Of a DNA stretch of 64,000 nucleotides, positions 1 to 64,000 are shown in pieces. Positions within the stretch are counted from its first letter, which is position 1. Each line of letters begins with the position of its first letter. The notes under the pieces were generated by a model that worked only from the letters and a program-made list of their open reading frames with translations, did not search any database and was not told the DNA's origin. A program made the position numbers and the translations under genes. Source of the DNA: Maritalea mobilis (GTDB lineage Bacteria; Pseudomonadota; Alphaproteobacteria; Rhodobacterales; Rhodobacteraceae); the NCBI RefSeq assembly GCF_019800885.1, contig NZ_JAHVKE010000006.1:1-64000 (forward strand). Direction: 5' to 3'.

Positions 1-130
1 CCTGATGGACAGCCGTAGACCGGATCGTAGACCATTTCGCGCCTCTTGACCGGTCGACACTCTCGCGGCTACCCCTTGATTTGCTGAAGGGAACCTTGTC
101 GAGGGTGCCTGTAACGGGAATGGAACTACA

Positions 131-212
131 GCCCCCGGGCACCATTCCCATCAGGTAAGCCTCTGTTTCCCCTCAGCTTTCGCTACTGAGAGCTGGAGGC
201 GTAGACCATGCT
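131..212 (+). repeat. 82-bp inverted repeat, left copy
   Basis: This copy is the exact reverse complement of 1390-1471. It begins with the last 14 nt of tRNA-Phe (including CCA), continues through the sequence that lies between the tRNA and the recombinase gene, and ends just after a copy of the recombinase start codon (ATG at 208-210). After that ATG the reading frame here closes after 18 codons, so it is not a second gene. The copy lies only 6 bp from the recombinase stop codon. Confidence 0.9.
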
Positions 213-218
213 CTGGAG

Positions 219-1394
219 CTACACCGCCGCGTTCACCCATTTGGCCAATACCTCGAGCGGGTAACCCCGCCCGTAGCTGTGCCCTACCCCCTCGGTCTGC
301 CATCCGCCGATCTGGTCAACGATGTCTGAGGGACACTCAACGGCTCGCAACCTGTCACGCATCGAATGGCGAAAGCTGTGCATGGTGCATCCTTCCGGGA
401 CGTGCTGCTTCATCCATTTGTTCAGCGCAGCACTCGCCGAGTTGGCGTTCGTCCTGTCGGTTCGGTTGAAACGGGGAAAGGCGAACTCGCTGTTGCCGAC
501 TTCAGCAAGGACGCGTTCAGCTGCCCAGAGCGAGGACCCTGTGAGCGGTACTGTTCGTGCGCTCCCGGCGGTCTTCAGACGACGCCAAGGATGCTCTCGC
601 ACCACGACATGGGGTATCGGGTCTGCCAGACGGATGTCGTCGAGAAGCAGGCCAGCCGCCTCCGCAAGCCGCATCCCTGTGTCGGACACCATCGCTACGA
701 GCCAACGCAGGTCGTCATCCTCAGCCTTACAGAGCTGCTGGAGCGATGTGATCGCCTCGATGGGCAAAGGCTGGCGGTCCTCAACCCCGGCTTTTCTGTC
801 GTAGTAGACCCCAGCGAACGGGTTTGTTGCCGTGATGCCGATCTCAGCAGCCGCGAAGTTGAAGACAGAACGCACGGTGCCGAAGACACGAGTAATGCTG
901 CTCCCGGCCAACCCTTTCTCGAGAAGTGCATCCCTGAAGCTGTTCGCGTCAGCTCGGGTGTAGGCCGCGAGGTCCTTGTCGCCACAGGCATCGATGACGT
1001 ACCCACAGCTTCTCTCAGCGGCTCGATGGAAGGTGATGGGTCGATCCTTGCCTTTCAGGCGGATGTAGATCGATACAGCTTCGCTCAGCGTCACCGTGAC
1101 ATCTTTGGCATCACCACCGGGAACAGGCTGGGCTGCAGCTGATTGCCCCGACATGCGGAGAAGGTGCTTCCCCGGAAGATCAACGTCACGGATACGCAGG
1201 TGATACCAGTATTCGTCGAGTTGCTGTGCCGCTCGTTGCGCTCTCGACGTGGCCACAGCAGCGGACCTCGTGCGGAGCGAATACATGATCCGGCTTGCGT
1301 TGTAGTGGTGGGACAGGTCGCTCGGGACCCGACGCGAGAAGTAGAAGATGCCCTGCTTCACAAATGTGAAAGGGGCGGATTTGGTCTCCAGCAT
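219..1394 (-). CDS. Tyrosine recombinase / phage-type integrase
   Basis: A 391-residue site-specific recombinase that would cut and join DNA through a covalent tyrosine-DNA intermediate. The N-terminal ~60 residues look like the short domain common in proteobacterial integrases (aromatic FYFSRRVP motif). The C-terminal half carries the catalytic set: Arg in DTGMRLAEA, Lys in RRLKTAG, the HxxR box in MHSFRHSMRDR, Trp in GGWQTEG replacing the usual second His, and Tyr in SYGRGY. It is transcribed away from tRNA-Phe, whose 3' end is 63 bp upstream, the usual position of an integrase at a tRNA attachment site. Its start codon lies inside one copy of an 82-bp inverted repeat. No other phage or island genes are visible to its left in this window, so the element may continue beyond position 1 or be a remnant. 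Confidence 0.88.
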   Translation of the reverse strand: MLETKSAPFTFVKQGIFYFSRRVPSDLSHHYNASRIMYSLRTRSAAVATSRAQRAAQQLDEYWYHLRIRDVDLPGKHLLRMSGQSAAAQPVPGGDAKDVTVTLSEAVSIYIRLKGKDRPITFHRAAERSCGYVIDACGDKDLAAYTRADANSFRDALLEKGLAGSSITRVFGTVRSVFNFAAAEIGITATNPFAGVYYDRKAGVEDRQPLPIEAITSLQQLCKAEDDDLRWLVAMVSDTGMRLAEAAGLLLDDIRLADPIPHVVVREHPWRRLKTAGSARTVPLTGSSLWAAERVLAEVGNSEFAFPRFNRTDRTNANSASAALNKWMKQHVPEGCTMHSFRHSMRDRLRAVECPSDIVDQIGGWQTEGVGHSYGRGYPLEVLAKWVNAAV

Positions 1395-1471
1395 GGTCTA
1401 CGCCTCCAGCTCTCAGTAGCGAAAGCTGAGGGGAAACAGAGGCTTACCTGATGGGAATGGTGCCCGGGGGC
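1390..1471 (-). repeat. 82-bp inverted repeat, right copy
   Basis: This is the partner of 131-212. It spans the start codon and presumed promoter region of the recombinase and the final 14 nt of tRNA-Phe. Identity stops inside the tRNA on one side and 2-3 bases into the recombinase coding region on the other, so the copy boundaries coincide with functional boundaries rather than with a random break. Confidence 0.9.
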
Positions 1472-1532
1472 GGAATCGAACCACCGACACGAGGATTTTC
1501 AATCCACTGCTCTACCCCTGAGCTACCCGGGC
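1458..1532 (-). tRNA. tRNA-Phe (GAA)
   Basis: The minus strand folds as a tRNA. The seven-base acceptor GCCCGGG pairs with CCCGGGC near the 3' end. There is a D arm with GCTCAGGGGTAGAGC, an anticodon loop TTGAAAA with anticodon GAA (phenylalanine), and a T arm with GGTTCGATTCC. A discriminator A is followed by an encoded CCA at 1458-1460. One T-T mismatch is present in the anticodon stem. It lies next to yacG, its usual neighbour in this bacterial group, and its 3' end is shared with the inverted repeat flanking the recombinase. Confidence 0.93.
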
Positions 1533-1644
1533 ACGGGTTCGGCGACACTCAAGCTCGCCGTGGGTGAGCGGCGTTCTAGGGGGTTCCTCGCGGGGTGTCC
1601 AGACCCTCCGGTGCGAAAAATCACAGCCGGAGCATTCGGCATTC

Positions 1645-1827
1645 CTAGTGCGGTTTCGACTGGGCCGTCCGGACTTCTTCCTCGGCGCGTTCCATGTCCT
1701 CAGGGTCTTGCGAAGGCACCGCATAGGAGCCGTTCAGCCACCGTGCCAAATCGACATCGGCACATCGCCGCGAACAGAACGGGCGGTAGGGTTGCACGGT
1801 GTCCTTGCCGCAGATGGGGCAGCTCAT
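1645..1827 (-). CDS. yacG: DNA gyrase inhibitor YacG, zinc-binding
   Basis: A 60-residue zinc-ribbon protein. YacG family members bind GyrB and inhibit gyrase. The four zinc ligands are visible as CPIC near residue 3 and CSRRC near residue 18 (motif PFCSRRCADVDLARW), followed by the usual short acidic tail. The start is supported by a strong GAGGAGG ribosome binding site. In related bacteria yacG directly follows rng; here a lytic transglycosylase gene on the other strand separates them. Length and motif spacing are normal for the family. Confidence 0.93.
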   Translation of the reverse strand: MSCPICGKDTVQPYRPFCSRRCADVDLARWLNGSYAVPSQDPEDMERAEEEVRTAQSKPH

Positions 1828-1972
1828 GAATCCCTCCTCGGGCCTGGTCGTCGGCAGATCGGCGGCACTATGCCGAACGGGTCGCCCGGTCGCAACCGAA
1901 GGCTTGGCAATGCTTTACGCAAGGCGTTGGGGCCGGTTACGAAGGTTGGGGGTTAAGTAGGGAGAGGCACGG

Positions 1973-3238
1973 ATGCACATCTCGCGGCGAAGCGTACTTG
2001 CGGCAGGTGGCGCAGCAGGTTTGGTCACAGCCGGCTGCATGCCCTCCCTCGGGCCAACAAGCGGCGTCGGCGCGTCGGGGCCAAGTGACGATCCCGCGTT
2101 CCGGCCGCAACCAAATGCCGATTACGATGCGTGGGTCGCGGCCTTTCGCCCCCGCGCCTTGTCGCAAGGGATCACGGGTGAGGCTTTCGACCGGGCGTTT
2201 CGCGGGCAGGGTTATCTTCCCGGCGTGATCGAGCGCGATCGCAACCAGACCGAATTCCGCCGCACGACCGAGGATTACCTCGCGCTGGTGGCCTCAGACG
2301 AGGATGTGAGCCTCGGGCGCTCCCGCATCCGGCCACAGCGCGCCACTCTGGACGCCATCGAATCGGCAACCGGCGTCACGGCCGAGGTTGTTGCCGCAAT
2401 TTGGGGCGTCGAGACGGCCTATGGCACCCGGCTGGGTGATATTCCCGTGATCTCGGCCACCTCGACGCTGGCCTGGGAAGGGCGGAGAGAACGGTTTTTC
2501 ACCGCGCAGCTTCTCGACGCGATCCGGATCGTGCAATCGGGCGACACCACGCCGGACCGGATGCTGGGATCCTGGGCCGGCGCGATGGGCCACACGCAGG
2601 TGATGCCGTCGGTCTACCAGGAATATGCGGTCGATTTCGATGGCGACGGACGGCGCGAGATCTGGTCTGCGGACCCGACCGACAGCTTGGCGACGGCGGC
2701 CACCTATTTGCAGCGTCACGGCTGGCGACGGGGGCAGCCTTGGGGGATGGAAGTGCGCCTGCCTCCTGGGTTCGACACGTCACTTTCGGGGCGAAACAAC
2801 CGACGCGCCACCAGCGATTGGCAGGCAATGGGCGTGCGCACGGCCAGTGGTAGCGCCCTGCCCGACCATGGCAGCGCCGCGATCCACGCGCCGGGTGGCG
2901 CGGCTGGTCCGGCTTGGATCCTGTGGCGCAACTTCGACGTGATCCTGCGGTACAACCCTTCGACCAATTACGGGATCGGCGTCGGGTACATGTCTGACCG
3001 GCTTGCCGGTGGCGGGCCGCTGTCACGCAGTTTCGGGCCGGATGCCACCGGATTGACCCAAGCCGAGCGACGAGAGTTGCAGCGCTTGTTGAACCGCGCC
3101 GGGTTCGACGCGGGAACGCCCGACGGGGTCATCGGCAGAGGCACCGAGGCCGCCATCCGTGCCTTCCAGGAGGCACGCGGCCTGCCTGTGACCGGCGAGG
3201 CCTCACCCAGCCTGCTGGCTGCCCTGCGCCGCGCCTGA
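1973..3238 (+). CDS. Lytic murein transglycosylase (MltB-like, SLT_2 plus peptidoglycan-binding domain)
   Basis: A 421-residue cell-wall enzyme predicted to cleave the MurNAc-GlcNAc bond of peptidoglycan, giving 1,6-anhydromuropeptides. The N terminus (SRRSVLAAGG then VTAGC) reads as a lipoprotein signal with a lipobox Cys at residue 22, possibly twin-arginine-like, placing it in the periplasm attached to a membrane. Residues ~50-340 form the SLT_2 catalytic domain with the catalytic Glu in IWGVETAYG. Residues ~360-420 form a peptidoglycan-binding type-1 repeat (LNRAGFDAGTPDGVIG). A GGGAGAGG ribosome site precedes the ATG. It ends 3 bp from the convergent rng gene. Confidence 0.93.
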   Translation: MHISRRSVLAAGGAAGLVTAGCMPSLGPTSGVGASGPSDDPAFRPQPNADYDAWVAAFRPRALSQGITGEAFDRAFRGQGYLPGVIERDRNQTEFRRTTEDYLALVASDEDVSLGRSRIRPQRATLDAIESATGVTAEVVAAIWGVETAYGTRLGDIPVISATSTLAWEGRRERFFTAQLLDAIRIVQSGDTTPDRMLGSWAGAMGHTQVMPSVYQEYAVDFDGDGRREIWSADPTDSLATAATYLQRHGWRRGQPWGMEVRLPPGFDTSLSGRNNRRATSDWQAMGVRTASGSALPDHGSAAIHAPGGAAGPAWILWRNFDVILRYNPSTNYGIGVGYMSDRLAGGGPLSRSFGPDATGLTQAERRELQRLLNRAGFDAGTPDGVIGRGTEAAIRAFQEARGLPVTGEASPSLLAALRRA

Positions 3239-3241
3239 GCC

Positions 3242-4300
3242 TTAGCTGTGCGCCCCGGGCCAGACCTCGGCCAGGGGAAACCGATCGCGCTTTTTCTGCA
3301 CCTCGAAGTTGCCGAGCGGCGTCCACCCGGCCAGAACAACCTCGGCGCCGTCTTGGCGGAACGCGCGGCGCAAGGCGTCTTCAAAGGCGCGACGCTCCTT
3401 CTTGGGCATGGGTGCGAGGTCCAGAACAACCTGACCGCCCAGGCCCTTGAGCCTTAGCGCGCCGGGCAAGGACCGGGCCAGCGCCAGGTTTGCCTTGAGG
3501 CCAGCCGAAAGGGAGGTGTCGCCGCCCGTGTTCACGTCGATGGCCACCAAGGCGCGCGTCGGCTCCACATAGGCGAACGCCTCGCCGGTCAATCGCAGAC
3601 GGGGCGACAAGGCCGCCTCGATCGCGTCAAGCGCGCCCGACGCCTCGAAACAGCCGGGGCTGTCCTCCACCTCGTCCGGCGTCGGCTCGGCCCAATCGCG
3701 CCAGGCCAGCAGATGCGCATCGGGGGCGTCCAGCAGCAGTTCCGCCGGGCCGTCGGCATCCGCGCTGACCGCAGCCGCCAGATCACGCATCGCGCGGATA
3801 TCCTCTGCCAGCACGTCGTCGGCCACCTCTTCGGCGGCGCTGCGCAGGATCAGCCCATGGCCTTCAGGCGCACCCTCCATCGCCGCATGGGCGATTTCGA
3901 GCAGGCGGTCCCGCTCCGCTTCATCCTTGATCCGGCGCGAGATGTTCAGGCCCGGCGCCCCGGGGGTGACAATCGCGTAGCGGCTCTTGAACAACAGCTT
4001 CGGGGTCACGGGCGCGGCCTTGCCCGGTTCGGCCACGCCGGAGACTTGAACCAGCAGCGACGTGCCCGGTGCGATCCCCTTGGCGGCCCTGAGATAACCC
4101 TTGCCGCCATCACCAAGCGTCAAGGTCAGGCCGCCCTGCCCTTTCAGCGGACGGTCCGCCACGGCGCGGTAGATTGCGCCTGGTTGGGGGCCCGCCGTTT
4201 CAGGCGCATCGATCAGAAGATCCGCCAATTGGCCATCAACCATCAGCGCCGCAGCCTTGCGGCCCGAGACTTGATCGAGAAGAACAACGCGTCCCTTCAT
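3242..4300 (-). CDS. rng: Ribonuclease E/G family protein
   Basis: A 352-residue endoribonuclease of the RNase E/G catalytic fold, expected to process rRNA or mRNA. The start MKGRVVLL at 4300 is chosen because its ATG overlaps the stop of maf by 4 bp (ATGA); an upstream in-frame extension would run inside maf. The two metal-binding aspartates of the DNase I-like subdomain are present in VAIDVNTGG and VVLDLAPM. The protein is shorter than E. coli RNase G (~490 aa) and lacks the long RNase E C-terminal scaffold, as in many Rhodobacterales. It is the last gene of the infA-maf-rng run. Confidence 0.88.
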
Positions 4301-4872
4301 CCTGGCCCCCAGACGTTCAGTCCCGCCGCCTGCAACAGCTGTGCCGTTTCGGCCAGCGGAAGGCCGACGATTGCCGTGTAACTGCCTGAAATCCATGGGA
4401 TGAAGGCCCCCGCCGGCCCCTGGATGGAATACCCGCCCGCCTTGCCCTGCCAATCCCCGGTCGCGAGGTAGCCTTCGCGTTCCGCCTCGGAGAGGGGTTT
4501 CATCCGCACGCGTGCCTCGACCAGGCGTTCGCGGATTTGGCCACCCGCTTTCACAGCAACCCCGGTGTAAACGCGGTGCCGTCGTCCGGACAGAAGGTCA
4601 AGAAAGCTGCGGGCCTCGTCTATATCCGCGGGTTTCCCGAGGATACGCCGACCCAGCGCCACAGTGGTGTCGGCGCACAGCACGACATCCTCCGGCCCGG
4701 CCTCGACGGCGGCCACCTTTTCCCGCGCGATGCGCGCGCAATAGGGCCGCGGCAACTCGCCTTTGTGGGGATCTTCGTCGATATCGGGGGGCGTGATGGC
4801 ATCGGGCGTCAGGCCGAGCACGCCCAGCAACTCCCGCCGGCGCGGGCTGCCTGACCCAAGGATCAGGCGCAC
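4297..4872 (-). CDS. maf: Maf-family nucleoside triphosphate pyrophosphatase
   Basis: A 191-residue housecleaning enzyme that hydrolyses non-canonical NTPs to NMP and PPi, with a historical link to septum formation. The diagnostic N-terminal SxSPRR motif is present as [10 protein letters not shown], followed by CADTTVALG (the DT catalytic region) and the Maf-typical KAGGYSIQG. The start codon is GTG, 2 bp after the infA stop, and its own stop overlaps the rng start, so infA, maf and rng appear translationally coupled. Size is standard for the family. Confidence 0.95.
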
Positions 4873-4874
4873 CG

Positions 4875-5093
4875 TTACTTGAAGCGGTAGTTGATACGAC
4901 CCTTCGTCAGGTCGTAAGGCGTCATTTCCACCTGGACCTTGTCGCCTGCCAGAACGCGGATGCGGTTCTTGCGCATCTTGCCTGCCGTGTGCGCGATGAT
5001 CTCATGGCCGTTTTCAAGCTCGACCCGGAACGTCGCGTTCGGCAGGAGTTCCTTCACGACACCAGGGAATTCGAGCATTTCTTCCTTGGCCAT
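4875..5093 (-). CDS. infA: Translation initiation factor IF-1
   Basis: A 72-residue single S1/OB-fold protein that occupies the ribosomal A site during initiation. The sequence opens [13 protein letters not shown] and ends KGRINYRFK, a typical IF-1 of this lineage. The ATG at 5093 is chosen over a longer in-frame ORF because AAAGGAG lies just upstream and the protein then has exactly the family length. It heads the infA-maf-rng group, with a 67-bp gap from the nitrilase gene before it that could hold its own promoter. Confidence 0.97.
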
Positions 5094-5160
5094 GATCACT
5101 CCTTTGTTTGCGCACCTCGCGGTGCAGATGCGCGGTAAATGCGCCTGATGCGCCCGTTTT

Positions 5161-6048
5161 TCAAGGCTTATCTGCATCGCAGGGCGAAACCTGCGCGCGT
5201 ACGGCGCTTTCCGGCCAATGGGCGTGATTGAACACGGCCCCTTCGGTTCGCACGCGGGCGATTGCCGTGCGCTCCACATCGGCCATCACCCAACCCGGCT
5301 GGTTCAGCGCGCCTTCGGCGATGACGCCCGTGGCGGGAAAGCCGAGGTCGGGCGGGCCGTAGATCGCGGCGGCGCCCACGTTTTCATCGACCGCCGGCGA
5401 CCATGGGGCGTCGCCAACGGTCGGCGCATGCACCACGACACACTGGTTTTCCAAGGCCCGCGCCATCGCCCCGACCCGCACACGGGAATAGCCAGCCAAA
5501 GCATCGGTGCAGGAGGGCGCAAGAATGATCTCTGCCCCGGCTTCGGCCAAGGCCCTGCTCAGCAACGGAAATTCTGCATCGTAGCAGATCAGGATGCCGA
5601 TCCGCCCCAGCTTCGTCTCGAACACACGCAAGGGGTCGCCCGGCACCACGTCCCAGGTCTCGCGTTCAAACCGTGTCATGACCTGCTTGTCCTGATGGCC
5701 GAGACGTCCCTCTGGACCGAAGAACGCCGCGCGGTTTACCGGTCGCGCGCCGCCGTCGAAAACGGGCCCCGACGGGGCAAGGATGTGAACGCCGAACTCG
5801 ACCGCCAGGGCCTCGGTCAAGGCATCGGCCTTTTCGCTCCAACGCGAGGCCGCCCCAAGGCTCCCCTCCAGATCACCCGCGATCGCCGCGCCCTCCAGCG
5901 CGGCAAGTTCCATCCGCCCGTATTCCGGAAAGACAAGCAAGTCGGCCCCGGCGACGGCAGCCTCTTCGACCCAGCGACGCATCTTGGCCTCATAGGCCGA
6001 CCAGTCCGACACGGCGTCCAGCGGGTAAGCAGCGGCGGCAATTTTCAT
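5161..6048 (-). CDS. Carbon-nitrogen hydrolase (nitrilase superfamily)
   Basis: A 295-residue cytoplasmic amidase-type enzyme. The Glu-Lys-Cys catalytic triad of the nitrilase superfamily is visible: Glu in LLVFPEYG (~residue 43), Lys in GHQDKQVM (~120) and Cys in ILICYDAEF (~155). The substrate cannot be deduced; relatives hydrolyse N-carbamoyl compounds, omega-amides or short aliphatic amides. Its ATG overlaps the stop of the preceding acetyltransferase by 4 bp, and the pair with the SnoaL-like gene forms a coupled trio inserted between the phosphatase gene and infA. Confidence 0.88.
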
Positions 6049-6629
6049 AGGCGCTTCATCCAGAATTGCAGTGGCTTTTCAGTTTGCGAGTCGTCCCCGA
6101 TATCGCGCCAGTCAAACCGGGCGATCACGCCCTCGAGCGGTGCATATCCGCGTTTGCGCCAGAAGGGATCGAGCGGCTGATAGTGATCCAGTCGCTTGGG
6201 ATGGTCGAGGGGGCGCACCACGGAACAAAATGTGGAAAAAGTGAAACCCAAGCGTTTTGCATGCGCCTCGCGGCGATCGAAAAATGCATGTCCCGCCCCC
6301 TGCCCCCGAAACTCGGAAAGCAGAACAGATTCCGCGCAGTAGAAGACATCCTTGAAGTCGATGTTCTGGCTGGAAAACGCATCTGCGAAATCGTCGGCAT
6401 GATCTGATAACGGCATGCCGGTGGAGGCGCCGACCATCCTCTCGCCGTCGAAAGCAGCGACCAGAATGCTGTCTCCACGCGCGTAGCGGCCCAGATAGCC
6501 GCGCTCATAGTCGAGATCCCCGTCATAGAGATATGGCCAGTCGCGAAACACCGCGATCCTGAGCCGGGCGAGGTCTTCCACGACCTCCGCGATGGCCTCG
6601 CCGGTATAGTCGCGGAAGCTGAGGCTCAT
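6045..6629 (-). CDS. GNAT-family N-acetyltransferase
   Basis: A 194-residue acetyl-CoA-dependent acyltransferase. The acetyl-CoA pyrophosphate loop is recognisable as LLSEFRGQGAGHAFF, preceded by a beta strand VFYCAESVL. The start MSLSFRDY at 6629 is preferred because it overlaps the upstream stop by 4 bp (ATGA), although the frame continues seven residues further upstream. The acceptor substrate is unknown. Coupling to a nitrilase-type amidase suggests the two act on the same small amine or amide, which is inference only. Confidence 0.82.
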   Translation of the reverse strand: MSLSFRDYTGEAIAEVVEDLARLRIAVFRDWPYLYDGDLDYERGYLGRYARGDSILVAAFDGERMVGASTGMPLSDHADDFADAFSSQNIDFKDVFYCAESVLLSEFRGQGAGHAFFDRREAHAKRLGFTFSTFCSVVRPLDHPKRLDHYQPLDPFWRKRGYAPLEGVIARFDWRDIGDDSQTEKPLQFWMKRL

Positions 6630-7042
6630 GCCGAGACCTGCCGCACCCAATCGGCAAGGTTGTAATAGGTCACGACCCGCGTGATGAGCCCGCCCTCAAT
6701 GGAAAAGAAGCCGCCCGCTGGGAGGACATAGACCTGCCCCTTCGCCTCGGGCAGCCCGTCATCCGTCACGAGGTAGCGGCCGTTCACGGTGAACTCGGCT
6801 GCCGCGCGCGCCCCGTCCGGGTGCGCCATCACGACGATATCCGTCAATTCCTCGGCATAGCAGCGGTTCATATGGGCGCAGAAGTCGCGAAACTTCTCAT
6901 GCCCGACGCGCACCCCACCCTCGTTCACGTGATGTGCCACCTCGGGTGACAGGCAGGCAACCATGCCCTCGACATCGCCCGTGTTGAATGCCGCGTAATA
7001 GCGGGTCACCAGGGCACGGGCGGCCTCCATCGCTTCGCTCAT
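6626..7042 (-). CDS. Ketosteroid isomerase-related SnoaL/NTF2-like protein
   Basis: A 138-residue single-domain protein of the NTF2-like fold. The opening ARALVTRYYAAFNTGDVEG is the characteristic first helix, and the C-terminal GGLITRVVTYYNLADW is the last strand that lines the pocket. Family members isomerise or cyclise small hydrophobic compounds, but many have no known activity. Its start overlaps the phosphatase stop and its end overlaps the acetyltransferase start, so it is the first gene of a coupled trio with the GNAT and nitrilase genes. Confidence 0.82.
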   Translation of the reverse strand: MSEAMEAARALVTRYYAAFNTGDVEGMVACLSPEVAHHVNEGGVRVGHEKFRDFCAHMNRCYAEELTDIVVMAHPDGARAAAEFTVNGRYLVTDDGLPEAKGQVYVLPAGGFFSIEGGLITRVVTYYNLADWVRQVSA

Positions 7043-7512
7043 TTCTCGCTCTCCTGCTCTTCTGTCGGCGGTCCGAACCGTTCGATCATCTTCTTCACGA
7101 TCATGTCGCGCGTCTGGCGATAGGCGGCCAGTTTCTCCTCGCGGGATTGGCCAAGGCCGGATGGATCAAGAACCGGCCAATACTCGATCTCGAGGTGATA
7201 GCTGCTGGTGAGTTCCAGCGCCCGGCGCTGGCTGGCGGGTGACAGCGACACGATCAGGTCGAAGCCCGAGATATCATCCCCCCATTCCTGCATATCATCG
7301 AAGCTGCGGACCCGGTGGCGCTGCAACTCGACCCCGATCTCGGCACAGACGGCAACGGCGAAGCCATCGATCTCCAACTCGTTCATCACGCCGGCAGATT
7401 GCACATAGGCGCGGTGGCCGTAGAACTTCTTCATGATCCCTTCAGCCATCGGGGACCGAATGGAATTGTGGTCGCAGCAGAACAGTACCGACTGGGGGAA
7501 GCCCTGCGCCAC
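7039..7512 (-). CDS. Low-molecular-weight protein-tyrosine-phosphatase-like protein
   Basis: A 157-residue protein of the LMW phosphatase / arsenate reductase fold. The P-loop Cx5R reads CDHNSIRSPMAEG at the N terminus and the general-acid Asp lies in PVLDPSG near residue 115. These are the catalytic residues of a cysteine phosphatase. The conserved neighbourhood hisD, UPF0262, phosphatase, infA is common to Rhodobacterales, where the physiological substrate is not established. The start is GTG, 6 bp after the UPF0262 stop. Confidence 0.88.
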   Translation of the reverse strand: MAQGFPQSVLFCCDHNSIRSPMAEGIMKKFYGHRAYVQSAGVMNELEIDGFAVAVCAEIGVELQRHRVRSFDDMQEWGDDISGFDLIVSLSPASQRRALELTSSYHLEIEYWPVLDPSGLGQSREEKLAAYRQTRDMIVKKMIERFGPPTEEQESEK

Positions 7513-7518
7513 GATCCG

Positions 7519-7995
7519 TCAGCCCCCGAAATGCAGGACGCAAATCAGAGTGAAAAGCCGGCGCGACGTGTCGACATCGACCTCGGCCTTGTTCTCCAAC
7601 CGCTCTTGCAGGATGCGCGCGCCCTCGTTGTGGATGCCGCGCCGGGCCATGTCGATGGCCTCGATCTGGCCGGGCGGCAGCTTTTTCACCGCGTCATAGT
7701 AGCTTTCGCAGATCTGCCAGTAATCCTTGACCACCTGCCGGAAGGGCGACAGCGACAGGTGAAATTCGGCTGCATCCTGCCCATCCTCGGTATCGACGTC
7801 GAAGACCAGGCGCTTTTCGCGGATTGAAAGGGTCAAACGATAAGGGCCTTCCGGCACCGCCCGTTCGTCGCGCGCGGGAAGTCCGAAGGTGTTTTCTTCC
7901 AGAAGGTCGAAAATCGCGACCTTGCGCTCCTGCTCGATCTCGGGCGTGGGCGCGGGCATTCCCGCGGTATCAATCTCGATATGGCAGATGCTCAT
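7519..7995 (-). CDS. UPF0262 family protein
   Basis: A 158-residue alphaproteobacterial protein of unknown function, recognised by its opening (MSICHIEID), internal RDERAVPEGPYRLTLSI block and its constant place between hisD and the phosphatase gene. There is no signal peptide or membrane segment, so it is probably cytoplasmic. The region EGPYRLTLSIREKRLVFD is the most conserved-looking part. It starts 34 bp after the hisD stop and is likely co-transcribed with it. Confidence 0.88.
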   Translation of the reverse strand: MSICHIEIDTAGMPAPTPEIEQERKVAIFDLLEENTFGLPARDERAVPEGPYRLTLSIREKRLVFDVDTEDGQDAAEFHLSLSPFRQVVKDYWQICESYYDAVKKLPPGQIEAIDMARRGIHNEGARILQERLENKAEVDVDTSRRLFTLICVLHFGG

Positions 7996-8029
7996 CTTCG
8001 ACCTCCCCGCCCCTGTCTGCGCCGCATCG

Positions 8030-9334
8030 TCATTCCTGGTTCAACCGATCGAGCCGTGCGCGCACCGATAGGCCATGTGCCTCCAGGCTTTCGGAGATTG
8101 CCAGTGTTTCGGCGGCAGGTCCAATCGCGCGCAAGCCCGCTGGCGTCATCCTGGCCAAGGTCGATCGCTTCATGAAATCCAGCACCGACAGCCCGGACGA
8201 GAACCGGGCCGAGCGTGCGGTGGGCAGAACGTGGTTGGGGCCGCCGATGTAGTCGCCGATGGCCTCCGGCGTCCATTGCCCAAGGAAGATCGCGCCGGCA
8301 TGGGTGATCTTGTCGAGCAAACCCTCGGTATCGGCGACGCACAGTTCCAGGTGCTCGGGAGCGACGCGGTTCGACAGTTCCGCCGCTTCGGTCAGATCAC
8401 GCGTGGTGATGACCGCGCCGTAATCCCGCCAGCTGGGCCCGGCGATGTGGCGGCGTTCCAAGGTCTCAAGCCGCTTTTCGACAGCTTCGGCAACCGCCTG
8501 CCCGAAGGCCGCGTCGTCCGTCACCAGGATGGATTGCGCGACCTCGTCATGTTCGGCCTGGCTGAGCAGGTCCAAGGCAACCCAATCCGGATCATTGTCC
8601 CGATCCGCGATCACGAGGATCTCGGACGGCCCGGCGATCATGTCGATCCCGACCTTGCCGAAAACGCGCCGCTTGGCCGCCGCGACGAAGGCGTTGCCGG
8701 GGCCGGTGATCTTGTCCACCGGAGTGATTGTTTCGGTCCCGTAAGCCATGGCGGCCACGGCCTGCGCCCCCCCGATCCGATAGATCGTATCGACGCCCGA
8801 GAGTTTCGCGGCCAGCAGAACCAGCGGGTTGGCCTTTCCGTCCGGCGTCGGTGCGCAGATCACCAGTCTTTTCACGCCTGCCACCTGCGCCGGGATCGCG
8901 TTCATCAGGACCGAGGACGGGTAACTCGCCAGCCCGCCGGGCACGTAAAGTCCCGCTGCCTCGACCGCCGACCAGCGCCAGCCAAGCTCGGCGCCATCGG
9001 GATCTGTCCAGCGCGCATCATCTGGCCGTTGGCGGGCATGGTAGGCGCGGATGCGCTCGGCGGCGAGTTCAAGCGCCTTGCGCTCTTCTTCGGGAACGAC
9101 GGCAATCGCGGCCTCGATCTCCTCGGCCGAAAACGCGAGGGTGGAGGGCGTCAGCTGCAAACGGTCGAATTTCTCGGTCAACTCGATCACAGCCTTATCG
9201 CCGCGCGTGCGGACGTCGGCAATGATACCCGCCACGATATCATCCACCTCGGGGGCATCTTCGCGCTTCATGTTCAAGAGCGCCGAGAATCGCGCCTCGA
9301 AATCGGCGTCGCTGGTGTCGAGGAACTGGGGCAT
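8030..9334 (-). CDS. hisD: Histidinol dehydrogenase
   Basis: A 434-residue zinc enzyme catalysing the last two oxidations of histidine biosynthesis, L-histidinol to L-histidine with 2 NAD+. Family landmarks are YVPGGLASYPSS, ITGPGNAFV, DMIAGPSEILVIAD with the following DLLSQAEHDE zinc and substrate region, the catalytic NRVAPEHLE (Glu-His) and YIGGPNHVLPT. Length is standard. The ATG follows AAGGAG. It heads the minus-strand run leading to infA and is divergent from the cytochrome c gene. Confidence 0.97.
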   Translation of the reverse strand: MPQFLDTSDADFEARFSALLNMKREDAPEVDDIVAGIIADVRTRGDKAVIELTEKFDRLQLTPSTLAFSAEEIEAAIAVVPEEERKALELAAERIRAYHARQRPDDARWTDPDGAELGWRWSAVEAAGLYVPGGLASYPSSVLMNAIPAQVAGVKRLVICAPTPDGKANPLVLLAAKLSGVDTIYRIGGAQAVAAMAYGTETITPVDKITGPGNAFVAAAKRRVFGKVGIDMIAGPSEILVIADRDNDPDWVALDLLSQAEHDEVAQSILVTDDAAFGQAVAEAVEKRLETLERRHIAGPSWRDYGAVITTRDLTEAAELSNRVAPEHLELCVADTEGLLDKITHAGAIFLGQWTPEAIGDYIGGPNHVLPTARSARFSSGLSVLDFMKRSTLARMTPAGLRAIGPAAETLAISESLEAHGLSVRARLDRLNQE

Positions 9335-9530
9335 CGCAAACTCCTTCGTGACCGCGCCTTCGTCTATCGGTTTCGCACGCCGGGGTGAAGCGCAGATCGC
9401 GCCGCCATCCAGCCGCGTTGACTCATGTCAAATGCAACGGCTTCAAATCGAAGTAAAATTACGTCGGGTCAGCAAAGAGGGCTGATCCTTGAGAATGGCC
9501 GCAAGGCGCTCATTGGAATAGGAGGAAACA

Positions 9531-9938
9531 ATGAGAAACGCACTGATCAGCGGTATGCTGGCAACGGGTTTGGCCCTCATCGGGGGGGCCGTTATGGCAC
9601 AATCTGAAGCGGGGATGTTGGAATACCAGCGCGCCTGTGCAAGTTGCCACGGCATCGCGGCGCAAGGGAACGGGCCTTTGGCCGAGTTCATGACCGTGCC
9701 CGTGCCGGACCTGACGCAGATTTCGCTGAATAACGACGGCGAGTTCCCGATGCTGCAGGTGATCCAGATCATCGACGGGCGCACGGGTGTCCGTGGGCAT
9801 GGCTACCCGATGCCGGTTTGGGGGGATCGTTTCTCGACGGAACTCGCGCCGGAGATCGGCGAGTACGGGGCCGAGTTGATCGTTCGCGGTCGCATCCTCG
9901 CCCTCGCAACGCATCTGGAGTCCATCCAGGAAGAATGA
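9531..9938 (+). CDS. Periplasmic monohaem cytochrome c
   Basis: A 135-residue class I cytochrome c. A cleavable signal peptide is evident (MRNALISGMLATGLALIGG then AVMAQ, cleavage near residue 23). The single haem-binding CASCH motif follows at ~36-40, and the likely distal Met ligand is in YPMPVWG (~95). It probably carries electrons in the periplasm, but its partner is not encoded nearby. A perfect AGGAGG ribosome site precedes the ATG and a GC-rich hairpin follows the stop. It is the only plus-strand gene between hisD and murA. Confidence 0.9.
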   Translation: MRNALISGMLATGLALIGGAVMAQSEAGMLEYQRACASCHGIAAQGNGPLAEFMTVPVPDLTQISLNNDGEFPMLQVIQIIDGRTGVRGHGYPMPVWGDRFSTELAPEIGEYGAELIVRGRILALATHLESIQEE

Positions 9939-9944
9939 CCAGGC

Positions 9945-9969
9945 GGGCGGCCCTGAAAGGGGCCGTCCC
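9945..9969 (+). terminator. Hairpin after cytochrome c gene
   Basis: Stem GGGCGGCCC (9945-9953) pairs with GGGCCGTCCC (9960-9969) with one bulged T, giving nine base pairs, 6 bp after the cytochrome stop. There is no clear U tract, so it may be a Rho-assisted or bidirectional terminator between two converging transcripts. Confidence 0.5.
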
Positions 9970-10011
9970 TCGTTCCGAATGCGCCAAGCCGAGTGGCGCC
10001 CCGCCTGCCCT

Positions 10012-11025
10012 TCAAGCCAGCCGTTTGATGAAGATCAGGCTGTCGGACATCTTCCCGTCATGGTTCATCGCATCGGGGACGCGTCCAACCTCGCTGTATC
10101 CCAAGGCGGCGTAGGCCCCCGCAGCGTCATTCCCATCGGCGACATCCAGTTCCATCTGGCGGATGCCATGCGTCCTCGCGTCTGCTTCGACCGCCGCCAT
10201 GACAGCGCGAAACATACCGGCACCGCGCGCCTCGGGCCGGGTATAGGCCGAGATGACATGCCCGCGGTGCTGCTGCACGACACCGGGTTGTGCATGCCAC
10301 GCCGCGACCGACAGACAGCGCGCACCATCCATGACCGCGAAGGCGCGCAGCTCCGTCAGCCACCGGCGGATTTGCGCTTCGGCTTTCGCCGCCCAATCCT
10401 CCAACCGTGACCCGAAAACCGTCGGGCTTTCCGCGAGCATCTCCAGCCTGATATCGCGAAACGCGGCCCAATCCCCTGGTTCAAGTTTGGGGACCGCTCC
10501 ATCCGCCTGCGGACGCGCGTTTTGCAGTTTCGGTGCGAGGTCGAGCACCATGTGCAGGTCCGTTTCCCACCCGCTTTCCCCCCGAACAGCCGCCGGAATC
10601 CGCCCCACGGTGCGGAACCCGTGGGAGCGGTAGAACTGTACGGCGCGCGCGTTGTCTTCCCAGACGTTCAACTCCAACAGCGAGGTCCCTTGACCACGCG
10701 CCGTTTCAACCACCGACCGCATCAAGAGCCCCGCTGCGCCCGTGCCATGATGGTCCGGTGCGACATAGAACGGACCGATTTCGGCACGATGGCGGATGCG
10801 ATCGAGCGTGGGGCTGTTCAGGCCCGCCATGCCGATCAGGGATTCGCCGTCGAAAAGGCCGATCAAGCTGCCCGTCGCAGCCTGACGGCGCAACTGATCC
10901 ACCCCGGCGTGCCGGGCTTCGTCCATGGTCAGCAGAAAGGCGAAGGGGAATTCTGAAATGCCCTTCAATCGCAGGGCATGGGCGGCCTCAACCTCGGTGG
11001 TCCTGAGCGGCCGGGCGACGATCAT
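10012..11025 (-). CDS. Tandem GNAT N-acetyltransferase
   Basis: A 337-residue protein with two GNAT domains in one chain. The first domain (~1-160) has a complete acetyl-CoA site, VAPDHHGTGAAGLLM, and the NxxA/FYxxxGF signature in DNARAVQFYRSHGF. The second (~180-337) has the weaker TRPEARGAGMFRAVM and ENDxA-like GNDAAGAYAALGY. Both retain the Q/RxxGxG/A core, so both could bind acetyl-CoA. The acceptor is unknown. Its start overlaps the DUF2948 stop by 4 bp, so it belongs to the murA transcription unit. Confidence 0.85.
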   Translation of the reverse strand: MIVARPLRTTEVEAAHALRLKGISEFPFAFLLTMDEARHAGVDQLRRQAATGSLIGLFDGESLIGMAGLNSPTLDRIRHRAEIGPFYVAPDHHGTGAAGLLMRSVVETARGQGTSLLELNVWEDNARAVQFYRSHGFRTVGRIPAAVRGESGWETDLHMVLDLAPKLQNARPQADGAVPKLEPGDWAAFRDIRLEMLAESPTVFGSRLEDWAAKAEAQIRRWLTELRAFAVMDGARCLSVAAWHAQPGVVQQHRGHVISAYTRPEARGAGMFRAVMAAVEADARTHGIRQMELDVADGNDAAGAYAALGYSEVGRVPDAMNHDGKMSDSLIFIKRLA

Positions 11026-11489
11026 TCCGGGTGCGCCGGCGCTTTTCGCGATGGTGCAACGTAAGGCTTGGTGACGTCCTTGAGGGTCACTTCCAGCGCC
11101 TCGACATCGAGGGCAATCGCCCCGTCCCCGGCCAGCACCAGCGTCAGACGCCCGGTGCCGTCCTCACCCGGCTCCCATTCGATTGTCAGAAGCGACAGGA
11201 CAAGATCGGGGTCAGCGCGGTCCACGCCTTGCGTGGCCACGCGCAGCACATCTTCCACGGCCAACACCGATTGCACGCGTTCGGGCGGTGTACGGCGACC
11301 GGCGACTTCCCAGCGGAACCGGTTGAGCAGAATGGCAAACCTGCGCCGGCGGCTGTCGTAACCCATCTCGGTGGTGGGAAAGACGGCATCCTGCGCCAGG
11401 CTGGCGATCACCTTCAGGTCATCGGCATCAAGCGCGCGGAGCGAAACCGGGCGCTCACCTGCATCCTCGAACCGTGCGTCTTCAGTCAT
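11022..11489 (-). CDS. DUF2948 family protein
   Basis: A 155-residue conserved alphaproteobacterial protein of unknown function. The start MTEDARFED at 11489 gives the family length and overlaps the murA stop by 8 bp; the longer ORF upstream lies inside murA. Recognisable blocks are [19 protein letters not shown] near the N terminus and [12 protein letters not shown]. There is no signal peptide. It almost always follows murA in Rhodobacterales, which suggests a link to the cell envelope or cell cycle, but this is context only. Confidence 0.85.
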
Positions 11490-12753
11490 CGCCTTGAACC
11501 CGCCTGATTTTCGCGCCCACGCCCGAGAGCTTTTCCTCGACCCGCTCATAGCCACGATCGAGGTGATAGACGCGGCTCACCACCGTTTCACCTTCGGCCG
11601 CAAGGCCCGCAAGAATCAAGCTGACCGAGGCGCGCAGGTCCGTCGCCATGACCGGGGCCCCCTTCAGCTTGTCGACACCGGTGACGGTCGCAGTGCCGCC
11701 CTGCACATCGATCCTGGCGCCCATTCGGATCAATTCGGGCGCATGCATGAAGCGGTTTTCGAAGATCGTCTCCTCCAGAACGGACGTGCCGTCGGCAAGG
11801 CAGAGCAGCGCCATCATCTGGGCCTGAAGGTCGGTGGGGAAGCCCGGGAACGGCTCCGTCACAACATCGACGGCCCGGATACGATCGGCCTTGCGCGACA
11901 CCTTGAGCCCGGTTGCAGTTTCCTCCACCTCGACCCCTGCCTCGCGCAGCTTTGCGACGAACGCCTCGACCAACGAAATCCGCCCCCCGAGGATCTCGAC
12001 CTCTCCCCCGGCAATGGCCGGCACCAGCATGTAGGTGCCAAGCTCGATCCGGTCGGTGACAACAGGATGCGTCGCGCCATGAAGCCGGTCGACGCCCTCG
12101 ATCGTGATCTCCGAGGTGCCTTCCCCCTCGATCCGCGCGCCCATCTTGCGCAGGCATTGCGCGAGATCGACGATCTCCGGCTCGCGCGCGGCGTTCTTCA
12201 GGACCGTCGTGCCTTTCGCCAATGTCGCGGCCATCAAGGCGTTCTCGGTCGCCCCGACCGAGACCAGCGGGAATTCGAACGTCGCCCCCTTGAGCCCCCC
12301 CTTTGCCTCGGCATGGACATACCCGTCGCGCAGGTCCAGATCCGCGCCCATCGCCTCCAGCGCCTTGAGATGCAGGTCCACCGGCCGCGCGCCGATGGCG
12401 CAGCCCCCCGGCAAGCTGACCACGGCCCGTCCGTCGCGCGCCAGCATTGGGCCGAGCACAAGGATCGAGGCCCGCATCTTGCGCACGATGTCATAATCGG
12501 CGGTATGGTTGTTCAGCCCATGCGACGACAGCGCAAGAACCTGCCCGCCATTCAGCGCCTGAACCTCGGCCCCCAACGATTGCAGAAGCGTCGACATGGT
12601 GCGGATATCCGACAGGCGCGGCGCATTGGTCAGCGTCAGGGGCTCGTCGCTCAACAGCGTCGCCGGCATGAGGGTCAAGCAGGCATTCTTGGCGCCCGCG
12701 ATCGGGATTTGCCCATGCAGAGGGCCCGCCCCTTCGACGATGATTCTGTCCAC
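11482..12753 (-). CDS. murA: UDP-N-acetylglucosamine 1-carboxyvinyltransferase
   Basis: A 423-residue enzyme of the first committed step of peptidoglycan synthesis, transferring enolpyruvate from PEP to UDP-GlcNAc. The catalytic loop [13 protein letters not shown] contains the cysteine (~117) that fosfomycin alkylates, so the native target is fosfomycin-sensitive in type. The [12 protein letters not shown]-terminal lysine motif and the inside-out barrel repeats are present. The start codon is GTG, preceded by GAGGAAAGG, 15 bp after a small basic ORF. It leads the murA-DUF2948-GNAT unit. Confidence 0.97.
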
Positions 12754-12768
12754 GCTGCGTCCCTTTCC

Positions 12769-12948
12769 TCAATCCTTTTGCGGATCGGGGGTGTCTTGCC
12801 CCGTTGACCCGTCGGCGCGTTTGCGCGCCTGTGCCTTGCGCCGTGCCAAATTCGCCTTCAGCGCCGCCTTTAGCCGCGCCTCGCGCGGGTTCGTGGCGTC
12901 GCCCGCGTCCGGTTTGCCGGGTTTTCCTGTCGACGATCTTGCTGTCAT
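12769..12948 (-). CDS. Small highly basic hypothetical protein upstream of murA
   Basis: A 59-codon frame translated directly from the minus strand. It begins MTARSSTGKPGKPDAG, contains a Lys/Arg/Ala-rich helix (LKAALKANLARRKAQARKR) and ends DTPDPQKD. It ends 15 bp before the murA start and shares its direction, so co-transcription is likely. The basic helix with disordered ends resembles small nucleic-acid-binding or ribosome-associated proteins, but I recognise no family. A similar short ORF before murA is common in related genomes as far as I recall, which supports its reality. Confidence 0.6.
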   Translation of the reverse strand: MTARSSTGKPGKPDAGDATNPREARLKAALKANLARRKAQARKRADGSTGQDTPDPQKD

Positions 12949-13039
12949 GGGCAGGGGTTTACAGCGCGGGACAAGGGGCGTCCAGTTTGCGCTTGCAAGG
13001 CCTGCGCGAAGCGTCTAATTGACCGCCCACGTGAACGGC

Positions 13040-13114
13040 GCCGCAGTAGCTCAGTGGTAGAGCGCACCCTTGGTAAGGGTGAGGTCGGGAGTTCAATCCT
13101 CCCCTGCGGCACCA
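13040..13114 (+). tRNA. tRNA-Thr (GGT)
   Basis: Plus-strand cloverleaf. The acceptor GCCGCAG pairs with CTGCGGC. The D arm contains GCTCAGTGGTAGAGC, the anticodon stem-loop CCCTTGGTAAGGG has anticodon GGT (threonine, codons ACC/ACT), and the T arm reads GGGAGTTCAATCCTCCC. Discriminator A and encoded CCA end it at 13114. Confidence 0.96.
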
Positions 13115-13284
13115 TTTCACGCACCTCTCCAAAAGATCGCGCGCTGACGACGTGCCTACTGGTCGCTGTTCGCGGGGCGAGGGTCCCTCGTACAAACGAA
13201 CTGCCGCCAATGGCGAAAACACGTCCCACCTCGCGCAGCCAAACACCGCTTCTGCGCGACAACTCTGGCTGCTAGCCTGCGCGC

Positions 13285-15060
13285 ATGCTGGACGATCGCA
13301 CCCTGATTTCCGGGCTTTTTGTCGGGTTCTTCCTCCTCCTGATCTGGGGACGGATCCGCTATGATCTCGTGGCCTTTGCCACGTTGGTCCTTGCTGCAGT
13401 TCTGGGGCTTGTGCCCTATGATGGCCTGTTTGCAGGGTTCGGGCATCCGGCGGTCGCAATCATAGCGCTGGTCCTCATCATCAGCCGCGGGCTGTCCTCG
13501 TCTGGGGCTGTGGACCTGGTTGCGAGGCACCTGATCGACCCGACGCGGCCCGTGCCGCTGCATATTTCGGTCATTTCCGGCATCGGAGCGATCCTGTCGG
13601 CTGTCATCAACAACGTCGCGGCCCTCGCCGTGTTGATGCCGCTGGATATGGACGCGGCCAGAACAGCCAAGCGCGCGGCCGGCAAAACGCTGATGCCGCT
13701 GTCTTTCGCCACGATCCTCGGGGGCATGATCACGCTGATCGGAACGCCGCCCAACATCGTGATCTCGGAATATCGAACAGACGCTTTGGGCGAACCTTTC
13801 TCGATGTTCGACTTCACGCCCGTGGGCCTGACGGTGGCTTGTGTCGGGATTGCGTTTCTGTCCGTGGTGGGCTGGCGCCTGCTGCCGACCCGACTGCAGG
13901 ATCAGGAGACCGAAGAGGACGTGTCGCGCGGACGCTACATCGCCGAATTGCGCGTCGGCGATCAGGACCCCGATCAACCCATCCTTGTACGCGATCTCGA
14001 CCAACAGGCGAACGCCGCCGACGTCCACATCATCGGCCTGATCCGCAACGGGGCGCGGCGGCCCGGCCTTGCGCGGCGCGAAGCAATCCAGGGCGGCGAT
14101 TTCCTGGTGGTCGAGGGCGACCCCAAAGCCATCGAAACCTTCATGGGAAAGGCAGCATTGGAATTTGCTGGCGCCGAAAAGCACGAGGGTGGGCTGACCA
14201 GCAAGGGTCTTATGCTGAGCGAAGCCATCGTGCCGGACGGTGCGCGCATTCAGGGCCGGACGGCCCGCCAACTTCACCTGCTGAATCGCCACTCGGTCAC
14301 GTTGCTGGGCGTCGCGCGAGAAGGTCGCAGGTTTCGTGATCGGGTCCGCCTGCTCAACATACGGGCGGGCGACGTGCTGCTGTTGCTGGGCACACCGGAA
14401 CGGGTCGATGAAGCCATCGAATGGATGGGTGTCCTGCCCATCGAGGGCCGACGAACGGATGTTGTCCAACGCCACAAGGCCGCAGCCACCATTGCGATCT
14501 TCATCGGCGCGGTACTGATGGCCGTGCTTGGCGTGCTGCCGTTGCTTGTATCTCTGGCGCTTGCGGTCATCTGTTTCATCAGCCTCGGCCTTGTCAGCGG
14601 GCGCGAGGTCTATGCCTCGGTCGAATGGAAGGTCATTGTCCTGCTTGCCAGCCTGATCCCGTTGACCGCAGCCTTTGAACGAACCGGAGGAGCCGAGTTT
14701 CTTGCCAGTCAAATCATCGCCGCGATGCAGGGCTACCCTGAATGGGCTATGCTGACGGTCTTGATGATCGTCACCATGACCATGTCCGATTTCCTCAACA
14801 ATGTCGCGACCACCCTGATTGCGGCTCCGGTTGGTCTGTCCATCGCGACCGAAACGGGCACAAACCCCGACACCTATCTAATGGCCGTGGCGGTGGCCGC
14901 CTCTTGCGCCTTCCTCACCCCGATCGGGCATCAGAACAACACGATCATCCTTGGGCCGGGCGGATACCGGTTTTCCGATTACTGGCGCATTGGCCTTCCG
15001 CTCGAGATCATCGTGGTTGCGGTCTCCATCCCGATGCTGCTGATGGTTTGGCCCCTGTAG
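13285..15060 (+). CDS. SLC13-family permease with two RCK_C (TrkA-C) domains
   Basis: A 591-residue inner-membrane transporter of the divalent anion:Na+ symporter type. Hydrophobic segments occupy ~1-190 and ~395-590, with the family hairpin motifs SAVINNVAALAVLMP and SDFLNNVATTLIAAP in the two halves (the SNT-like substrate and Na+ sites). Between them residues ~205-380 form two cytoplasmic RCK_C domains (for example GDFLVVEGDP and GDVLLLLGTPE), as in sulfate-type SLC13 permeases of bacteria. Likely substrates are sulfate, another inorganic anion or a dicarboxylate; the sequence does not decide. Confidence 0.88.
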   Translation: MLDDRTLISGLFVGFFLLLIWGRIRYDLVAFATLVLAAVLGLVPYDGLFAGFGHPAVAIIALVLIISRGLSSSGAVDLVARHLIDPTRPVPLHISVISGIGAILSAVINNVAALAVLMPLDMDAARTAKRAAGKTLMPLSFATILGGMITLIGTPPNIVISEYRTDALGEPFSMFDFTPVGLTVACVGIAFLSVVGWRLLPTRLQDQETEEDVSRGRYIAELRVGDQDPDQPILVRDLDQQANAADVHIIGLIRNGARRPGLARREAIQGGDFLVVEGDPKAIETFMGKAALEFAGAEKHEGGLTSKGLMLSEAIVPDGARIQGRTARQLHLLNRHSVTLLGVAREGRRFRDRVRLLNIRAGDVLLLLGTPERVDEAIEWMGVLPIEGRRTDVVQRHKAAATIAIFIGAVLMAVLGVLPLLVSLALAVICFISLGLVSGREVYASVEWKVIVLLASLIPLTAAFERTGGAEFLASQIIAAMQGYPEWAMLTVLMIVTMTMSDFLNNVATTLIAAPVGLSIATETGTNPDTYLMAVAVAASCAFLTPIGHQNNTIILGPGGYRFSDYWRIGLPLEIIVVAVSIPMLLMVWPL

Positions 15061-15072
15061 CAGCGGCCAGAT

Positions 15073-15088
15073 GGCCCGAAGGCGGGCC
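15073..15088. terminator. Convergent-gene hairpin
   Basis: GGCCCG (15073-15078), loop AAGG and CGGGCC (15083-15088) form a short perfect stem in the 42-bp gap between the permease stop and the sugE stop. It could end transcripts from either side. Confidence 0.45.
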
Positions 15089-15102
15089 GCACCATCTTGC
15101 GA

Positions 15103-15432
15103 TCAAGCGACAGGCCCCTGGGTGGACAATTTCATCAGGGCCATGCCCAACACGATCAGGACGGCGGCCGCAACGCGCATCGGGTTCAGCGCCTCGCCAT
15201 AGAGGATGATGCCCGCGATGAACGCCCCCACCGCCCCGATCCCGACCCACACCATATAGGCGGTCCCCAGCGGCAGGCTGCGCATCGCAATCGACAACAG
15301 CCCAAAGGACCCCAGCATGGTCACGATGGTGATCACGCTGGGCCAAAGGCGGGTGAAGCCGTCGGATTGTTTCATCGATGTGGCCCAGACAATTTCCAGC
15401 AGGCCCGCGACCGTTACCAAGATCCACGCCAT
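15103..15432 (-). CDS. sugE: SMR-family efflux protein, SugE/Gdx type
   Basis: A 109-residue four-helix membrane protein of the small multidrug resistance family, which works as an antiparallel dimer. The essential membrane Glu is in GLLEIVWATSMK (~residue 13), and GTAYMVWVGIG is the helix-3 signature of the SugE/Gdx subgroup, which exports guanidinium and small quaternary or substituted amines in exchange for protons. The start MAWILVTV at 15432 is chosen for family length. It begins 7 bp after the dmmA stop, so it is the last gene of the dmmDCBA unit. This raises the possibility that it exports a methylated amine or a related toxic cation. Confidence 0.9.
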   Translation of the reverse strand: MAWILVTVAGLLEIVWATSMKQSDGFTRLWPSVITIVTMLGSFGLLSIAMRSLPLGTAYMVWVGIGAVGAFIAGIILYGEALNPMRVAAAVLIVLGMALMKLSTQGPVA

Positions 15433-15439
15433 GATACGC

Positions 15440-16483
15440 TCAATCCTCGGGAAAGATGCCGGGCGACGTGGGTTCACCATCATCATATTGCGACAGGTAG
15501 TTCACGATCACCTCGCGGTTGACGGCGAAGCCCTTGTAATCGGCCAGGTCGGGGTCGATGTCGCGCAGCACGCGGTGCAGGCGACGGCCCCATTTCGGCT
15601 GCGTCACCAGATCATCGAGACTGGCAAGGTAGCAGCGGATCGGAAAGGCCAGCGCGTTGGAGCGCGGCAGGCGGAAGAAGGTCTGCAACTCGACCCGCAG
15701 GAATTGCTTGTGACCCACGTTCTCGGGCGTGATCGTGCGCTTTTCCGGGCCCCACTTGTGGTAGTTTTCGGGCGAGGTATCGAGGCGCGGATTGACCGTC
15801 ATGGTCCAGTTCAGGCGGCGGTAATGCTGCCCCTGCCCGACGGCCAACAGGAATTTCAAGGCCTTGTCGAACACGCCCATCTGACGCGCCTTGGGCACCG
15901 GGGCGTGCCACTCGAAAAAGTTCATCCCGACATCGAAATCCAGCGACCAATCGGCCTGCGAGGTGACCATGCCCGCATCCATCCAGAGGTTGCCGTCACG
16001 TTCATGCAGCAGCGCGAAATCGCCCTGTGTCTGGCGAGTGATGTATTCCATTGGCCCATAAGGCAGCGTCGCGGCATCGAGAAAGGTAAAGCGCTTGTCG
16101 ATGCCCATAGGCTTGTTGACCCAATGCCAGTCATTGCCATCACGGGTCAGCGAGAACAGATCGGGATAATCCCGCGCCTTGCTGACCATGATCAGTTCCA
16201 GCAGATCCCAGCCCGCCAGTTCCATATGCGGCAGCGACTGGCAGCGCAGCGGGTCTTCGGCCAGCGTGATCTCGCGGTCGCGCATCTCGGCGACGTAATG
16301 CTCGTCCACGTCGAACATATGTTCGAACGGGCTGCCCTGCGGCCCGCCGGGGTGCTGCTCGATATTGACCGAGTACATGTAACTGTCTTGGTCGAAGGGA
16401 AAGGGAAAGCGCCGGATTGCCTCGGGCGAATTGCGATAGGTGTAATCGCCGCGAAAGGTCTCGTCGTTGAATTGCATCGTCAT
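15440..16483 (-). CDS. dmmA: Dimethylamine monooxygenase subunit DmmA (DUF3445, haem-dependent oxidative N-demethylase)
   Basis: A 347-residue cytoplasmic enzyme of the DUF3445 family. This family includes the catalytic, PAS-fold haem subunit that oxidatively removes a methyl group from dimethylamine, giving methylamine and formaldehyde. Family hallmarks include the C-terminal half with RLNWTMTVNPRLDTSPEN and FLRVELQTFFRLPRSNA. Most conserved residues cluster around this His/Arg-rich part. It lies immediately downstream of the dmmB reductase and dmmC and upstream of sugE. The order dmmD-C-B-A differs from the D-A-B-C implied by the common name but the set is complete. Confidence 0.9.
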   Translation of the reverse strand: MTMQFNDETFRGDYTYRNSPEAIRRFPFPFDQDSYMYSVNIEQHPGGPQGSPFEHMFDVDEHYVAEMRDREITLAEDPLRCQSLPHMELAGWDLLELIMVSKARDYPDLFSLTRDGNDWHWVNKPMGIDKRFTFLDAATLPYGPMEYITRQTQGDFALLHERDGNLWMDAGMVTSQADWSLDFDVGMNFFEWHAPVPKARQMGVFDKALKFLLAVGQGQHYRRLNWTMTVNPRLDTSPENYHKWGPEKRTITPENVGHKQFLRVELQTFFRLPRSNALAFPIRCYLASLDDLVTQPKWGRRLHRVLRDIDPDLADYKGFAVNREVIVNYLSQYDDGEPTSPGIFPED

Positions 16484-16497
16484 GGTCGGGGTCCTCT

Positions 16498-17445
16498 TTA
16501 CAGGTCGAGTTCCAGCCGCGTGCCTTTGAACCGCGACATGCAGGGCATGATTTTCTTTTGCGCCGCGCGTTCATCCGCGCTGAGCCAATGATCGTTGTGT
16601 TCGATCTGTCCGTCGCAGGCGGTCACTGCCGTCTCGCAGCGCCCGCAGGCGCCGCCGCGGCAGGAGTAATCGATTTCCACGCCGGCCGCTTCCAGCGCCT
16701 CCAACAGGCTTTGATCTGCCTTGACCGGAACGATCTGCCCGGACGAGGCGATGGTGACCTCGAAGGGCGCACCGGGCGGGGGGGCGGTGAAGGCCTCGGA
16801 ATGAACGGCGCTTTTCGGCCAACCAAGGCGCGCGGCCTGATCGGCTACGGCGGCGATCAGGCCCTCTGGGCCGCAGGTATAGACATGCGTGCCAAGCGGT
16901 TGCCCGTCGAGGATGGCACCCAGGTCCATCCGATTGCCCTCATCGGATATGTGAACATGGATATGCGCGGCTTCCGGCAAGAGCGCGATTCCGGCCGCTT
17001 CGGCGCGGGATCGTGCGGCATAGTGCAACTCGTAGGGTTTCTGTTCGCGGTCCAGTTGGCGCAGTTGCGAGAGGAACGGCGTGATGCCGATGCCGCCGCC
17101 TATCAACACATGCTTGCGCGCGCGCAGATCGAGCTGGAACAGGTTTGCGGGCACGGAGACAGTGATCGTGTCGCCCTCGGCCACGGCGCTGTGCATGTGG
17201 CTCGAGCCACCGCGCCCGGTATCTTCGCGCCGCACGGCGATCTCGTAGCCGGACGGATCATAAGGGTCGGAGATCAACGAATAGGAATTGCGGCGGATCG
17301 TGTCGCCATTGGGCATCTCGACGGTGATATGTGCGCCGCCGGAAAACACCGGCAATGGCGCGCCGGTCGGATCCTCGAAGCGGAAGCGTTTGACCAGCGG
17401 GGTCAGTTGCTCGACCGCGGCGACTTTCAGGGCCAGTTTGGTCAT
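16498..17445 (-). CDS. dmmB: Dimethylamine monooxygenase reductase subunit DmmB
   Basis: A 315-residue electron-transfer flavoprotein feeding DmmA. It has an FNR-type flavin domain (RRNSYSLISDP, residues ~50-60), an NAD(P)H domain (HVLIGGGIGITPFLSQL, then VYTCGPEGL) and a C-terminal plant-type [2Fe-2S] ferredoxin domain with CRGGACGRC and the distant Cys in IMPCMS. The start MTKLALKV at 17445 is chosen because GAGGAGAT precedes it and the ATG overlaps the dmmC stop by 4 bp. The layout matches phthalate-dioxygenase-reductase-like proteins used by oxidative demethylases. Confidence 0.92.
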   Translation of the reverse strand: MTKLALKVAAVEQLTPLVKRFRFEDPTGAPLPVFSGGAHITVEMPNGDTIRRNSYSLISDPYDPSGYEIAVRREDTGRGGSSHMHSAVAEGDTITVSVPANLFQLDLRARKHVLIGGGIGITPFLSQLRQLDREQKPYELHYAARSRAEAAGIALLPEAAHIHVHISDEGNRMDLGAILDGQPLGTHVYTCGPEGLIAAVADQAARLGWPKSAVHSEAFTAPPPGAPFEVTIASSGQIVPVKADQSLLEALEAAGVEIDYSCRGGACGRCETAVTACDGQIEHNDHWLSADERAAQKKIMPCMSRFKGTRLELDL

Positions 17446-18044
17446 GGGCGGATCTCCTCGGTAGCGGGAATGTCGCCGGGCGTTTCGGCATCGACGCAGA
17501 CGCCCTGAAACGCGCCAAGGCGACGCGAGAAGTGATCGCGGACGAATAGCGTCAGACCGCAATGCGAACAGGTGAAGGGATCGGTCGTGACCCCGTCGGT
17601 GATGCCCTTGCAATGCACACATTGCATGCGCCGCGCGATCGAGCCGCGATGCTCCATCTGGATGTCTTCGAGGGCCATGCCCGATGCCAGTGCAATAGCC
17701 GAGATATGGCCCATCAACCCCTCGGACCCGGCCAGAAACAGCTGCGTCCCCATCCGCGCCTGCGACAGCAACTGTTCGACGATGGGGGTCGCCGTGTCGA
17801 GATCGGGCACGGTCTGCACAGCGGCGGGAGACAGGGCGGCCAGCGCATCGCTGGTCTCGGCCGGAGCTCCGACAAGGACCACATGCGCTTTGGCCATCGC
17901 CGTGGCATCGACCGTTGCAAGATGGGTCACCGCGGCGGCCCCGGCCTCGTCCGCGACCATGATCGCGGGGGCACCGGGACGCGGGGCAAGCCCGGCATAG
18001 GTCGGGCGACTTTCGATCGAAGGGGAAAAGACGGTGTTGGGCAT
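17442..18044 (-). CDS. dmmC: Dimethylamine monooxygenase subunit DmmC
   Basis: A 200-residue protein whose C-terminal part contains two Cys pairs, CVHCKG and CSHCGL, arranged like a metal-binding ribbon. The N-terminal part resembles a small Rossmann-like domain. In characterised roseobacters this gene is required together with dmmA and dmmB for dimethylamine oxidation, but its exact role is not settled. The start MPNTVFSPS at 18044 is chosen because upstream frame sequence overlaps the intercistronic hairpin. It is coupled to dmmB by an ATGA overlap. Confidence 0.85.
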   Translation of the reverse strand: MPNTVFSPSIESRPTYAGLAPRPGAPAIMVADEAGAAAVTHLATVDATAMAKAHVVLVGAPAETSDALAALSPAAVQTVPDLDTATPIVEQLLSQARMGTQLFLAGSEGLMGHISAIALASGMALEDIQMEHRGSIARRMQCVHCKGITDGVTTDPFTCSHCGLTLFVRDHFSRRLGAFQGVCVDAETPGDIPATEEIRP

Positions 18045-18079
18045 GATCGGAGCCTCGGTCTTGCGGATTTCTGAAGTGG

Positions 18080-18104
18080 CGGGGAGAGGATCGGCCTCTC
18101 CCCG
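18080..18104 (-). terminator. Intercistronic hairpin between dmmD and dmmC
   Basis: A 10-bp stem: GGGGAGAGG (18081-18089) pairs with CCTCTCCCC (18095-18103), with an extra C-G pair at 18080/18104 and a 5-nt loop. It fills the 79-bp gap between dmmD and dmmC. Without a U tract it is more likely an RNA-stability or attenuation element than a full terminator. Confidence 0.55.
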
Positions 18105-18123
18105 GCAGTGTCGCGTCAGGGGC

Positions 18124-19257
18124 TCAGCCCTTGGCCGTGCGGCGCTTTTTCTCGACATCGTAGAACGGCATCGAATGCGCGATGGCGGGCACTTCGGTCT
18201 CGCCGATCTTGACGGTCAGGGGTGTGCCCTCGACCGCGCAATCGACGGGCATGCGGGCGATGCCCACGTTGTGCTCGTTCAGGGGCGAATACATGCCGAT
18301 CGTCACCACGCCGACCTCGACCCCGTCTTTCAGCAGGGGCGCGCCTTCGGGGGCGGGGTCCGTGCCCTCAAGCTTCACACCGAAGATCTTGAAGCGTTTC
18401 TTGCCCTTGAGGCGGTAATGTTCCTCAGCCCCGCGGAAGCCGGTTTTGCCCGGCGAGACGGTGAAATCGAGGCCCAATTCCCACAGCGTGTCGCCGGGGC
18501 CTTCATCCGCGAACGGGTACATCTCGGAATTGTCGTAGGGAAAGAACAGCAGGTAGCTTTCGGCGCGCAGCCAGTCGAGCGTGGTAAAGCGCGTGGGGAT
18601 GATGCCCATCGCGGCCCCCTCAGCCACGATCGTATCCCAGATCTCGGGCGCGTCCTGTCGGCGGCAAAAGATCTCATAGCCGCGCTCGCCCGTGTAGCCG
18701 GTGCGCGAGATCATGACGGGCTTACCGAAAAGCGTGGTCTGGATGTGGCTGAAATAGACCACGTCGCGGATGCCGGGCACGTGCTGTTCGAGGAAGTCGA
18801 CAGCCAGCGGCCCCTGCAGCGAGATGTCGTGCAGATCGTCGTCGAAGGTCAGGGCGACATTGCGGCCAGCGGCATACATCGACAGTTGCTCGTGGCCCGC
18901 GCCGGAGCCGTGAACCACCATGAAGCTGTGCGGCCCCATGCGGTAGATCACGCAGTCATCCACGAATTTGCCCTGGTCGTTCAGCATCGTGGCATAGGTC
19001 GAGCGCCCGGGCTTCAGTTTCTCGATATTGCGGGTAGTGGCCTTGTCGATGACGTATTGGGCGTGCGGCCCGTTCAGGTGAACCTTTTTCAGGCCCGAGA
19101 CGTCCATCACACCGGCCTTGGTGCGGATCGCCAGGTATTCCTCGGTCTGGTCCTTGTCATAGCTCCAGGCGGTGCCCATTCCGCTCCAGTCTTCCAGCTC
19201 GGAGCCGAGGGCGCGGTGGCGGTCGGCCAGCGCCGAAAATCTCCAGGATGCGATCAT
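18124..19257 (-). CDS. dmmD: GcvT-like tetrahydrofolate-binding protein DmmD
   Basis: A 377-residue aminomethyltransferase-family protein. The GcvT fold is seen in KAGVMDVSGLKKVHLNG, the folate-site region TTRNIEKLKPGRSTYATM, and SRTGYTGERGYEIFC, a hallmark of this family. In methylamine users DmmD accompanies the dimethylamine monooxygenase and probably captures the released formaldehyde on tetrahydrofolate. A GAGGA site precedes the ATG. Strong hairpins lie both before and after the gene, suggesting that its dosage relative to amtB and dmmCBA is set at RNA level. Confidence 0.85.
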   Translation of the reverse strand: MIASWRFSALADRHRALGSELEDWSGMGTAWSYDKDQTEEYLAIRTKAGVMDVSGLKKVHLNGPHAQYVIDKATTRNIEKLKPGRSTYATMLNDQGKFVDDCVIYRMGPHSFMVVHGSGAGHEQLSMYAAGRNVALTFDDDLHDISLQGPLAVDFLEQHVPGIRDVVYFSHIQTTLFGKPVMISRTGYTGERGYEIFCRRQDAPEIWDTIVAEGAAMGIIPTRFTTLDWLRAESYLLFFPYDNSEMYPFADEGPGDTLWELGLDFTVSPGKTGFRGAEEHYRLKGKKRFKIFGVKLEGTDPAPEGAPLLKDGVEVGVVTIGMYSPLNEHNVGIARMPVDCAVEGTPLTVKIGETEVPAIAHSMPFYDVEKKRRTAKG

Positions 19258-19304
19258 GTCTATTTGTCCTCAGGGTCTTTGTGCGTTTGGGCTTTGGGGT
19301 GGGT

Positions 19305-19337
19305 GGCCCCCGGCGGCGGGATGCGCCGCCGGGGGCC
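19305..19337 (-). terminator. Strong intercistronic hairpin before dmmD
   Basis: A perfect 14-bp stem: 19305-19318 (GGCCCCCGGCGGCG) pairs with 19324-19337 around a 5-nt loop. It lies 12 bp after the stop of the 58-residue membrane ORF and 47 bp before dmmD. It is the most stable-looking hairpin of the window and probably attenuates read-through from amtB into dmm. Confidence 0.7.
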
Positions 19338-19349
19338 ATGATCTCGGGG

Positions 19350-19526
19350 TCAGTTCTTGGGTTCGGTCGCCTTGTAGGCGTGTTCTTCGTGACGCCAGCC
19401 GAAGATGATGGCGACGACGACCATGGCGAGGATGGCAATCAGCCAGAGGCCTTCGACCGATCCGTAGCCTGCGTAGATGGCACCGGTGATGCCGTCCCAG
19501 CTGGTGGCTTCAAAGGGGGCTTCCAT
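19350..19526 (-). CDS. Small single-pass membrane protein downstream of amtB
   Basis: A 58-codon frame read directly from the minus strand. Residues ~1-27 are a soluble stretch opening MEAPFEATSWDGITGAIYAG; ~28-43 are strongly hydrophobic (LWLIAILAMVVVAIIF); the tail WRHEEHAYKATEPKN is charged and, by the positive-inside rule, probably cytoplasmic. GGAAAGGA lies 8 bp before the ATG. It sits 27 bp downstream of the AmtB stop and reads in the same direction, so the two are likely one transcript. I do not recognise a named family; a role as an AmtB-associated small subunit is inference from context. Confidence 0.75.
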   Translation of the reverse strand: MEAPFEATSWDGITGAIYAGYGSVEGLWLIAILAMVVVAIIFGWRHEEHAYKATEPKN

Positions 19527-19553
19527 GATGGTTTCCTTTCCGTTTCAGGGGGT

Positions 19554-20933
19554 TCATTCAGCCGGGCTGACCGAGGGATGAAGGGCCTCGGGGTAGGCCG
19601 AGGCCGGCACCTTGACCTTGTCGAGGCCCATGACCTCGGCGCTTTCGGGGACACGCAGCTGGCCGGTCACCTTCAGGATGAAGGAGATGACGTAGCCCGG
19701 AACAAACCCCAGCAGACCCATCACGATGGCGCCGACAAGCTGGCCGACAAAGGTGATGGTGATGACATCTTCACCGAAGAGCGCCGGGTAGCCCTGTGCC
19801 GCGATGCCCACCGCGATCAGGCCCCACATCCCGAGGAAGCCATGCACTGCGAAGGCGCCCACGGCATCGTCGATGCCCATCTTCTCGATGAACGAGGCGA
19901 CGAAGGGCATCGCGCTGGCACCGATGAAACCGATGGCAAAGGCCATGGGCGGATACCACAGGTCGAGACCCGCCGCGCAAGAGATGATGCCGCCAAGCGC
20001 GCCGGACATCATCCAGAACGGGTCACGCGTGACCATCCAGGCCCCGATGATGCCGCCGGCAAAGCCCATCAGCGTGTTGAAGGTCATGCCCGAGATCGTC
20101 ATCGGCGTGCCGTAGATCGTCGTCTCGATCGACGCGCTCCAGGACCAGGCCTCGCCCGGCACGATCACGCAGCCCATGAGAAAGCCCCAGAAGCCCGCGA
20201 TGATCAGCATCAGGCCGATCAACGTCATCGGCATCGAGTGGCCGGCGATGTGGTTGGCGCTGCCATCGGCGTTGAACTTGCCCACCCGCGGCCCGAGGTT
20301 GATCAGGACACCGAGGGCAAAGAAACCGGCGATCATGTGAACAACACCGGCTGCGCCGAAGTCATGGTAGCCGAACTGCGTGACCAGCCAGCCGTCCGCG
20401 TGCCAGCCCCATGCGGCGGCAAGGATCCAGACAAAGGCCCCCAGCGCGATGGACAGCACCACAAAGCCAGTCAGCTTGATGCGTTCGATCACGCTGCCTG
20501 ACAGGATCGAGGCCGTCGTCGCCGCAAATAGCACGAAGGCGCCCCAGAACACGCCCGAGGCGCGATCATCGAGGTTGGGGCCCATGAATTCGCTCCAGGG
20601 CAAGGCCACGGCATTGGCATAGGCTGCGCCCGAAATGCCCATCGCGCCCTCGGACAGGGTGAAGCCCGTCGGGAAGGCCCAGTAGATCCACCAACCAATG
20701 AAGTAGAAGAAGGGAACGATCATCGCGATGGCGAGAATGTTCTTGATACCCGAGGACAGCGCGTTCTTGGAGCGCGAGGCGCCCATTTCGTAGGCGAGGA
20801 ACCCGGCATGGATCAGCACCATGAGCGGGATCGTCAGATAATAGAAAGTCTCGGAGAACGTGCCGTTCGTCGCGGCGATGCTCCCCTGCAGTTCGGCCAC
20901 GGCGGCAGCCAAGGTTTCGAGTTCCTGTTCCAC
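19554..20933 (-). CDS. amtB: Ammonium transporter AmtB
   Basis: A 459-residue Amt/Rh channel with about eleven membrane segments. The pore twin histidines are in AAGVVHMIAGF (~residue 196) and FAVHGFLGMWG (~335). The phenylalanine-gate and Trp regions are as expected, and an N-terminal signal-like helix precedes ETFYYLTIPLMVLI. It would scavenge ammonium, or methylammonium released by the pathway. The start codon is GTG with AAGGAG six bases upstream. An operator-like repeat array lies 48-74 bp upstream of the start. It leads the unit amtB, small membrane ORF, dmmDCBA, sugE, with hairpins in between. Confidence 0.95.
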   Translation of the reverse strand: MEQELETLAAAVAELQGSIAATNGTFSETFYYLTIPLMVLIHAGFLAYEMGASRSKNALSSGIKNILAIAMIVPFFYFIGWWIYWAFPTGFTLSEGAMGISGAAYANAVALPWSEFMGPNLDDRASGVFWGAFVLFAATTASILSGSVIERIKLTGFVVLSIALGAFVWILAAAWGWHADGWLVTQFGYHDFGAAGVVHMIAGFFALGVLINLGPRVGKFNADGSANHIAGHSMPMTLIGLMLIIAGFWGFLMGCVIVPGEAWSWSASIETTIYGTPMTISGMTFNTLMGFAGGIIGAWMVTRDPFWMMSGALGGIISCAAGLDLWYPPMAFAIGFIGASAMPFVASFIEKMGIDDAVGAFAVHGFLGMWGLIAVGIAAQGYPALFGEDVITITFVGQLVGAIVMGLLGFVPGYVISFILKVTGQLRVPESAEVMGLDKVKVPASAYPEALHPSVSPAE

Positions 20934-20980
20934 GTCCGTCTCCTTGTTTTGCGAGCCTGTGGCGGGTCACGCACCCAGAT

Positions 20981-21007
20981 TTGGTCAGTACCAATTCTTT
21001 GAACTGG
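20981..21007 (-). promoter_or_regulatory. Operator-like repeat array upstream of amtB
   Basis: On the plus strand TTGGTCAGTACCAA (20981-20994) is an inverted repeat TTGGT-N4-ACCAA. It is followed by a further half-site ending ACTGG at 21007. Read on the minus strand the array is CCAGT-N9-TTGGT-N4-ACC, which matches the element upstream of tmm in half-sites and spacing. TGGT-N-ACCA dyads are typical of GntR/FadR-type operators, and a gntR gene is next door. Confidence 0.65.
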
Positions 21008-21288
21008 CTCAATTGGCACTGAAAGAAGGCGCAGGAGATCACCCATGATCAAAGTTTTTTCCTGTAGGGAATTTCCTTGAAGCGATAATTCGACCCATTT
21101 TGGCGCAATGAACAGCGCCGCGAGCACTCTGAGATCAATTTCTGAGCAGAGCTGGAATCATTCAAAACTTGCCGATACGCCGAGCGTATGCTGGTTGCGG
21201 CATGATCTGCCGCAGCCTGCCCGCCGGAATACCCCCTGAAGGGAGCGATTCGCGGCTTTTTCGATATGGAGATGTCCGGCCCTAGCTT

Positions 21289-21317
21289 TGACCAATTGGT
21301 CAGATTGGTTGAACCAA
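21289..21317. promoter_or_regulatory. Two adjacent palindromes after gntR
   Basis: TGACCAATTGGTCA (21289-21302) is a perfect 14-bp palindrome, followed directly by TTGGTTGAACCAA (21305-21317), a TTGGT-N3-ACCAA dyad. They lie just beyond the gntR stop and about 360 bp upstream of amtB. They share half-sites with the arrays upstream of amtB, gntR and tmm, so they may be auxiliary operators or promoter elements. The rest of the 20934-21324 gap shows no gene. Confidence 0.55.
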
Positions 21318-21324
21318 CCGCGTG

Positions 21325-22038
21325 TCAATCTTCCTGCAACAGCAGACGCTGATCTTCGATCAAGGCAAGCTTCATGAACTCGCTGGCCTCTTCGATATCG
21401 CGGGCGGCAATCGCGTTGAACAAGCCATTATACCCACGTTGATAGATCGCGATCCGCGCCGGCGTCAGATGGCGGCGATACATCGCCGTGCGAAACGACT
21501 GACGACGCGCATCCAGCACAAGGTTGTAGCATGCCAACAGCAGGGGATTGCCCGTTCCCTCGGCCAATAGACGGTGAAATTCTTCTTCTAGCCGGACAAA
21601 GGCGGTTGCGTCGGTCTGAACCGACTCCATTTTGGACAGAACGACGGACAACGCCTCGATCTGGCGCGGCGTCATGTTCACGATGGCAAGGCGCACCATC
21701 TCTGGCTCGAGGATCCCACGCACCACCTGCAACTGCAGCGGCCCAGTGTCGAGCGCAACCGGCGCCAGCGCTGCATTCTGTTCGTCCGGGTCGTAGGTAA
21801 CGAAAGATCCCGATCCCGCCCGCCGCCGGATCAAGCCACGGCTTTCCAATTGGTCCAGTGCCTCGCGCACCGTGTTGCGTGCCACGCCCAAATCCTGCGC
21901 CAGTTGACGCTCCGACGGCAAACGCTCCTCGGCGGCATATTCCTGCGTCACGATGCGCGTACTGAGTGTTTCGTACACGTATTTGACTGTGGCACCAGGG
22001 AACGGGGCGGCGCCACGCGCCGGGTTGATTTTGGGCAA
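21325..22038 (-). CDS. GntR-family transcriptional regulator (FCD/FadR type)
   Basis: A 237-residue repressor-type protein. Residues ~20-85 form the winged helix-turn-helix (RLPSERQLAQDLGVARNTVR, then LESRGLIRRRAGSGSFV) and ~100-230 the all-helical FCD ligand domain. The longest frame starts further upstream, but a TTG at 22038 preceded by AAAGGGA is the better start: it leaves the operator-like element at 22073-22095 outside the coding region. The ligand may be a methylated amine or a pathway intermediate, inferred from neighbours amtB, dmm and purU. Confidence 0.85.
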   Translation of the reverse strand: MPKINPARGAAPFPGATVKYVYETLSTRIVTQEYAAEERLPSERQLAQDLGVARNTVREALDQLESRGLIRRRAGSGSFVTYDPDEQNAALAPVALDTGPLQLQVVRGILEPEMVRLAIVNMTPRQIEALSVVLSKMESVQTDATAFVRLEEEFHRLLAEGTGNPLLLACYNLVLDARRQSFRTAMYRRHLTPARIAIYQRGYNGLFNAIAARDIEEASEFMKLALIEDQRLLLQED

Positions 22039-22072
22039 GGTGAATTTCCCTTTGGGACTTTCCCCTCGTTTA

Positions 22073-22095
22073 GACCAATTTTTGAGCACTGGTCC
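22073..22095 (-). promoter_or_regulatory. Operator-like element upstream of gntR
   Basis: On the minus strand this reads ACCAGT, eight bases, ATTGGT, within the context GGACCAGT...TTGGTC. It agrees with the tmm upstream element at nearly every position over about 22 bases. It lies 35-57 bp before the proposed TTG start of gntR, consistent with autoregulation. Confidence 0.6.
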
Positions 22096-22120
22096 AGCGC
22101 ACGCCACAAGAAACGGCAAA

Positions 22121-22143
22121 GGGGCGCGGATCTTCCGCGCCCC
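22121..22143 (-). terminator. Terminator after purU
   Basis: GGGGCGCGGA (22121-22130) and TCCGCGCCCC (22134-22143) form a perfect 10-bp stem with a 3-nt loop. In the minus direction it is followed by a T-containing tract (CCTTTGCCGTTT). It separates the end of the mgd-folD-purU transcript from the gntR promoter. Confidence 0.7.
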
Positions 22144-22188
22144 TGAACAGTCTGAATGATCGCCATATGCTCGCGTGGCGTGGCCGTC

Positions 22189-23073
22189 TTATCCCATGCG
22201 TTCGCTGGAATAGCCGCCAGGCGAGGCCGGGAATACCACGGTTTTGTTGCCATTGAGGAACACGCGGTGGTGCGCGTGAGCATGAATGGCGCGAGCCAGT
22301 ACGGCGCTTTCCACGTCGCGCCCAAGCGAGACGAAATCCTCGGCGCTTTGCGCGTGGGTGATGCGTACCACGTCCTGTTCGATGATGGGGCCCTCATCCA
22401 GATCAGCCGTCACGTAATGCGAGGTTGCCCCGATCAACTTCACACCGCGAGCATAGGCCTGTTTGTACGGGTTGGCCCCCTTGAAGGATGGCAGGAACGA
22501 ATGGTGGATGTTGATGATCCGGCCAGACATCTTGGTGCACATCTCGTCCGACAGGATCTGCATGTAGCGCGCCAGAACGATCAACTCGGCCTCGGTGTCC
22601 TCGACGACCCGCATGATCGCGGCCTCTGCCTCGGGCTTGTTGTCCTTGGTCACGCGGATGCAATGAAAGGGGATGTCGTTGTTCACGACGACCTTCTGGT
22701 AGTCCATGTGGTTCGAGATGACGGCCACGATCTCGACCGGCAGGGCACCGATCCGAACCCGATACAGAAGGTCGTTCAGGCAATGACCGAAGCGCGAGAC
22801 CATGATGACGACCTTCATCTTCCGCGTCTCGTCATGGAAGGCAAAGGTCATGTCGAAGGCCTCGGCGATGCTGGCAAAGGCGGCCTCGAGCGCGGCGTGA
22901 TCGGCGCCTTTCTGCGAGTCGAAACTGACCCGCATGAAAAACTGGCCCGTTTCCATGTCGTCATATTGCGAGCTGTCGGTGATGTTGCAGCCTTGATCGG
23001 CAAGAAAGGTCGCGATCGCCGCGACGATCCCGCGTTGCGTCTGGCACGTCACGGTCAGGCAAAATTTCGTCAT
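22189..23073 (-). CDS. purU: Formyltetrahydrofolate deformylase
   Basis: A 294-residue enzyme hydrolysing 10-formyl-THF to formate and THF. The N-terminal ACT domain (CLTVTCQTQRGIVAAIATFL) is followed by a formyltransferase-type catalytic domain with INIHHSFLPSFKGANPY (catalytic His) and the Asp in DLDEGPIIEQDV. The start MTKFCLTV at 23073 is chosen because GGAGAG lies just upstream. In the methylamine pathway it releases the C1 unit as formate and regenerates THF. A decayed second copy of its 3' end lies at 43075-43232. Confidence 0.95.
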   Translation of the reverse strand: MTKFCLTVTCQTQRGIVAAIATFLADQGCNITDSSQYDDMETGQFFMRVSFDSQKGADHAALEAAFASIAEAFDMTFAFHDETRKMKVVIMVSRFGHCLNDLLYRVRIGALPVEIVAVISNHMDYQKVVVNNDIPFHCIRVTKDNKPEAEAAIMRVVEDTEAELIVLARYMQILSDEMCTKMSGRIINIHHSFLPSFKGANPYKQAYARGVKLIGATSHYVTADLDEGPIIEQDVVRITHAQSAEDFVSLGRDVESAVLARAIHAHAHHRVFLNGNKTVVFPASPGGYSSERMG

Positions 23074-23159
23074 GGTGCTCTCCATCTATGGGGTGGCGCA
23101 GGCCGCACCCCCCTTGATCCTTGGGTTGGTCGATTTCGGTGTGGTAAAAGCTCAGGCGG

Positions 23160-24062
23160 TCAGGCCGTCAGCCCCTCGGGTTCAGGCAATCCATTGGCGC
23201 GGCAGGCGGCGGTCACGGTATTGGCCAGCAGGCACGCGATGGTCATCGGGCCCACGCCCCCCGGTACCGGGGTAATGGCGCCTGCGACCTCGGACGCACT
23301 GGCAAACGCCACATCGCCCACCAGCCGCGTCTTGCCCTCGCCCTTTTCCGGCGCAGGCACGCGGTTGATGCCCACGTCGATCACTGTCGCGCCCGGCTTG
23401 ATCCAGTCGCCCGTCACCATTTCGGGCCGGCCCACGGCGGCGACAAGGATATCAGCGCGGCGGCAGACCTCTTCGATGTCCTTGGTGCGCGAATGGGCGA
23501 TGGTCACGGTGCAGCTATCGCCCAGCAGCAGTTGCGCCATCGGCTTGCCGACGATGTTCGAGCGCCCGATCACCACCGCGTTCAGACCGGACAGGCTGCC
23601 GTGATGGTCGCGCAGCATCATCAGGCATCCCAGCGGCGTGCAGGGCACCATCGACTTTTGCCCCGTCCCCAGCAGGCCCACGTTCGAGATATGAAATCCG
23701 TCCACGTCCTTGGACGGATCGATGGAATTGATGACCAGATCACTGTCCAGATGCCCCGGCAGCGGCAGTTGCACGAGGATGCCATGCACCGCCGGATCGG
23801 CATTGAGCTGATCGATCAGCGCCAGCAGATCGGCTTCCGAGGTTTCGGCGGGCAGCTTGTGCTCGAAGGACGTCATGCCGACCTCGACCGTCTGCTTGCC
23901 CTTGTTTCGCACGTAAACCTGGCTGGCCGGATCCTCGCCCACCAGCACCACGGCAAGGCCGGGGGTGATGCCGTGATCGTCTTTCAGGCGCGTCACATGG
24001 GCGGCCACTTTCTCGCGCACGGTGGCGGCAAAGGCTTTTCCGTCAATGATCTGGGCGGTCAT
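23160..24062 (-). CDS. folD: Bifunctional methylene-THF dehydrogenase / methenyl-THF cyclohydrolase
   Basis: A 300-residue FolD converting 5,10-methylene-THF to 10-formyl-THF. The catalytic Lys lies in [15 protein letters not shown], and the motifs [27 protein letters not shown] (nucleotide loop) and [11 protein letters not shown] are intact. The start MTAQIIDGK at 24062 overlaps the mgdD stop by 4 bp, so it is translationally coupled to N-methylglutamate dehydrogenase, whose product it oxidises. Housekeeping folD is often elsewhere; this copy is dedicated to the operon. A decayed fragment of a homologous gene lies at 43233-43352. Confidence 0.95.
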
Positions 24063-24634
24063 TTTGCAAGTTCTCCGTCTGTCTGGGCGCCGATCCGGCG
24101 CGCGGCGGTGCTCAGCGCGTGCCACAGCGCCCCCGCGTAGGTCCGCATGCCGATCACCGCAAGCCTGTCTTCGGCCCTGCGAACCAGAAAGACACTGATA
24201 TGTTCAAGGGTCGTTCGTGTCGCTGCCCCCGGCTCGAATGCTTGCGGGTCGAGATTGACCAGCTTGCGCATAACCGCCTCGAGCGGGCCTGCACCGCCAG
24301 CCGATGAGATCTCGAAAGTGGCAAACCCGTCGGTCTGTTCGGTAACCGACGCCTCGGGCACCTCGGCCTTGAGCATCGCGGCAATATCCTGCGTGCCCTG
24401 CGCCTCGATCATCCATTGGTCACGGCCGATCCAGAAGGCGCCGTATTCACCTGCCTGCGACGATTGTCCAACGCCGGGCAGCGTCAAGCCAAAGGGGGAT
24501 GGCACCCCCTGCCCCTTGCGCAAGCTGAGCGAGGCAAGGGAAAGGTCGGGCTGTTCGGTCAGGCGCAGCACACCGAAATCTTCCGATCGTGCAACCGTTC
24601 CGCCAAGCGCGGTGATGGGGGTCAGGTCAGTCAC
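24059..24634 (-). CDS. mgdD: N-methylglutamate dehydrogenase subunit MgdD (sarcosine oxidase gamma-like)
   Basis: A 191-residue protein of the SoxG family, related to a truncated GcvT fold and acting as a structural subunit of heterotetrameric sarcosine oxidase-type enzymes. Recognisable features are an N-terminal [20 protein letters not shown] and a C-terminal [26 protein letters not shown]. It overlaps mgdC by 8 bp and folD by 4 bp. The assignment to N-methylglutamate rather than sarcosine rests on linkage to gmaS and mgsABC. Confidence 0.85.
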
Positions 24635-27575
24635 GCAGGCGTCCTCCTTCGGGATCGACGAAATGGGCCGAGACGACTTCGACGGTCACCTCCTGCCCCT
24701 CCAGCGGGTTGGCGGCGGTGATGACCTCACCCATGCGGGTGTCGCCATCTTCGAGGAAGCCAAGCGCGATATGGCTGTCCAGATGCGGCGAATAGCAGGC
24801 CGAGGTCACCCAGCCCTGATCGTTCGCCATGTCGCGCGACGCGTCCTTGGCGAACAGATGCGCCCCGGCGGCCACAGGCTTTTGTGCGTTCACGGGTTTC
24901 AGCCCGACAAGGCGGCGCTTGTCCCCGGCCAGCCCCTCGCGCCGGGACATGATTGCGCCGACACTATCCTTCTTGACCGAGACCATGCGGCCCAGCCCCA
25001 GCATCTGCGCCGTGGTCTGGCCGTTCAACTCGGCCCCGGCAGCGTGGCCCTTCTCGATGCGAAGAACGCCCAGCGCCTCGGTCCCGTAGGGGGTGACGCC
25101 CAGGTCCGCGCCCTTCTCCATCAGCCGCTGCATCAACGCATGACCGTAGCGGGCAGGCACGGCGACCTCGTAGGCCAGCTCGCCCGAGAACGAGATGCGG
25201 AAAAGACGTGCGCGCAATCCGCCGCAAATCGTCAATTCACGGCAGGCCATGAAGGGGAAGGCCTCGTTCGAGATGTCGGCGTCATCCACGATGCGCTGCA
25301 GCAACGTGCGAGACTGCGGCCCTGCCACGGCGATCTGCGCCCAGGCATCGGTGGTCGAGATCAGCTGCACGTCCAGATCGGGCCAGACGCATTGGCGGAA
25401 GAACTCCATCTGGCGATAGACCAGCCCCGCATTGGCGGTGGTGGTGGTGACGACGTAGTGATCCTCGGCGAGGCGGGCGCAGGTGCCGTCGTCGTAGCAA
25501 TGGCCATCCTCGCGCAGCATCAGGCCATAGCGGACCATGCCGACCTTCAGCGTGCCCATCATGTTTGCATAGACGCGGTTGAGGAATTCGCCCGCATCAG
25601 CCCCCTGCACGTCGATCTTGCCCAAGGTCGTCACGTCGCAAAGCCCAACGCCGGACCGGACGGCCAGAACCTCGCGATCGACGCTTTCGCGCCAATGGGT
25701 TTCACCGGGTTGCGGGAAATACTGCGCGCGCATCCATGGGCCGACCTCGACGAATTCGGCACCTTGGGCTTCGGCCCAGTGATGGGTGGGCGTCAGGCGC
25801 TTGGGCCGGAAATGCGGCCCCGTATCGCCGCCGCCCAGAACCGAGAGCGAGACGCCGGTATAAGGCGGGCGGAAGATGGTCGTGCCGGTCTGCGGAATTG
25901 TCTTTCCCGTCAGTTCGGCCATCACCGCCAAGGCCGAGATGTTCGAGGTTTTACCCTGATCGGTTGCCATACCCAGCGTCGTCCAGCGCTTCAGATGCTC
26001 GACCGGGCGCATGTTTTCCTTGTGGGCCAAGACGATATCCTTGACCGTCACGTCATTCTGGAAATCGACCCAGGCGCGGCGTTTGCCGGGAACATGCCAG
26101 AAGGCCTCCTGCGCGGCGGGGGCGTTTTCGGCCTGCGGCAGGGGAATGGGCTTGGCGGCGATGTCGATCTCCAACAGGGCCGTGATCGCCGCCTGCATGC
26201 CATCAGCCAGCGCATCTGCCACGCCACCCTTGCCCGCCGCAGCGCCTGCCGGGATCAGGCCCTGCGGACCATTCGGCCCCGGCACGAAGGCCAGCAGCGC
26301 GTCATCCCAAACTGGCCGCCCGCGATGGTGCGAGGCCAGATGCACGTTCGGGTTCCAGCCGCCCGAAACCCCCAAGGCCCCGACCGAGTGCCATTCGGAT
26401 TGGCCGTTTCGCGTGATCTCGATCGCGTAGAGGCTTTGGCGGCCCTTGGTGCCGGTCACGGTGGCCCCGGGAAAAACCTCATACTGGCCAAAGCAAGGCG
26501 CATCTGCGCGGCTGTCGATCACGCCAAGGACGCGCGCGCCATGGGCGATAAGGTCCATCGCCGTGCGGTGCCCGTCATCGCCATTGGTGAAGATGGCAAT
26601 CGGGTCGTTCGCGTGTTTCAGCGGCGTCACGGCCCAACGGTTGGCATAAGCGCGCATGGCACCGGCCAGCATGATGCCGGGGCGGTCATTGTCGGCAAAG
26701 GGGATATGCCGCTCGGTTGCACCGGCGGCGAGGACGGCACGCTTCGCCGTGATCCGCCAGAGCGTCTGACGCACCTTGTCGCCGGGGGTGGGGAGGTGAT
26801 CGGCCACGCGTTCCACCGCGCCGTAGATGCCATGGTCATAGACGCCGAAGACGGTGGTGCGCGGCATCACGCGGACATTGGGCAGGCTATCCAACTCGGC
26901 CCGGGTGATGGCGACCCAATCGCGCGCCTCGGCCCCGTCCAGCCGGTCGCGTTCGGCCAGCAGACGCCCGCCAAGGGCAAAATCCTCATCCGCCAGAATG
27001 ACCTGTGCCCCGGCACGTCCAGCGGTCAGCGCCGCCGACAGCCCCGCCGCCCCGCCGCCGATGACCAACAGATCGCAATGCAGGAAGCCTTTGTCGTATT
27101 CATCCGGGTCGGCCTGCATCGACAAGGCCCCCAGCCCCGCCGCGCGGCGGATCGCGGGTTCATAAAGCTTTTCCCAGAACGCCTTGGGCCACATGAAGGT
27201 CTTGTAATAGAACCCCGCCGCAAGGAATGGCGACAGCAGGTCGTTGACCGCCAGCAGGTCCCGCTCGAGAGAGCCGATATGGTTCTGCGACCGTGCGCTG
27301 AGACCATCGTAAAGCTCCGTCATCGTGGCGCGGGTGTTCGGCTCGGCCCGCGCGCCATCTCGCAGCGTGACCATGGCGTTGGGCTCTTCCGAGCCGGCGG
27401 CGAACACCCCGCGCGGGCGGTGGTATTTGAAGCTGCGGCCCATCAGTTGCACGCCATTGGCCAGCAGCGCCGAGGCCAGCGTATCGCCCTGGTAGCCGCT
27501 ATACTCGGTGCCGTTGAAGCTGAAGCGCAGGCGCGCGTCGCGGTCGATCAGACCACCTTTCGACAGACGGGTCAT
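24627..27575 (-). CDS. mgdC: N-methylglutamate dehydrogenase large subunit MgdC (sarcosine oxidase alpha-like)
   Basis: A 982-residue subunit. Residues ~1-100 resemble a ferredoxin-like domain (YSGYQGDTLASALLANG, KYHRPRGVFAAG). A Rossmann dinucleotide fold starts near 165 (LLVIGGGAAGLSAALTAG). The C-terminal ~380 residues are a GcvT-type THF-binding domain that captures the methyl carbon as methylene-THF. The enzyme oxidises N-methylglutamate to glutamate plus the C1 unit. Size is normal for SoxA-type subunits. It overlaps mgdB by 4 bp and mgdD by 8 bp. Confidence 0.93.
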   Translation of the reverse strand: MTRLSKGGLIDRDARLRFSFNGTEYSGYQGDTLASALLANGVQLMGRSFKYHRPRGVFAAGSEEPNAMVTLRDGARAEPNTRATMTELYDGLSARSQNHIGSLERDLLAVNDLLSPFLAAGFYYKTFMWPKAFWEKLYEPAIRRAAGLGALSMQADPDEYDKGFLHCDLLVIGGGAAGLSAALTAGRAGAQVILADEDFALGGRLLAERDRLDGAEARDWVAITRAELDSLPNVRVMPRTTVFGVYDHGIYGAVERVADHLPTPGDKVRQTLWRITAKRAVLAAGATERHIPFADNDRPGIMLAGAMRAYANRWAVTPLKHANDPIAIFTNGDDGHRTAMDLIAHGARVLGVIDSRADAPCFGQYEVFPGATVTGTKGRQSLYAIEITRNGQSEWHSVGALGVSGGWNPNVHLASHHRGRPVWDDALLAFVPGPNGPQGLIPAGAAAGKGGVADALADGMQAAITALLEIDIAAKPIPLPQAENAPAAQEAFWHVPGKRRAWVDFQNDVTVKDIVLAHKENMRPVEHLKRWTTLGMATDQGKTSNISALAVMAELTGKTIPQTGTTIFRPPYTGVSLSVLGGGDTGPHFRPKRLTPTHHWAEAQGAEFVEVGPWMRAQYFPQPGETHWRESVDREVLAVRSGVGLCDVTTLGKIDVQGADAGEFLNRVYANMMGTLKVGMVRYGLMLREDGHCYDDGTCARLAEDHYVVTTTTANAGLVYRQMEFFRQCVWPDLDVQLISTTDAWAQIAVAGPQSRTLLQRIVDDADISNEAFPFMACRELTICGGLRARLFRISFSGELAYEVAVPARYGHALMQRLMEKGADLGVTPYGTEALGVLRIEKGHAAGAELNGQTTAQMLGLGRMVSVKKDSVGAIMSRREGLAGDKRRLVGLKPVNAQKPVAAGAHLFAKDASRDMANDQGWVTSACYSPHLDSHIALGFLEDGDTRMGEVITAANPLEGQEVTVEVVSAHFVDPEGGRLRD

Positions 27576-27853
27576 TGCACGCCCCCCAGTTTCACGTCGC
27601 TGGCCAGTTCCGCGCCGAGGATCTCATGCGTGGTGGTGTCGCGCGTCACGACCAGCCAGGATCGGTCGCCTGCCTCGTGAAACCACAGCTCGCGATGCAC
27701 GCCCGCCGGGTTGTCGCGCAGGAAGACGTAGTCGGCAAAGGCCGCCACGGCGTCCTCGCGCGCCGGGTCGGGGCGATGCATCAGCGACGCATCGCCGAGA
27801 TAGGTGAATTCCTGCGCGTCACGCAGGCCAAGCAGGGGATGGGGGATCAGCAT
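27572..27853 (-). CDS. mgdB: N-methylglutamate dehydrogenase subunit MgdB (sarcosine oxidase delta-like)
   Basis: A 93-residue SoxD-type small subunit. The start MLIPHPLLGLRD at 27853 is typical of the family; the much longer open frame upstream lies within mgdA. The motif YVFLRDNPAGVHRELWFHEAG is the family core. In sarcosine oxidase the delta subunit binds a zinc ion through His and Cys residues; here the expected N-terminal cysteines are absent, so zinc binding is doubtful. It begins 10 bp after the mgdA stop. Confidence 0.9.
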   Translation of the reverse strand: MLIPHPLLGLRDAQEFTYLGDASLMHRPDPAREDAVAAFADYVFLRDNPAGVHRELWFHEAGDRSWLVVTRDTTTHEILGAELASDVKLGGVQ

Positions 27854-27863
27854 CCGGGCGACC

Positions 27864-29114
27864 TCAATGCAGGTTGGGTTGGGCGCCAACGCCCTTTTCG
27901 TCGATGACATAGCCGCGCGCGAAGCGGTCGAACCGGTAGGCGGTGGCGGTCTCGTGTGGGCGGTCGGTGGCCAGAAGATGCGCGAAAGCATAACCGGAGG
28001 CCGGCGTCGCCTTGAACCCGCCGTAACACCAGCCGCCATTGAAATATAGGCCGTCTATACCAGTTCGGTCGATGATGGGTGAGCCATCCATCGACATGTC
28101 CATCACCCCGCCCCAGGCGCGCAGCAGGCGGGCGCGCCCGATCATCGGCATCAGGGCCATGCCGCCCTCGATCACATCCTCGACCACGGGCAGGTTGCCG
28201 CGCTGCGCATAGGAATTGTAGCCGTCGATATCGCCGCCAAAGACCAGCCCGCCCTTGTCGGACTGGCTGACATAGAAATGGCCCGCGCCAAAGGTGATGA
28301 CACCGGGAATGGTGGGCTTCAGCCCCTCCGACACGAAAGCTTGCAACGCGTGGCTTTCGATCGGCAGGCGCATGCCCGCCATGGCCATCACGCGGCTGGA
28401 ATTGCCAGCCACCGCGACGCCGACCTTCTTGGCGCCGATATAGCCGCGCGAGGTTTCGACCCCCTGCACCGCGCCACCCTCGATCCGAAAGCCGGTGACT
28501 TCGCAATTCTGAATGATGTCGACGCCGCGCTGATCGGCCCCGCGTGCATAGCCCCAGACCACGCCATCATGGCGCGCGGTGCCTGCGCGTGCCTGCATCA
28601 GCCCGCCCTTGATGGGAAAGCGCGGGTTGTCAAAGTTCAGGAACGGCACCATCTGGCGCAGTTCATCGCGGCCCAGCAGGCGCGCATCGGCGCCCGCCAG
28701 CAACATCGCGTTGCCGCGCCTGCGATAGGCGTCGCGCTGGCCATCGGTATGGATCAGGTTGATGATGCCGCGCTGGCTGACCATCGAGTTGAAGTTCGTT
28801 GCCTGTTCCAGGTTTTCCCAGAGCTTCATGGAAAACTCGTAGAAGGGCTCGTTGCCCGGCAGCAGGTAATTGGAGCGGATGATCGTGGTGTTTCGCCCGA
28901 TATTGCCCGAGCCAAGCCAGCCCTTCTCCAGCACCGCGACCTTCAATTCGCCAAAGGTCTGCGCGAGGTAGAAGGCCGTCGCCAACCCATGCCCACCGCC
29001 GCCGACGATGACGATATCATAGGCCGGTTTCGGGTCCGGGTCGCGCCACAGCGGTCGCCAGCCCTTATGGCCGGTCAGCGCCTCTTTCACGACCTTGAAG
29101 CCAGAGAATGTCAT
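27864..29114 (-). CDS. mgdA: N-methylglutamate dehydrogenase subunit MgdA (sarcosine oxidase beta-like)
   Basis: A 416-residue FAD-dependent subunit of the DAO family. The ADP-binding fold YDIVIVGGGGHGLATAFYLA lies at ~30-50, and WLGSGNIGRNTTIIRSNY follows near the site where FMN is covalently bound to His in sarcosine oxidases. The C-terminal IDGLYFNGGWCYGGFKATP is the FAD-closing motif. The start MTFSGFKVV at 29114 is the first ATG consistent with homologues. It leads the mgdABCD-folD-purU operon and is divergent from the AraC-type regulator 120 bp away. Confidence 0.92.
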   Translation of the reverse strand: MTFSGFKVVKEALTGHKGWRPLWRDPDPKPAYDIVIVGGGGHGLATAFYLAQTFGELKVAVLEKGWLGSGNIGRNTTIIRSNYLLPGNEPFYEFSMKLWENLEQATNFNSMVSQRGIINLIHTDGQRDAYRRRGNAMLLAGADARLLGRDELRQMVPFLNFDNPRFPIKGGLMQARAGTARHDGVVWGYARGADQRGVDIIQNCEVTGFRIEGGAVQGVETSRGYIGAKKVGVAVAGNSSRVMAMAGMRLPIESHALQAFVSEGLKPTIPGVITFGAGHFYVSQSDKGGLVFGGDIDGYNSYAQRGNLPVVEDVIEGGMALMPMIGRARLLRAWGGVMDMSMDGSPIIDRTGIDGLYFNGGWCYGGFKATPASGYAFAHLLATDRPHETATAYRFDRFARGYVIDEKGVGAQPNLH

Positions 29115-29234
29115 ACGGTGTGCTCCATGTTCTTGCGATATTTCTAGCTGGGGAATTCTTTTGCCTCTTCCTGTTTTGGGTCGTTTGCATTCATTATTAG
29201 GCCACGATCGACAAAACACGGATCCGCCTGCCCG

Positions 29235-30182
29235 ATGAAGAGAATCGCCTTTCTGCTACTGGACGGCTTCGCGCTGATGTCGACGGCCTCGGCGCTTGAA
29301 CCTTTGCGTGCGGCGAATCTGTTTTCGCCGACACTCCGCTACGACATCACGCTCTTGTCGGATACGGGACGGCAGGCCACCTCGTCCGTCGGGGGTATGT
29401 TCGAAACACGGCGCTATCGCGATGCGGTCCCCTTGTACGACCTGTTGTTTGTGGTGGCCGGCGGCGACCCGGCGCGGGTCCATGACCCAACCCTGTTCGC
29501 ATGGCTCAGACAGGCGGATCGCAACGGCGTGGCGCTTGGGGGCATCTCGGGCGGCGCGGTGGTACTGGCCAAGGCCGGGCTGCTCGAAAACCGGCGCTTC
29601 ACGGTTCATTGGCATCATTACGAGGATTTTGACACCCTGCCCGGCGACTGGCTGTTGGAGCGACGTCTGTTCGTGATCGACCGCGACCGCTACACCTGCG
29701 CGGGCGGCTCGGCACCCTTGGACATGATGCACGCGATCATCGCCCGCGACCATGGCACGGGGTTCGCGCAGCGGATTTCCGATTGGTTCATCCAGACCGA
29801 GGTGCGCGGCGCAGATGCCCCGCAACGCCGCGCGACCGCGCGGGCTTACGGCGCGGTGCCGCCCCCGGTCGAGGCCGCGCTGGACCTGATGGAAAGCCAT
29901 GTCGCCGACCCGCTGTCGCAAGATCAGATCGCGACCCTTTCGGGCCTGTCAATCCGACAATTGCAGCGTCAGTTTCGCGCCGCGACGGGGCGGTCTGTCA
30001 TGCAGGAATACCGGCGCATCCGGCTTGAAACCGGGCGTGAATTGGTTGTCGAGACGCGCCTGCCGCTGGCCGAGATCGCGCATATGACCGGGTTTTCCTC
30101 GCAGGCGCATTTCTCGGATGCGTTCTCGGGCCTGTTCGGCACGCCACCCTCGGCCTTGCGCAATGAAAAAGGCCCGGACTGA
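29235..30182 (+). CDS. GlxA-type AraC-family regulator (DJ-1/PfpI plus HTH)
   Basis: A 315-residue activator-type protein. Residues ~1-185 form an inactive class-I glutamine amidotransferase-like sensor domain (FLLLDGFALMSTASALEPL, GISGGAVVLAKAGLL). Residues ~215-310 hold two AraC helix-turn-helix motifs (LSQDQIATLSGLSIRQLQRQF and LAEIAHMTGFSSQAHFSDAF). Relatives such as GbdR sense quaternary or methylated amines. Divergent placement from mgdA makes it the likely activator of mgdABCD-folD-purU. A strong convergent hairpin separates it from gmaS. Confidence 0.88.
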   Translation: MKRIAFLLLDGFALMSTASALEPLRAANLFSPTLRYDITLLSDTGRQATSSVGGMFETRRYRDAVPLYDLLFVVAGGDPARVHDPTLFAWLRQADRNGVALGGISGGAVVLAKAGLLENRRFTVHWHHYEDFDTLPGDWLLERRLFVIDRDRYTCAGGSAPLDMMHAIIARDHGTGFAQRISDWFIQTEVRGADAPQRRATARAYGAVPPPVEAALDLMESHVADPLSQDQIATLSGLSIRQLQRQFRAATGRSVMQEYRRIRLETGRELVVETRLPLAEIAHMTGFSSQAHFSDAFSGLFGTPPSALRNEKGPD

Positions 30183-30192
30183 GCCGGGCCTT
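30169..30192. terminator. Bidirectional terminator between araC-type gene and gmaS
   Basis: AAGGCCCGG (30169-30177) and CCGGGCCTT (30184-30192) form a 9-bp stem around a 6-nt loop, overlapping the regulator's stop codon. The A and T bases at the stem ends give a short U tract in each direction. Confidence 0.7.
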
Positions 30193-30212
30193 CCGATGCA
30201 AGATCATCGCAC

Positions 30213-31529
30213 TCAGATATCGAGCGTGTTCTCTTTCTCCCAGCGCGAGAAATGCGACACGAATGAGTTCCATTCCTGGTGCTTCATCTTGATGAAGGAC
30301 GCCGAGAAATCGGCGCCCAGCATCGCCGTCAACTCGTCATCGGCCTCGAGCGCGCGAATAGCGTCCAGCATGTTGAGCGGCAGTTTCGGCGCGCCCTCGA
30401 TCTTGTGGCCCTCGGCATACATGTCGATGTCGTAGCGCGGGCCCGGATCGGCCTTGGTGCGGATACCCGACAGACCCGCGGCGATGATGACCGCTTGCAA
30501 CAGATAGGGGTTCACGGCCCCATCGGGCAGGCGCAATTCGAACCGGCCCGGCCCCGGCACGCGCACCATGTGGGTGCGGTTGTTGCCCGTCCAGGTCACG
30601 GTGTTGGGCGCCCAGGTTGCACCTGACATCGTGCGCGGCGCATTGATCCGCTTGTAGGAATTGACCGTCGGGTTGGTGATCGCGGCCAGCGCCTCGGCGT
30701 GTTTCATGATCCCGCCGAGGAAATAGCCGCCCTGCTGAGACAGGCCCACCTCGCCGATCTGGCCGCCGGCATCGCCCGCAAAGGCGTTGGTCTTGCCCTC
30801 CAGATCCCAGACCGAGATATGCGCATGGCAGCCATTGCCGGTCAGGCCGGCGATGGGCTTGGGCATGAAGGTCGCGCGCAGCCCGTGCTTTTCCGCGACC
30901 GATTTCACCATGAACTTGAAAAAGCTGTGGCGGTCGGCGGTGACCAGCGCATCGGCATATTCCCAGTTCATCTCGAACTGGCCGTTCGCATCCTCGTGGT
31001 CGTTCTGATACGGACCCCAGCCCAGATCGAGCATGTAGTCGCAAACCTCGGCGATCACGTCATAGCGGCGCATCACGGCCTGTTGGTCGTAGCAGGGCTT
31101 TTCCGCCGTATCGAACGGGTCAGAGATCTTGTCGCCCTCGGGCGTCAGCAGAAAGAACTCGGCCTCGATCCCGGTTTTCACACGCAGCCCCTCGGCCTCG
31201 GCCTCGGCGATCAGCTTTTTCAGCACGTTGCGCGGGGCCTGTTCGACCGGTTCGCCCTCCATCACGCAATCGGCGGGGACCCAGGCGACCTCGGGCTTCC
31301 ACGGCAGCTGGATCACCGCATCAGGGTCGGGCACGGCCAGCATATCGGGATGCGCCGGCGTCAGGTCGAGCCATGTGGCAAACCCGGCAAAGCCCGCACC
31401 GTCCTCTTCCATATCGGCGACGGCCTGCGCGGGCACCAGTTTGGCGCGCTGCCCCCCGAACAGATCCGTGTAGGAGATCATGAAATACTTGACGCCGGTC
31501 TTCGCGGCGAAATCTGCCAGTTTGCTCAT
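30213..31529 (-). CDS. gmaS: Gamma-glutamylmethylamide synthetase
   Basis: A 438-residue glutamine-synthetase-fold enzyme that ligates methylamine to glutamate using ATP. The GS landmarks are GIEAEFFLLTP (metal Glu), QFEMNWEYADAL, NGCHAHISVWD (metal and substrate site) and NNRTHMVRVPGPGRFELRLPDG. The start MSKLADF at 31529 has AGGATG upstream at suitable distance; a second ATG three codons earlier is possible. The linkage to mgsABC and mgdABCD distinguishes it from true glutamine synthetase. It is last in the mgsABC-gmaS unit, after a hairpin. Confidence 0.95.
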   Translation of the reverse strand: MSKLADFAAKTGVKYFMISYTDLFGGQRAKLVPAQAVADMEEDGAGFAGFATWLDLTPAHPDMLAVPDPDAVIQLPWKPEVAWVPADCVMEGEPVEQAPRNVLKKLIAEAEAEGLRVKTGIEAEFFLLTPEGDKISDPFDTAEKPCYDQQAVMRRYDVIAEVCDYMLDLGWGPYQNDHEDANGQFEMNWEYADALVTADRHSFFKFMVKSVAEKHGLRATFMPKPIAGLTGNGCHAHISVWDLEGKTNAFAGDAGGQIGEVGLSQQGGYFLGGIMKHAEALAAITNPTVNSYKRINAPRTMSGATWAPNTVTWTGNNRTHMVRVPGPGRFELRLPDGAVNPYLLQAVIIAAGLSGIRTKADPGPRYDIDMYAEGHKIEGAPKLPLNMLDAIRALEADDELTAMLGADFSASFIKMKHQEWNSFVSHFSRWEKENTLDI

Positions 31530-31557
31530 CGTCGTCATCCTTTATCCTGTTGATGAA

Positions 31558-31579
31558 AGAGGGGCGCAAAGGCCCCTCT
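31558..31579 (-). terminator. Intercistronic hairpin between mgsC and gmaS
   Basis: AGAGGGGC (31558-31565) pairs with GCCCCTCT (31572-31579), loop of 6 nt. In the minus direction it is followed by TTTC, which gives it weak terminator character. It lies between the mgsC stop and the gmaS start. Confidence 0.55.
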
Positions 31580-31597
31580 CGATCTTGTCCGATTGCG

Positions 31598-32923
31598 TCA
31601 GAAGCCCGGCTTGCCCGGGTACCAGTTGGTCCCGGCCAGCGGCACCTGCGCCATGGCGGCGGCCTCCATCGTCAAGGCGCAGAGATCCTCGGGCTCAAGG
31701 TTGTGGACGTGGTTGTGTCCACAGGCCCGCGCGATGGTCTGACACTCCAGCGTCATCACGTTGAGGTAGTTGCGCAGCTTGCGCCCGGCCGCCATCGGGT
31801 CGAGGCGCTTCATCAACTCGGGGTCCTGCGTGGTGATGCCCGCCGGATCGCGCCCCTCGTGCCAGTCGTCATAGGCCCCCGCGGTGGACCCAAGCGCCTG
31901 GTACTCGGCCTCCCATTTGGGGTCATTGTCGCCGATGGCGATCAGCGCCGCCGACCCGATCGAGACCGCATCGGCCCCCAGCGCCAGCGCCTTGGCCACG
32001 TCGGCCCCGCTGCGGATACCGCCCGAGACGACAAGCTGAACCTCGCGGTGCATGCCCAGATCCTGCAAGGCCTGAACGGCGGGGCGGATGCAGGCCAGCG
32101 TGGGCTGGCCGACATGTTCGATGAACACGTCCTGCGTGGCGGCCGTGCCGCCCTGCATCCCGTCCAGCACGACCACGTCGGCCCCCGCCTTGACCGCCAG
32201 CGCGGTGTCGTAATAGGGGCGCGCGCCGCCCACCTTGATGTAGATCGGCTTTTCCCAGTTGGTGATCTCGCGCAATTCGAGGATCTTGATCTCCAGATCA
32301 TCGGGGCCGGTCCAATCCGGGTGGCGACAGGCCGAGCGCTGGTCGATCCCCACCGGCAGATCGCGCATACCTGCGACCCGTTCGGTGATCTTCTGGCCCA
32401 GAAGCATACCGCCGCCGCCGGGTTTTGCGCCCTGCCCCACCACGACCTCGATCGCGTCAGCGCGGCGCAGGTCGTCGGGGTTCATCCCATATCGCGACGG
32501 CAGATACTGGTAGACCAGCTTCTCCGAATGGCCGCGCTCTTCCTCGGTCATGCCGCCATCGCCCGTGGTGGTCGAGGTGCCCGCCATCGTCGCGCCACGG
32601 CCCAGCGCCTCCTTGGCATTGGCCGAAAGCGAGCCAAAGGACATGCCCGCAATCGTGATCGGGATCTTCAACTCGATGGGCTTTTTCGCGAAGCGCGTGC
32701 CCAGCGTGACCGCCGTCTCGCATTTCTCGCGGTAACCTTCCAACGGGTAGCGCGACATCGACGCGCCGAGGAACAGCAGGTCGTCGAAATGCGGCACGCG
32801 GCGTTTCGCGCCCCCGCCGCGGATGTCGTAGATGCCCGTATCGGCCGCGCGACGGATCTCCGAGTTGATCGAGTTGGAGAACGTCCAGCTTTGGCGCGGT
32901 TCGGTCTGCGGTGTCTTGTCCAT
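31598..32923 (-). CDS. mgsC: N-methylglutamate synthase subunit MgsC (FMN glutamate-synthase-like)
   Basis: A 441-residue protein equivalent to the FMN/alpha-barrel part of glutamate synthase. The motifs PITIAGMSFGSLSANAKEAL and GQGAKPGGGGMLLGQKI form the FMN barrel, and VVLDGMQGGTAATQDVF with ALGADAVSIGSAALIAIGD line the flavin phosphate site. The C-terminal cysteines in LECQTIARACG and PEDLCALT are placed for an iron-sulfur cluster. The start MDKTPQTE at 32923 is chosen because the longer frame overlaps mgsB. It converts gamma-glutamylmethylamide to N-methylglutamate together with MgsA and MgsB. Confidence 0.92.
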   Translation of the reverse strand: MDKTPQTEPRQSWTFSNSINSEIRRAADTGIYDIRGGGAKRRVPHFDDLLFLGASMSRYPLEGYREKCETAVTLGTRFAKKPIELKIPITIAGMSFGSLSANAKEALGRGATMAGTSTTTGDGGMTEEERGHSEKLVYQYLPSRYGMNPDDLRRADAIEVVVGQGAKPGGGGMLLGQKITERVAGMRDLPVGIDQRSACRHPDWTGPDDLEIKILELREITNWEKPIYIKVGGARPYYDTALAVKAGADVVVLDGMQGGTAATQDVFIEHVGQPTLACIRPAVQALQDLGMHREVQLVVSGGIRSGADVAKALALGADAVSIGSAALIAIGDNDPKWEAEYQALGSTAGAYDDWHEGRDPAGITTQDPELMKRLDPMAAGRKLRNYLNVMTLECQTIARACGHNHVHNLEPEDLCALTMEAAAMAQVPLAGTNWYPGKPGF

Positions 32924-32933
32924 GTCGCGCTCC

Positions 32934-33620
32934 TCAGTATTCGTCGGCGTGGTCGATGTTGAAATTGTAAAGCTTGCGGGCCGAGCCATAGCGCTTGAAC
33001 TCTTCAGGCTTGGCATCGGCGCCGGCCTGCTCCAGCAGCTTGGCCAGGATTTCGAGGTGCTCGGGCCGCATCTCTTTCTCGATGCAATCGGCCCCCAGCG
33101 ACTTGACGCTGCCGCGCACGAAGAGCCGCGCCTCGTAGAGCGAGTCGCCCAGCGCATCGCCCGCATCGCCCAGCACGACAAGGTTGCCCTTCTGCGCCAT
33201 GAAGGCCGACATATGGCCGATATTGCCATGCACCACGATGTCGATCCCCTTCATCGAGATGCCGCAGCGCGACGACGCGTTGCCCTTGATGTTCAGCAAT
33301 CCGCCATGCCCCGTGGCCCCGGCATACTGGCTGGCGTCGCCTTCGATCGTGACGATCCCGGACATCATGTTTTCAGCCACGCCGGGCCCGGCGGACCCTT
33401 CGACGGTGACGGTGGCTTCCTTGTTCATCCCGGCACAGTAATAGCCGGTCGAGCCCTTAATGGTGACGGTCAGCGGCCCGTCGAGGCCGCAGGCCATGGC
33501 ATGGGCCCCGCGCGGATTGATGATCTCGTAATCCTCGTTGGCCTGTGCGCGGGCCGCGGCCTGAAGCGTGGTGTTGACCGCGCGCAGGTCGGTCGCGGTC
33601 ATGTCGAGCGTGGTGGTCAT
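32934..33620 (-). CDS. mgsB: N-methylglutamate synthase subunit MgsB (GXGXG domain)
   Basis: A 228-residue protein composed of the right-handed beta-helix of glutamate synthase. The repeated GxxG pattern is visible in GYYCAGMNKEATVTVEGSAG, GGLLNIKGNASSRCG and GNLVVLGDAGDALGDSLYEA. In glutamate synthases this domain shapes the ammonia tunnel between amidotransferase and FMN sites. The start MTTTLDMTATDL at 33620 is 4 bp after the mgsA stop; an upstream extension would lie inside mgsA. Length fits a stand-alone GltB3-type subunit. Confidence 0.92.
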   Translation of the reverse strand: MTTTLDMTATDLRAVNTTLQAAARAQANEDYEIINPRGAHAMACGLDGPLTVTIKGSTGYYCAGMNKEATVTVEGSAGPGVAENMMSGIVTIEGDASQYAGATGHGGLLNIKGNASSRCGISMKGIDIVVHGNIGHMSAFMAQKGNLVVLGDAGDALGDSLYEARLFVRGSVKSLGADCIEKEMRPEHLEILAKLLEQAGADAKPEEFKRYGSARKLYNFNIDHADEY

Positions 33621-33624
33621 TGGA

Positions 33625-34515
33625 TCAGCGCTCCCAGAAATAGACGGTGGCAGGTTCGGGTTCCCAGACGCGGGCGGCCTCGATCCCCGGCAGGTCGGCA
33701 AAGGCCCGATATTCCGAGGCGAAGGCGACGTAGTCCTCGGTCTCGGCCATGACGGCGGGCTTGCAGGCGATGGGGTCGCGCACCACGCCGAACCCGTTCC
33801 TGGTGCCGGTCACGAAGGTGAAGAACCCGTCGAGATCCTTGATCGTCCCCTCCAGCGCCTCACCCAGCGTGGCGCCCTCGGCGATGCGCGACGAGATATA
33901 GGCCGCGCCAACCTCGGTGTCGTTTTCCGAGCGGGTGAACACGCCCTTGCGCGCCAGCGTGCGGCGCATCTGGTTGTGGTTCGACAGTGACCCGTTGTGA
34001 ACAAGACATTGGTCATCGGCGGTCGAGAACGGATGCGCGCCCATCGTCGTCACGGCAGACTCAGTGGCCATACGGGTATGGCCGATGCCGTGCGAGCCGC
34101 CCATCTCGCGCAGGCCAAAGCGCGCGGCGACATCCTTGGGCAGGCCGACTTCCTTGTAGATCTCCATCGAGGCGCCCGAGCCCATGATGCGCAGGCCGGT
34201 TTCCTCAAGCCATGCGATAGCTGCGGCCTCGGACGCTTCAGGCACGGTCAGAACGGCATGGGTGTCGATTACCTTGATCGTCACCGGCGCGTCGATTGCC
34301 GCGCATAGCGCCGCGTCGAGATGGGCAAATGCCGTCTCGGGGCTGTCCGATTGCACCGTAATCTTCACCATGCCCTCGGTCTCAGGGCCGTAGATCGCGA
34401 TACCCGCACTGTCGGGTCCGCGATCGGTCATGGTGATGAGCATATCGGTCAGCATGTCGCCCAGCTGCGGGCGCAAGTCATCCTTTTTCAGGAAGAGGCC
34501 AACAATGCCACACAT
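33625..34515 (-). CDS. mgsA: N-methylglutamate synthase subunit MgsA (class-II glutamine amidotransferase)
   Basis: A 296-residue Ntn-type amidotransferase. The sequence starts MCGIVGLFLKK, so Cys2 becomes the catalytic N-terminal nucleophile after Met removal. GIGHTRMATES, CLVHNGSLSNHN and SENDTEVGAAYI are the usual substrate-binding loops. It would hydrolyse gamma-glutamylmethylamide and pass methylamine to MgsBC. It is first of the mgsABC-gmaS unit. Its 197-bp upstream region contains a CTTTC-AA-GAAAG dyad that may be the site of the XRE-cupin regulator. Confidence 0.93.
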   Translation of the reverse strand: MCGIVGLFLKKDDLRPQLGDMLTDMLITMTDRGPDSAGIAIYGPETEGMVKITVQSDSPETAFAHLDAALCAAIDAPVTIKVIDTHAVLTVPEASEAAAIAWLEETGLRIMGSGASMEIYKEVGLPKDVAARFGLREMGGSHGIGHTRMATESAVTTMGAHPFSTADDQCLVHNGSLSNHNQMRRTLARKGVFTRSENDTEVGAAYISSRIAEGATLGEALEGTIKDLDGFFTFVTGTRNGFGVVRDPIACKPAVMAETEDYVAFASEYRAFADLPGIEAARVWEPEPATVYFWER

Positions 34516-34589
34516 AGGTTCCTCCGTAATGGGTGTGATCCCGGCGAGGTTCGCGCCGTCACGGCATCACTAAAGAGAAACCTATTTTC

Positions 34590-34601
34590 CTTTCAAGAAA
34601 G
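34590..34601. promoter_or_regulatory. CTTTC-N2-GAAAG dyad upstream of mgsA
   Basis: The inverted repeat CTTTCAAGAAAG lies 75 bp before the mgsA start, within a short A/T-rich patch (TTTTCCTTTCAAGAAAGTAT). This is the kind of short dyad bound by XRE-type dimers. The XRE-cupin gene ends 112 bp away on the upstream side. Confidence 0.45.
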
Positions 34602-34712
34602 TATTTCACGCCGCGGGAAAAACCCCGAAACATAGCTGCATGTGCATCATTTTCAGGCAGAAACAGCCACGCACCGGCGGGCACGCCCATTTTCCGGGCG
34701 CTTCGTGACTGC

Positions 34713-35345
34713 CTAGCGGGCCTGAGGATAGGTGATGATCGAAAGATACCGCGCGGGGATCTCGACCAATTGCTCCGGACCATGGGGAGAATCGGCATCG
34801 AAAAGCAGCGAGTCGCCCGGTTCCAGATCGTACATCTTGTCACCGTGGCGATAGCTGACACGCCCCTCCAGCATATAGAGGAACTCGATCCCTTCGTGCT
34901 GAAAGGCCGGGAAGCGATCCGAACTGCTGTCGAGCGTGATCAGATAGGGTTCGACCACCACACCGGAATTGTTCGACCCGATATGACCCAACAGGTTGTA
35001 TTGATGCCCGGCACGCGTTCCGGCGCGCTCGATCTCGGCGCCCTGCCCCGCCTTGACATGCATGCAGCCGCGTTCTTCTTCATAGCCCGCAAACAACTGG
35101 ACCAGCGGCACGCGCAACCCATGCGCCAACGCCGAAATCGTGTTGAGCGAGGCCGAGATCACCCCGTTCTCGATTTTCGACAGCATGCCGACCGAGATGC
35201 CCGTTTGCGCCGCGAGATCGGCCCCCGTCATACGCTGACGTTTGCGCAACTCCCGTACCTGTCGACCAATGGCGACCTCGAGGTTCTTTTCGCGGGGCTC
35301 CTTCACCGCGTGCGGGTTTTGTTCCAGCTTGTTGCGATCGGACAT
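34713..35345 (-). CDS. XRE-family regulator with C-terminal cupin sensor
   Basis: A 210-residue regulator. Residues ~25-85 form a lambda-repressor-like HTH (VRELRKRQRMTGADLAAQTG, then SVGMLSKIENGVISAS). Residues ~100-205 are a cupin beta barrel (FQHEGIEFLYMLEGRVSY, DLEPGDSLLFDADSPHGPEQ) that probably binds a small ligand. The start MSDRNKLEQ at 35345 follows GAGGAGAG. Located between the orphan binding protein and mgsABC-gmaS, it is the likely regulator of that unit. A decayed homologue lies at 43370-43640. Confidence 0.9.
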   Translation of the reverse strand: MSDRNKLEQNPHAVKEPREKNLEVAIGRQVRELRKRQRMTGADLAAQTGISVGMLSKIENGVISASLNTISALAHGLRVPLVQLFAGYEEERGCMHVKAGQGAEIERAGTRAGHQYNLLGHIGSNNSGVVVEPYLITLDSSSDRFPAFQHEGIEFLYMLEGRVSYRHGDKMYDLEPGDSLLFDADSPHGPEQLVEIPARYLSIITYPQAR

Positions 35346-35385
35346 GTCCGTGCTCTCCTCATATGGTGCGGGGCGCACCGAAGTC

Positions 35386-36672
35386 TCAGTCATCGGCCAA
35401 GGCCTGGGCCAGGTCAGGCTTGGCACGCTGGTGCCACAACTGGTTCAACGCACCCAATTCCGCCGCCAGAAGGGGGCCGTTCACCTTCAACCAATCCAGC
35501 ACCGAGCCGAACTCCTGTATACGTGCCTTGCCCTCGCGGATCGTTACAACCGGCCAGTCCCCAACCAGGGCGTTGTCGATTCCGAACACCTCGGTTCCCC
35601 ACCACGTCGCAAGACCAAAAGCATGCGGCATGCGCCGTCCCCGCTTCAGCGCGGTCAGAACGGTTGACGGCGTCAGACTGTCGGCGGTTTCGACCGCTTC
35701 GTGCCATAAATCCAGAATGAAGGCGTATTCCCAACTGACCGCGGACCACAGGCCCGGAAATCTTTCGTTGTAGCTGTCGAAAAATGCCTTGGGCCTGTGA
35801 AAGAAGAACGCCGAGTCCCCCAGCTTGGGGTCGTCGAAATCCGGAAACTGAAAGATGACCCGCTCCATGAACTCGGGCGAGGTGCGCGCAATCAACCGTT
35901 GATAATTGTCACAGGTGCAGGACAGAATCTGCCCCGTGAAACCGGCTTCGAAGGCCGCTACCGTCAACGCCTCGACCATCGGCGGCGCGGAGGAGCACCA
36001 ACACAAGACATCCGGATCACTGGCCATCAAGCGAGCGACGATCTGTACCGCATCTGCGGTGTCGGGGTCGTAGGACACTTCGGCCACGATTTCGCGCGCG
36101 GCCACCTTGAAGGCGGCACGATAGGTTGCAAGCGATGGCAACCCCATCAGATCGGTCTGAGAGCACATGGCCATGCGCCGCGCCTCGGGGTAATGGCGGG
36201 CAAGCCAATCCACCCCGGTGACATTAAAGAAGGGATGCACCTCGGCCGGGGCAATCAGATAAGGGTGATCCGGCGACAGGTCGGTAGGCAGGAGCGTTGC
36301 AGTCAGAACACGCCGCTGCATCAGATAGGCCAAGGCAAGGCCCAACTCGCCGCCCCCCAGCGTCATGACAAGGCGCACGCGCTGCATCTCGACCATGCGG
36401 CGCGCGGCTTCCAGCGCACCCTCGGGCCCGGCGGCGCTGTCTTCGACGATCAACTCGACCAAATGCCGACGCCCGGCCACCATCATGCCCCCATGGGCGT
36501 TGATCCAATCCACCCACAGGCGGCAGCCCTTGACGCCGGGGCGACCCCAGCGCTCTTCGCTGCCCGATAGCGGCACCAAGACACCAACCCGGATCGGAGC
36601 GCGATCCTGCACGGTCAGCCTCGGAAGGGAACCGGCTACGGCAAGCCTCTGCGCCAGCGATGAGCTGCTCAC
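35386..36672 (-). CDS. Type-I periplasmic-binding-protein-like sensor without signal peptide
   Basis: A 428-residue protein of the Leu/Ile/Val or amide-urea binding-protein fold (Peripla_BP_6): RVGVLVPLSGSEERWG, then INAHGGMMVAGRRHLVELIV and the later hinge strands. The GTG start at 36672 has GGAG upstream, and an in-frame TAA five codons before it rules out a longer N terminus. The first 28 residues (SSSSLAQRLAVAGSLPRL) have no export signal. No permease or ATPase gene is adjacent. It is therefore probably a cytoplasmic ligand sensor, as AmiC is, perhaps working with the XRE regulator 40 bp downstream. It is divergent from tmm. Confidence 0.82.
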   Translation of the reverse strand: MSSSSLAQRLAVAGSLPRLTVQDRAPIRVGVLVPLSGSEERWGRPGVKGCRLWVDWINAHGGMMVAGRRHLVELIVEDSAAGPEGALEAARRMVEMQRVRLVMTLGGGELGLALAYLMQRRVLTATLLPTDLSPDHPYLIAPAEVHPFFNVTGVDWLARHYPEARRMAMCSQTDLMGLPSLATYRAAFKVAAREIVAEVSYDPDTADAVQIVARLMASDPDVLCWCSSAPPMVEALTVAAFEAGFTGQILSCTCDNYQRLIARTSPEFMERVIFQFPDFDDPKLGDSAFFFHRPKAFFDSYNERFPGLWSAVSWEYAFILDLWHEAVETADSLTPSTVLTALKRGRRMPHAFGLATWWGTEVFGIDNALVGDWPVVTIREGKARIQEFGSVLDWLKVNGPLLAAELGALNQLWHQRAKPDLAQALADD

Positions 36673-36795
36673 TTTTTGAACTCCAGCTTATTTTTTCGCC
36701 AAACGGGTCACTCAAATCAGTGGATTCATATTCCTCCAAAGAAAATTCATTGACCATAGGAAAAATATTGGCCCACACCAGAGTCACATGATCGG

Positions 36796-36823
36796 ACCAG
36801 TTTTCAATATTGGTTCATACCAA
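36796..36823 (+). promoter_or_regulatory. Operator-like repeat array upstream of tmm
   Basis: ACCAGT (36796-36801), eight bases, ATTGGT, four bases, ACCAA, ending at 36823. The last two half-sites form the dyad TTGGTTCATACCAA. Half-sites and spacing match the amtB array, and the first part matches the gntR array. It lies 26 bp before the preferred tmm start codon, where a repressor would block initiation or elongation. Confidence 0.65.
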
Positions 36824-36849
36824 AGCATCAAGCCAGTGGAGCTATGACC

Positions 36850-38193
36850 ATGACAAAACGAGTCGCCGTAATCGGTGCCGGTCCCTCGGGCCTTGCGCAA
36901 CTGCGGGCGTTCCAGTCCGCCGCCCAGAAAGGCGCGGACATCCCCGAGATCGTCTGCTTCGAAAAACAGTCGAATTGGGGCGGCCTGTGGAACTACACGT
37001 GGCGCACCGGCGTCGACGAGAACGGTGAGCCGGTCCATGGTTCGATGTATCGCTACCTGTGGTCGAACGGCCCCAAGGAAGGTCTGGAATTCGCCGACTA
37101 TTCTTTTGAGGAGCATTTCGGCAAACAGATCGCCTCTTACCCGCCACGCGCCGTGTTGTTCGATTATATCGAGGGCCGTGTGCTCAAGGCCAATGTGCGC
37201 GACTGGATCCGTTTTTCCTCGGTCATCCGCTGGGTCGAGTATGACGAAGCGGCGGGCGATTTCGAAGTGACGGTTCACGACATGGTCGCCGACCGGGTTT
37301 ACAAGGAGCGCTTTGACCACGTGATCGTGGCGTCGGGCCATTTCTCGTCACCCAACGTGCCGGAATACCCCGGTTTCGACCAGTTCAACGGGCGCATCGT
37401 GCATGCCCATGACTTCCGCGACGCGCGCGAGTTCGAGGGCAAGGATGTGCTGGTCGTCGGCTCGTCCTATTCGGCCGAAGATATCGGCTCGCAATGCTGG
37501 AAATACGGCGCCAAGTCGATCACCAGCTGCTACCGCTCGGCGCCCATGGGGTTTGCCTGGCCTGATAACTGGGAAGAAAAGCCCGCGATGGAAAAAGTCG
37601 AGGGCAAGACCGTATTCTTCAAGGACGGCAGCACCAAGGATGTCGACGCCATCATCCTTTGCACAGGCTACAAGCACTATTTCCCGTTCCTGCCCGACGA
37701 TCTGCGCCTGAAAACGGCCAACCGCCTCGCCACGGCCGACCTCTACAAGGGGGTGGCCTACGTCCATAATACCAAGCTGTTTTACCTCGGCATGCAGGAC
37801 CAGTGGTTCACCTTCAATATGTTCGATGCCCAGGCCTGGTATGTGCGCGACATCATTCTGGACCGGATCGAGGTGCCCGCTGACAAGCAGGTGCTGATGG
37901 CAGATGTGGCCGAGCGCGAGGTGCGCGAAGAGGCCTCGGATGATGTGAAATACGCCATCACCTATCAGGCCGATTACATCAAGGAACTGATCGCGGATAC
38001 CGACTACCCGTCCTTCGACGTGGACGGCGCGACCGAGGCCTTCATGCAGTGGAAGAAACACAAGGCGCAGGACATCATGGCGTTCCGCAACAACTGCTAC
38101 AAATCGGTCATCACGGGCACGATGGCCCCCATTCACCACACCCCCTGGAAGGATGCGCTCGACGACAGCATGGAAGCCTACCTGCAGAATTGA
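36850..38193 (+). CDS. tmm: Trimethylamine monooxygenase (bacterial FMO)
   Basis: A 447-residue flavin-containing monooxygenase that oxidises trimethylamine to TMAO with NADPH and O2. The FAD motif [14 protein letters not shown] is at the N terminus, the FMO fingerprint [11 protein letters not shown] is near residue 180, and the NADPH motif [14 protein letters not shown] is near 200. The two ATGs at 36844 and 36850 compete; GGAG at 36838-36841 is 8 nt from the second but only 2 nt from the first, so 36850 is preferred. Immediate linkage to tdm supports trimethylamine as substrate. Confidence 0.95.
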
Positions 38194-38209
38194 GCGCGTC
38201 CTCGCCACT

Positions 38210-38237
38210 CCGTGGGGCGCGGCTGCGCGCCCCACGG
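38210..38237 (+). terminator. Strong hairpin between tmm and tdm
   Basis: CCGTGGGGCGCG (38210-38221) pairs perfectly with 38226-38237 (12 bp, loop GCTG), followed by GCCTTTCCTGTCT. It begins 16 bp after the tmm stop and ends 30 bp before the tdm start. It should act as a terminator or attenuator, lowering tdm relative to tmm unless tdm has its own promoter. Confidence 0.7.
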
Positions 38238-38267
38238 GCCTTTCCTGTCTGACCGTTGGAGTCCCCC

Positions 38268-40640
38268 GTGATCCTCGATCCTTCCGGCCTGCCATTTCGT
38301 CCCGGTGCCCCAAGGGGCTCGCATCCGCGTCGCGCGGCGGCCTATCGGCTTGCCCCGACCGAGGAACGCCACAGCGTGCCGGGCGGCGGCGCCGCCCTGT
38401 GGGAGGTCAAGCCCGGCGACCGCATCACCATCACCAATGCCGAGGGTGGACAGATCTGCGAAATGCTGGTTGCTGACGCAGCCGGACGCATCGCGCCGGG
38501 CCTGTTGGGCGTATCGGCGGATGCCGCGGGCGACGGGTTGCGCGCCACGCTGGCCAGTGACCGCCCGGGCATGGCGCGTCTACGGGCGGGGTTGGTCCGG
38601 CGGCAGGTCGAGATCGAAACCGCACCCGCCATCGGGCTGTTCAACTATGACACCCCGGCGGGCGACGCGGTCAGCTTTACCGCGCAATCCAATGGCTGGG
38701 TGCTGCTGGCAGCCCCTGCACCCGCCCCGGATTTCGAGGCGCAGACAACGGCCACGCCGCTGTCGGTCACGATCACCCGCGCGCAGCCCCGCCATGCCGG
38801 CAGCTATGCCTTGCCCGACCCGCTGGCTGACCCGCTGCAAGATATCCGCGTTTCTTCGGCCACCGCCCGCGCCTATCGCGTGAAAAAGGGCGAGTTCATC
38901 CAGATCATGGATGTCGATGGTCGCCAATGCACCGATTTCCAATGCTTCGACGCGCGCAAGGTCGACAAGGGCATCTTTCACCCGCTCGACGTGACCACCA
39001 CCCGCACGATCCACGGGCACGCCTACCCGATGCCGGGGTTGCATGCGAAGTATTTCGACCACGACCTGACCCCGCTGGTCGAGGTGGTGCAGGATACCTG
39101 CGGGCGGCACGATGCCTTCGCACTGGCCTGCAACGCCAAGTATTACGACGATATCGGCTATCCGGGCCACGCCAACTGTTCCGACAACTTCAACGCGGAA
39201 CTGGCGGGCTACGGCATCCCGGCCCGGCCTGGCTGGATGGCGGCGAATTTCTTTTTCAACACCGCCATCGACCATGACGGCGTGATGTATGCCGACGAGC
39301 CATGGTCGCGCCCCGGCGACTACGTGTTGCTCCGCGCGCTGACCGACCTGATCTGTGTGTCATCGGCCTGCCCCGATGACACCAGCGCCGCCAATGGCTG
39401 GCACCTGACCGACATTCACCTGCGCACCTATGGCGCGGATGAGCGTTTTTCCCGCGCCACGGCCTGGCGCCCGACCCCTGACGAGGACCCGATCATGACG
39501 CGAGAAAGCGCCTTTCACGACAGCTTTGCCGCGATGACGCGCGATTTCGCGGACTATAACGGCTTTTGGCTGCCCAACAGCTTCCCGCAATGCGATGCGG
39601 TCGAAAGCTATTGGGCCTGCCGCGAGGGTGTCGTGGCGATGGACCTGTCGGCTTTGCGCAAATTCGAGGTGACCGGCCCAGATGCCGAGGCACTGCTGAA
39701 CTGGGTGCTGACGCGAAACGTGGAAAAACTGGCCATCGGACAGGTCGTCTATTCGGCCATGTGCTACCCCCATGGCGGAATGATCGATGACGGCACGCTG
39801 TTTAGGTTGGGCGAGCATAATTTCCGCTGGATCGGCGGTTCGGACGAGGGCGGCGCGTGGATGCGCGAAGAGGCGCAGCGCCTTGGCATGAACGTGATGA
39901 TCCGATCCTCGACCGACCAGATGCACAACCTTGCGGTCCAGGGGCCGAAATCGCGCGATCTGATCACCTCGATCTTCTGGACCGCGCCGCATCACGCCGA
40001 CCTGTCCGAGATGGGGTGGTTCCGCTTTACCCCGGCTCGCCTCGGCGGCCCCGAGGGGGTGCCGGTGGTGATCTCGCGCACCGGCTATACGGGCGAATTG
40101 GGCTACGAGGTCTTTTGCCACCCCAAAGACGGCACGGCGATCTTCGACGCCGTTTGGCAGGCAGGGCAACCGATGGGGATGCGACCGATGGGGCTGGCCG
40201 GTTTGGACATGGTTCGGATCGAGGCGGGACTCGTATTTGCGGGCTACGATTTCTCGGACCAGACCGACCCGTTCGAGGCCGGGATCGGCTTTACGGTGCC
40301 GCTGAAATCCAAGACCGCCGATTTCGTCGGGCGCGAGGCCTTGTTGCGCCGCAAAGAGCACCCGTCGCGCAAATTCGTGGGGCTTGAGATCGAGGGGCAG
40401 AACGCCGTGGCCCATGGCGACTGCATCCGCATCGGGCGTGCGCAGGTGGGCGAGGTCTGTTCCGCCATGCGTTCGCCCCGGACGGGTCAATGGATCGCGC
40501 TGGCGCGGCTGGATGTGGCGCATGCTGCCGAGGGCACCGAGGTGGAGGTCGGGCAACTGGACGGGCACCTGAAACGATACGCCGCCCGCGTCGTGCCCTT
40601 TCCGCATTACGACCCGCAAAAGACGCGTCCACGATCCTGA
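38268..40640 (+). CDS. tdm: Trimethylamine-N-oxide demethylase (DUF1989 plus GcvT domains)
   Basis: A 790-residue enzyme converting TMAO to dimethylamine and formaldehyde. The N-terminal half is a DUF1989-type domain carrying zinc-ligand cysteines in the regions GRQCTDFQC, ALACNAKYYDD and HANCSDNF. From ~residue 420 a GcvT-like THF-binding domain follows (WLPNSFPQCDAVESYWACRE, NLAVQGPKSRDL, SRTGYTGELGYEVF). It probably channels formaldehyde to THF. A GTG at 38268, six bases after GGAG, is preferred over the upstream TTG. The gene is directly downstream of tmm. Confidence 0.95.
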   Translation: MILDPSGLPFRPGAPRGSHPRRAAAYRLAPTEERHSVPGGGAALWEVKPGDRITITNAEGGQICEMLVADAAGRIAPGLLGVSADAAGDGLRATLASDRPGMARLRAGLVRRQVEIETAPAIGLFNYDTPAGDAVSFTAQSNGWVLLAAPAPAPDFEAQTTATPLSVTITRAQPRHAGSYALPDPLADPLQDIRVSSATARAYRVKKGEFIQIMDVDGRQCTDFQCFDARKVDKGIFHPLDVTTTRTIHGHAYPMPGLHAKYFDHDLTPLVEVVQDTCGRHDAFALACNAKYYDDIGYPGHANCSDNFNAELAGYGIPARPGWMAANFFFNTAIDHDGVMYADEPWSRPGDYVLLRALTDLICVSSACPDDTSAANGWHLTDIHLRTYGADERFSRATAWRPTPDEDPIMTRESAFHDSFAAMTRDFADYNGFWLPNSFPQCDAVESYWACREGVVAMDLSALRKFEVTGPDAEALLNWVLTRNVEKLAIGQVVYSAMCYPHGGMIDDGTLFRLGEHNFRWIGGSDEGGAWMREEAQRLGMNVMIRSSTDQMHNLAVQGPKSRDLITSIFWTAPHHADLSEMGWFRFTPARLGGPEGVPVVISRTGYTGELGYEVFCHPKDGTAIFDAVWQAGQPMGMRPMGLAGLDMVRIEAGLVFAGYDFSDQTDPFEAGIGFTVPLKSKTADFVGREALLRRKEHPSRKFVGLEIEGQNAVAHGDCIRIGRAQVGEVCSAMRSPRTGQWIALARLDVAHAAEGTEVEVGQLDGHLKRYAARVVPFPHYDPQKTRPRS

Positions 40641-40890
40641 CCGCGCCAACGGTCGCATCCCCCGACGCGTTCACCCAGCTTTGCAACGGTGTCCTCAGGC
40701 TTATGCCTCTTCTGGGGCATGCCTCTGTCTTCCATGATGGTTGGGTCTCAGAGGTTCATCTGGTCTGGTCCCCACAATCCGAGCTCTATCGCGCGTAACC
40801 CCGGATGCTCAGCGGATTACATCCGCAGATCGACGACACGCCCATGCAAGACCGCATTCAAGCCCAGCGGTGGGAGGGCCCTCCCGAACC
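40641..40890. other. Intergenic region between tdm and eutC
   Basis: About 250 bp. Short open frames on the plus strand have no ribosome sites and no recognisable domains. Codon usage looks unlike the neighbours, so this may be decayed sequence. I see no tRNA, clear terminator or repeat in it. Confidence 0.5.
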
Positions 40891-41649
40891 TCAAGGCCCA
40901 GTGAGCAGCGCCCCGTCGCGGGCCAGCAGCTGGTTCAGCGCCACGCCACTCTGGCCGGAGCGCTGCATGGCTACGATCAATCGCGTCGCCTGATCGGCGG
41001 CGGCCTCGACACTCGTTCCTGCCTCGCGAATGTTGGAGATGCAGTTGCGCGCGCTGTCCGGGATTTCGGCCATGGGGGCATGGGTCAGGTAGACACCAAG
41101 GCTGTCGGCGGCGGACAACCCGGGACGTTCACCAAGCGCCATGACAACCGTTTTCGCGCCCAAGGCCAGCGCGACCTTGTCGCCCAGGGCCACGCGCGCC
41201 TGATGCGCAAGGATGATCGGAGATACCGTCATGCCCGCGTCCGAAAGGCGTTTGGATAGCTCCGACATGAAGGCCGGACCATTGAGGTGAACCGCCGTGG
41301 CCGACAAGCCGTCCCCGAGGACAAGGGCCACGTCCGGCGCAGCCTCTTCTGCCAGGGCTGCCGCGTGGCGGTCCGGCAAGGCCCGGCCAAGATCGGGGCG
41401 GCGGATGAAATCATCGCGAGAGGGCGCAGCGCTTGCTACGACGCGATGCGTCAGCCCCACGCGTTCCAATGTTTCCGCCAATTGCGCGGTATCGAGTTCG
41501 GCCAGAACGGCAGCACGCGCCTGCGCGTGGTCCAGCGCGAAGCCAAGCGCCTGACCGGTCGTCAGGGCCCTGCCCCGACCACCGAAACTGAGCCGGGCCT
41601 GTGTCAGTGCACCGATCTCGGCGCGGGATATGGGTTTCGGGTCGCTCAT
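40891..41649 (-). CDS. eutC: Ethanolamine ammonia-lyase small subunit
   Basis: A 252-residue subunit of the adenosylcobalamin-dependent enzyme that splits ethanolamine to acetaldehyde and ammonia. Family blocks: ARLSFGGRGRALTTGQALGFALDHAQARAAV is split here as LSFGGRGRALTTGQALGF and LDHAQARAAV; SDALS-type FIRRPDLGR and LGERPGLSAADSLGVYLT follow. The start MSDPKPIS at 41649 overlaps the eutB stop by 4 bp, so both subunits are coupled. No eutA reactivase or microcompartment genes are in the window. Confidence 0.93.
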   Translation of the reverse strand: MSDPKPISRAEIGALTQARLSFGGRGRALTTGQALGFALDHAQARAAVLAELDTAQLAETLERVGLTHRVVASAAPSRDDFIRRPDLGRALPDRHAAALAEEAAPDVALVLGDGLSATAVHLNGPAFMSELSKRLSDAGMTVSPIILAHQARVALGDKVALALGAKTVVMALGERPGLSAADSLGVYLTHAPMAEIPDSARNCISNIREAGTSVEAAADQATRLIVAMQRSGQSGVALNQLLARDGALLTGP

Positions 41650-43022
41650 CCGGCCGGAAGCCTCAGACGCGACAGCGCCGTTTCGAGGGTGGGCAGTGTT
41701 ATCTCGGGCGTTCCGATCCCGTTGGTCTGCATCCACGCGGCGAATTCGGGCGCCGGTGGCCGGCCCAGTGTCTCACGAATGAATTGCGCGTCATGGAAGG
41801 CAAGGGATTGATAGTTCAGCATGATATCATCCGCGCCCGGCACCGTGATGACGAAACTTACCCCGGCGGCGGCCAGCGTGGTCAGCAGGATATCCATGTC
41901 CTCCTGATCGGCATATGAGTGATTGGTGTAGCAGACATCCACCCCCATCGGCAGGCCGAGCAGCTTGCCACAGAAATGATCCTCGAGCCCCGCGCGGATG
42001 ATCTGTTTGCCGTCGGCGAGGTATTCGGGCCCGATGAATCCAACCACCGTGTTCACCAGCAATGGACGGTAACGCCGAGCAACCGCATAGGCGCGGGCCT
42101 CCATCGTCTGTTGATCCATGCCGTGATGCGCCTCTGCCGAGAGGGCGGCCCCCTGCCCCGTCTCGAAATACATGAGGTTCGCGCCCTCCGGCGCGCGGGC
42201 CAGCTGCGTCACCGCATCATGGGCCTCGTCCAGCATGGCGAGGGTAACACCGAACCCGTCATTGGCCTTTTGCGATCCGGCCACCGATTGGAACACGAGA
42301 TCGATCGGCGCGCCGGCCTCGATCGCCGCGATCGCCGTGCTGACATGACCGAGGCAGCAATGTTGCGTCGGGATATCGAGCTGCGTTCGGATCGCCTCCA
42401 GCACCTCGCAGATGCGGATGTAGTCGGGCAGCGTGTCCGTCGCGGGGTTCACCCCAATCACGGCGTCACCTGCGCCCATCATCAGCCCGTCCAGCGCTGA
42501 GAGCGCGATGCCGCGACTGTCGTCGGTTGGGTGATTGGGCTGGTTGCGGGTCGAAAGCCGGCCTTTCAAGCCGATGGTCGATCTGAAGCGAGTGACCACC
42601 TCGATCTTGGCGGCGACGGCGATCAGGTCCTGGGCCCGCATGATCTTGCTGACCGCGGCCGCCATCTCGGGGGTCAGCCCCGGGGACACGCCCGCAATCC
42701 GCACGCCCGTCGTACCCGGATCGAGAAGCCAGTCGCGGAACTCGCCCACCGTCAAGGACGCCACAGGCGAGAAAGCGTCGGCATCATGCTGCGCGGCGAT
42801 CAGATCGGTCACCGCATCGCCGTCCACCTCAAGCACATCGTCCAGAAAAGCGGCAAGCGGCACATCGGCGAGACAATGCTGCGCGGCGATCCGCTCGACC
42901 GGGCCATCGGCCGACACGCCGGCGAGGTGATCTCCGCTTCGCTCGGGGCTGGCCTTGGCCAGCAAGACCTTGAGCGACGGAAAGCTGTAGCGCGTTGCAT
43001 TGATGTCGGCGTGAAATCCCAT
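41646..43022 (-). CDS. eutB: Ethanolamine ammonia-lyase large subunit
   Basis: A 458-residue TIM-barrel subunit that binds ethanolamine and, with EutC, cobalamin. Landmarks: LKVLLAKASPERSGDHLAG at the N terminus, STRNQPNHPTDD, GVNPATDTL, and the acidic FETGQGAALSAEAHHG active-site stretch, with DVCYTNHSYADQEDMD near the C terminus. The start MGFHADINA at 43022 gives family length. There is no convincing ribosome site or B12 riboswitch just upstream; instead the upstream sequence is a row of decayed gene fragments, so the promoter may have changed. Confidence 0.93.
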   Translation of the reverse strand: MGFHADINATRYSFPSLKVLLAKASPERSGDHLAGVSADGPVERIAAQHCLADVPLAAFLDDVLEVDGDAVTDLIAAQHDADAFSPVASLTVGEFRDWLLDPGTTGVRIAGVSPGLTPEMAAAVSKIMRAQDLIAVAAKIEVVTRFRSTIGLKGRLSTRNQPNHPTDDSRGIALSALDGLMMGAGDAVIGVNPATDTLPDYIRICEVLEAIRTQLDIPTQHCCLGHVSTAIAAIEAGAPIDLVFQSVAGSQKANDGFGVTLAMLDEAHDAVTQLARAPEGANLMYFETGQGAALSAEAHHGMDQQTMEARAYAVARRYRPLLVNTVVGFIGPEYLADGKQIIRAGLEDHFCGKLLGLPMGVDVCYTNHSYADQEDMDILLTTLAAAGVSFVITVPGADDIMLNYQSLAFHDAQFIRETLGRPPAPEFAAWMQTNGIGTPEITLPTLETALSRLRLPAG

Positions 43023-43074
43023 GCGATGAAGAGACCACCGAGGGCCTGCCGCGGCAAGCCCTCTCGTGCGCATC

Positions 43075-43232
43075 TTAGCCCATGCGTTCGCTGGAATAGC
43101 CGCCGGGCGAGGCCGAGAAGACCGCGATCGTTGCCGTTCAGGAACACGCGGTTATGCGCATGGGCACGGATCGCCCGCGACGAACCCGGGCTTCCGGCAT
43201 CGTGATCAAGCGAGACAAAAGCTTTGCGCTCT
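43075..43232 (-). pseudogene. purU 3'-end remnant
   Basis: The sequence matches the 3' end of purU (22189-22330) with high nucleotide identity, including the stop TAA and the SSERMG codons. A 2-nt deletion after the HAHNRVFLNGN segment breaks the frame and internal codons are missing. It is joined directly to a folD fragment. Confidence 0.85.
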
Positions 43233-43352
43233 GCCGCGATTTCCTTGGTTCGCGACTGCGCGATGCTCACCGTACGGCTTCCCCAGAGAAAAAGCTGCGC
43301 CATCGGCCTGCCCAAGATGTCGGACCCGGCAAGCACCGCCGCCAGACCCGGG
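43233..43352 (-). pseudogene. folD internal remnant
   Basis: It encodes a fragment reading GSDILGRPMAQLF followed by VSIAQSRTKEIA, which aligns to the folD nucleotide-binding loop ([13 protein letters not shown]...[10 protein letters not shown]). Only the middle ~40 codons survive, fused to the purU remnant without the intervening folD 3' half. Confidence 0.85.
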
Positions 43353-43369
43353 GGCGATCCCCTCGCCGC

Positions 43370-43640
43370 CCTTCCATGCTGCCACATGTGGGCGCACGGA
43401 GGCCGCGAAAAGTTGGCTCAGGGGGACGCGCGGTCTATGCACCCACGCCGGAATCGTTCTGATTGAGGCCGAGATCACACCGTTTTCGAGCTTGGACATC
43501 ATAGCGGCTTACAACCCCGCATGCGCAGTGAGATCAGCCGGGTCATGCGTTGCCCCTCACGCAACTCTCGCACCTGCCGTCTGGTGGCGACCCCGACTTG
43601 TTTTCTCGCGGCTCCTCCACCGCAGGAGGGTTCTTCACTA
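43370..43640 (-). pseudogene. XRE-cupin regulator remnant
   Basis: It contains codons for RRQVRELREGQRMT and, in another frame, MSKLENGVISAS with RVPLSQLFA. These align with the HTH part of the regulator at 34713-35345 (GRQVRELRKRQRMT, MLSKIENGVISAS, RVPLVQLFA). A stop codon and frame changes separate the pieces and the cupin domain is lost. Confidence 0.85.
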
Positions 43641-44070
43641 GTCCGCTTCGGTCGGCGATCGCTTGTTTTCCTGCTGCGCGTTTCACCGTTTACGCGAAAA
43701 AACTGGACAGGATGTCGCGATGCAGCCTCATTCATGGCCGGTTGCAATGGATTTGGGAGCCGTGTGGATCGTGCCATCGCTGCTGCCCGATATCTCAAAT
43801 AAAATTAAAGAAAATTATCGACAGGCAAACAGCATCGGCGCTTCGCCCGCGTGCAATGCCAGCATTACCTAAAGTAAAAAAGGCATTTAGCTGAAAGTGG
43901 AATCGCACGACATCAATTTAGGTATTGCATTGCGGCCACAGTCGACAAGCGGTCGAAATATGGTCCAACTTGCGCTTGATGATCTTTTGACCAAATGAAA
44001 CGCACTCTCCTTCTCTGCTTGTTCTCGGCGCATAAGATGCGTCGCCTGTTTCTGCTTTCACAGTTCTGCA
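43641..44070. other. Intergenic region before the glycosyltransferase gene
   Basis: About 430 bp, more AT-rich than its surroundings from 43790 on (for example AATAAAATTAAAGAAAATT). No gene, tRNA or clear terminator is seen. It probably holds the promoter of the downstream glycan gene. Confidence 0.5.
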
Positions 44071-47000
44071 ATGGTCCGCATACCAAAACTACTGATGCAA
44101 CGCCGGTCTAAAGGGTCGGACGAAGAAAGGTTGGCCTCGGACCCGCTCGAGGCCTACCGTCAAGACATAGAAAAAGAACGACTATTCGACCCCGCCTTCT
44201 ACGCCAGCCACAGCCCTGACGTCGTGAACGCGGGGATAGATCTGCTTGAACACTTCTTTCGTTACGGACATGCCGAGGGCAGATGGCCGACAGCGGACTT
44301 CGACCCGAATTTCTACCGCGCCGAGCATCTCGGGGGAGATTTGCGGATCAACCCCGTCGTGCACTACCTTCTCGAGGGAAAGGACGCCGGCCTTCCCACG
44401 ACGACGCCTATTTCCCAAGTGCAGGACGGCACGGCGATCCCCTTCTCGATTGGCCAAGAGGCGGAAAGTGCCGATGACTTTGCCGCATTTTGTAAGGCAA
44501 CCGGCGTTTTCGATGGCGATTTCTACCTTTCGGAAAATCGCGATCTGGCATGCTGCACCACGGACCCGTTGCAACACTTCATGGAATACGGCTGGAAAGA
44601 AGGACGGGACCCGTCGCGTATCTTCTCACTCGAATGGTATCGCAATGCCCATCTTGGCGGCGACAGAGGGGTGAATCCACTCTGGCACTATTACACCCAA
44701 GGCATTTACTCGGGGTATGCCCCGATGCACGGGGCACGCAACCCGTCCGATATCCGTTGTCTGCGCAAGTTGGCGCAGACAGCGCGTTTCGTCTACCCCG
44801 ACAGCCCAGAAGTAACCATCGCGGTCATCAACCTGAACGGAGAATTTCATCTTCAGGACCTGATGGCATCATTGGCCGAGCTCGACTATCCGTCCTACCG
44901 TGTCATGGTGATCGACAACGGGTCGACAGATGGGTCAGTCAAGTGGATGCACGAGAACGCCCCGTTCGCCGAAATTGTCGAACTAGACGAGAATATCGGC
45001 TTTGCGGATGCCGCCAACCTCGCGCTGGACCTTGCACCAACGCAACTAGTCGCAGTTCTAAACAACGACATGTCGGTGGACAAAGCCTGGCTTCGGGAAC
45101 TGGTCGACGCGATGAAATCCTCACCCGAGCGGGCAGCCGTGACATCGAAAATTCTGTTCTTCAAGCCATTCCTGACGCTGTCGGTGCAGGGGGACCGTCC
45201 CTTTGGGTTGAGCGTGCCGCATGTGTTGAAGAACCACGATTACAAGAAGTTCTTCGTCGATCATGGCCGGGTTATGGGCGACCGCATCACGAGCGCGGAA
45301 GATCATACCATCACCATTAAAATTCCCTGCGAACTGGGCAAGACCATCGAAATCGCGCCGGAGATCGACGGGCCGGACAAGCCGAGACTTTTGATCCGCG
45401 CCAACGGGGTCGCTATGCATACCGCGGAGGGCGCAACCTCCATCCTGTTGGATCCCGCGATGTTCGAACACGCCGGGCGATGGGTCGTCAATAATGCCGG
45501 GTCTCATGAAAAATCCGAAGATGTGATAGCGGACCGCGGTTTCGGCGAATACGATGTCGGGCAGTACGATACGGATGAAGACGTGCGTTACCTCTGCGGA
45601 GGCAGCTTCTTGATCAATCGCACGGCATTGAAGGGGCTGCCGCTCTTCATAGGGGATCTTTTTGCGTATTATGAGGATACCGAGCTATCGGTTAGGCTGC
45701 GTCGCGACGGATACAACATCGGCTATGCCCCCAAGAGCGTAGTGTACCACAAGCACGCATCGACCAGCGAAGAGAAATCGGTGTTCTTCCAGCGCCGGGT
45801 CGAACGGAATTATTCGGCCTACTTCGCTCGCAGGCGCGGCCTCGCCACTACGAGCAAGCAGATCGCGCGAAAGAAGTCGCAATTGAATCATCTGGCCAAT
45901 TACTTCGCCAGTTCGCCGGATAGCACGGACCGAGAGCGCGCACTGTCAGAGGCTTACCCGGAGGTGATGGCCCAACTCGACGACATGATGGAAGCCTTCA
46001 CCTCCGGGCGCGAGTTCCACGGCAGCCACCGAACGCTCCGCATGGGCATTTACAATTCCTACTGGGCGACTGCGGGCGGCGGCGAACTTCACGCGCTCAA
46101 CGTTGCGTTCTACTTGTCCCGCTTCGGTGTGGTTGACCTCATCTCGGACGCAGATTTCGACCTCGATCAATTGGTCGCCCGGTTCCGGCTGCCCAGGGAA
46201 CGGTTCCGAAAGATCCTACTCTACCCGCTCTCTCCAGAGGATACGGCAGCCTACGATGTGTTCGTGAACTCCACCTACGCGTCGAACTTGGCATCCAAAG
46301 CCAAACACTCGTTTTTCATCGTGAGCTTTCCGCACCAGGGCGCTCCCGAAGCGATGTTGGACAGCTACACATTCTTGCCGAACTCCCAATTTACGCACCA
46401 CTGGTGTATTGAGATGTGGGGATCGCGTGAATCGAAGTTGCTCTACCCGATGGTGCGGCGGGTCATCGATGAACCAACCCTGGCCGACAAGAAGAAGGTC
46501 GTGCTTAACGTGGGCAGATTCTTCCCCGACGGCCACAGCAAGATGCAGCACGAGATCGTTGCGACATTCAGGGAACTGACGTCGCGGCAACCGGATCTCG
46601 CCGATTGGAAGCTGATCTGTGTGGGTGGCGTGGATCGATCTCGCAAAGATTGCCTTGAATACTTCGACTTGGTCGCGGAACTCGCCGAAGGCGCAAATGT
46701 GGAATTGTGGCCGAATGCAAGTTTCGACGACCTGACAGACGCCTATCGCGACGCGGCCCTTTATTGGCACGCCACGGGGTTCGGCAAGGACGCTACCAGA
46801 AACCCAGACGAACTCGAGCATTTCGGCATTTCGACGGTGGAAGCCATGTCTGCCGGCTGCATCCCGGTGGTTCTGGATGCTGCGGGGCAAACCGAGATCG
46901 TGCACGACCAACGCTTTGGGTCCCGGTTCCGGAATCGTACGGAATGGATCGACGAGTCGATGCGCTGGATGAACCTGTTCGAACGCGATCCCGAACAGTT

Positions 47001-47181
47001 CGCGATGGCCATGAACTTCGCGTCGAAGGCGGCGGAACGTTACCAAGCAGAAAGCACCGAACACCGTATGGGAGTGATCTTCTCCGAGGTGGCAAAAGCC
47101 GACGCGGAGCTGAAACGCCACCGAGGCAGCACAGAGTTTACGACCCAAGGGTTCTGGCGCTCCCGTATACTTTATCGGTAA
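44071..47181 (+). CDS. Two-domain glycosyltransferase (GT2 plus GT4) with N-terminal repeats
   Basis: A 1036-residue cytoplasmic enzyme. Residues ~30-230 hold three repeats of the form FDPAFYASHSPDV...HFFRYGHAEGR, FDPNFYRAEHLGGDLRINPV and SLEWYRNAHLGGDRGVNPL, seen in large bacterial glycosyltransferases. Residues ~245-560 are a GT2 domain (VMVIDNGSTDGSVKW, ENIGFADAANLAL and the DxD-like LNNDMS). Residues ~650-1000 resemble GT4 (VVLNVGRFFPDGHSK, HFGISTVEAMSAGCIPVVLD). It probably adds two different sugars to a surface polysaccharide. The ribosome site before the ATG is weak. Confidence 0.9.
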   Translation: MVRIPKLLMQRRSKGSDEERLASDPLEAYRQDIEKERLFDPAFYASHSPDVVNAGIDLLEHFFRYGHAEGRWPTADFDPNFYRAEHLGGDLRINPVVHYLLEGKDAGLPTTTPISQVQDGTAIPFSIGQEAESADDFAAFCKATGVFDGDFYLSENRDLACCTTDPLQHFMEYGWKEGRDPSRIFSLEWYRNAHLGGDRGVNPLWHYYTQGIYSGYAPMHGARNPSDIRCLRKLAQTARFVYPDSPEVTIAVINLNGEFHLQDLMASLAELDYPSYRVMVIDNGSTDGSVKWMHENAPFAEIVELDENIGFADAANLALDLAPTQLVAVLNNDMSVDKAWLRELVDAMKSSPERAAVTSKILFFKPFLTLSVQGDRPFGLSVPHVLKNHDYKKFFVDHGRVMGDRITSAEDHTITIKIPCELGKTIEIAPEIDGPDKPRLLIRANGVAMHTAEGATSILLDPAMFEHAGRWVVNNAGSHEKSEDVIADRGFGEYDVGQYDTDEDVRYLCGGSFLINRTALKGLPLFIGDLFAYYEDTELSVRLRRDGYNIGYAPKSVVYHKHASTSEEKSVFFQRRVERNYSAYFARRRGLATTSKQIARKKSQLNHLANYFASSPDSTDRERALSEAYPEVMAQLDDMMEAFTSGREFHGSHRTLRMGIYNSYWATAGGGELHALNVAFYLSRFGVVDLISDADFDLDQLVARFRLPRERFRKILLYPLSPEDTAAYDVFVNSTYASNLASKAKHSFFIVSFPHQGAPEAMLDSYTFLPNSQFTHHWCIEMWGSRESKLLYPMVRRVIDEPTLADKKKVVLNVGRFFPDGHSKMQHEIVATFRELTSRQPDLADWKLICVGGVDRSRKDCLEYFDLVAELAEGANVELWPNASFDDLTDAYRDAALYWHATGFGKDATRNPDELEHFGISTVEAMSAGCIPVVLDAAGQTEIVHDQRFGSRFRNRTEWIDESMRWMNLFERDPEQFAMAMNFASKAAERYQAESTEHRMGVIFSEVAKADAELKRHRGSTEFTTQGFWRSRILYR

Positions 47182-47233
47182 CTGCGCGTAGGTGTCTCAA
47201 TCAACGACCTAGCGCGAACTTAAACGGACAGGA

Positions 47234-48208
47234 ATGCACAGGACCGATCTACACCTCTTTCTGCACATCGGAATGCACAAGACGGGTACGTCGGCCATAC
47301 AGGCCCATCTGCGTGCGAACGCCCCCGAGTTGTTGCGGCAGGGAGTCCTCTACCCAACCACGGGCCAGGCTCATGATGGCGCCCATCACGGCTTGTGGCA
47401 GGCCCTGCACGATCATGACGAGACCGCGCAATTCATCGCGGCGCTGGAGGAGGAAATCTCGGCCCAAGGGGATAGCGTGACATCGATCCTCCTGTCCTCG
47501 GAGCTTCTGGAAAAACTGGCACAGGATCCGCGCCGTGCGGCGAACTTGGCCACCTTTCTTGAGCTGTTCGGACGCATCGACGTGCTTTATTTCGTGCGCA
47601 ATCAGGCGAAGGTCATCCAGTCGATCTACAAGCAATGGGTCAAGGATGACGCCGTGCGCCTGTCGGCGGGGCCGAACGAGTTCCTCCAGCAGCATGGCGG
47701 CCAGCTGTTCTATTCGAAATACGCGGACTGGTGGGACGCGTTCGACGACAGGATTGCGCTCAAGGTCGGTCTTTACGACGGCAATTGGGATACCCTGTGG
47801 GACCAATTCCGTAACTTTTCGGGGGTCGTCCTCGACGGGTGCGGCAACTCACGTCTCTACAATCCCAGCCTCGACGGCGAATGTTTGAAAATAAAGCACT
47901 GGTTGAATGCCAATGTGCCGATCGAGGCGATCGACTTCCCCGTGAACCGCTGGCTGTTGCAGAACTTCTCGAGCAAGCCGAAGACGACCCTTTTCGAAGA
48001 TGAGATCGCACTGAACGCATTTCAGGCACATTACCAAGCCGAGAATGAATCCTTTCAATCGAGGTGGCAAATAGACGGCTTGGACAAGGCCGGTAACAAA
48101 GGGCCGTATTTCCGCACAGCGAGCCCGGCGCTGATCTCCCGGTTCCGACAAGCGGTCTTGCAAGACCCCACCACGAAAGACAGCCGTGTGATCAATCATC
48201 TTGACTGA
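47234..48208 (+). CDS. Sulfotransferase-like protein
   Basis: A 324-residue protein with a PAPS-type P-loop near the N terminus, HIGMHKTGTSAIQ, followed by a predicted 3'-phosphate-binding strand region, VLYFVRNQAKVIQSIYKQW. It probably sulfates a glycan made by the neighbouring glycosyltransferase, 52 bp upstream on the same strand. It may alternatively be one of the many sulfotransferase-fold proteins without proven activity. There is no signal peptide, so it should act in the cytoplasm. Confidence 0.8.
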   Translation: MHRTDLHLFLHIGMHKTGTSAIQAHLRANAPELLRQGVLYPTTGQAHDGAHHGLWQALHDHDETAQFIAALEEEISAQGDSVTSILLSSELLEKLAQDPRRAANLATFLELFGRIDVLYFVRNQAKVIQSIYKQWVKDDAVRLSAGPNEFLQQHGGQLFYSKYADWWDAFDDRIALKVGLYDGNWDTLWDQFRNFSGVVLDGCGNSRLYNPSLDGECLKIKHWLNANVPIEAIDFPVNRWLLQNFSSKPKTTLFEDEIALNAFQAHYQAENESFQSRWQIDGLDKAGNKGPYFRTASPALISRFRQAVLQDPTTKDSRVINHLD

Positions 48209-48251
48209 ACCGCGCCCGCTCCATTTTACCGCCTGATACTGTGGGCGCCGT

Positions 48252-48614
48252 CTAATGCGAGCTTTCCAGTTTATCGATTTTTTTCAGAACCCCTGACGCG
48301 CGGTAAGATTGCGTTGCCGTATCGCGGGCGTCTTCCTTAGCTAAGAGAGCGACACAAATCCGCGATCTCAGGTGAAACGTATCCGCGAAGTCCGGATACC
48401 GGGCCACAAGGGCTTTCACACCCTCCTGCGGCTCCGTCAACCGCTTTGCCCTGACTAGAGCGTCGGCTAACGATCCATTCCGCCTTTGCGCCCGCAGCCA
48501 TGCACCGGCCTCGCTCATGAGTTCGGTGGCCTTCGCTCCTCGTAAATCTCGGGTCTTTTGCGGTTCCCGCGCTCGAGCACGCCAGTCGGACCTTCTCACA
48601 AAGCGCGCTCCCAT
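48252..48614 (-). CDS. Hypothetical protein, possibly a fragment
   Basis: An open frame of 120 codons, rich in Arg and Ala in its first half (RSDWRARAREPQK) and helical in the second (DALVRAKRLTEPQEGVKALVARY). An internal start MSEAGAWLRA at 48518 is also possible. It could be the end of a TPR-like protein. No family is recognised and no good ribosome site is seen, so it may not be expressed. Confidence 0.3.
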   Translation of the reverse strand: MGARFVRRSDWRARAREPQKTRDLRGAKATELMSEAGAWLRAQRRNGSLADALVRAKRLTEPQEGVKALVARYPDFADTFHLRSRICVALLAKEDARDTATQSYRASGVLKKIDKLESSH

Positions 48615-49032
48615 TGACGCATCGTCGTCGCCATTCGAAACATTACCTGGAGCAATAACCTGACGGTGAAAGATTCATCCCGACTAGCCCACCGCCTCGG
48701 CTGAGGTTTTCTTACCCTGCTCACCTCCAGCACGACATCTGCCTAGAACCCCATCGCCTTATGCTTGCGTTTCAACATCTACGATCTGCTGGGGTTGAAG
48801 ATCAGCAGATAATACATCGTTGTCTGCGTCAGTGTCGGAACTCTGGAGAATATCACAGTTCAATCTTCCCGAATTATAGGTAGAGTGGCGATATCGTTTC
48901 CATGTCTTGGCTATGTGCCATCTTGTGCACATCGAGATGGAATTCTGCTGCGGCCATGACAAATCGGACGCTTCGAGCGGCAATTTCATGGACAAAAGAA
49001 GCCAGAACGGCAGGTCTGTACGAAATAACCAT
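48615..49032. other. Intergenic region in the glycan island
   Basis: About 420 bp with lower GC than the core genome. Short overlapping frames on both strands (for example 48759-48995 minus, 48902-49126 plus) have no recognisable domain. No RNA gene, repeat or terminator is evident. Confidence 0.5.
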
Positions 49033-50019
49033 TCATGTTTGCCCTGCGTTCATGGGATTCGATAATACGGCACCAACAAACTTCCTAGGTGACACTAGAA
49101 ACGGCTCGAACTGCGCTAAACGATGAAGAGGAAGCCGACCGTCAAAGTATTCCTCGGCAGCCGTCCAGGATGAGAAATATGGCATTGACGCCGTTGCATA
49201 TTCAAAAAACTGCTGCAACGCTCGCTCGCCATCGCTGGCACTCAAATACTCACCAATAGCGTTATATTTTTCGGAGCTTACGGCCGACTGCTGATACGTC
49301 TTGATGCGCAACTTCAGTTGAGCTTCCGTCCGCAGCGGGAAATGATAGACGCCTAGATTATACTGCCGAACGAAAAGTTCTGCTTTTTCAATGGATTCAT
49401 ATATCTCGCGGCTTACATCGTCCAACACCCAATGGAATCCCATATGCACCCAAACATTGTGGCGCTTAAGAAAGATGACTTTATCTCCTTTCCCGCGATC
49501 CTCCTCGATTTCATAGAACTCCCGGGAAAGAGCATCTGACGATACCTTGTGGCTCGCGCCGAAATTATTGTCGACACAATTGCAGATCAGGTGCTTCCAT
49601 GGGAGGGTCGCGAGACTTGGTGGGCAGGCAGGATCGGTAACAGATAGACCGATGAACTCTTGATATGCTTCAACAAGATCTGTGATGCTATGAAACACTC
49701 CTGTCGCAAGAAACTCGTCTGCGTCAAAACAGTATATAACGTTCTCCTCTCCCCCCCTCAAAAAAGCTGAAAGCGTATGATTAATAAAATTTCCCTTCCT
49801 TGCAGAGAACTCTAACGCCGGAATTTCAACAAGAAAGAACTCAGTATCTCGGAACTGGGCGCGCAGGACATCAACGCATTGGCGAAGAAAGCTGAACTCC
49901 ACGTGACTCAGAACAATAATCCTGTCAAATCCGAGCCGTGCATGATATTTCAACGACGAGAAAGCGATATCTTCCTCACCCCGGATCATTGTGATCGCGG
50001 TAAAGGTTATTTGCTTCAT
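49033..50019 (-). CDS. Glycosyltransferase family 2-type protein
   Basis: A 328-residue protein of the Glyco_tranf_2_4 kind. The opening TFTAITMIRGEEDIAFSSL and HARLGFDRIIVLSHVE form the nucleotide-sugar Rossmann start, and YCFDADEFLATG provides the DxD metal site. IYHFPLRTEAQLKLRIKTY-like residues (VYHFPLRTEAQLKLRI) are typical of the C-terminal lid. The gene is more AT-rich than the core genome and was probably acquired with the glycan island. It follows the methyltransferase-like gene on the same strand by 30 bp. Confidence 0.82.
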   Translation of the reverse strand: MKQITFTAITMIRGEEDIAFSSLKYHARLGFDRIIVLSHVEFSFLRQCVDVLRAQFRDTEFFLVEIPALEFSARKGNFINHTLSAFLRGGEENVIYCFDADEFLATGVFHSITDLVEAYQEFIGLSVTDPACPPSLATLPWKHLICNCVDNNFGASHKVSSDALSREFYEIEEDRGKGDKVIFLKRHNVWVHMGFHWVLDDVSREIYESIEKAELFVRQYNLGVYHFPLRTEAQLKLRIKTYQQSAVSSEKYNAIGEYLSASDGERALQQFFEYATASMPYFSSWTAAEEYFDGRLPLHRLAQFEPFLVSPRKFVGAVLSNPMNAGQT

Positions 50020-50049
50020 ATTTGCGCCTGCTAACGATGAGTTCCGTGA

Positions 50050-50688
50050 CTAATTTTGATTGGTTAGCAATCTCATGACGTCAAGTAGGCGAGTTGATGG
50101 AAACGGCATCGATTCGACCCAGAATCTGGCCATCCTTCCAATTTTCTCAGGCTCCCCAAGGAACTCCTCGACGATGCGATATTGCGGACGGTCGAAATAA
50201 TCGTCAAAGTAGAGATCGACCGGAGTATTGGTATGAAAGGCCGTGGCCAAGGCGCAACCGACGCGAAAACGCCCATCCACCAGAACAACACAAGGTGACT
50301 CAAAATCCGGCAGCGTCCAGACGCCCAAGGGGTATTCTGCAAACTTCTGCCAGTGCGTGTCGTCAACCGGGTGCCCCCATTGCTTCGTGGGGCCGATATC
50401 GGCATGGTGCACCACTATATCGGTCCCCGTCGCAGGCGGGTTTGTCCGAAGGTAGGCGCGGAGATTATCGGCCCAGCTGCGGTCGGATTCAACTGACCAG
50501 ACCTTTTTCCCTTGCATCTCTGACGCCATGACGGTCGATCCGCCGGATCCGTATTCCAATATTGTTTGCGCACTCTCGTATGCAGCCCGCAAGGCAGTGG
50601 CCTCTTCCGGAGGGAGCGTGAGCACAGGGCGGGCCATGATTGGTTTCTTCTGCTCATGCCTCGGATGCTGCCCATTAGCAGGTACCAT
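50050..50688 (-). CDS. SAM-methyltransferase-like glycan-locus protein
   Basis: A 212-residue protein with a class-I methyltransferase-like core: ILEYGSGGSTVMASEM (motif I glycine loop), VWSVESDRSWADNLR (acidic end of strand 2) and VVLVDGRFRVGCALA (DGR motif, as in many glycan-associated methyltransferase-like proteins). The ATG at 50688 is preferred because AGAGGA lies 7 nt upstream; an internal ATG at 50637 is possible. It is the first of a two-gene unit with the glycosyltransferase. Confidence 0.75.
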   Translation of the reverse strand: MVPANGQHPRHEQKKPIMARPVLTLPPEEATALRAAYESAQTILEYGSGGSTVMASEMQGKKVWSVESDRSWADNLRAYLRTNPPATGTDIVVHHADIGPTKQWGHPVDDTHWQKFAEYPLGVWTLPDFESPCVVLVDGRFRVGCALATAFHTNTPVDLYFDDYFDRPQYRIVEEFLGEPEKIGRMARFWVESMPFPSTRLLDVMRLLTNQN

Positions 50689-51102
50689 ACTGATGTCCTC
50701 TTTAACTGAAGGTGTATAGGCTACCTATAACGGTTTTCATGTACAACTCATTGGCAACGTTCCGTTGGCCCTTGGCTTCGGGATCAATAGCCAAATAGAT
50801 GACCGCTACCCCAAGGCCCTCCTCTGGGACATCGACTTCGTGGTAACTGTCATCCATTGGCCATTAGCCCCAAAGCCAAATTCCTAGAGACTTTTCACAC
50901 TTTCCTTGAATCGAAGAGGCGACCATCCGCGCAGGATGTCAAAACTCTGAAAAGCGATGCAAAAACCTGTACACAGGTGTTGCGCGACCGCCTATTTGGA
51001 AGGCCGCATTGCTTGCCGAACCTTGCACTGCAATCATCGCAGCATAACTGATGGCGGCTGTTGACCGCGCGCAAATTGACCAGTGAAGGATCGACCTCTC
51101 CG
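50689..51102. other. Intergenic region before manC
   Basis: About 410 bp of mixed composition between divergent genes. A possible ORF at 50857-51051 has no recognisable domain and no ribosome site. No clear repeat or RNA gene is seen; the region should contain promoters for both directions. Confidence 0.5.
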
Positions 51103-52527
51103 ATGCCGATTTATCCCGTTCTTCTCGCCGGTGGATCCGGCACCCGGCTTTGGCCCCTGTCGCGAAAGTCTTATCCGAAGCAGTTCTCGAAGTTCATGGG
51201 CGAGTACAGCCTGTTCCAGAGCTCGGCACAACGGCTGTCGGGGGATCTTTTCACGGCACCGGTCGTGGTGACTGGTGATCCGTTCCGCTTCATTGTAACC
51301 GAACAGTTGGCGGCGATCCGGCAAGCGCCGCAAGCCGTGTTGATCGAACCATCGGCACGCAATACCGCACCCGCGATCGCCGCGGCGGCACTGCTGCTTG
51401 AGGCCCAGGACCCGGATGCCGTGATGCTGATCGCACCGTCAGATCACGTGATCCCCGACACCGAGTCGTTCCGCGCAGCCGTCGAGGCCGCACTTCCTGC
51501 CGCGGCTGAGGGGAACATCGTCACATTTGGCATCGCTCCGACCCGCGCCGAAACGGGCTACGGCTACCTGGAACTGGCGGAGAGCGCGAAAGCCTCGGCA
51601 GCAACTCCACAACGTCTTGCGCGCTTCGTCGAGAAACCGAACGTCGAACAAGCCGCCTCGATGCTGGCCGATGGTGGTTTTCTCTGGAACGCTGGAATCT
51701 TCCTGGCTTCTGCCGCTACGTTGCGGGACGCTTACGACGCACACGCCCCCAAGGTCCTGTCAGACACCAAAGCGGCGCTGGACGCGGCCACGACCGACCT
51801 GGGGTTCACCCGCCTCGACCCGGCCGCATGGGATGCACTGGACGACGTGTCCATCGACTACGCCATAATGGAGAAGGCCGCGAACCTCGCTGTCATGCCC
51901 TATACCGGGAAATGGTCCGACCTCGGCAGTTGGGATGCCGTTTGGCAGGAAAGCGCCAGGGACACGAGCGGAACGGCCGTCAGCGAAGGGTCGATCGCCA
52001 TCGACTGCAAAGACACTCTTCTGCGGGCCGAAGCGGACGGCCAGTGCATTATCGGCGTTGGCCTTGATGACATCGTCGCCATCGCCATGCCTGACGCCGT
52101 GCTGATCACTCGCAAGTCGGAAGCGCAGCGCACTAAGGATGCCGTTGCCGCCTTGCGCGAGGCAAAGGTACATCAGGCCGACAGCTTTCCGGTTGATCAT
52201 CGGCCTTGGGGAAGCTTCGAAAGTCTCGTCCAGGGTGCTCGATTCCAAGTGAAAAGGATCGTTGTGAAACCCGGCGCCGCCCTGTCGCTGCAATCACACC
52301 ACCATCGTGCCGAGCATTGGATTATCGTGGAGGGAACCGCACGCGTGACGGTAGACGACAACATCACGATGGTCAGCGAGAACCAGTCTGTCTATGTCCC
52401 ACTTGGGGCGGTCCACCGGCTGGAGAACCCCGGCAAACTCGATCTCGTCCTGATCGAAGTACAAACGGGCAGTTACCTCGGCGAGGATGACATCATCCGG
52501 TACGAGGATTTTTACGCCCGCTGTTAG
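51103..52527 (+). CDS. manC: Mannose-1-phosphate guanylyltransferase / mannose-6-phosphate isomerase
   Basis: A 474-residue type-II bifunctional enzyme. The N-terminal domain makes GDP-mannose (pyrophosphorylase signature YPVLLAGGSGTRLWPLSR; FVEKPNVEQA; WNAGIFL). The C-terminal cupin domain isomerises fructose-6-P to mannose-6-P (HHHRAEHWIIVEGTARV with metal His; GAVHRLENPGKLDLVLIEVQ). The start MPIYPVLLA at 51103 gives the family length. It supplies GDP-mannose or derived GDP-sugars to the glycan island. An IS5-type remnant begins at its stop codon. Confidence 0.96.
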   Translation: MPIYPVLLAGGSGTRLWPLSRKSYPKQFSKFMGEYSLFQSSAQRLSGDLFTAPVVVTGDPFRFIVTEQLAAIRQAPQAVLIEPSARNTAPAIAAAALLLEAQDPDAVMLIAPSDHVIPDTESFRAAVEAALPAAAEGNIVTFGIAPTRAETGYGYLELAESAKASAATPQRLARFVEKPNVEQAASMLADGGFLWNAGIFLASAATLRDAYDAHAPKVLSDTKAALDAATTDLGFTRLDPAAWDALDDVSIDYAIMEKAANLAVMPYTGKWSDLGSWDAVWQESARDTSGTAVSEGSIAIDCKDTLLRAEADGQCIIGVGLDDIVAIAMPDAVLITRKSEAQRTKDAVAALREAKVHQADSFPVDHRPWGSFESLVQGARFQVKRIVVKPGAALSLQSHHHRAEHWIIVEGTARVTVDDNITMVSENQSVYVPLGAVHRLENPGKLDLVLIEVQTGSYLGEDDIIRYEDFYARC

Positions 52528-52870
52528 GGTCAGCGATCACATCGGCGCGCGAGCGCTGCTGAGCAGCTTGCCAGAGGTCGACTGGCTGCTCGGGGTTCTT
52601 GGATATGACGCCGCCTGGTTCAGAGAAGCGTTGCAGGACAAAGGGATACGTCCCTGCATCCCAGGCGGTAAGCAACGCAAGACGACTGTGAGATACGATA
52701 AGCGTCGATACAAACGGCGCAGTCGCATCAAGATCATGTTCGGCAGGCTCAAGGACTGGCGCAGTGTGGCAACCCGGTACGATCGTTGCCCCAAGGTCTT
52801 CCTGTCAGCAATCGCACTTGCTGCCCTGGTCATCTACTGGGCTTGAAGCTCAACGGGTCCAGACCCTATA
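52528..52870 (+). pseudogene. IS5-family transposase 3' remnant
   Basis: The last ~105 codons of an IS5-group transposase: SDHIGARALLSSLP, GYDAAWFREALQDKGIRPC, KRRYKRRSRIKIMFGRLKDW and RYDRCPKVFLSAIALAAL are its well-known C-terminal blocks, ending at TGA 52844-52846. A terminal-inverted-repeat-like GGGTCCAGACCCTATA follows (52855-52870). The 5' part and the left end are missing. The remnant starts exactly where manC ends. Confidence 0.88.
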
Positions 52871-53037
52871 ACGCCGCGCCATTCCAGGAGATGAGACAGC
52901 CGAGCATCGCAACGAAATGTCATGTCATCAGATTCTGTTTTGGTCGTTGAGTTGGACCAGCGCCGGGCGCGCAGACTGGGTTCTTGCCCGCGCAGTTCCC
53001 AATGCGCCTCGCGTCATATGCGCCTCTGCCAGCCTGC

Positions 53038-54024
53038 TCAGTACTGCCATGTCAATCCTGCCGGATCCCCCGTTGCGACGATATGGTAGAGCGCGGCCTC
53101 ACCGGTCATGGCTGGATAGGCGGTGTGATCGAGGTCTTCGGGCACACTCATCGTGTCTCCGGGGGCCAATGTGGCCTCGCCAGCCGGATAGAGATCGGTC
53201 CCGTCCCAAACCACGCGCCAATGGCCCTTGACCGGCATCAGGACCGAGGGGCGGTCATGGCGATGCATGGTTTTGGTCGAGGACGCCCGTGTCAGCAGGC
53301 CGACCTCAAAGCCGGGCTTGTCCCGAAGGATGCCGTTTTCGCCGATGACCAGAACCGGCTTGCGGTCGGCCATTGCCACCAGATCAAGGTAGCGTGCCAC
53401 GTAGCCGGGGATGACCTCCCGCGTCGTCGGCTCGGGGAAGGCCTTGAGGTCTTCGTCCGAGAGGACCGGCATCAGTCCGACTCCATCAGGCAGGCTCTGT
53501 CCCTTCTTCGTATCGTAGAGCTTGCCCTCCTCCGACAGGACGAGGCCATGATCGCGCGCGTCCTCGATCACCTGCGGGGCCCAGATCACGCCACCCCCGG
53601 CATCGTCGCCGCCAAGGATCGCCATGATCATCCCGTAGTCTTCACCGATATTCTCGAAGCCGCGGAAAATACCGGTTGGAATGTTGAAGATGTCGCCCGG
53701 TTCCAGCACGACCTCGCCCGCGTCGCCCCAACGCCCCCAGAAGAACCGCCAACGGCCCGACAGGACGAAGAACACCTCGGCCGTGCGATGCGAATGCAGG
53801 CTGTTGCGGCATTTTGGGGGCTGGCCCGCCGCCCCGATGTTGAAGCCATGCGGGATGGTGATGTGAACATGCTGGTCCGCCGCCTCGGAGACGCCTCCGC
53901 CGATGATGGTGAAGTTCTCCTTCTGGTCGCTGCCGGGCGTATGCGCATCGATGAAGGCGGTGCGGCACGGCCGCAGATCGCCGTAACGGACGATGCGGGC
54001 TTCCATTTCGGGCGGGGTCATCAT
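53038..54024 (-). CDS. Bicupin protein (quercetinase-like)
   Basis: A 328-residue protein with two cupin barrels. The first (~40-150) has the metal-type motif NSLHSHRTAEVFFVLSGRW and GDIFNIPTGIFRGFEN. The second (~230-325) has TMHRHDRPSVLMPVKGHW and GDTMSVPEDLDHTAYP. Metal ligands (His-x-His, His) appear in both, so a dioxygenase or isomerase activity is possible. No signal peptide is seen. The start is one of two adjacent ATGs (54024/54021) after AGGAAGA. It is the last gene of the LacI-controlled minus-strand operon. Confidence 0.82.
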   Translation of the reverse strand: MMTPPEMEARIVRYGDLRPCRTAFIDAHTPGSDQKENFTIIGGGVSEAADQHVHITIPHGFNIGAAGQPPKCRNSLHSHRTAEVFFVLSGRWRFFWGRWGDAGEVVLEPGDIFNIPTGIFRGFENIGEDYGMIMAILGGDDAGGGVIWAPQVIEDARDHGLVLSEEGKLYDTKKGQSLPDGVGLMPVLSDEDLKAFPEPTTREVIPGYVARYLDLVAMADRKPVLVIGENGILRDKPGFEVGLLTRASSTKTMHRHDRPSVLMPVKGHWRVVWDGTDLYPAGEATLAPGDTMSVPEDLDHTAYPAMTGEAALYHIVATGDPAGLTWQY

Positions 54025-54058
54025 CGGGTCTTCCTGATTGGGCGATGGGGCGCGCTCG

Positions 54059-55051
54059 TCACTCGTCGGCGCCAGCGTAAAGGAGGATCTGCTTCCAGAT
54101 CGCGGTTTCATCGTAAAGCGTGTAGTCGCGGCGCAGCGTCGGCTCGGTGGTGCCAAGCGTGCCGAATTCCGCATGGGTGATGCCCAGCACGTAGACGGGC
54201 GCGCCGGTCGGGGCGCCGAACGCGCCCCAGCCTTCGTGTTTGCCCCAGAGGCTCCAGCGGACGGCGGCGCGGGGGGGCATGGTCGGGTCTTCGCGGCCGA
54301 TCTGGTGCTCGATCGTGAACGCCGCGTTGGGAAAGGCCGCGCGCAGGCCCATCCAGAACCAGTCGGCCGCCTCGATGCCATGCGCGGTCAGGCCGCCGGG
54401 GTATTCGAGATGGCAGGCGCGGTCATAGACCTGCGGGATCGCGCGCAGATCGGCGGACATGATACGGGTCAGCAGATCCGACAGGCGCTGGCCCCACTCG
54501 TTGTCGTTGCCCTTGCCGACATACGGCCCGGGCCGGTCCGTTTCCGGCGTCAGCGGCTTCGTGCAACTCAGCGGCCCGCCTTCCTTCGCGATCAGGTCAC
54601 GGGCATAGTCCCGCGGCTCCCACCCCAGTTGGCGGACGATGGCGCCCTGGTCGCGGATCAGCCATTCGTCGTCGATCATGTTGTCGCGCGCATGACAGTC
54701 CGCGAGGATGCGATAGCCCAGCTGCGCGCCCGTCGCCGTGCCGTAGACACCATCCCCCGAATGGGTCGCCTGGCTGAAGATCCGGTGCGAGGACAGCATC
54801 CCGTCCTCAGGGTCGCCGGACCAGATCACGTCCTCGCCCAGAAGGGTGCGGTCCGGAAACTCGGCCAAGGTCGCCATCGTGGCGGCAATCACGCCCTGGT
54901 TGCCGGTGACGACCGAGGACGGGGACCGGACCACGATATCCGGCGCATAGTAGTCATGCAGGGTCGAGATCCCGCGATCCTCCCAGATCTCCTTGGTGAT
55001 CCCGATGATGTAATGGGGAAAGTCGCGGAACTTGGGGTCAAAGCCCTTCAT
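54059..55051 (-). CDS. SnoaL/NTF2-like protein (two domains) A
   Basis: A 330-residue protein made of two NTF2-like halves: EIWEDRGISTLHDYYAPDIVVRSP in the first and ADLRAIPQVYDRACHLEYPGG in the second. SnoaL-type folds cyclise or hydrate reactive intermediates, but this family is mostly uncharacterised. The start MKGFDPKF at 55051 overlaps the lacI stop by 4 bp, so the two are coupled. It differs from the other two SnoaL proteins of the locus and may act at another step. Confidence 0.82.
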   Translation of the reverse strand: MKGFDPKFRDFPHYIIGITKEIWEDRGISTLHDYYAPDIVVRSPSSVVTGNQGVIAATMATLAEFPDRTLLGEDVIWSGDPEDGMLSSHRIFSQATHSGDGVYGTATGAQLGYRILADCHARDNMIDDEWLIRDQGAIVRQLGWEPRDYARDLIAKEGGPLSCTKPLTPETDRPGPYVGKGNDNEWGQRLSDLLTRIMSADLRAIPQVYDRACHLEYPGGLTAHGIEAADWFWMGLRAAFPNAAFTIEHQIGREDPTMPPRAAVRWSLWGKHEGWGAFGAPTGAPVYVLGITHAEFGTLGTTEPTLRRDYTLYDETAIWKQILLYAGADE

Positions 55052-56067
55052 CTTGTCCATCCTTCCGGTATGCGCGCCGAGCCGCGCACGATCAGCGGCC
55101 CCGCGATCTCGATTTTCTCGGGCAGCCGGTCGGGGTCCTCGATCTGTCCCAGAACCGTGTCCACCGTCGCCTCGACCATGCGGTTGATCGGCTGGCGCAA
55201 GGTCGTCAGATCATAGGCCGGCCAAGCGGCCATCGGCACGTCATCGTAACCCACGACCGAAACATCACCCGGCACCGACAGGCCCAGTTCGCCGCGCAGC
55301 ACGTCCATCACCGCGAAAGCCATGTGGTCGTTGCCGACGAAAATGGCATCGGGCCGCGCGTCTTGCGCCATGATCGTGCGCGCGGCCTCGGCGGCGGCGT
55401 CTCGCGCATACATCCCGTCGATGGTGGCCACCGGCGTCACACCCGCCTCGGCCAGGCGCGCGACGAACCCCTCGGTCCGGTCGCGCCCGGTCGACGAGCC
55501 TTGCCAACCCGCGATATGGGCGATCCTCTGGTGCGCACCGGCAAGCAGGAACTCCGCCACCTTGGCCCCGCCCTCGCGATTGGCCGAGGTGATCGCGCTG
55601 AAGCCCGAACCATCCTGCCCCCGGTTGAACATCACGACCGGAATACCGAGCGCCGCACAGCGTTCGGTCAGGTCGGAGGTCATCGCGACCGAGGCCGTGA
55701 TGATCCCGTCGACCTGGTAGGCCATCAGGTCCTGGATCACCTGTTCGACACCCTCGGCCGAATTCTCGGCCATCATCAGCAGGATGTGGTAGCCCCGCTC
55801 TTGCAGCGCCGCCCCCAATCGCTCGATCGCAGCCGGGTAGAACTGGTTGTCGAGATAGGCCACGACCAGGCCGATGATCCGGCTTTTGCCGGTGATCATG
55901 GCGCGGGCCAGCGAATTGGGACGGTAGCCAAGCTGCGCCGCCGCCGCGCGCACCTTGGCAATCGTCGACTTCGACGCCGACGCGCCCGAAAAAACCCGGC
56001 TGACCGCCGACTGGCTGACGCCAGCCAGCCGCGCCACGTCGATTGATGTCACCTTCGCGTCGGTCAT
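55048..56067 (-). CDS. LacI-family transcriptional regulator
   Basis: A 339-residue repressor. The N-terminal HTH reads SIDVARLAGVSQSAVSRVFSG and the hinge helix follows at YRPNSLARAMITGKS. The rest is a periplasmic-binding-protein-like sugar sensor (IIGLVVAYLDNQFYPAAIERL; PDAIFVGNDHMAFAVMDVL; VVGYDDVPMAAW). The start MTDAKVTS at 56067 overlaps the stop of the preceding SnoaL gene by 4 bp, so the regulator lies inside the operon it probably controls. Matching palindromes are at 58182-58199 and 58307-58322. Confidence 0.95.
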   Translation of the reverse strand: MTDAKVTSIDVARLAGVSQSAVSRVFSGASASKSTIAKVRAAAAQLGYRPNSLARAMITGKSRIIGLVVAYLDNQFYPAAIERLGAALQERGYHILLMMAENSAEGVEQVIQDLMAYQVDGIITASVAMTSDLTERCAALGIPVVMFNRGQDGSGFSAITSANREGGAKVAEFLLAGAHQRIAHIAGWQGSSTGRDRTEGFVARLAEAGVTPVATIDGMYARDAAAEAARTIMAQDARPDAIFVGNDHMAFAVMDVLRGELGLSVPGDVSVVGYDDVPMAAWPAYDLTTLRQPINRMVEATVDTVLGQIEDPDRLPEKIEIAGPLIVRGSARIPEGWTR

Positions 56068-57113
56068 CCGGCCCCCTCGGCCATTGGGTCGGGTATGGTG
56101 ACGGGGCCGATATTGCGGGCCTTGTTGAATTCGGCCAGCCGCCCCAGAACGTCGACCCCGACCTGCCGATAAAGATCGAGCAGATCGACGAGCACCCAGT
56201 TCTCGCGGATCAGCCCCCCCTCCAGCCGCCAGAAATCGAGGCTGCGCAGCAAAACCTCCCCGTGGCTGGGAGGCAATCCCATCCAGCCGCCGCCGGTCAG
56301 GGTGAGGCGCATGTTGGGCCACCCGGTTTCGGCCACCACATCGCCCTCGGCGATCCAGTGCGACATCAGATCCCCCATCGCGTCGAGCTTGCGGTCGGGC
56401 ATGGCGCGCAGGAACGGGATCTGGTGCCAATGCCGGAACCCGGCAATCCCGCGCCCGGTGCCGATCCCGGCGGGGCCGTACCAGTTGAACCGAGGGTGCC
56501 AGTAGCGATCGAGGTTCATAACCTCGGGGCTGCCTTCCGAGGGGTAGCGACACAAATCGGTCAGCATGGCGATGACATGGTCCAAGGCCGCCTGCCCTTC
56601 GCCCGACAGGTGCAGGCCGTCCCCGCTCATCGGGGCGGGGGTACACAGGAACGCCCCCAGTTGCGGCGCCATCGGCCAGGCGCGCGCCTGCATCATCAGT
56701 TCGGGAATATCCCAGATCGCCTGCATCTCGGTGACCCGGCCATCCTCGATCCGGAAGAACTCGTGATAGCGCATGTGAGCAAGGTGCCCGGTCGGCGGAA
56801 TGTCAAGGAACGGGGCAAGGAACGTGCCCATGTAGGTGCCCATGCACCCGACCCAGCCTTGCCCCTCTGGCGTCGTGCCCGCGACAACGATCATGTCGCG
56901 CCGTTCGAGGTCGGGCATGGCCTGCAACAAGGGCGCATAGGCCGTGTCGAAAAGAGCCTCTGGCCCGATAAGGTCGCCGAACGGATGACACAGATGCAAC
57001 GTGGCATCGGGCGCAACCACTTCACCAAGGGCCGCACGCATCCCGTCGGGTGTCGCGGTTTCAGCCGCCTTGCGAAACGGCGCGAGCGTGTCTTTCAGGC
57101 GATGCGCCTCCAT
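56064..57113 (-). CDS. SnoaL/NTF2-like protein (two domains) B
   Basis: A 349-residue protein with two NTF2-like halves (DATLHLCHPFGDLIGPEALFD and WHPRFNWYGPAGIGTGRGIAG). Its C terminus (RENWVLVDLLDLYRQVGVDVLGRLAE) is clearly paralogous to that of protein C at 61658-62677. The start MEAHRLKDT at 57113 is 4 bp after the ATPase stop. It is possibly an ester cyclase-like or lactonising enzyme, but no activity is proven for relatives. It lies between importer ATPase and regulator. Confidence 0.82.
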   Translation of the reverse strand: MEAHRLKDTLAPFRKAAETATPDGMRAALGEVVAPDATLHLCHPFGDLIGPEALFDTAYAPLLQAMPDLERRDMIVVAGTTPEGQGWVGCMGTYMGTFLAPFLDIPPTGHLAHMRYHEFFRIEDGRVTEMQAIWDIPELMMQARAWPMAPQLGAFLCTPAPMSGDGLHLSGEGQAALDHVIAMLTDLCRYPSEGSPEVMNLDRYWHPRFNWYGPAGIGTGRGIAGFRHWHQIPFLRAMPDRKLDAMGDLMSHWIAEGDVVAETGWPNMRLTLTGGGWMGLPPSHGEVLLRSLDFWRLEGGLIRENWVLVDLLDLYRQVGVDVLGRLAEFNKARNIGPVTIPDPMAEGAG

Positions 57114-57117
57114 CGGA

Positions 57118-58158
57118 TCAGACCCTTTCGCCCGTGTCGCCATCGAAGACATGGCAGATCGAGGCCGGGATATGCGCGCGGAACATGTCCCCGATCTCGG
57201 CCCGGAAATCCTTGGGGGCCTTGACCGAGACCAGCGCGCCGCCGATGCGCACGGTGACCATGGTGCTGTCGCCCAGCAGTTCGAGCGTGTAGATCGGCGC
57301 GTGGAGTTCCTCGCCCCCTTCGAGCGTCGCATCCTCGGCGCGGAACCCCAGCGTCACCTTGCCATCCGGCAGCGAAAAGCCGGGGATGTCCAGCCCCGCG
57401 CCGGTGAACACACCGCCCCGCATCTGCCCCTCGACCAGGTTCATGGCCGGGTTGCCGATGAAGCCTGCGACGAAGGTGTTCGCAGGCCGGTCGTAAATCT
57501 CGGTCGGGCTGCCCACCTGCTGAACCACGCCCTTGTTCATCACCACCACGCGGTCGGCCAGCGTCATCGCCTCGATCTGGTCATGGGTCACGTAAATCGT
57601 CGTGACCTGCAACTCGTGGCTGAGGTTCTTGATCTGCGCCCGGGTCGAGACGCGCAGTTTCGCGTCGAGGTTCGACAGAGGTTCGTCCATCAGGAACACG
57701 TTGGGCTGGCGCACGATGGCACGGGCCAAGGCAACCCGCTGCCGCTGACCGCCGGACAGTTCCGCCGGGCGGCGATGCAGGAAATCGGTCAGTTCCACCA
57801 TCTCGGCCGCGCGCATCACGCGATCCTTGTGCGTCGCAGGGTCAATCTTGCGCACCTTCAGGGGGAAGCGGATGTTCTCGTAAACGTCGAGATTGGGGTA
57901 GAGCGCGTAGCTCTGGAACACCATCGCCACGTCGCGATCCTTGGGGTCGAGGTCGTTGACGCGCCGCCCGTCGATCAGGATGTCACCCTCGGTGATCTCT
58001 TCAAGTCCGGCGATCATCCGCATCGTTGTCGTCTTGCCGCATCCCGACGGGCCCAGCAGCACAAGGAATTCCCGATCGGGGATGGTGAGATCGAAGCGGT
58101 CGACGCCAACGAAATTGCCCCACCGCTTGGACAGATTGCGCAACTCGATCTCGGCCAT
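57118..58158 (-). CDS. ABC transporter ATP-binding protein (CUT1/UgpC-MalK type)
   Basis: A 346-residue ATPase of a carbohydrate-type importer. Walker A GPSGCGKTT, Q-loop VFQSYALYP, signature LSGGQRQR, Walker B VFLMDEPLSN and switch His in IYVTHDQIEAM are all present. The C-terminal ~110 residues form an OB-fold regulatory domain (KVTLGFRAEDATL). The start MAEIELRNL at 58158 follows GAGGGGG. It heads the minus-strand operon, while its binding protein and permeases are on the plus strand across the shared promoter region. Confidence 0.95.
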   Translation of the reverse strand: MAEIELRNLSKRWGNFVGVDRFDLTIPDREFLVLLGPSGCGKTTTMRMIAGLEEITEGDILIDGRRVNDLDPKDRDVAMVFQSYALYPNLDVYENIRFPLKVRKIDPATHKDRVMRAAEMVELTDFLHRRPAELSGGQRQRVALARAIVRQPNVFLMDEPLSNLDAKLRVSTRAQIKNLSHELQVTTIYVTHDQIEAMTLADRVVVMNKGVVQQVGSPTEIYDRPANTFVAGFIGNPAMNLVEGQMRGGVFTGAGLDIPGFSLPDGKVTLGFRAEDATLEGGEELHAPIYTLELLGDSTMVTVRIGGALVSVKAPKDFRAEIGDMFRAHIPASICHVFDGDTGERV

Positions 58159-58181
58159 GGCAGCCCCCTCGCCCAAGGCGT

Positions 58182-58199
58182 AGTGCATACGAATGCACT
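58182..58199. promoter_or_regulatory. LacI-type operator (ATPase side)
   Basis: The 18-bp inverted repeat AGTGCATACGAATGCACT has a central CG and a single mismatched pair, the classic even-symmetry LacI-family operator layout. It lies 24 bp upstream of the ATPase start codon. Confidence 0.75.
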
Positions 58200-58306
58200 C
58201 ACGCTATCGCCGATTCTGGAAAGCACGCAAGCCATATTTGAAAGACGTTTACGAAAGAGCGCTTCCGAGAAAAAAGCTTGCCCGACCCGTGAACCATGCC
58301 CCAATG

Positions 58307-58322
58307 TTGCACACGTATGCAA
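58307..58322. promoter_or_regulatory. LacI-type operator (binding-protein side)
   Basis: TTGCACACGTATGCAA (16 bp, central CG, one mismatched pair) shares the core TGCA-ACG-TGCA pattern with the site at 58182-58199. It lies 101 bp before the start of the solute-binding protein gene, so the two sites flank the divergent promoters. Confidence 0.75.
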
Positions 58323-58422
58323 GTCACAACTCGATTCGCGATTGCGGCTCGTGACACTTTAAACACGACAAGGCCGGTTGCGCCCCGCAAACCGCGCCGA
58401 CCATTCCAGGGAGCCTTGTGCC

Positions 58423-59661
58423 ATGATCTTCACCAGACTGACGGCCATCACCCTCGCCGCGACCGCGATCGGCGGCGGCGCCGCGTTGGCCGATTGCGGC
58501 ATCGACAGCGGTCGCGTCGCGATCCTGTCCAATGACTTTCCCGCCTTGCAGGCCATGGCCGCCGGCGCCGCCGAATGTGCCAGCGACACGGTCGAGGTCT
58601 CGGCGAACCAGACGACCGAACATCGCGACATCCAGGTTGCCGCCCTGACCGCCGATCCGGCGCAGTACACCAGCGCGGTCGTCGCAAACTCCTCCATCGT
58701 GCCGCTGCTGAACGACGGTCTGATCCGCCCGCTCGACGACCTGATCGCCGAACACGCGCCTGACCTGCCCGGCCTCAACCGCATCACCATCGACGGCGAG
58801 GTGATGGCCATCGCCTTCATGGCCAATGCCCAGCACCTTTACGTGCGGACCGACATCCTCGAACAGGTCGGCGCCGAGGTGCCCACCACCTACGAAGAGG
58901 TGCTCGAGGTGCTGGCCGCTGTGCGCGAGGCCGGGATCATGGACCACCCCTGGGCGATGAACACCGCTTCGGGCTGGAACCTCGGCGAGGAATTCGTGAA
59001 CATGATGATCGGCATGGGCGGCAGCCTGTTCGAGCCCGGCAGCGCCGAGCCGGCGGTCAATTCCGAGGAAGGCATCGCCGCGCTGGAGATGCTGGCGGCG
59101 CTGAACGACTATGCCAACCCCGATTTCCTGACCTTCGACAGCAACGCCACGCAGGCCCTGTGGGAGTCGGGCGAGCTGGCGATCGCCTACATGTGGGGCT
59201 CGCGCGGGGGTGGCATCCTCGATGACGAGGGCGCTGCCGAGGGCGTGGTTGAAAACACGCTTCTGGTTGCGGCCCCGACCGTTGGCGGTGGTGACACGCC
59301 CGCCTCGACCCTCTGGTGGGACGGGTTCACCATTGCCGCCAACATCTCGGACGAAGATGCCGAGGCCACCTTCATCGCGCTGATGAACGGACTGCGCCCC
59401 GAGATCGTCGAAGCCAATAACGATGCTGCGGTCTGGCTGCTGGAGGGCTACACGCCCGGCGCACCTGCCGCTGGCGTTTCGGCCACGGCCGAGGCCGGGG
59501 CCACCCCCTACCCGATGCTGCCCTATGCCGGCCTGATGCATACCGCGCTTGGCAACGAGCTTGCGCAATTCCTGCAAGGCGAAGAAAGCGCCGAGCAGGC
59601 GCTGGCCGATGTCGAGGCCGCCTATATCGCCGCCGCGCGCGAACAGGGTTTCCTCGACTGA
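58423..59661 (+). CDS. ABC transporter solute-binding protein (family 1)
   Basis: A 412-residue periplasmic protein. A signal peptide is evident (MIFTRLTAITLAATAIGGG, then AALADC, cleavage near 22). The binding-protein fold shows AQHLYVRTDILEQVGAEVPTTYEE, typical of extracellular solute-binding family 1, and LWWDGFTIAANISDEDAEA. GGGAG precedes the ATG at 58423. The ligand is unknown; CUT1 relatives bind oligosaccharides, glycerophosphodiesters or polyols. A hairpin separates it from the permease genes, as is common for binding proteins made in excess. Confidence 0.93.
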   Translation: MIFTRLTAITLAATAIGGGAALADCGIDSGRVAILSNDFPALQAMAAGAAECASDTVEVSANQTTEHRDIQVAALTADPAQYTSAVVANSSIVPLLNDGLIRPLDDLIAEHAPDLPGLNRITIDGEVMAIAFMANAQHLYVRTDILEQVGAEVPTTYEEVLEVLAAVREAGIMDHPWAMNTASGWNLGEEFVNMMIGMGGSLFEPGSAEPAVNSEEGIAALEMLAALNDYANPDFLTFDSNATQALWESGELAIAYMWGSRGGGILDDEGAAEGVVENTLLVAAPTVGGGDTPASTLWWDGFTIAANISDEDAEATFIALMNGLRPEIVEANNDAAVWLLEGYTPGAPAAGVSATAEAGATPYPMLPYAGLMHTALGNELAQFLQGEESAEQALADVEAAYIAAAREQGFLD

Positions 59662-59675
59662 CACAAAGTCAAACG

Positions 59676-59701
59676 GCGGGGCGGTCCGAACGCCGCCCCG
59701 C
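59676..59701 (+). terminator. Hairpin between binding-protein and permease genes
   Basis: GCGGGGCGG (59676-59684) pairs with CCGCCCCGC (59693-59701), 9 bp with an 8-nt loop, 14 bp after the stop. Such structures commonly raise binding-protein mRNA relative to permease mRNA by blocking 3' decay or by partial termination. Confidence 0.65.
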
Positions 59702-59746
59702 AATCCCCCTCGCCCCGTCCCCATCCGCGCCGACGCGAGGCCGCAC

Positions 59747-60775
59747 ATGCCCCACCGCACCTTCTTCTGGTTCATCCTTCCGTCGCTGACCGCGATGATC
59801 CTTTTCATCGCGCTGCCCATCGTGTCGGTCGTGATCCAGTCGTTGCATGTCGAACACGAGCAGGTTCTGGAGGTTGTCGAAACCTGCGGCCCCTTCGGCT
59901 GCACCGAGGAAACCCGCGTCGACACCGAGGCTACCCGCGCCCTGCGCGAGGCCGAACCCCTTGGGCGGTTCAATGGCCTGGGCACCTATGTCAACCGGGC
60001 GCATCTGGCGACCGAGGAACTGGCCACCGCCTGGGCCGAAAGCGACACGTGGGGCGCGTTCGGTGGCCGCGTGATGAACCTGCCCTTCTACAAGGCGCTG
60101 GCCTTCACGCTGGCCTACACCTTCCTGGTCACACCACTGGTGCTGGTCCTCGGGCTGGCCATCGCGCTTGGGGTCAACGGGTTGCCGCAACGCCTGCGCG
60201 GGGTGACGATCTTCTTCTCGCTCCTGCCGATGATCGTGACGCCCTTGATCGGGTCGCTGGTGCTGTTCTGGATGATCGACGCCGACGGGATCATCGGCGC
60301 GACCCTGCAACTGCTCTTCGACGATCCGGACCTGTCGCTCAAGGCCTCTCCGACCCTGACCTGGCTGACGCTGTTCGTATACGGTGTCTGGCACTCCGCC
60401 CCCTTCGCCTTCATCGTCTTCTACGCCGGTCTGCAAACCGTGCCCGAGGAAACGCTGGAAGCGGCCATGATCGACGGCGCCAGCCGGTGGGAGCGTGTGC
60501 GCTACGTCGTCATCCCGCACCTGATGCCGCTGGTCGTCTTCATCACACTGATCCAGCTGATGGACAATTTCCGCGTTTTCGAGCCCATCGTCGGCTTCCA
60601 GGCGCAGGCCAGCGCCACGTCGCTCAGCTACATCATCTATTCCGACCTGCGGGGCGACACGCAGCAATTCGGCTCGGCCGCCGCTACCTCGGTTCTGACG
60701 ATCCTTGGCGTGGCGATCCTGCTGACGCCGGTGCTGATCCGCACCTGGCGCGACTTCAACCGCAAGAGGGTCTGA
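59747..60775 (+). CDS. ABC transporter permease 1 (MalF-like)
   Basis: A 342-residue inner-membrane permease. The first membrane helix is at ~5-30 (FWFILPSLTAMILFIALPI), followed by a periplasmic loop with two cysteines (ETCGPFGCTEE, perhaps a disulfide) and five more helices. The EAA coupling loop reads ETLEAAMIDGASRWERVRYVVIPH. The start MPHRTFFWF at 59747 is chosen because the longer frame overlaps the upstream gene. The unusually long loop between helices 1 and 2 (~100 residues) resembles MalF-type proteins. Confidence 0.92.
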   Translation: MPHRTFFWFILPSLTAMILFIALPIVSVVIQSLHVEHEQVLEVVETCGPFGCTEETRVDTEATRALREAEPLGRFNGLGTYVNRAHLATEELATAWAESDTWGAFGGRVMNLPFYKALAFTLAYTFLVTPLVLVLGLAIALGVNGLPQRLRGVTIFFSLLPMIVTPLIGSLVLFWMIDADGIIGATLQLLFDDPDLSLKASPTLTWLTLFVYGVWHSAPFAFIVFYAGLQTVPEETLEAAMIDGASRWERVRYVVIPHLMPLVVFITLIQLMDNFRVFEPIVGFQAQASATSLSYIIYSDLRGDTQQFGSAAATSVLTILGVAILLTPVLIRTWRDFNRKRV

Positions 60776-60779
60776 GACC

Positions 60780-61661
60780 ATGGCAGCCGCCGCGCATCGC
60801 AAATCCACGGGTCTGATCGTGCTCTCCACGGGTTTCGTGATCCTGTGGCTGATCCTGGCCGCCTTTCCCTTCCTCTGGACGCTCTGGGGCTCGTTCAAGG
60901 TGCAGGGCGACTTCTTTTCCCGCGCGGACTGGATGAACGCCATTCGCGGCCCCCTGACGCTGGAGGAAACCGGGGCGCGCTTCACCGGGCAGGGCTACTG
61001 GGGCGCGTGGATCGAGTCCGGCTTCTGGCGCAACGTGCTCAATACCGGCATTGTCGTCATGGCGACGGTCGTGATCTCGCTGACACTGGGAACGCTCGGG
61101 GGCTACGCGCTGGCGCGGTCGGGTTACCGCTATGCCTTCTGGCTGTTGATGATCGCGCTGGTCTTCCGCGCCATGCCGCATATCACGCTGGTCTCGGGCT
61201 ACCTGCTGCCGTTTTTCGAATGGAACCTCTGGGGGCACCTGCCGACCACGATCATCGTGCTGGTCGCGATCAACCAGCCCTTCACGCTGTGGATGCTGCA
61301 TTCTTTCTTCCTGAACATCCCCAAGGACCTGGACGAAAGCGCGATGGTCGATGGCTGCACCCGGTTCCAGTCCTTCCGACTGGTCATCATGCCGGTGATG
61401 TGGCCCGGCGTCATCACGACGGGCCTGTTCAGCTTCCTGCTCGCCTATAACGATTTCGCCGTCACCGCGATGCTGCTCAGCCAGGAGAACCAGACCATGG
61501 TGCCGCGCATCGCATCCTTCCTCGGCTCCACCCAACAAGAGGGCAATGTCATGTTCGCCGTCGCCGCTGTGGTCTCGGCCACCGCGCCCCTGTTCGTGCT
61601 GATCCTGTTCTTCCAGCGCCAGATCGTCAGCGGCCTGACCGCCGGGGCGGTGAAGGGATGA
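60780..61661 (+). CDS. ABC transporter permease 2 (MalG-like)
   Basis: A 293-residue inner-membrane permease with six helices. The EAA loop is DLDESAMVDGCTRFQSFRLV, followed by IMPVMWPGVITTGLFSF. Only 4 bp separate it from permease 1, and its stop overlaps the start of the downstream SnoaL gene by 4 bp. AGAGGG lies before the ATG. Together with permease 1, the solute-binding protein and the divergent ATPase it completes a CUT1-type importer. Confidence 0.93.
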   Translation: MAAAAHRKSTGLIVLSTGFVILWLILAAFPFLWTLWGSFKVQGDFFSRADWMNAIRGPLTLEETGARFTGQGYWGAWIESGFWRNVLNTGIVVMATVVISLTLGTLGGYALARSGYRYAFWLLMIALVFRAMPHITLVSGYLLPFFEWNLWGHLPTTIIVLVAINQPFTLWMLHSFFLNIPKDLDESAMVDGCTRFQSFRLVIMPVMWPGVITTGLFSFLLAYNDFAVTAMLLSQENQTMVPRIASFLGSTQQEGNVMFAVAAVVSATAPLFVLILFFQRQIVSGLTAGAVKG

Positions 61662-62677
61662 GGGACGACGTGACCATCGGGCTCCAGGCCGAAAAGCAAC
61701 TGGTCCGCGACCACTACGCGGCGCTGTCGCAAGCCACGCCCGACACCGTGGCAGAGGTACTGGCGGAACGCACCGCTCCGGACTGGCACTGGCGCGGCAT
61801 GCACCCGTTCCACGACCAGACCGGTGCCGAGGCGGTGGCACGCTTCTTCTGGAGGCCGCTTTTGTCCTCCATCAACCGCATTCAACGGCGCGAGGATATC
61901 TTCTTCGCGGGCCTGAACGAGATGGATGGATTCCAAGGCCGCTGGGTCGTGTCGATGGGCCACATGATGGGCCTTTTCGATGCGCCGTGGCTTGGCATCC
62001 GCCCCACCCGCAAGATCGTCATGCTGCGCTATTGCGAGTTCAACCGGATCGAACAGGGCAAGATCGCCGAAACCGCCTGTTTCTGCGACATCCCCCATCT
62101 GATGGCGCAAGCGGTACAAGACCCGTTCGGCCCCGCCACCGCCGCCCACCTCGTCCAACCGGGGCCGATGGGCCATGGCGGCCTGCTCTACGAGGGGCAA
62201 CCGCCCGAGCAGGGGGCCGCGACGCTGGCCGCGATCAACGCGATGATCGGCGATCTGGGCACCTGGGGCCTTGGCCTGCCGCTGGAAGAGGAACTGGCAC
62301 GCACATGGGCCGATGACATGATCTGGTGGGGACCGCATGGCGTGGGCGCGACCTTCACGATCGAACGCTATGCCAAGCAGCATTCCGGCCCGTTCCGCGC
62401 GGGGTTCACCGACCGGGCCAAAACGAAACACCTCGCGCGATTGGCCGAGGGTCATTTCGGCGGCTTCTTCGGCTGGCCGAATTTCACGGCGCGGCCCACC
62501 GGCGGGTTCATGGGGCTTCCAGCCACGGACCGGCTGGCCGAGTTTCGGGTGATCGACATCTACCGCCGCGACGGGGACAAGCTGGCCGAGAACTGGGTGT
62601 TCATCGACATGCTGCACATGATGAAGACGCAAGGCGTCGATGTGCTGGACCGTATGGCGAGGATCTCGGGCACCTGA
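61658..62677 (+). CDS. SnoaL/NTF2-like protein (two domains) C
   Basis: A 339-residue protein paralogous to protein B at 56064-57113. The C-terminal ENWVFIDMLHMMKTQGVDVLDRM matches ENWVLVDLLDLYRQVGVDVLGRL there. The first half has HWRGMHPFHDQTGAEAVARFF and the second WWGPHGVGATFTIERYAKQ. It is coupled to the permease gene (ATGA overlap), tying its function to the imported substrate. It ends 1 bp from the convergent capA-like gene, with no room for a separate terminator. Confidence 0.85.
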   Translation: MRDDVTIGLQAEKQLVRDHYAALSQATPDTVAEVLAERTAPDWHWRGMHPFHDQTGAEAVARFFWRPLLSSINRIQRREDIFFAGLNEMDGFQGRWVVSMGHMMGLFDAPWLGIRPTRKIVMLRYCEFNRIEQGKIAETACFCDIPHLMAQAVQDPFGPATAAHLVQPGPMGHGGLLYEGQPPEQGAATLAAINAMIGDLGTWGLGLPLEEELARTWADDMIWWGPHGVGATFTIERYAKQHSGPFRAGFTDRAKTKHLARLAEGHFGGFFGWPNFTARPTGGFMGLPATDRLAEFRVIDIYRRDGDKLAENWVFIDMLHMMKTQGVDVLDRMARISGT

Positions 62678-62678
62678 G

Positions 62679-63875
62679 CTAGCGGGCGCAGGCCAGCTCC
62701 TCGGGCGAGATCACGCGCGCCTCGCCCAGAACGGCGCGCGCATGCGCGATGCTGGCGCCGCCCGTGGAGATCGTCGCGGCCGGCGCGACGACCACGCCCT
62801 GGCTGACATAACGCTCCCCGCGCGTCACGAGGGCCCGCGGCGGATGGGCCACGACGCGCCCCCGCCCGTCCCGCGCAAGGTCGAAGTAAAGGATCGCCCC
62901 CGTCCTTCGCGGCAAGGCCCATTGCGACGACAGGAAATTGCCCAGCGAATAGGCGACGAAGCCGCGCCGCCCGTCGCTGGCCACGATCTCTTCGATGGGT
63001 TGCAGCACATGGGGATGCGCACCGATGACGGCCGCCGCCCCCGCCTCGATCGCGGCGCGCGCCAGGCGCCTTTGCTGTCCATCCGGGCGGGCGCTGTATT
63101 CCTGCCCCCAATGCGGGGTGAGGAGGACCGCGTCGATGGCAGGGTCGGCGGCCAGCCCCCGGATCAGGGACGGCACCGAAGGCGAGGACCCGTAACACAT
63201 CAGCGCCTGGCCATTCGGGTTCGGCAGCCCGTTGACGCTGTAGGTACAGGCCAGGATGGCGACAGTGGCGCTGCCACCGGACATCGGCAGGCGAACGGTC
63301 GTATGCCACGGCCCGCCCGTTCCGCGCGCGCGGGTTCCCGTGCTGCGCAACCCGGCCCGCGCAAGGGCCTCAAGCGTGCGGTCCACCCCGAGCGGACCAC
63401 GATCGAGCGCGTGGTTGTTCGCGGTCTGCACCACGTCGACCCCGACGCGGTCGAGGACACCGGCAATCGAAGGGTGATAATTGAACTGCGGATAGCCCGT
63501 GTAGACCCGGTTGTCGAAGACGCTCCGCGGCGCCACGGGGGCTGCGCGACCGCCGGGCAGCACGCCCTCGGCAGCAGGTCCCTCCAGGTTCACGACGGTC
63601 AGATCGGCGCGCGAAAGATACGGGGCGACATGCGCAAAGGCTGGCGCAAACCCGTCTGGCCGCGCGGCGGCGTCTTCCTGGATCAGGCGGTGCAGAAGCA
63701 CATCACCGGTGGCCGCAACGGTCGCCGCCCCCGGTCGAAAGACGCCCAGATCGGCGGGACAGGACCCGCCGCTGCGCGCCACCACATCCGGTCCGCTCCC
63801 GCTTGGCACGCAGGCCGCGAGCGTCAGCGAACAAATGGGGATAAGTTTTCGGATCAGGTGAACCGCGCCCGACAA
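62679..63875 (-). CDS. CapA-family lipoprotein (metallophosphatase-like)
   Basis: A 398-residue protein of the CapA/PgsA family. The preferred start is a TTG at 63875 with AAAGG seven bases upstream, giving a lipoprotein signal HLIRKLIPICSLTLAAC with lipobox Cys at 22. Family blocks: VAATGDVLLHR, DLTVVNLEGP, VVQTANNHALDRG, LLTPHWGQEYS and IGAHPHVLQPIE, the metal-binding Asp/Asn/His sites of the calcineurin-like fold. Relatives take part in poly-gamma-glutamate or capsule synthesis, but many single copies have unknown roles. A DnaA-box-like 9-mer lies 36 bp upstream. Confidence 0.88.
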   Translation of the reverse strand: MSGAVHLIRKLIPICSLTLAACVPSGSGPDVVARSGGSCPADLGVFRPGAATVAATGDVLLHRLIQEDAAARPDGFAPAFAHVAPYLSRADLTVVNLEGPAAEGVLPGGRAAPVAPRSVFDNRVYTGYPQFNYHPSIAGVLDRVGVDVVQTANNHALDRGPLGVDRTLEALARAGLRSTGTRARGTGGPWHTTVRLPMSGGSATVAILACTYSVNGLPNPNGQALMCYGSSPSVPSLIRGLAADPAIDAVLLTPHWGQEYSARPDGQQRRLARAAIEAGAAAVIGAHPHVLQPIEEIVASDGRRGFVAYSLGNFLSSQWALPRRTGAILYFDLARDGRGRVVAHPPRALVTRGERYVSQGVVVAPAATISTGGASIAHARAVLGEARVISPEELACAR

Positions 63876-63910
63876 CCCATTGCCTTTCAATAATTCAAAC
63901 TGCGTATATC

Positions 63911-63919
63911 TGTGGATAA
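63911..63919 (-). promoter_or_regulatory. Consensus DnaA box
   Basis: TGTGGATAA on the plus strand, i.e. TTATCCACA on the minus strand, is the perfect 9-bp DnaA box. It is isolated in the visible sequence and may be chance or a DnaA-responsive promoter element of the capA-like gene. Confidence 0.35.
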
Positions 63920-64000
63920 CCTTTTCGCCGAGACGCGATCTGTCAACGCGGTCAAGCGGTCGGGCGCAGCCAATCCGTTGCAAATGTGACATCCCCGCAC

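Follow-up and report, generated by a model that had tools for sequence, protein, structure and literature searches.

The window, a 64,000-nucleotide stretch of the alphaproteobacterium Maritalea mobilis (contig NZ_JAHVKE010000006.1), contained nine contiguous genes in two divergent operons, in which, by family matches, a LacI-family regulator adjoins a complete CUT1 importer. ORF and Pfam-type family reading confirmed all nine, in the families that an earlier, sequence-only reading had given them. The genes are real and are members of one putative LacI regulon. Their positions, with those of two putative operators and a neighbouring transposase fragment, are as follows.

52487..52846, plus strand: transposase (DDE) fragment, about 190 bp past the cupin gene, a probable truncation point
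53038..54024, minus strand: bicupin, its fold matching those of the oxalate decarboxylase and quercetinase bicupins
54059..55060, minus strand: SnoaL A, two NTF2-like domains, the cluster marker (predicted model, mean pLDDT 88)
55048..56067, minus strand: LacI-family regulator by family match, found in 79 of 80 related loci
56064..57113, minus strand: SnoaL B, two-domain, a paralogue of SnoaL C (38%)
57118..58158, minus strand: importer ATPase of the UgpC/MalK type (ORF opens at 58188)
58184..58197, no strand: putative LacI operator 1, TGCATACGAATGCA
58308..58321, no strand: putative LacI operator 2, TGCACACGTATGCA
58423..59661, plus strand: CUT1 solute-binding protein, SBP_bac_1
59747..60775, plus strand: CUT1 permease 1, BPD_transp_1
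60780..61661, plus strand: CUT1 permease 2, BPD_transp_1
61658..62677, plus strand: SnoaL C, two-domain, 62% to its Ruegeria orthologue

Overlaps of 4 bp were found between LacI and SnoaL B and between permease 2 and SnoaL C, and the LacI/SnoaL A overlap was 4 or 13 bp, according to the start chosen. The gaps were 4 bp between SnoaL B and the ATPase and between the two permeases, about 34 bp between the cupin and SnoaL A, and about 85 bp between the binding protein and permease 1. For the ATPase, a start at 58158 (MAEIEL) is likelier than one at 58188, judging by the Ruegeria orthologue, which begins MAEIQL.

Each of the three SnoaL proteins carried two SnoaL and two SnoaL_2 stretches in Pfam, and SnoaL A was predicted as two NTF2-like domains in its structure model. 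Two of the three had been read as paralogues at opposite ends of the locus. The paralogy of SnoaL B and SnoaL C stands; their placement does not hold strictly, as SnoaL B comes second in the minus operon. No pair of SnoaL A with B or C fell within a cut-off of 1e-10. The top solved fold matches of SnoaL A were Lsd19, MonBI-MonBII and IdmH. The proteins share the NTF2-like fold with SnoaL-like polyketide cyclases, epoxide hydrolases and ketosteroid isomerases, but they are tandem proteins inside a catabolic gene set, the locus lacks polyketide genes, and identity was 13-26% in the listed fold matches.

The earlier call of a bicupin held for the fold, with the correction that the second cupin domain was poorly conserved across the family and had no Pfam cupin match. 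The N-terminal domain keeps HxHxxxE (H75, H77 and E81). A third His normally completes the cupin motif, and the metal site of cupin dioxygenases is three-His/one-Glu or three-His. At this third position Arg stood in 11 of 11 aligned sequences, so that the N-terminal domain lacks the three-His site looked for in a dioxygenase, and such a role is weakened. The His residues of the C-terminal domain were not conserved either, and it was rejected as a three-His site (H252 in 26/71, H254 in 25/71, H298 in 37/71). No IolB/KduI-type isomerase Pfam match to the bicupin was detected up to E 0.1. Since confidence in the predicted model was moderate (mean pLDDT 76, residues 16-49 below 50), the fold matches identify it as a bicupin only.

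A palindrome near TGCATACGTATGCA (one mismatch) was found at three places in the genome, two of them in the region that separates the divergent operons. The third copy, on another contig, lies 44 bp upstream of a HisD-type dehydrogenase gene (hisD1), which is followed by an SDR gene. In five out of five genus genomes (its own and four congeners) the palindrome was found 43-65 bp upstream of hisD1, with the SDR gene following. Among the 80 related loci, 105 sites with at most two mismatches were recovered from 61, none inside a recognised cluster gene; two control patterns in the same scan gave 4 and 0 sites. The palindrome was present in 52 of 59 ATPase upstream regions, and the spacing was 54-56 bp in 40 of the 44 loci with two sites. 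A conserved putative operator, recognised from sequence, is thus located at the promoters of both importer and enzyme genes. Since hisD1 and the SDR gene lie behind the same palindrome, dehydrogenases do exist, in trans. A further site with two mismatches in the window genome (C1:618341) was inside an HpaI-like gene and was judged coincidental.

SnoaL A relatives were encoded in at least 507 stretches in a scan of named genomes, and 91 of the 198 family genomes, the window's own included, had a match at E <= 1e-20, some of these being distant. In other Rhodobacterales the genes usually formed one block together with hisD, SDR, a MetE-like methyltransferase, an alpha/beta hydrolase and an RraA-type aldolase. 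The 57 full-length loci were picked by SnoaL A and all contain it by construction (57/57). LacI was found in 56 of them, hisD1 in 54, SDR in 53, the ATPase and each permease in 52, the binding protein and SnoaL B in 51, the cupin and the MetE-like gene in 50, the hydrolase in 48, RraA in 44 and SnoaL C in 39. Some related loci, such as L085, L101 and L053, held few cluster genes. When the remaining ORFs were clustered crudely, every further family was confined to at most 3 of the 80 loci. These gene contents show that the importer, SnoaL, bicupin and LacI genes travel with SDR and with hisD1, whose product is HisD/HpsN-like, and usually with the MetE-like, hydrolase and RraA genes. The proposal that the importer and SnoaL/cupin set travels with LacI was therefore borne out, and recurrence in most full-length loci argues against a chance grouping. 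The dehydrogenase, hydrolase and aldolase that the sequence-only reading found missing are indeed missing from the locus itself, but most full-length related loci carry them. With hisD and SDR in trans and further enzymes in related loci, the pathway is not the work of SnoaL and cupin proteins alone.

MetE-type zinc thiol methyltransferases bind zinc through His-x-Cys and a downstream Cys, and the MetE-like relatives showed this pattern in 69 of 69 cases (HICWGN and SDCGFG). The motif of RraA-type aldolases is acid-X20-Arg-Asp, the acid normally being Asp; all 60 RraA relatives had E-X20-R-D. They share the Pfam family and the motif with RraA-family 4-carboxy-4-hydroxy-2-oxoadipate and 4-hydroxy-4-methyl-2-oxoglutarate aldolases, but their acid is Glu, and the sole solved relative, 3k4i, was weak. 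In two congeners (G199 and G201) a GMC oxidoreductase gene lies inside the cluster, yet hisD1 is kept elsewhere; the idea that GMC replaces HisD1 in loci of the L072 type was rejected for this reason.

Variant loci were found in Ensifer, Pantoea, Vibrio, Deinococcus and Priestia, and HpcH can take the position of RraA in such variants. On the Ensifer plasmid, SnoaL A, the importer, the cupin and an HpcH aldolase stand alongside a 3-oxo-tetronate kinase, OtnK, which scored above the curated cut-off, and an OtnC-like protein, which narrowly missed it. Among the regions read, only this variant shares the kinase and OtnC-like genes with the OtnK/OtnC pathway, and its stretch differs in having no annotated upstream tetronate dehydrogenase or isomerase. 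Amidase variants were present on plasmids of leaf isolates (Pantoea and Priestia), a variant with a carbon-nitrogen hydrolase in a rhizosphere Deinococcus, and a Vibrio plasmid region held only the importer and four SnoaL genes. No annotated MetE-like gene was seen in the eight amidase/hisD2-type regions read. Two Rhodobacterales loci had both amidase and hisD2, L116 with a MetE-like gene and L123 without one.

We suggest that the locus comprises the import half, and some of the enzymes, of a conserved LacI-controlled catabolic regulon, its substrate being, speculatively, a gadusol/mycosporine-type C7 ring; we give this proposal a little under an even chance. Judged from the families, LacI would keep hisD1-SDR and the two operons repressed as long as neither the substrate nor a product is bound, and the CUT1 importer would take up a small polyhydroxylated compound. 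The SnoaL proteins may begin with non-redox chemistry at a carbonyl/enol system (hydrolysis, elimination or isomerisation), after which HisD1 would take a primary alcohol through two oxidation steps to a carboxylate, the SDR would act on a secondary alcohol, and cupin and hydrolase would open the skeleton. Retro-aldol cleavage by RraA, or HpcH in the variants, would give pyruvate and a second acid. The first proposal, that an unusual sugar or cyclic ester is cyclised or isomerised, is too narrow; some form of ring opening is still plausible. The gadusol/mycosporine ring is favoured because an enzyme of the set can be named for each of its CH2OH, O-methyl, 1,3-dicarbonyl and amino-acid groups. 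Against it, the 4-deoxygadusol ring offers no obvious position at which the SDR could act. The GMC oxidoreductase is left unexplained, and with most amidase/hisD2 regions lacking a MetE-like gene the demethylation logic is not universal.

According to a review, bacteria strip mycosporine-type compounds; its passages on this name no genes. A tentative reading of sequence, and a rather doubtful one, is that bacteria consume mycosporines and mycosporine-like amino acids by way of this cluster, which would then be the missing route. After uptake by the importer, SnoaL proteins would hydrolyse the vinylogous amide C-N bonds, releasing amino acids and (4-deoxy)gadusol, and HisD1 would oxidise the ring CH2OH to COOH. 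The ring would be cleaved beside the methoxy carbon, yielding an alpha-keto methyl ester to be opened by the hydrolase; alternatively, the MetE-like enzyme would demethylate before cleavage. RraA or HpcH would finally split 4-carboxy-4-hydroxy-2-oxoadipate into pyruvate and oxaloacetate. The variant with HpcH, OtnK and OtnC but no HisD could turn gadusol into pyruvate and 3-oxo-tetronate, the hisD2 and amidase variant could process a glutaminol side chain, and the Vibrio plasmid region could be a strip-only version.

The same formal enzyme order would suit a regulon for another polyhydroxylated compound, an O-methylated sugar or cyclitol or an aminocyclitol, which is quite possible though on the unlikely side. 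CUT1 importers and LacI regulators normally accompany carbohydrates, and the binding protein's solved relatives were mostly sugar binders, although the matches were weak. The locus shares LacI, divergent intergenic palindromes and a complete CUT1 importer with LacI-controlled sugar/polyol operons, as well as further enzymes behind the same palindrome. It differs from these in lacking a kinase, glycosidase and sugar-acid dehydratase, in having one enzyme operon in trans, and in having SnoaL, bicupin and HisD/HpsN-like dehydrogenase genes instead. An Amidohydro_2 protein flanking the Ruegeria cluster showed weak L-fucono-1,5-lactonase likeness (112 bits, cut-off 400), and what we take by eye to be an IlvD/Edd-like dehydratase occurred in 3 of the 80 loci. 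However, no kinase, isomerase, dehydratase or glycosidase was found in the locus, nor, by crude clustering, any such sugar-type family in more than 3 of the 80 loci, and the amidase and second hisD of the variants would point to an amide and an amino alcohol rather than a plain sugar.

Compatible with any of the substrates considered here, the window copy could be a decaying remnant without a working pathway, the regulon being used by relatives only; we regard this as somewhat unlikely. In the nearest congener (G198), genes for a MetE-like protein and an alpha/beta hydrolase follow the cupin, where the window has the transposase fragment. A search of the window genome, run without a positive control, detected no MetE-like or RraA relative. 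The only alpha/beta hydrolase match was a partial one at 29%, and HpaI-like aldolases were present at 37% and 30%. The pathway here is therefore incomplete or finished by other enzymes, and the strain probably carries a truncated copy of the gene set. Against a remnant, the nine ORFs, hisD1 and SDR are all open, and both sets retain the palindrome.

Degradation of a sulfonate related to 2,3-dihydroxypropane-1-sulfonate (DHPS), with hisD1 acting as HpsN, is improbable. HpsN has SDR partners, as HisD1 does here. HisD1 scored 390 bits as a sulfopropanediol 3-dehydrogenase, against at most 261 bits for histidinol dehydrogenases, and its best solved relatives were HpsN and (R)-DHPS dehydrogenase, HpsN being the closest. 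A genome survey took hpsN (K15509) as its marker of DHPS degradation (PMC8960797). The present cluster differs in its CUT1 importer and its SnoaL, cupin and RraA genes. The locus contained no desulfonation enzyme, and none appears to travel with it, no further family having exceeded 3 of the 80 loci in the crude clustering. We know of no role for SnoaL, cupin or aldolase in the known DHPS routes. Likewise improbable as substrates are Amadori or opine-like compounds, a sugar-glutamine conjugate for example, from which the amidase would remove the amide while HisD proteins oxidise the polyol ends: the leaf-isolate and rhizosphere variants fit this, as do hisD2 relatives elsewhere that adjoin an ABC transporter and a gene for a small cupin (in one case flanked on both sides by aminotransferase genes), but most fetched loci were from Rhodobacterales, amidase or hisD2 occurred in just 2 of the 57 full-length loci, and the MetE-like and RraA steps are left unexplained.

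The sequence-only reading had assigned the gene set to no described pathway. In agreement, text searches of open-licence PMC papers other than preprints, passages of PMC3083659 included, turned up no description of the cluster. The gene set is widely conserved and apparently undescribed. Its roughly 15 members recur widely, and they offer a shared, testable pathway for several undefined SnoaL families, a branch of HisD and a bicupin. Should a mycosporine prove to be the substrate, genomes would allow one to trace what becomes of these widespread UV sunscreens.

All nine genes that the sequence-only reading had described at positions 53038-62677 were present. The locus was not an artefact, and it belongs to a larger conserved gene set than that reading could show. 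A published description of this gene set was not found in the literature searched. Relatives were collected with SnoaL A as the cluster marker. Its alignment against named genomes gave at least 507 relatives, and the best 80 of these were kept as loci. By their record titles the 80 were mostly Rhodobacterales, and some were near relatives of each other, so the cluster counts are not independent. A gene was considered present at 40% identity or more over 35% or more of the query, and counts were made for the 57 loci that exceeded 20.9 kb.

Among these 57 loci, from the best 80 of at least 507, the regulator LacI was found in 56 and the dehydrogenase genes hisD1 and SDR in 54 and 53. The importer was represented by the ATPase (52), both permeases (52 each) and the binding protein (51). 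SnoaL B was detected in 51 loci, a one-domain SnoaL in 46 and SnoaL C in 39. The cupin and a MetE-like gene (50 each), an alpha/beta hydrolase (48) and an RraA-family gene (44) were also frequent; a SAM methyltransferase (16), the second HisD type hisD2 (2) and an amidase (2) were rarer. Crude clustering of leftover longest ORFs from the best 80 of at least 507 loci, an approach by which genes can be missed, revealed no further cluster family in more than three loci. One leftover family, present in three, reads as an IlvD/Edd-type dehydratase. An earlier sample of 20 family genomes gave a broadly similar picture with gaps, one locus (L053) retaining little other than SnoaL A and SDR. In a sample of 299 genomes from across the phylum, the cupin was found at E ≤ 1e-25 in 15, own genome counted. 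One record (L107) bears the name of an actinobacterium, Nocardioides marinus, yet contains a Rhodobacterales-like cluster copy. The gene order and identities of this copy were near those of a Leisingera locus (L114), and the record is likely to be mislabelled or mixed.

The nine window proteins were 43-77% identical to those of a Ruegeria plasmid cluster, to which the contig-2 hisD1 and SDR products showed 79% and 62% identity. Gene content suggests that the window copy of the cluster is shortened. In the nearest of four congeners found (G198; SnoaL A 94%, permease 2 98%), the MetE-like and hydrolase genes begin within 0.5 kb past the cupin. At their position the window carries:

52487-52846: transposase fragment

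The MetE-like and RraA proteins had no match in the window genome, in a search run without a positive control, whose empty outcome carries no weight on its own. The hydrolase gave a 29% partial match. Two HpaI-like aldolases were recovered, one at 37% and another at 30% that has an internal stop. The flanking genes, of mannose-1-phosphate guanylyltransferase/mannose-6-phosphate isomerase type (51061-52527) and PGA_cap capsule type (62679-63992), had no evident regulon link. A separate HisD-family gene of the window (8045-9265, minus strand) was 40% identical to the regulon hisD1. Since a similar second HisD copy occurred in all five genus genomes searched, it probably encodes the histidine-biosynthesis enzyme.

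Two palindromes, TGCATACGAATGCA and TGCACACGTATGCA, lie between the divergent operons (124 bp start to start). The ATPase ORF opens at 58188. An alternative start at 58158 (MAEIEL) is closer to the Ruegeria orthologue (MAEIQL) and would place palindrome 1 (58184-58197) outside the ATPase gene. A scan of the window's own genome that allowed a single mismatch to the consensus detected one more copy, on contig 2 at 889760. Its end is followed after 44 bp by a 441-aa HisD-family gene and then the SDR gene. Three weaker sites had two mismatches to the consensus, and others had two mismatches to the first pattern; a two-mismatch site within an HpaI-like gene was judged coincidental. In 5/5 genus genomes (own and four congeners) hisD1 was separate from the importer cluster, had the palindrome 43-65 bp upstream and was followed by SDR, the SDR match in G198 being split into two pieces. 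The putative LacI regulon thus reaches beyond the window, to hisD1-SDR on contig 2. An apparent second LacI-linked ABC importer cluster lies upstream of this pair (L048, about 1060-8961), separated from it by one 229-aa ORF.

With up to two mismatches, TGCATACGTATGCA matched 105 sites in 61 of the 80 related loci. None fell within recognised cluster genes, sites up to 60 bp from a gene edge being taken as outside. For two control patterns, the related loci contained 4 matches and none. Across 85 sequences there were 115 palindrome matches, versus 1 after one local shuffle. For 59 ATPase genes the upstream sequence exceeded 300 bp, and in 52 of these it contained the palindrome. In 40 of 44 two-site loci the spacing was 54-56 bp. 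We infer that LacI binds this palindrome.

Regions with an amidase and/or a second hisD were found in Pantoea, two Deinococcus, Alloyangia, Martelella, Roseibium, Novosphingobium and Priestia. They also carry, wholly or partly, the cupin, hydrolase, RraA or the aldolase HpcH, SDR and at least one SnoaL. A carbon-nitrogen hydrolase replaces the amidase in both Deinococcus regions, and the Priestia region has one hisD. The HisD proteins split into two groups, HisD1 and hisD2, to which the second Deinococcus protein (51% and 48%) and that of Priestia (40% and 46%) fitted poorly. On plasmids of rhizobia and Aureimonas (L193, L195, L196), relatives of hisD2 have an ABC transporter and the gene for a small cupin as neighbours, in one case together with aminotransferase genes. 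An Ensifer plasmid region has HpcH and lacks hisD and SDR. Among its products, one exceeds the cut-off for 3-oxo-tetronate kinase (456 bits against 350), and another resembles 3-oxo-tetronate-4-phosphate decarboxylase but stays slightly below that cut-off (241 bits against 250). In a Vibrio pelagius plasmid region (L041, 7508-17146) the only cluster members are the importer and four SnoaL proteins; purU and genes for sarcosine oxidase lie nearby. A GMC oxidoreductase gene lies inside the cluster in L072 (6500-8005), L166 (6528-8037) and L168 (5843-7319), at or near the hisD1 slot of other genera, despite which the L166 and L168 genomes retain hisD1 and the palindrome elsewhere. An M19 membrane-dipeptidase-type gene lies between the cupin and MetE-like genes in L063 (11789-13009) and L167 (1599-2669).

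HisD1 aligned best with sulfopropanediol dehydrogenases. An E-X20-R-D motif was present in 60/60 RraA relatives, and both zinc-site strings (HICWGN, SDCGFG) in 69/69 MetE-like relatives. The hydrolase resembled 3-oxoadipate enol-lactonase more than BioH methyl esterase, with every score far under the curated cut-off. Cupin N-domain residues H75, H77, E81 and R119 were identical across 11 aligned sequences from three phyla; the C-domain was poorly conserved or absent. The fold of the predicted SnoaL A model (mean pLDDT 88) matched Lsd19, MonBI-MonBII and IdmH.

A mycosporine is a tentative, rather doubtful candidate for the substrate. The odd cupin site, an SDR without explanation and variants without the MetE-like gene all count against it. 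A gadusol/mycosporine ring was proposed because its chemical groups, as given by the chemistry and structures of these compounds, can be matched to cluster enzymes. HisD1 would act on the ring CH2OH, the MetE-like enzyme on the methoxy group (or the hydrolase, were it a methyl ester), SnoaL and cupin on the enolised 1,3-dicarbonyl, and the RraA/HpcH aldolase on the 7-carbon skeleton. Oxidation of the CH2OH and ring cleavage would yield 4-carboxy-4-hydroxy-2-oxoadipate, a known RraA-family substrate. Gadusol without CH2OH oxidation would instead give pyruvate and 3-oxo-tetronate, which would fit the Ensifer variant.
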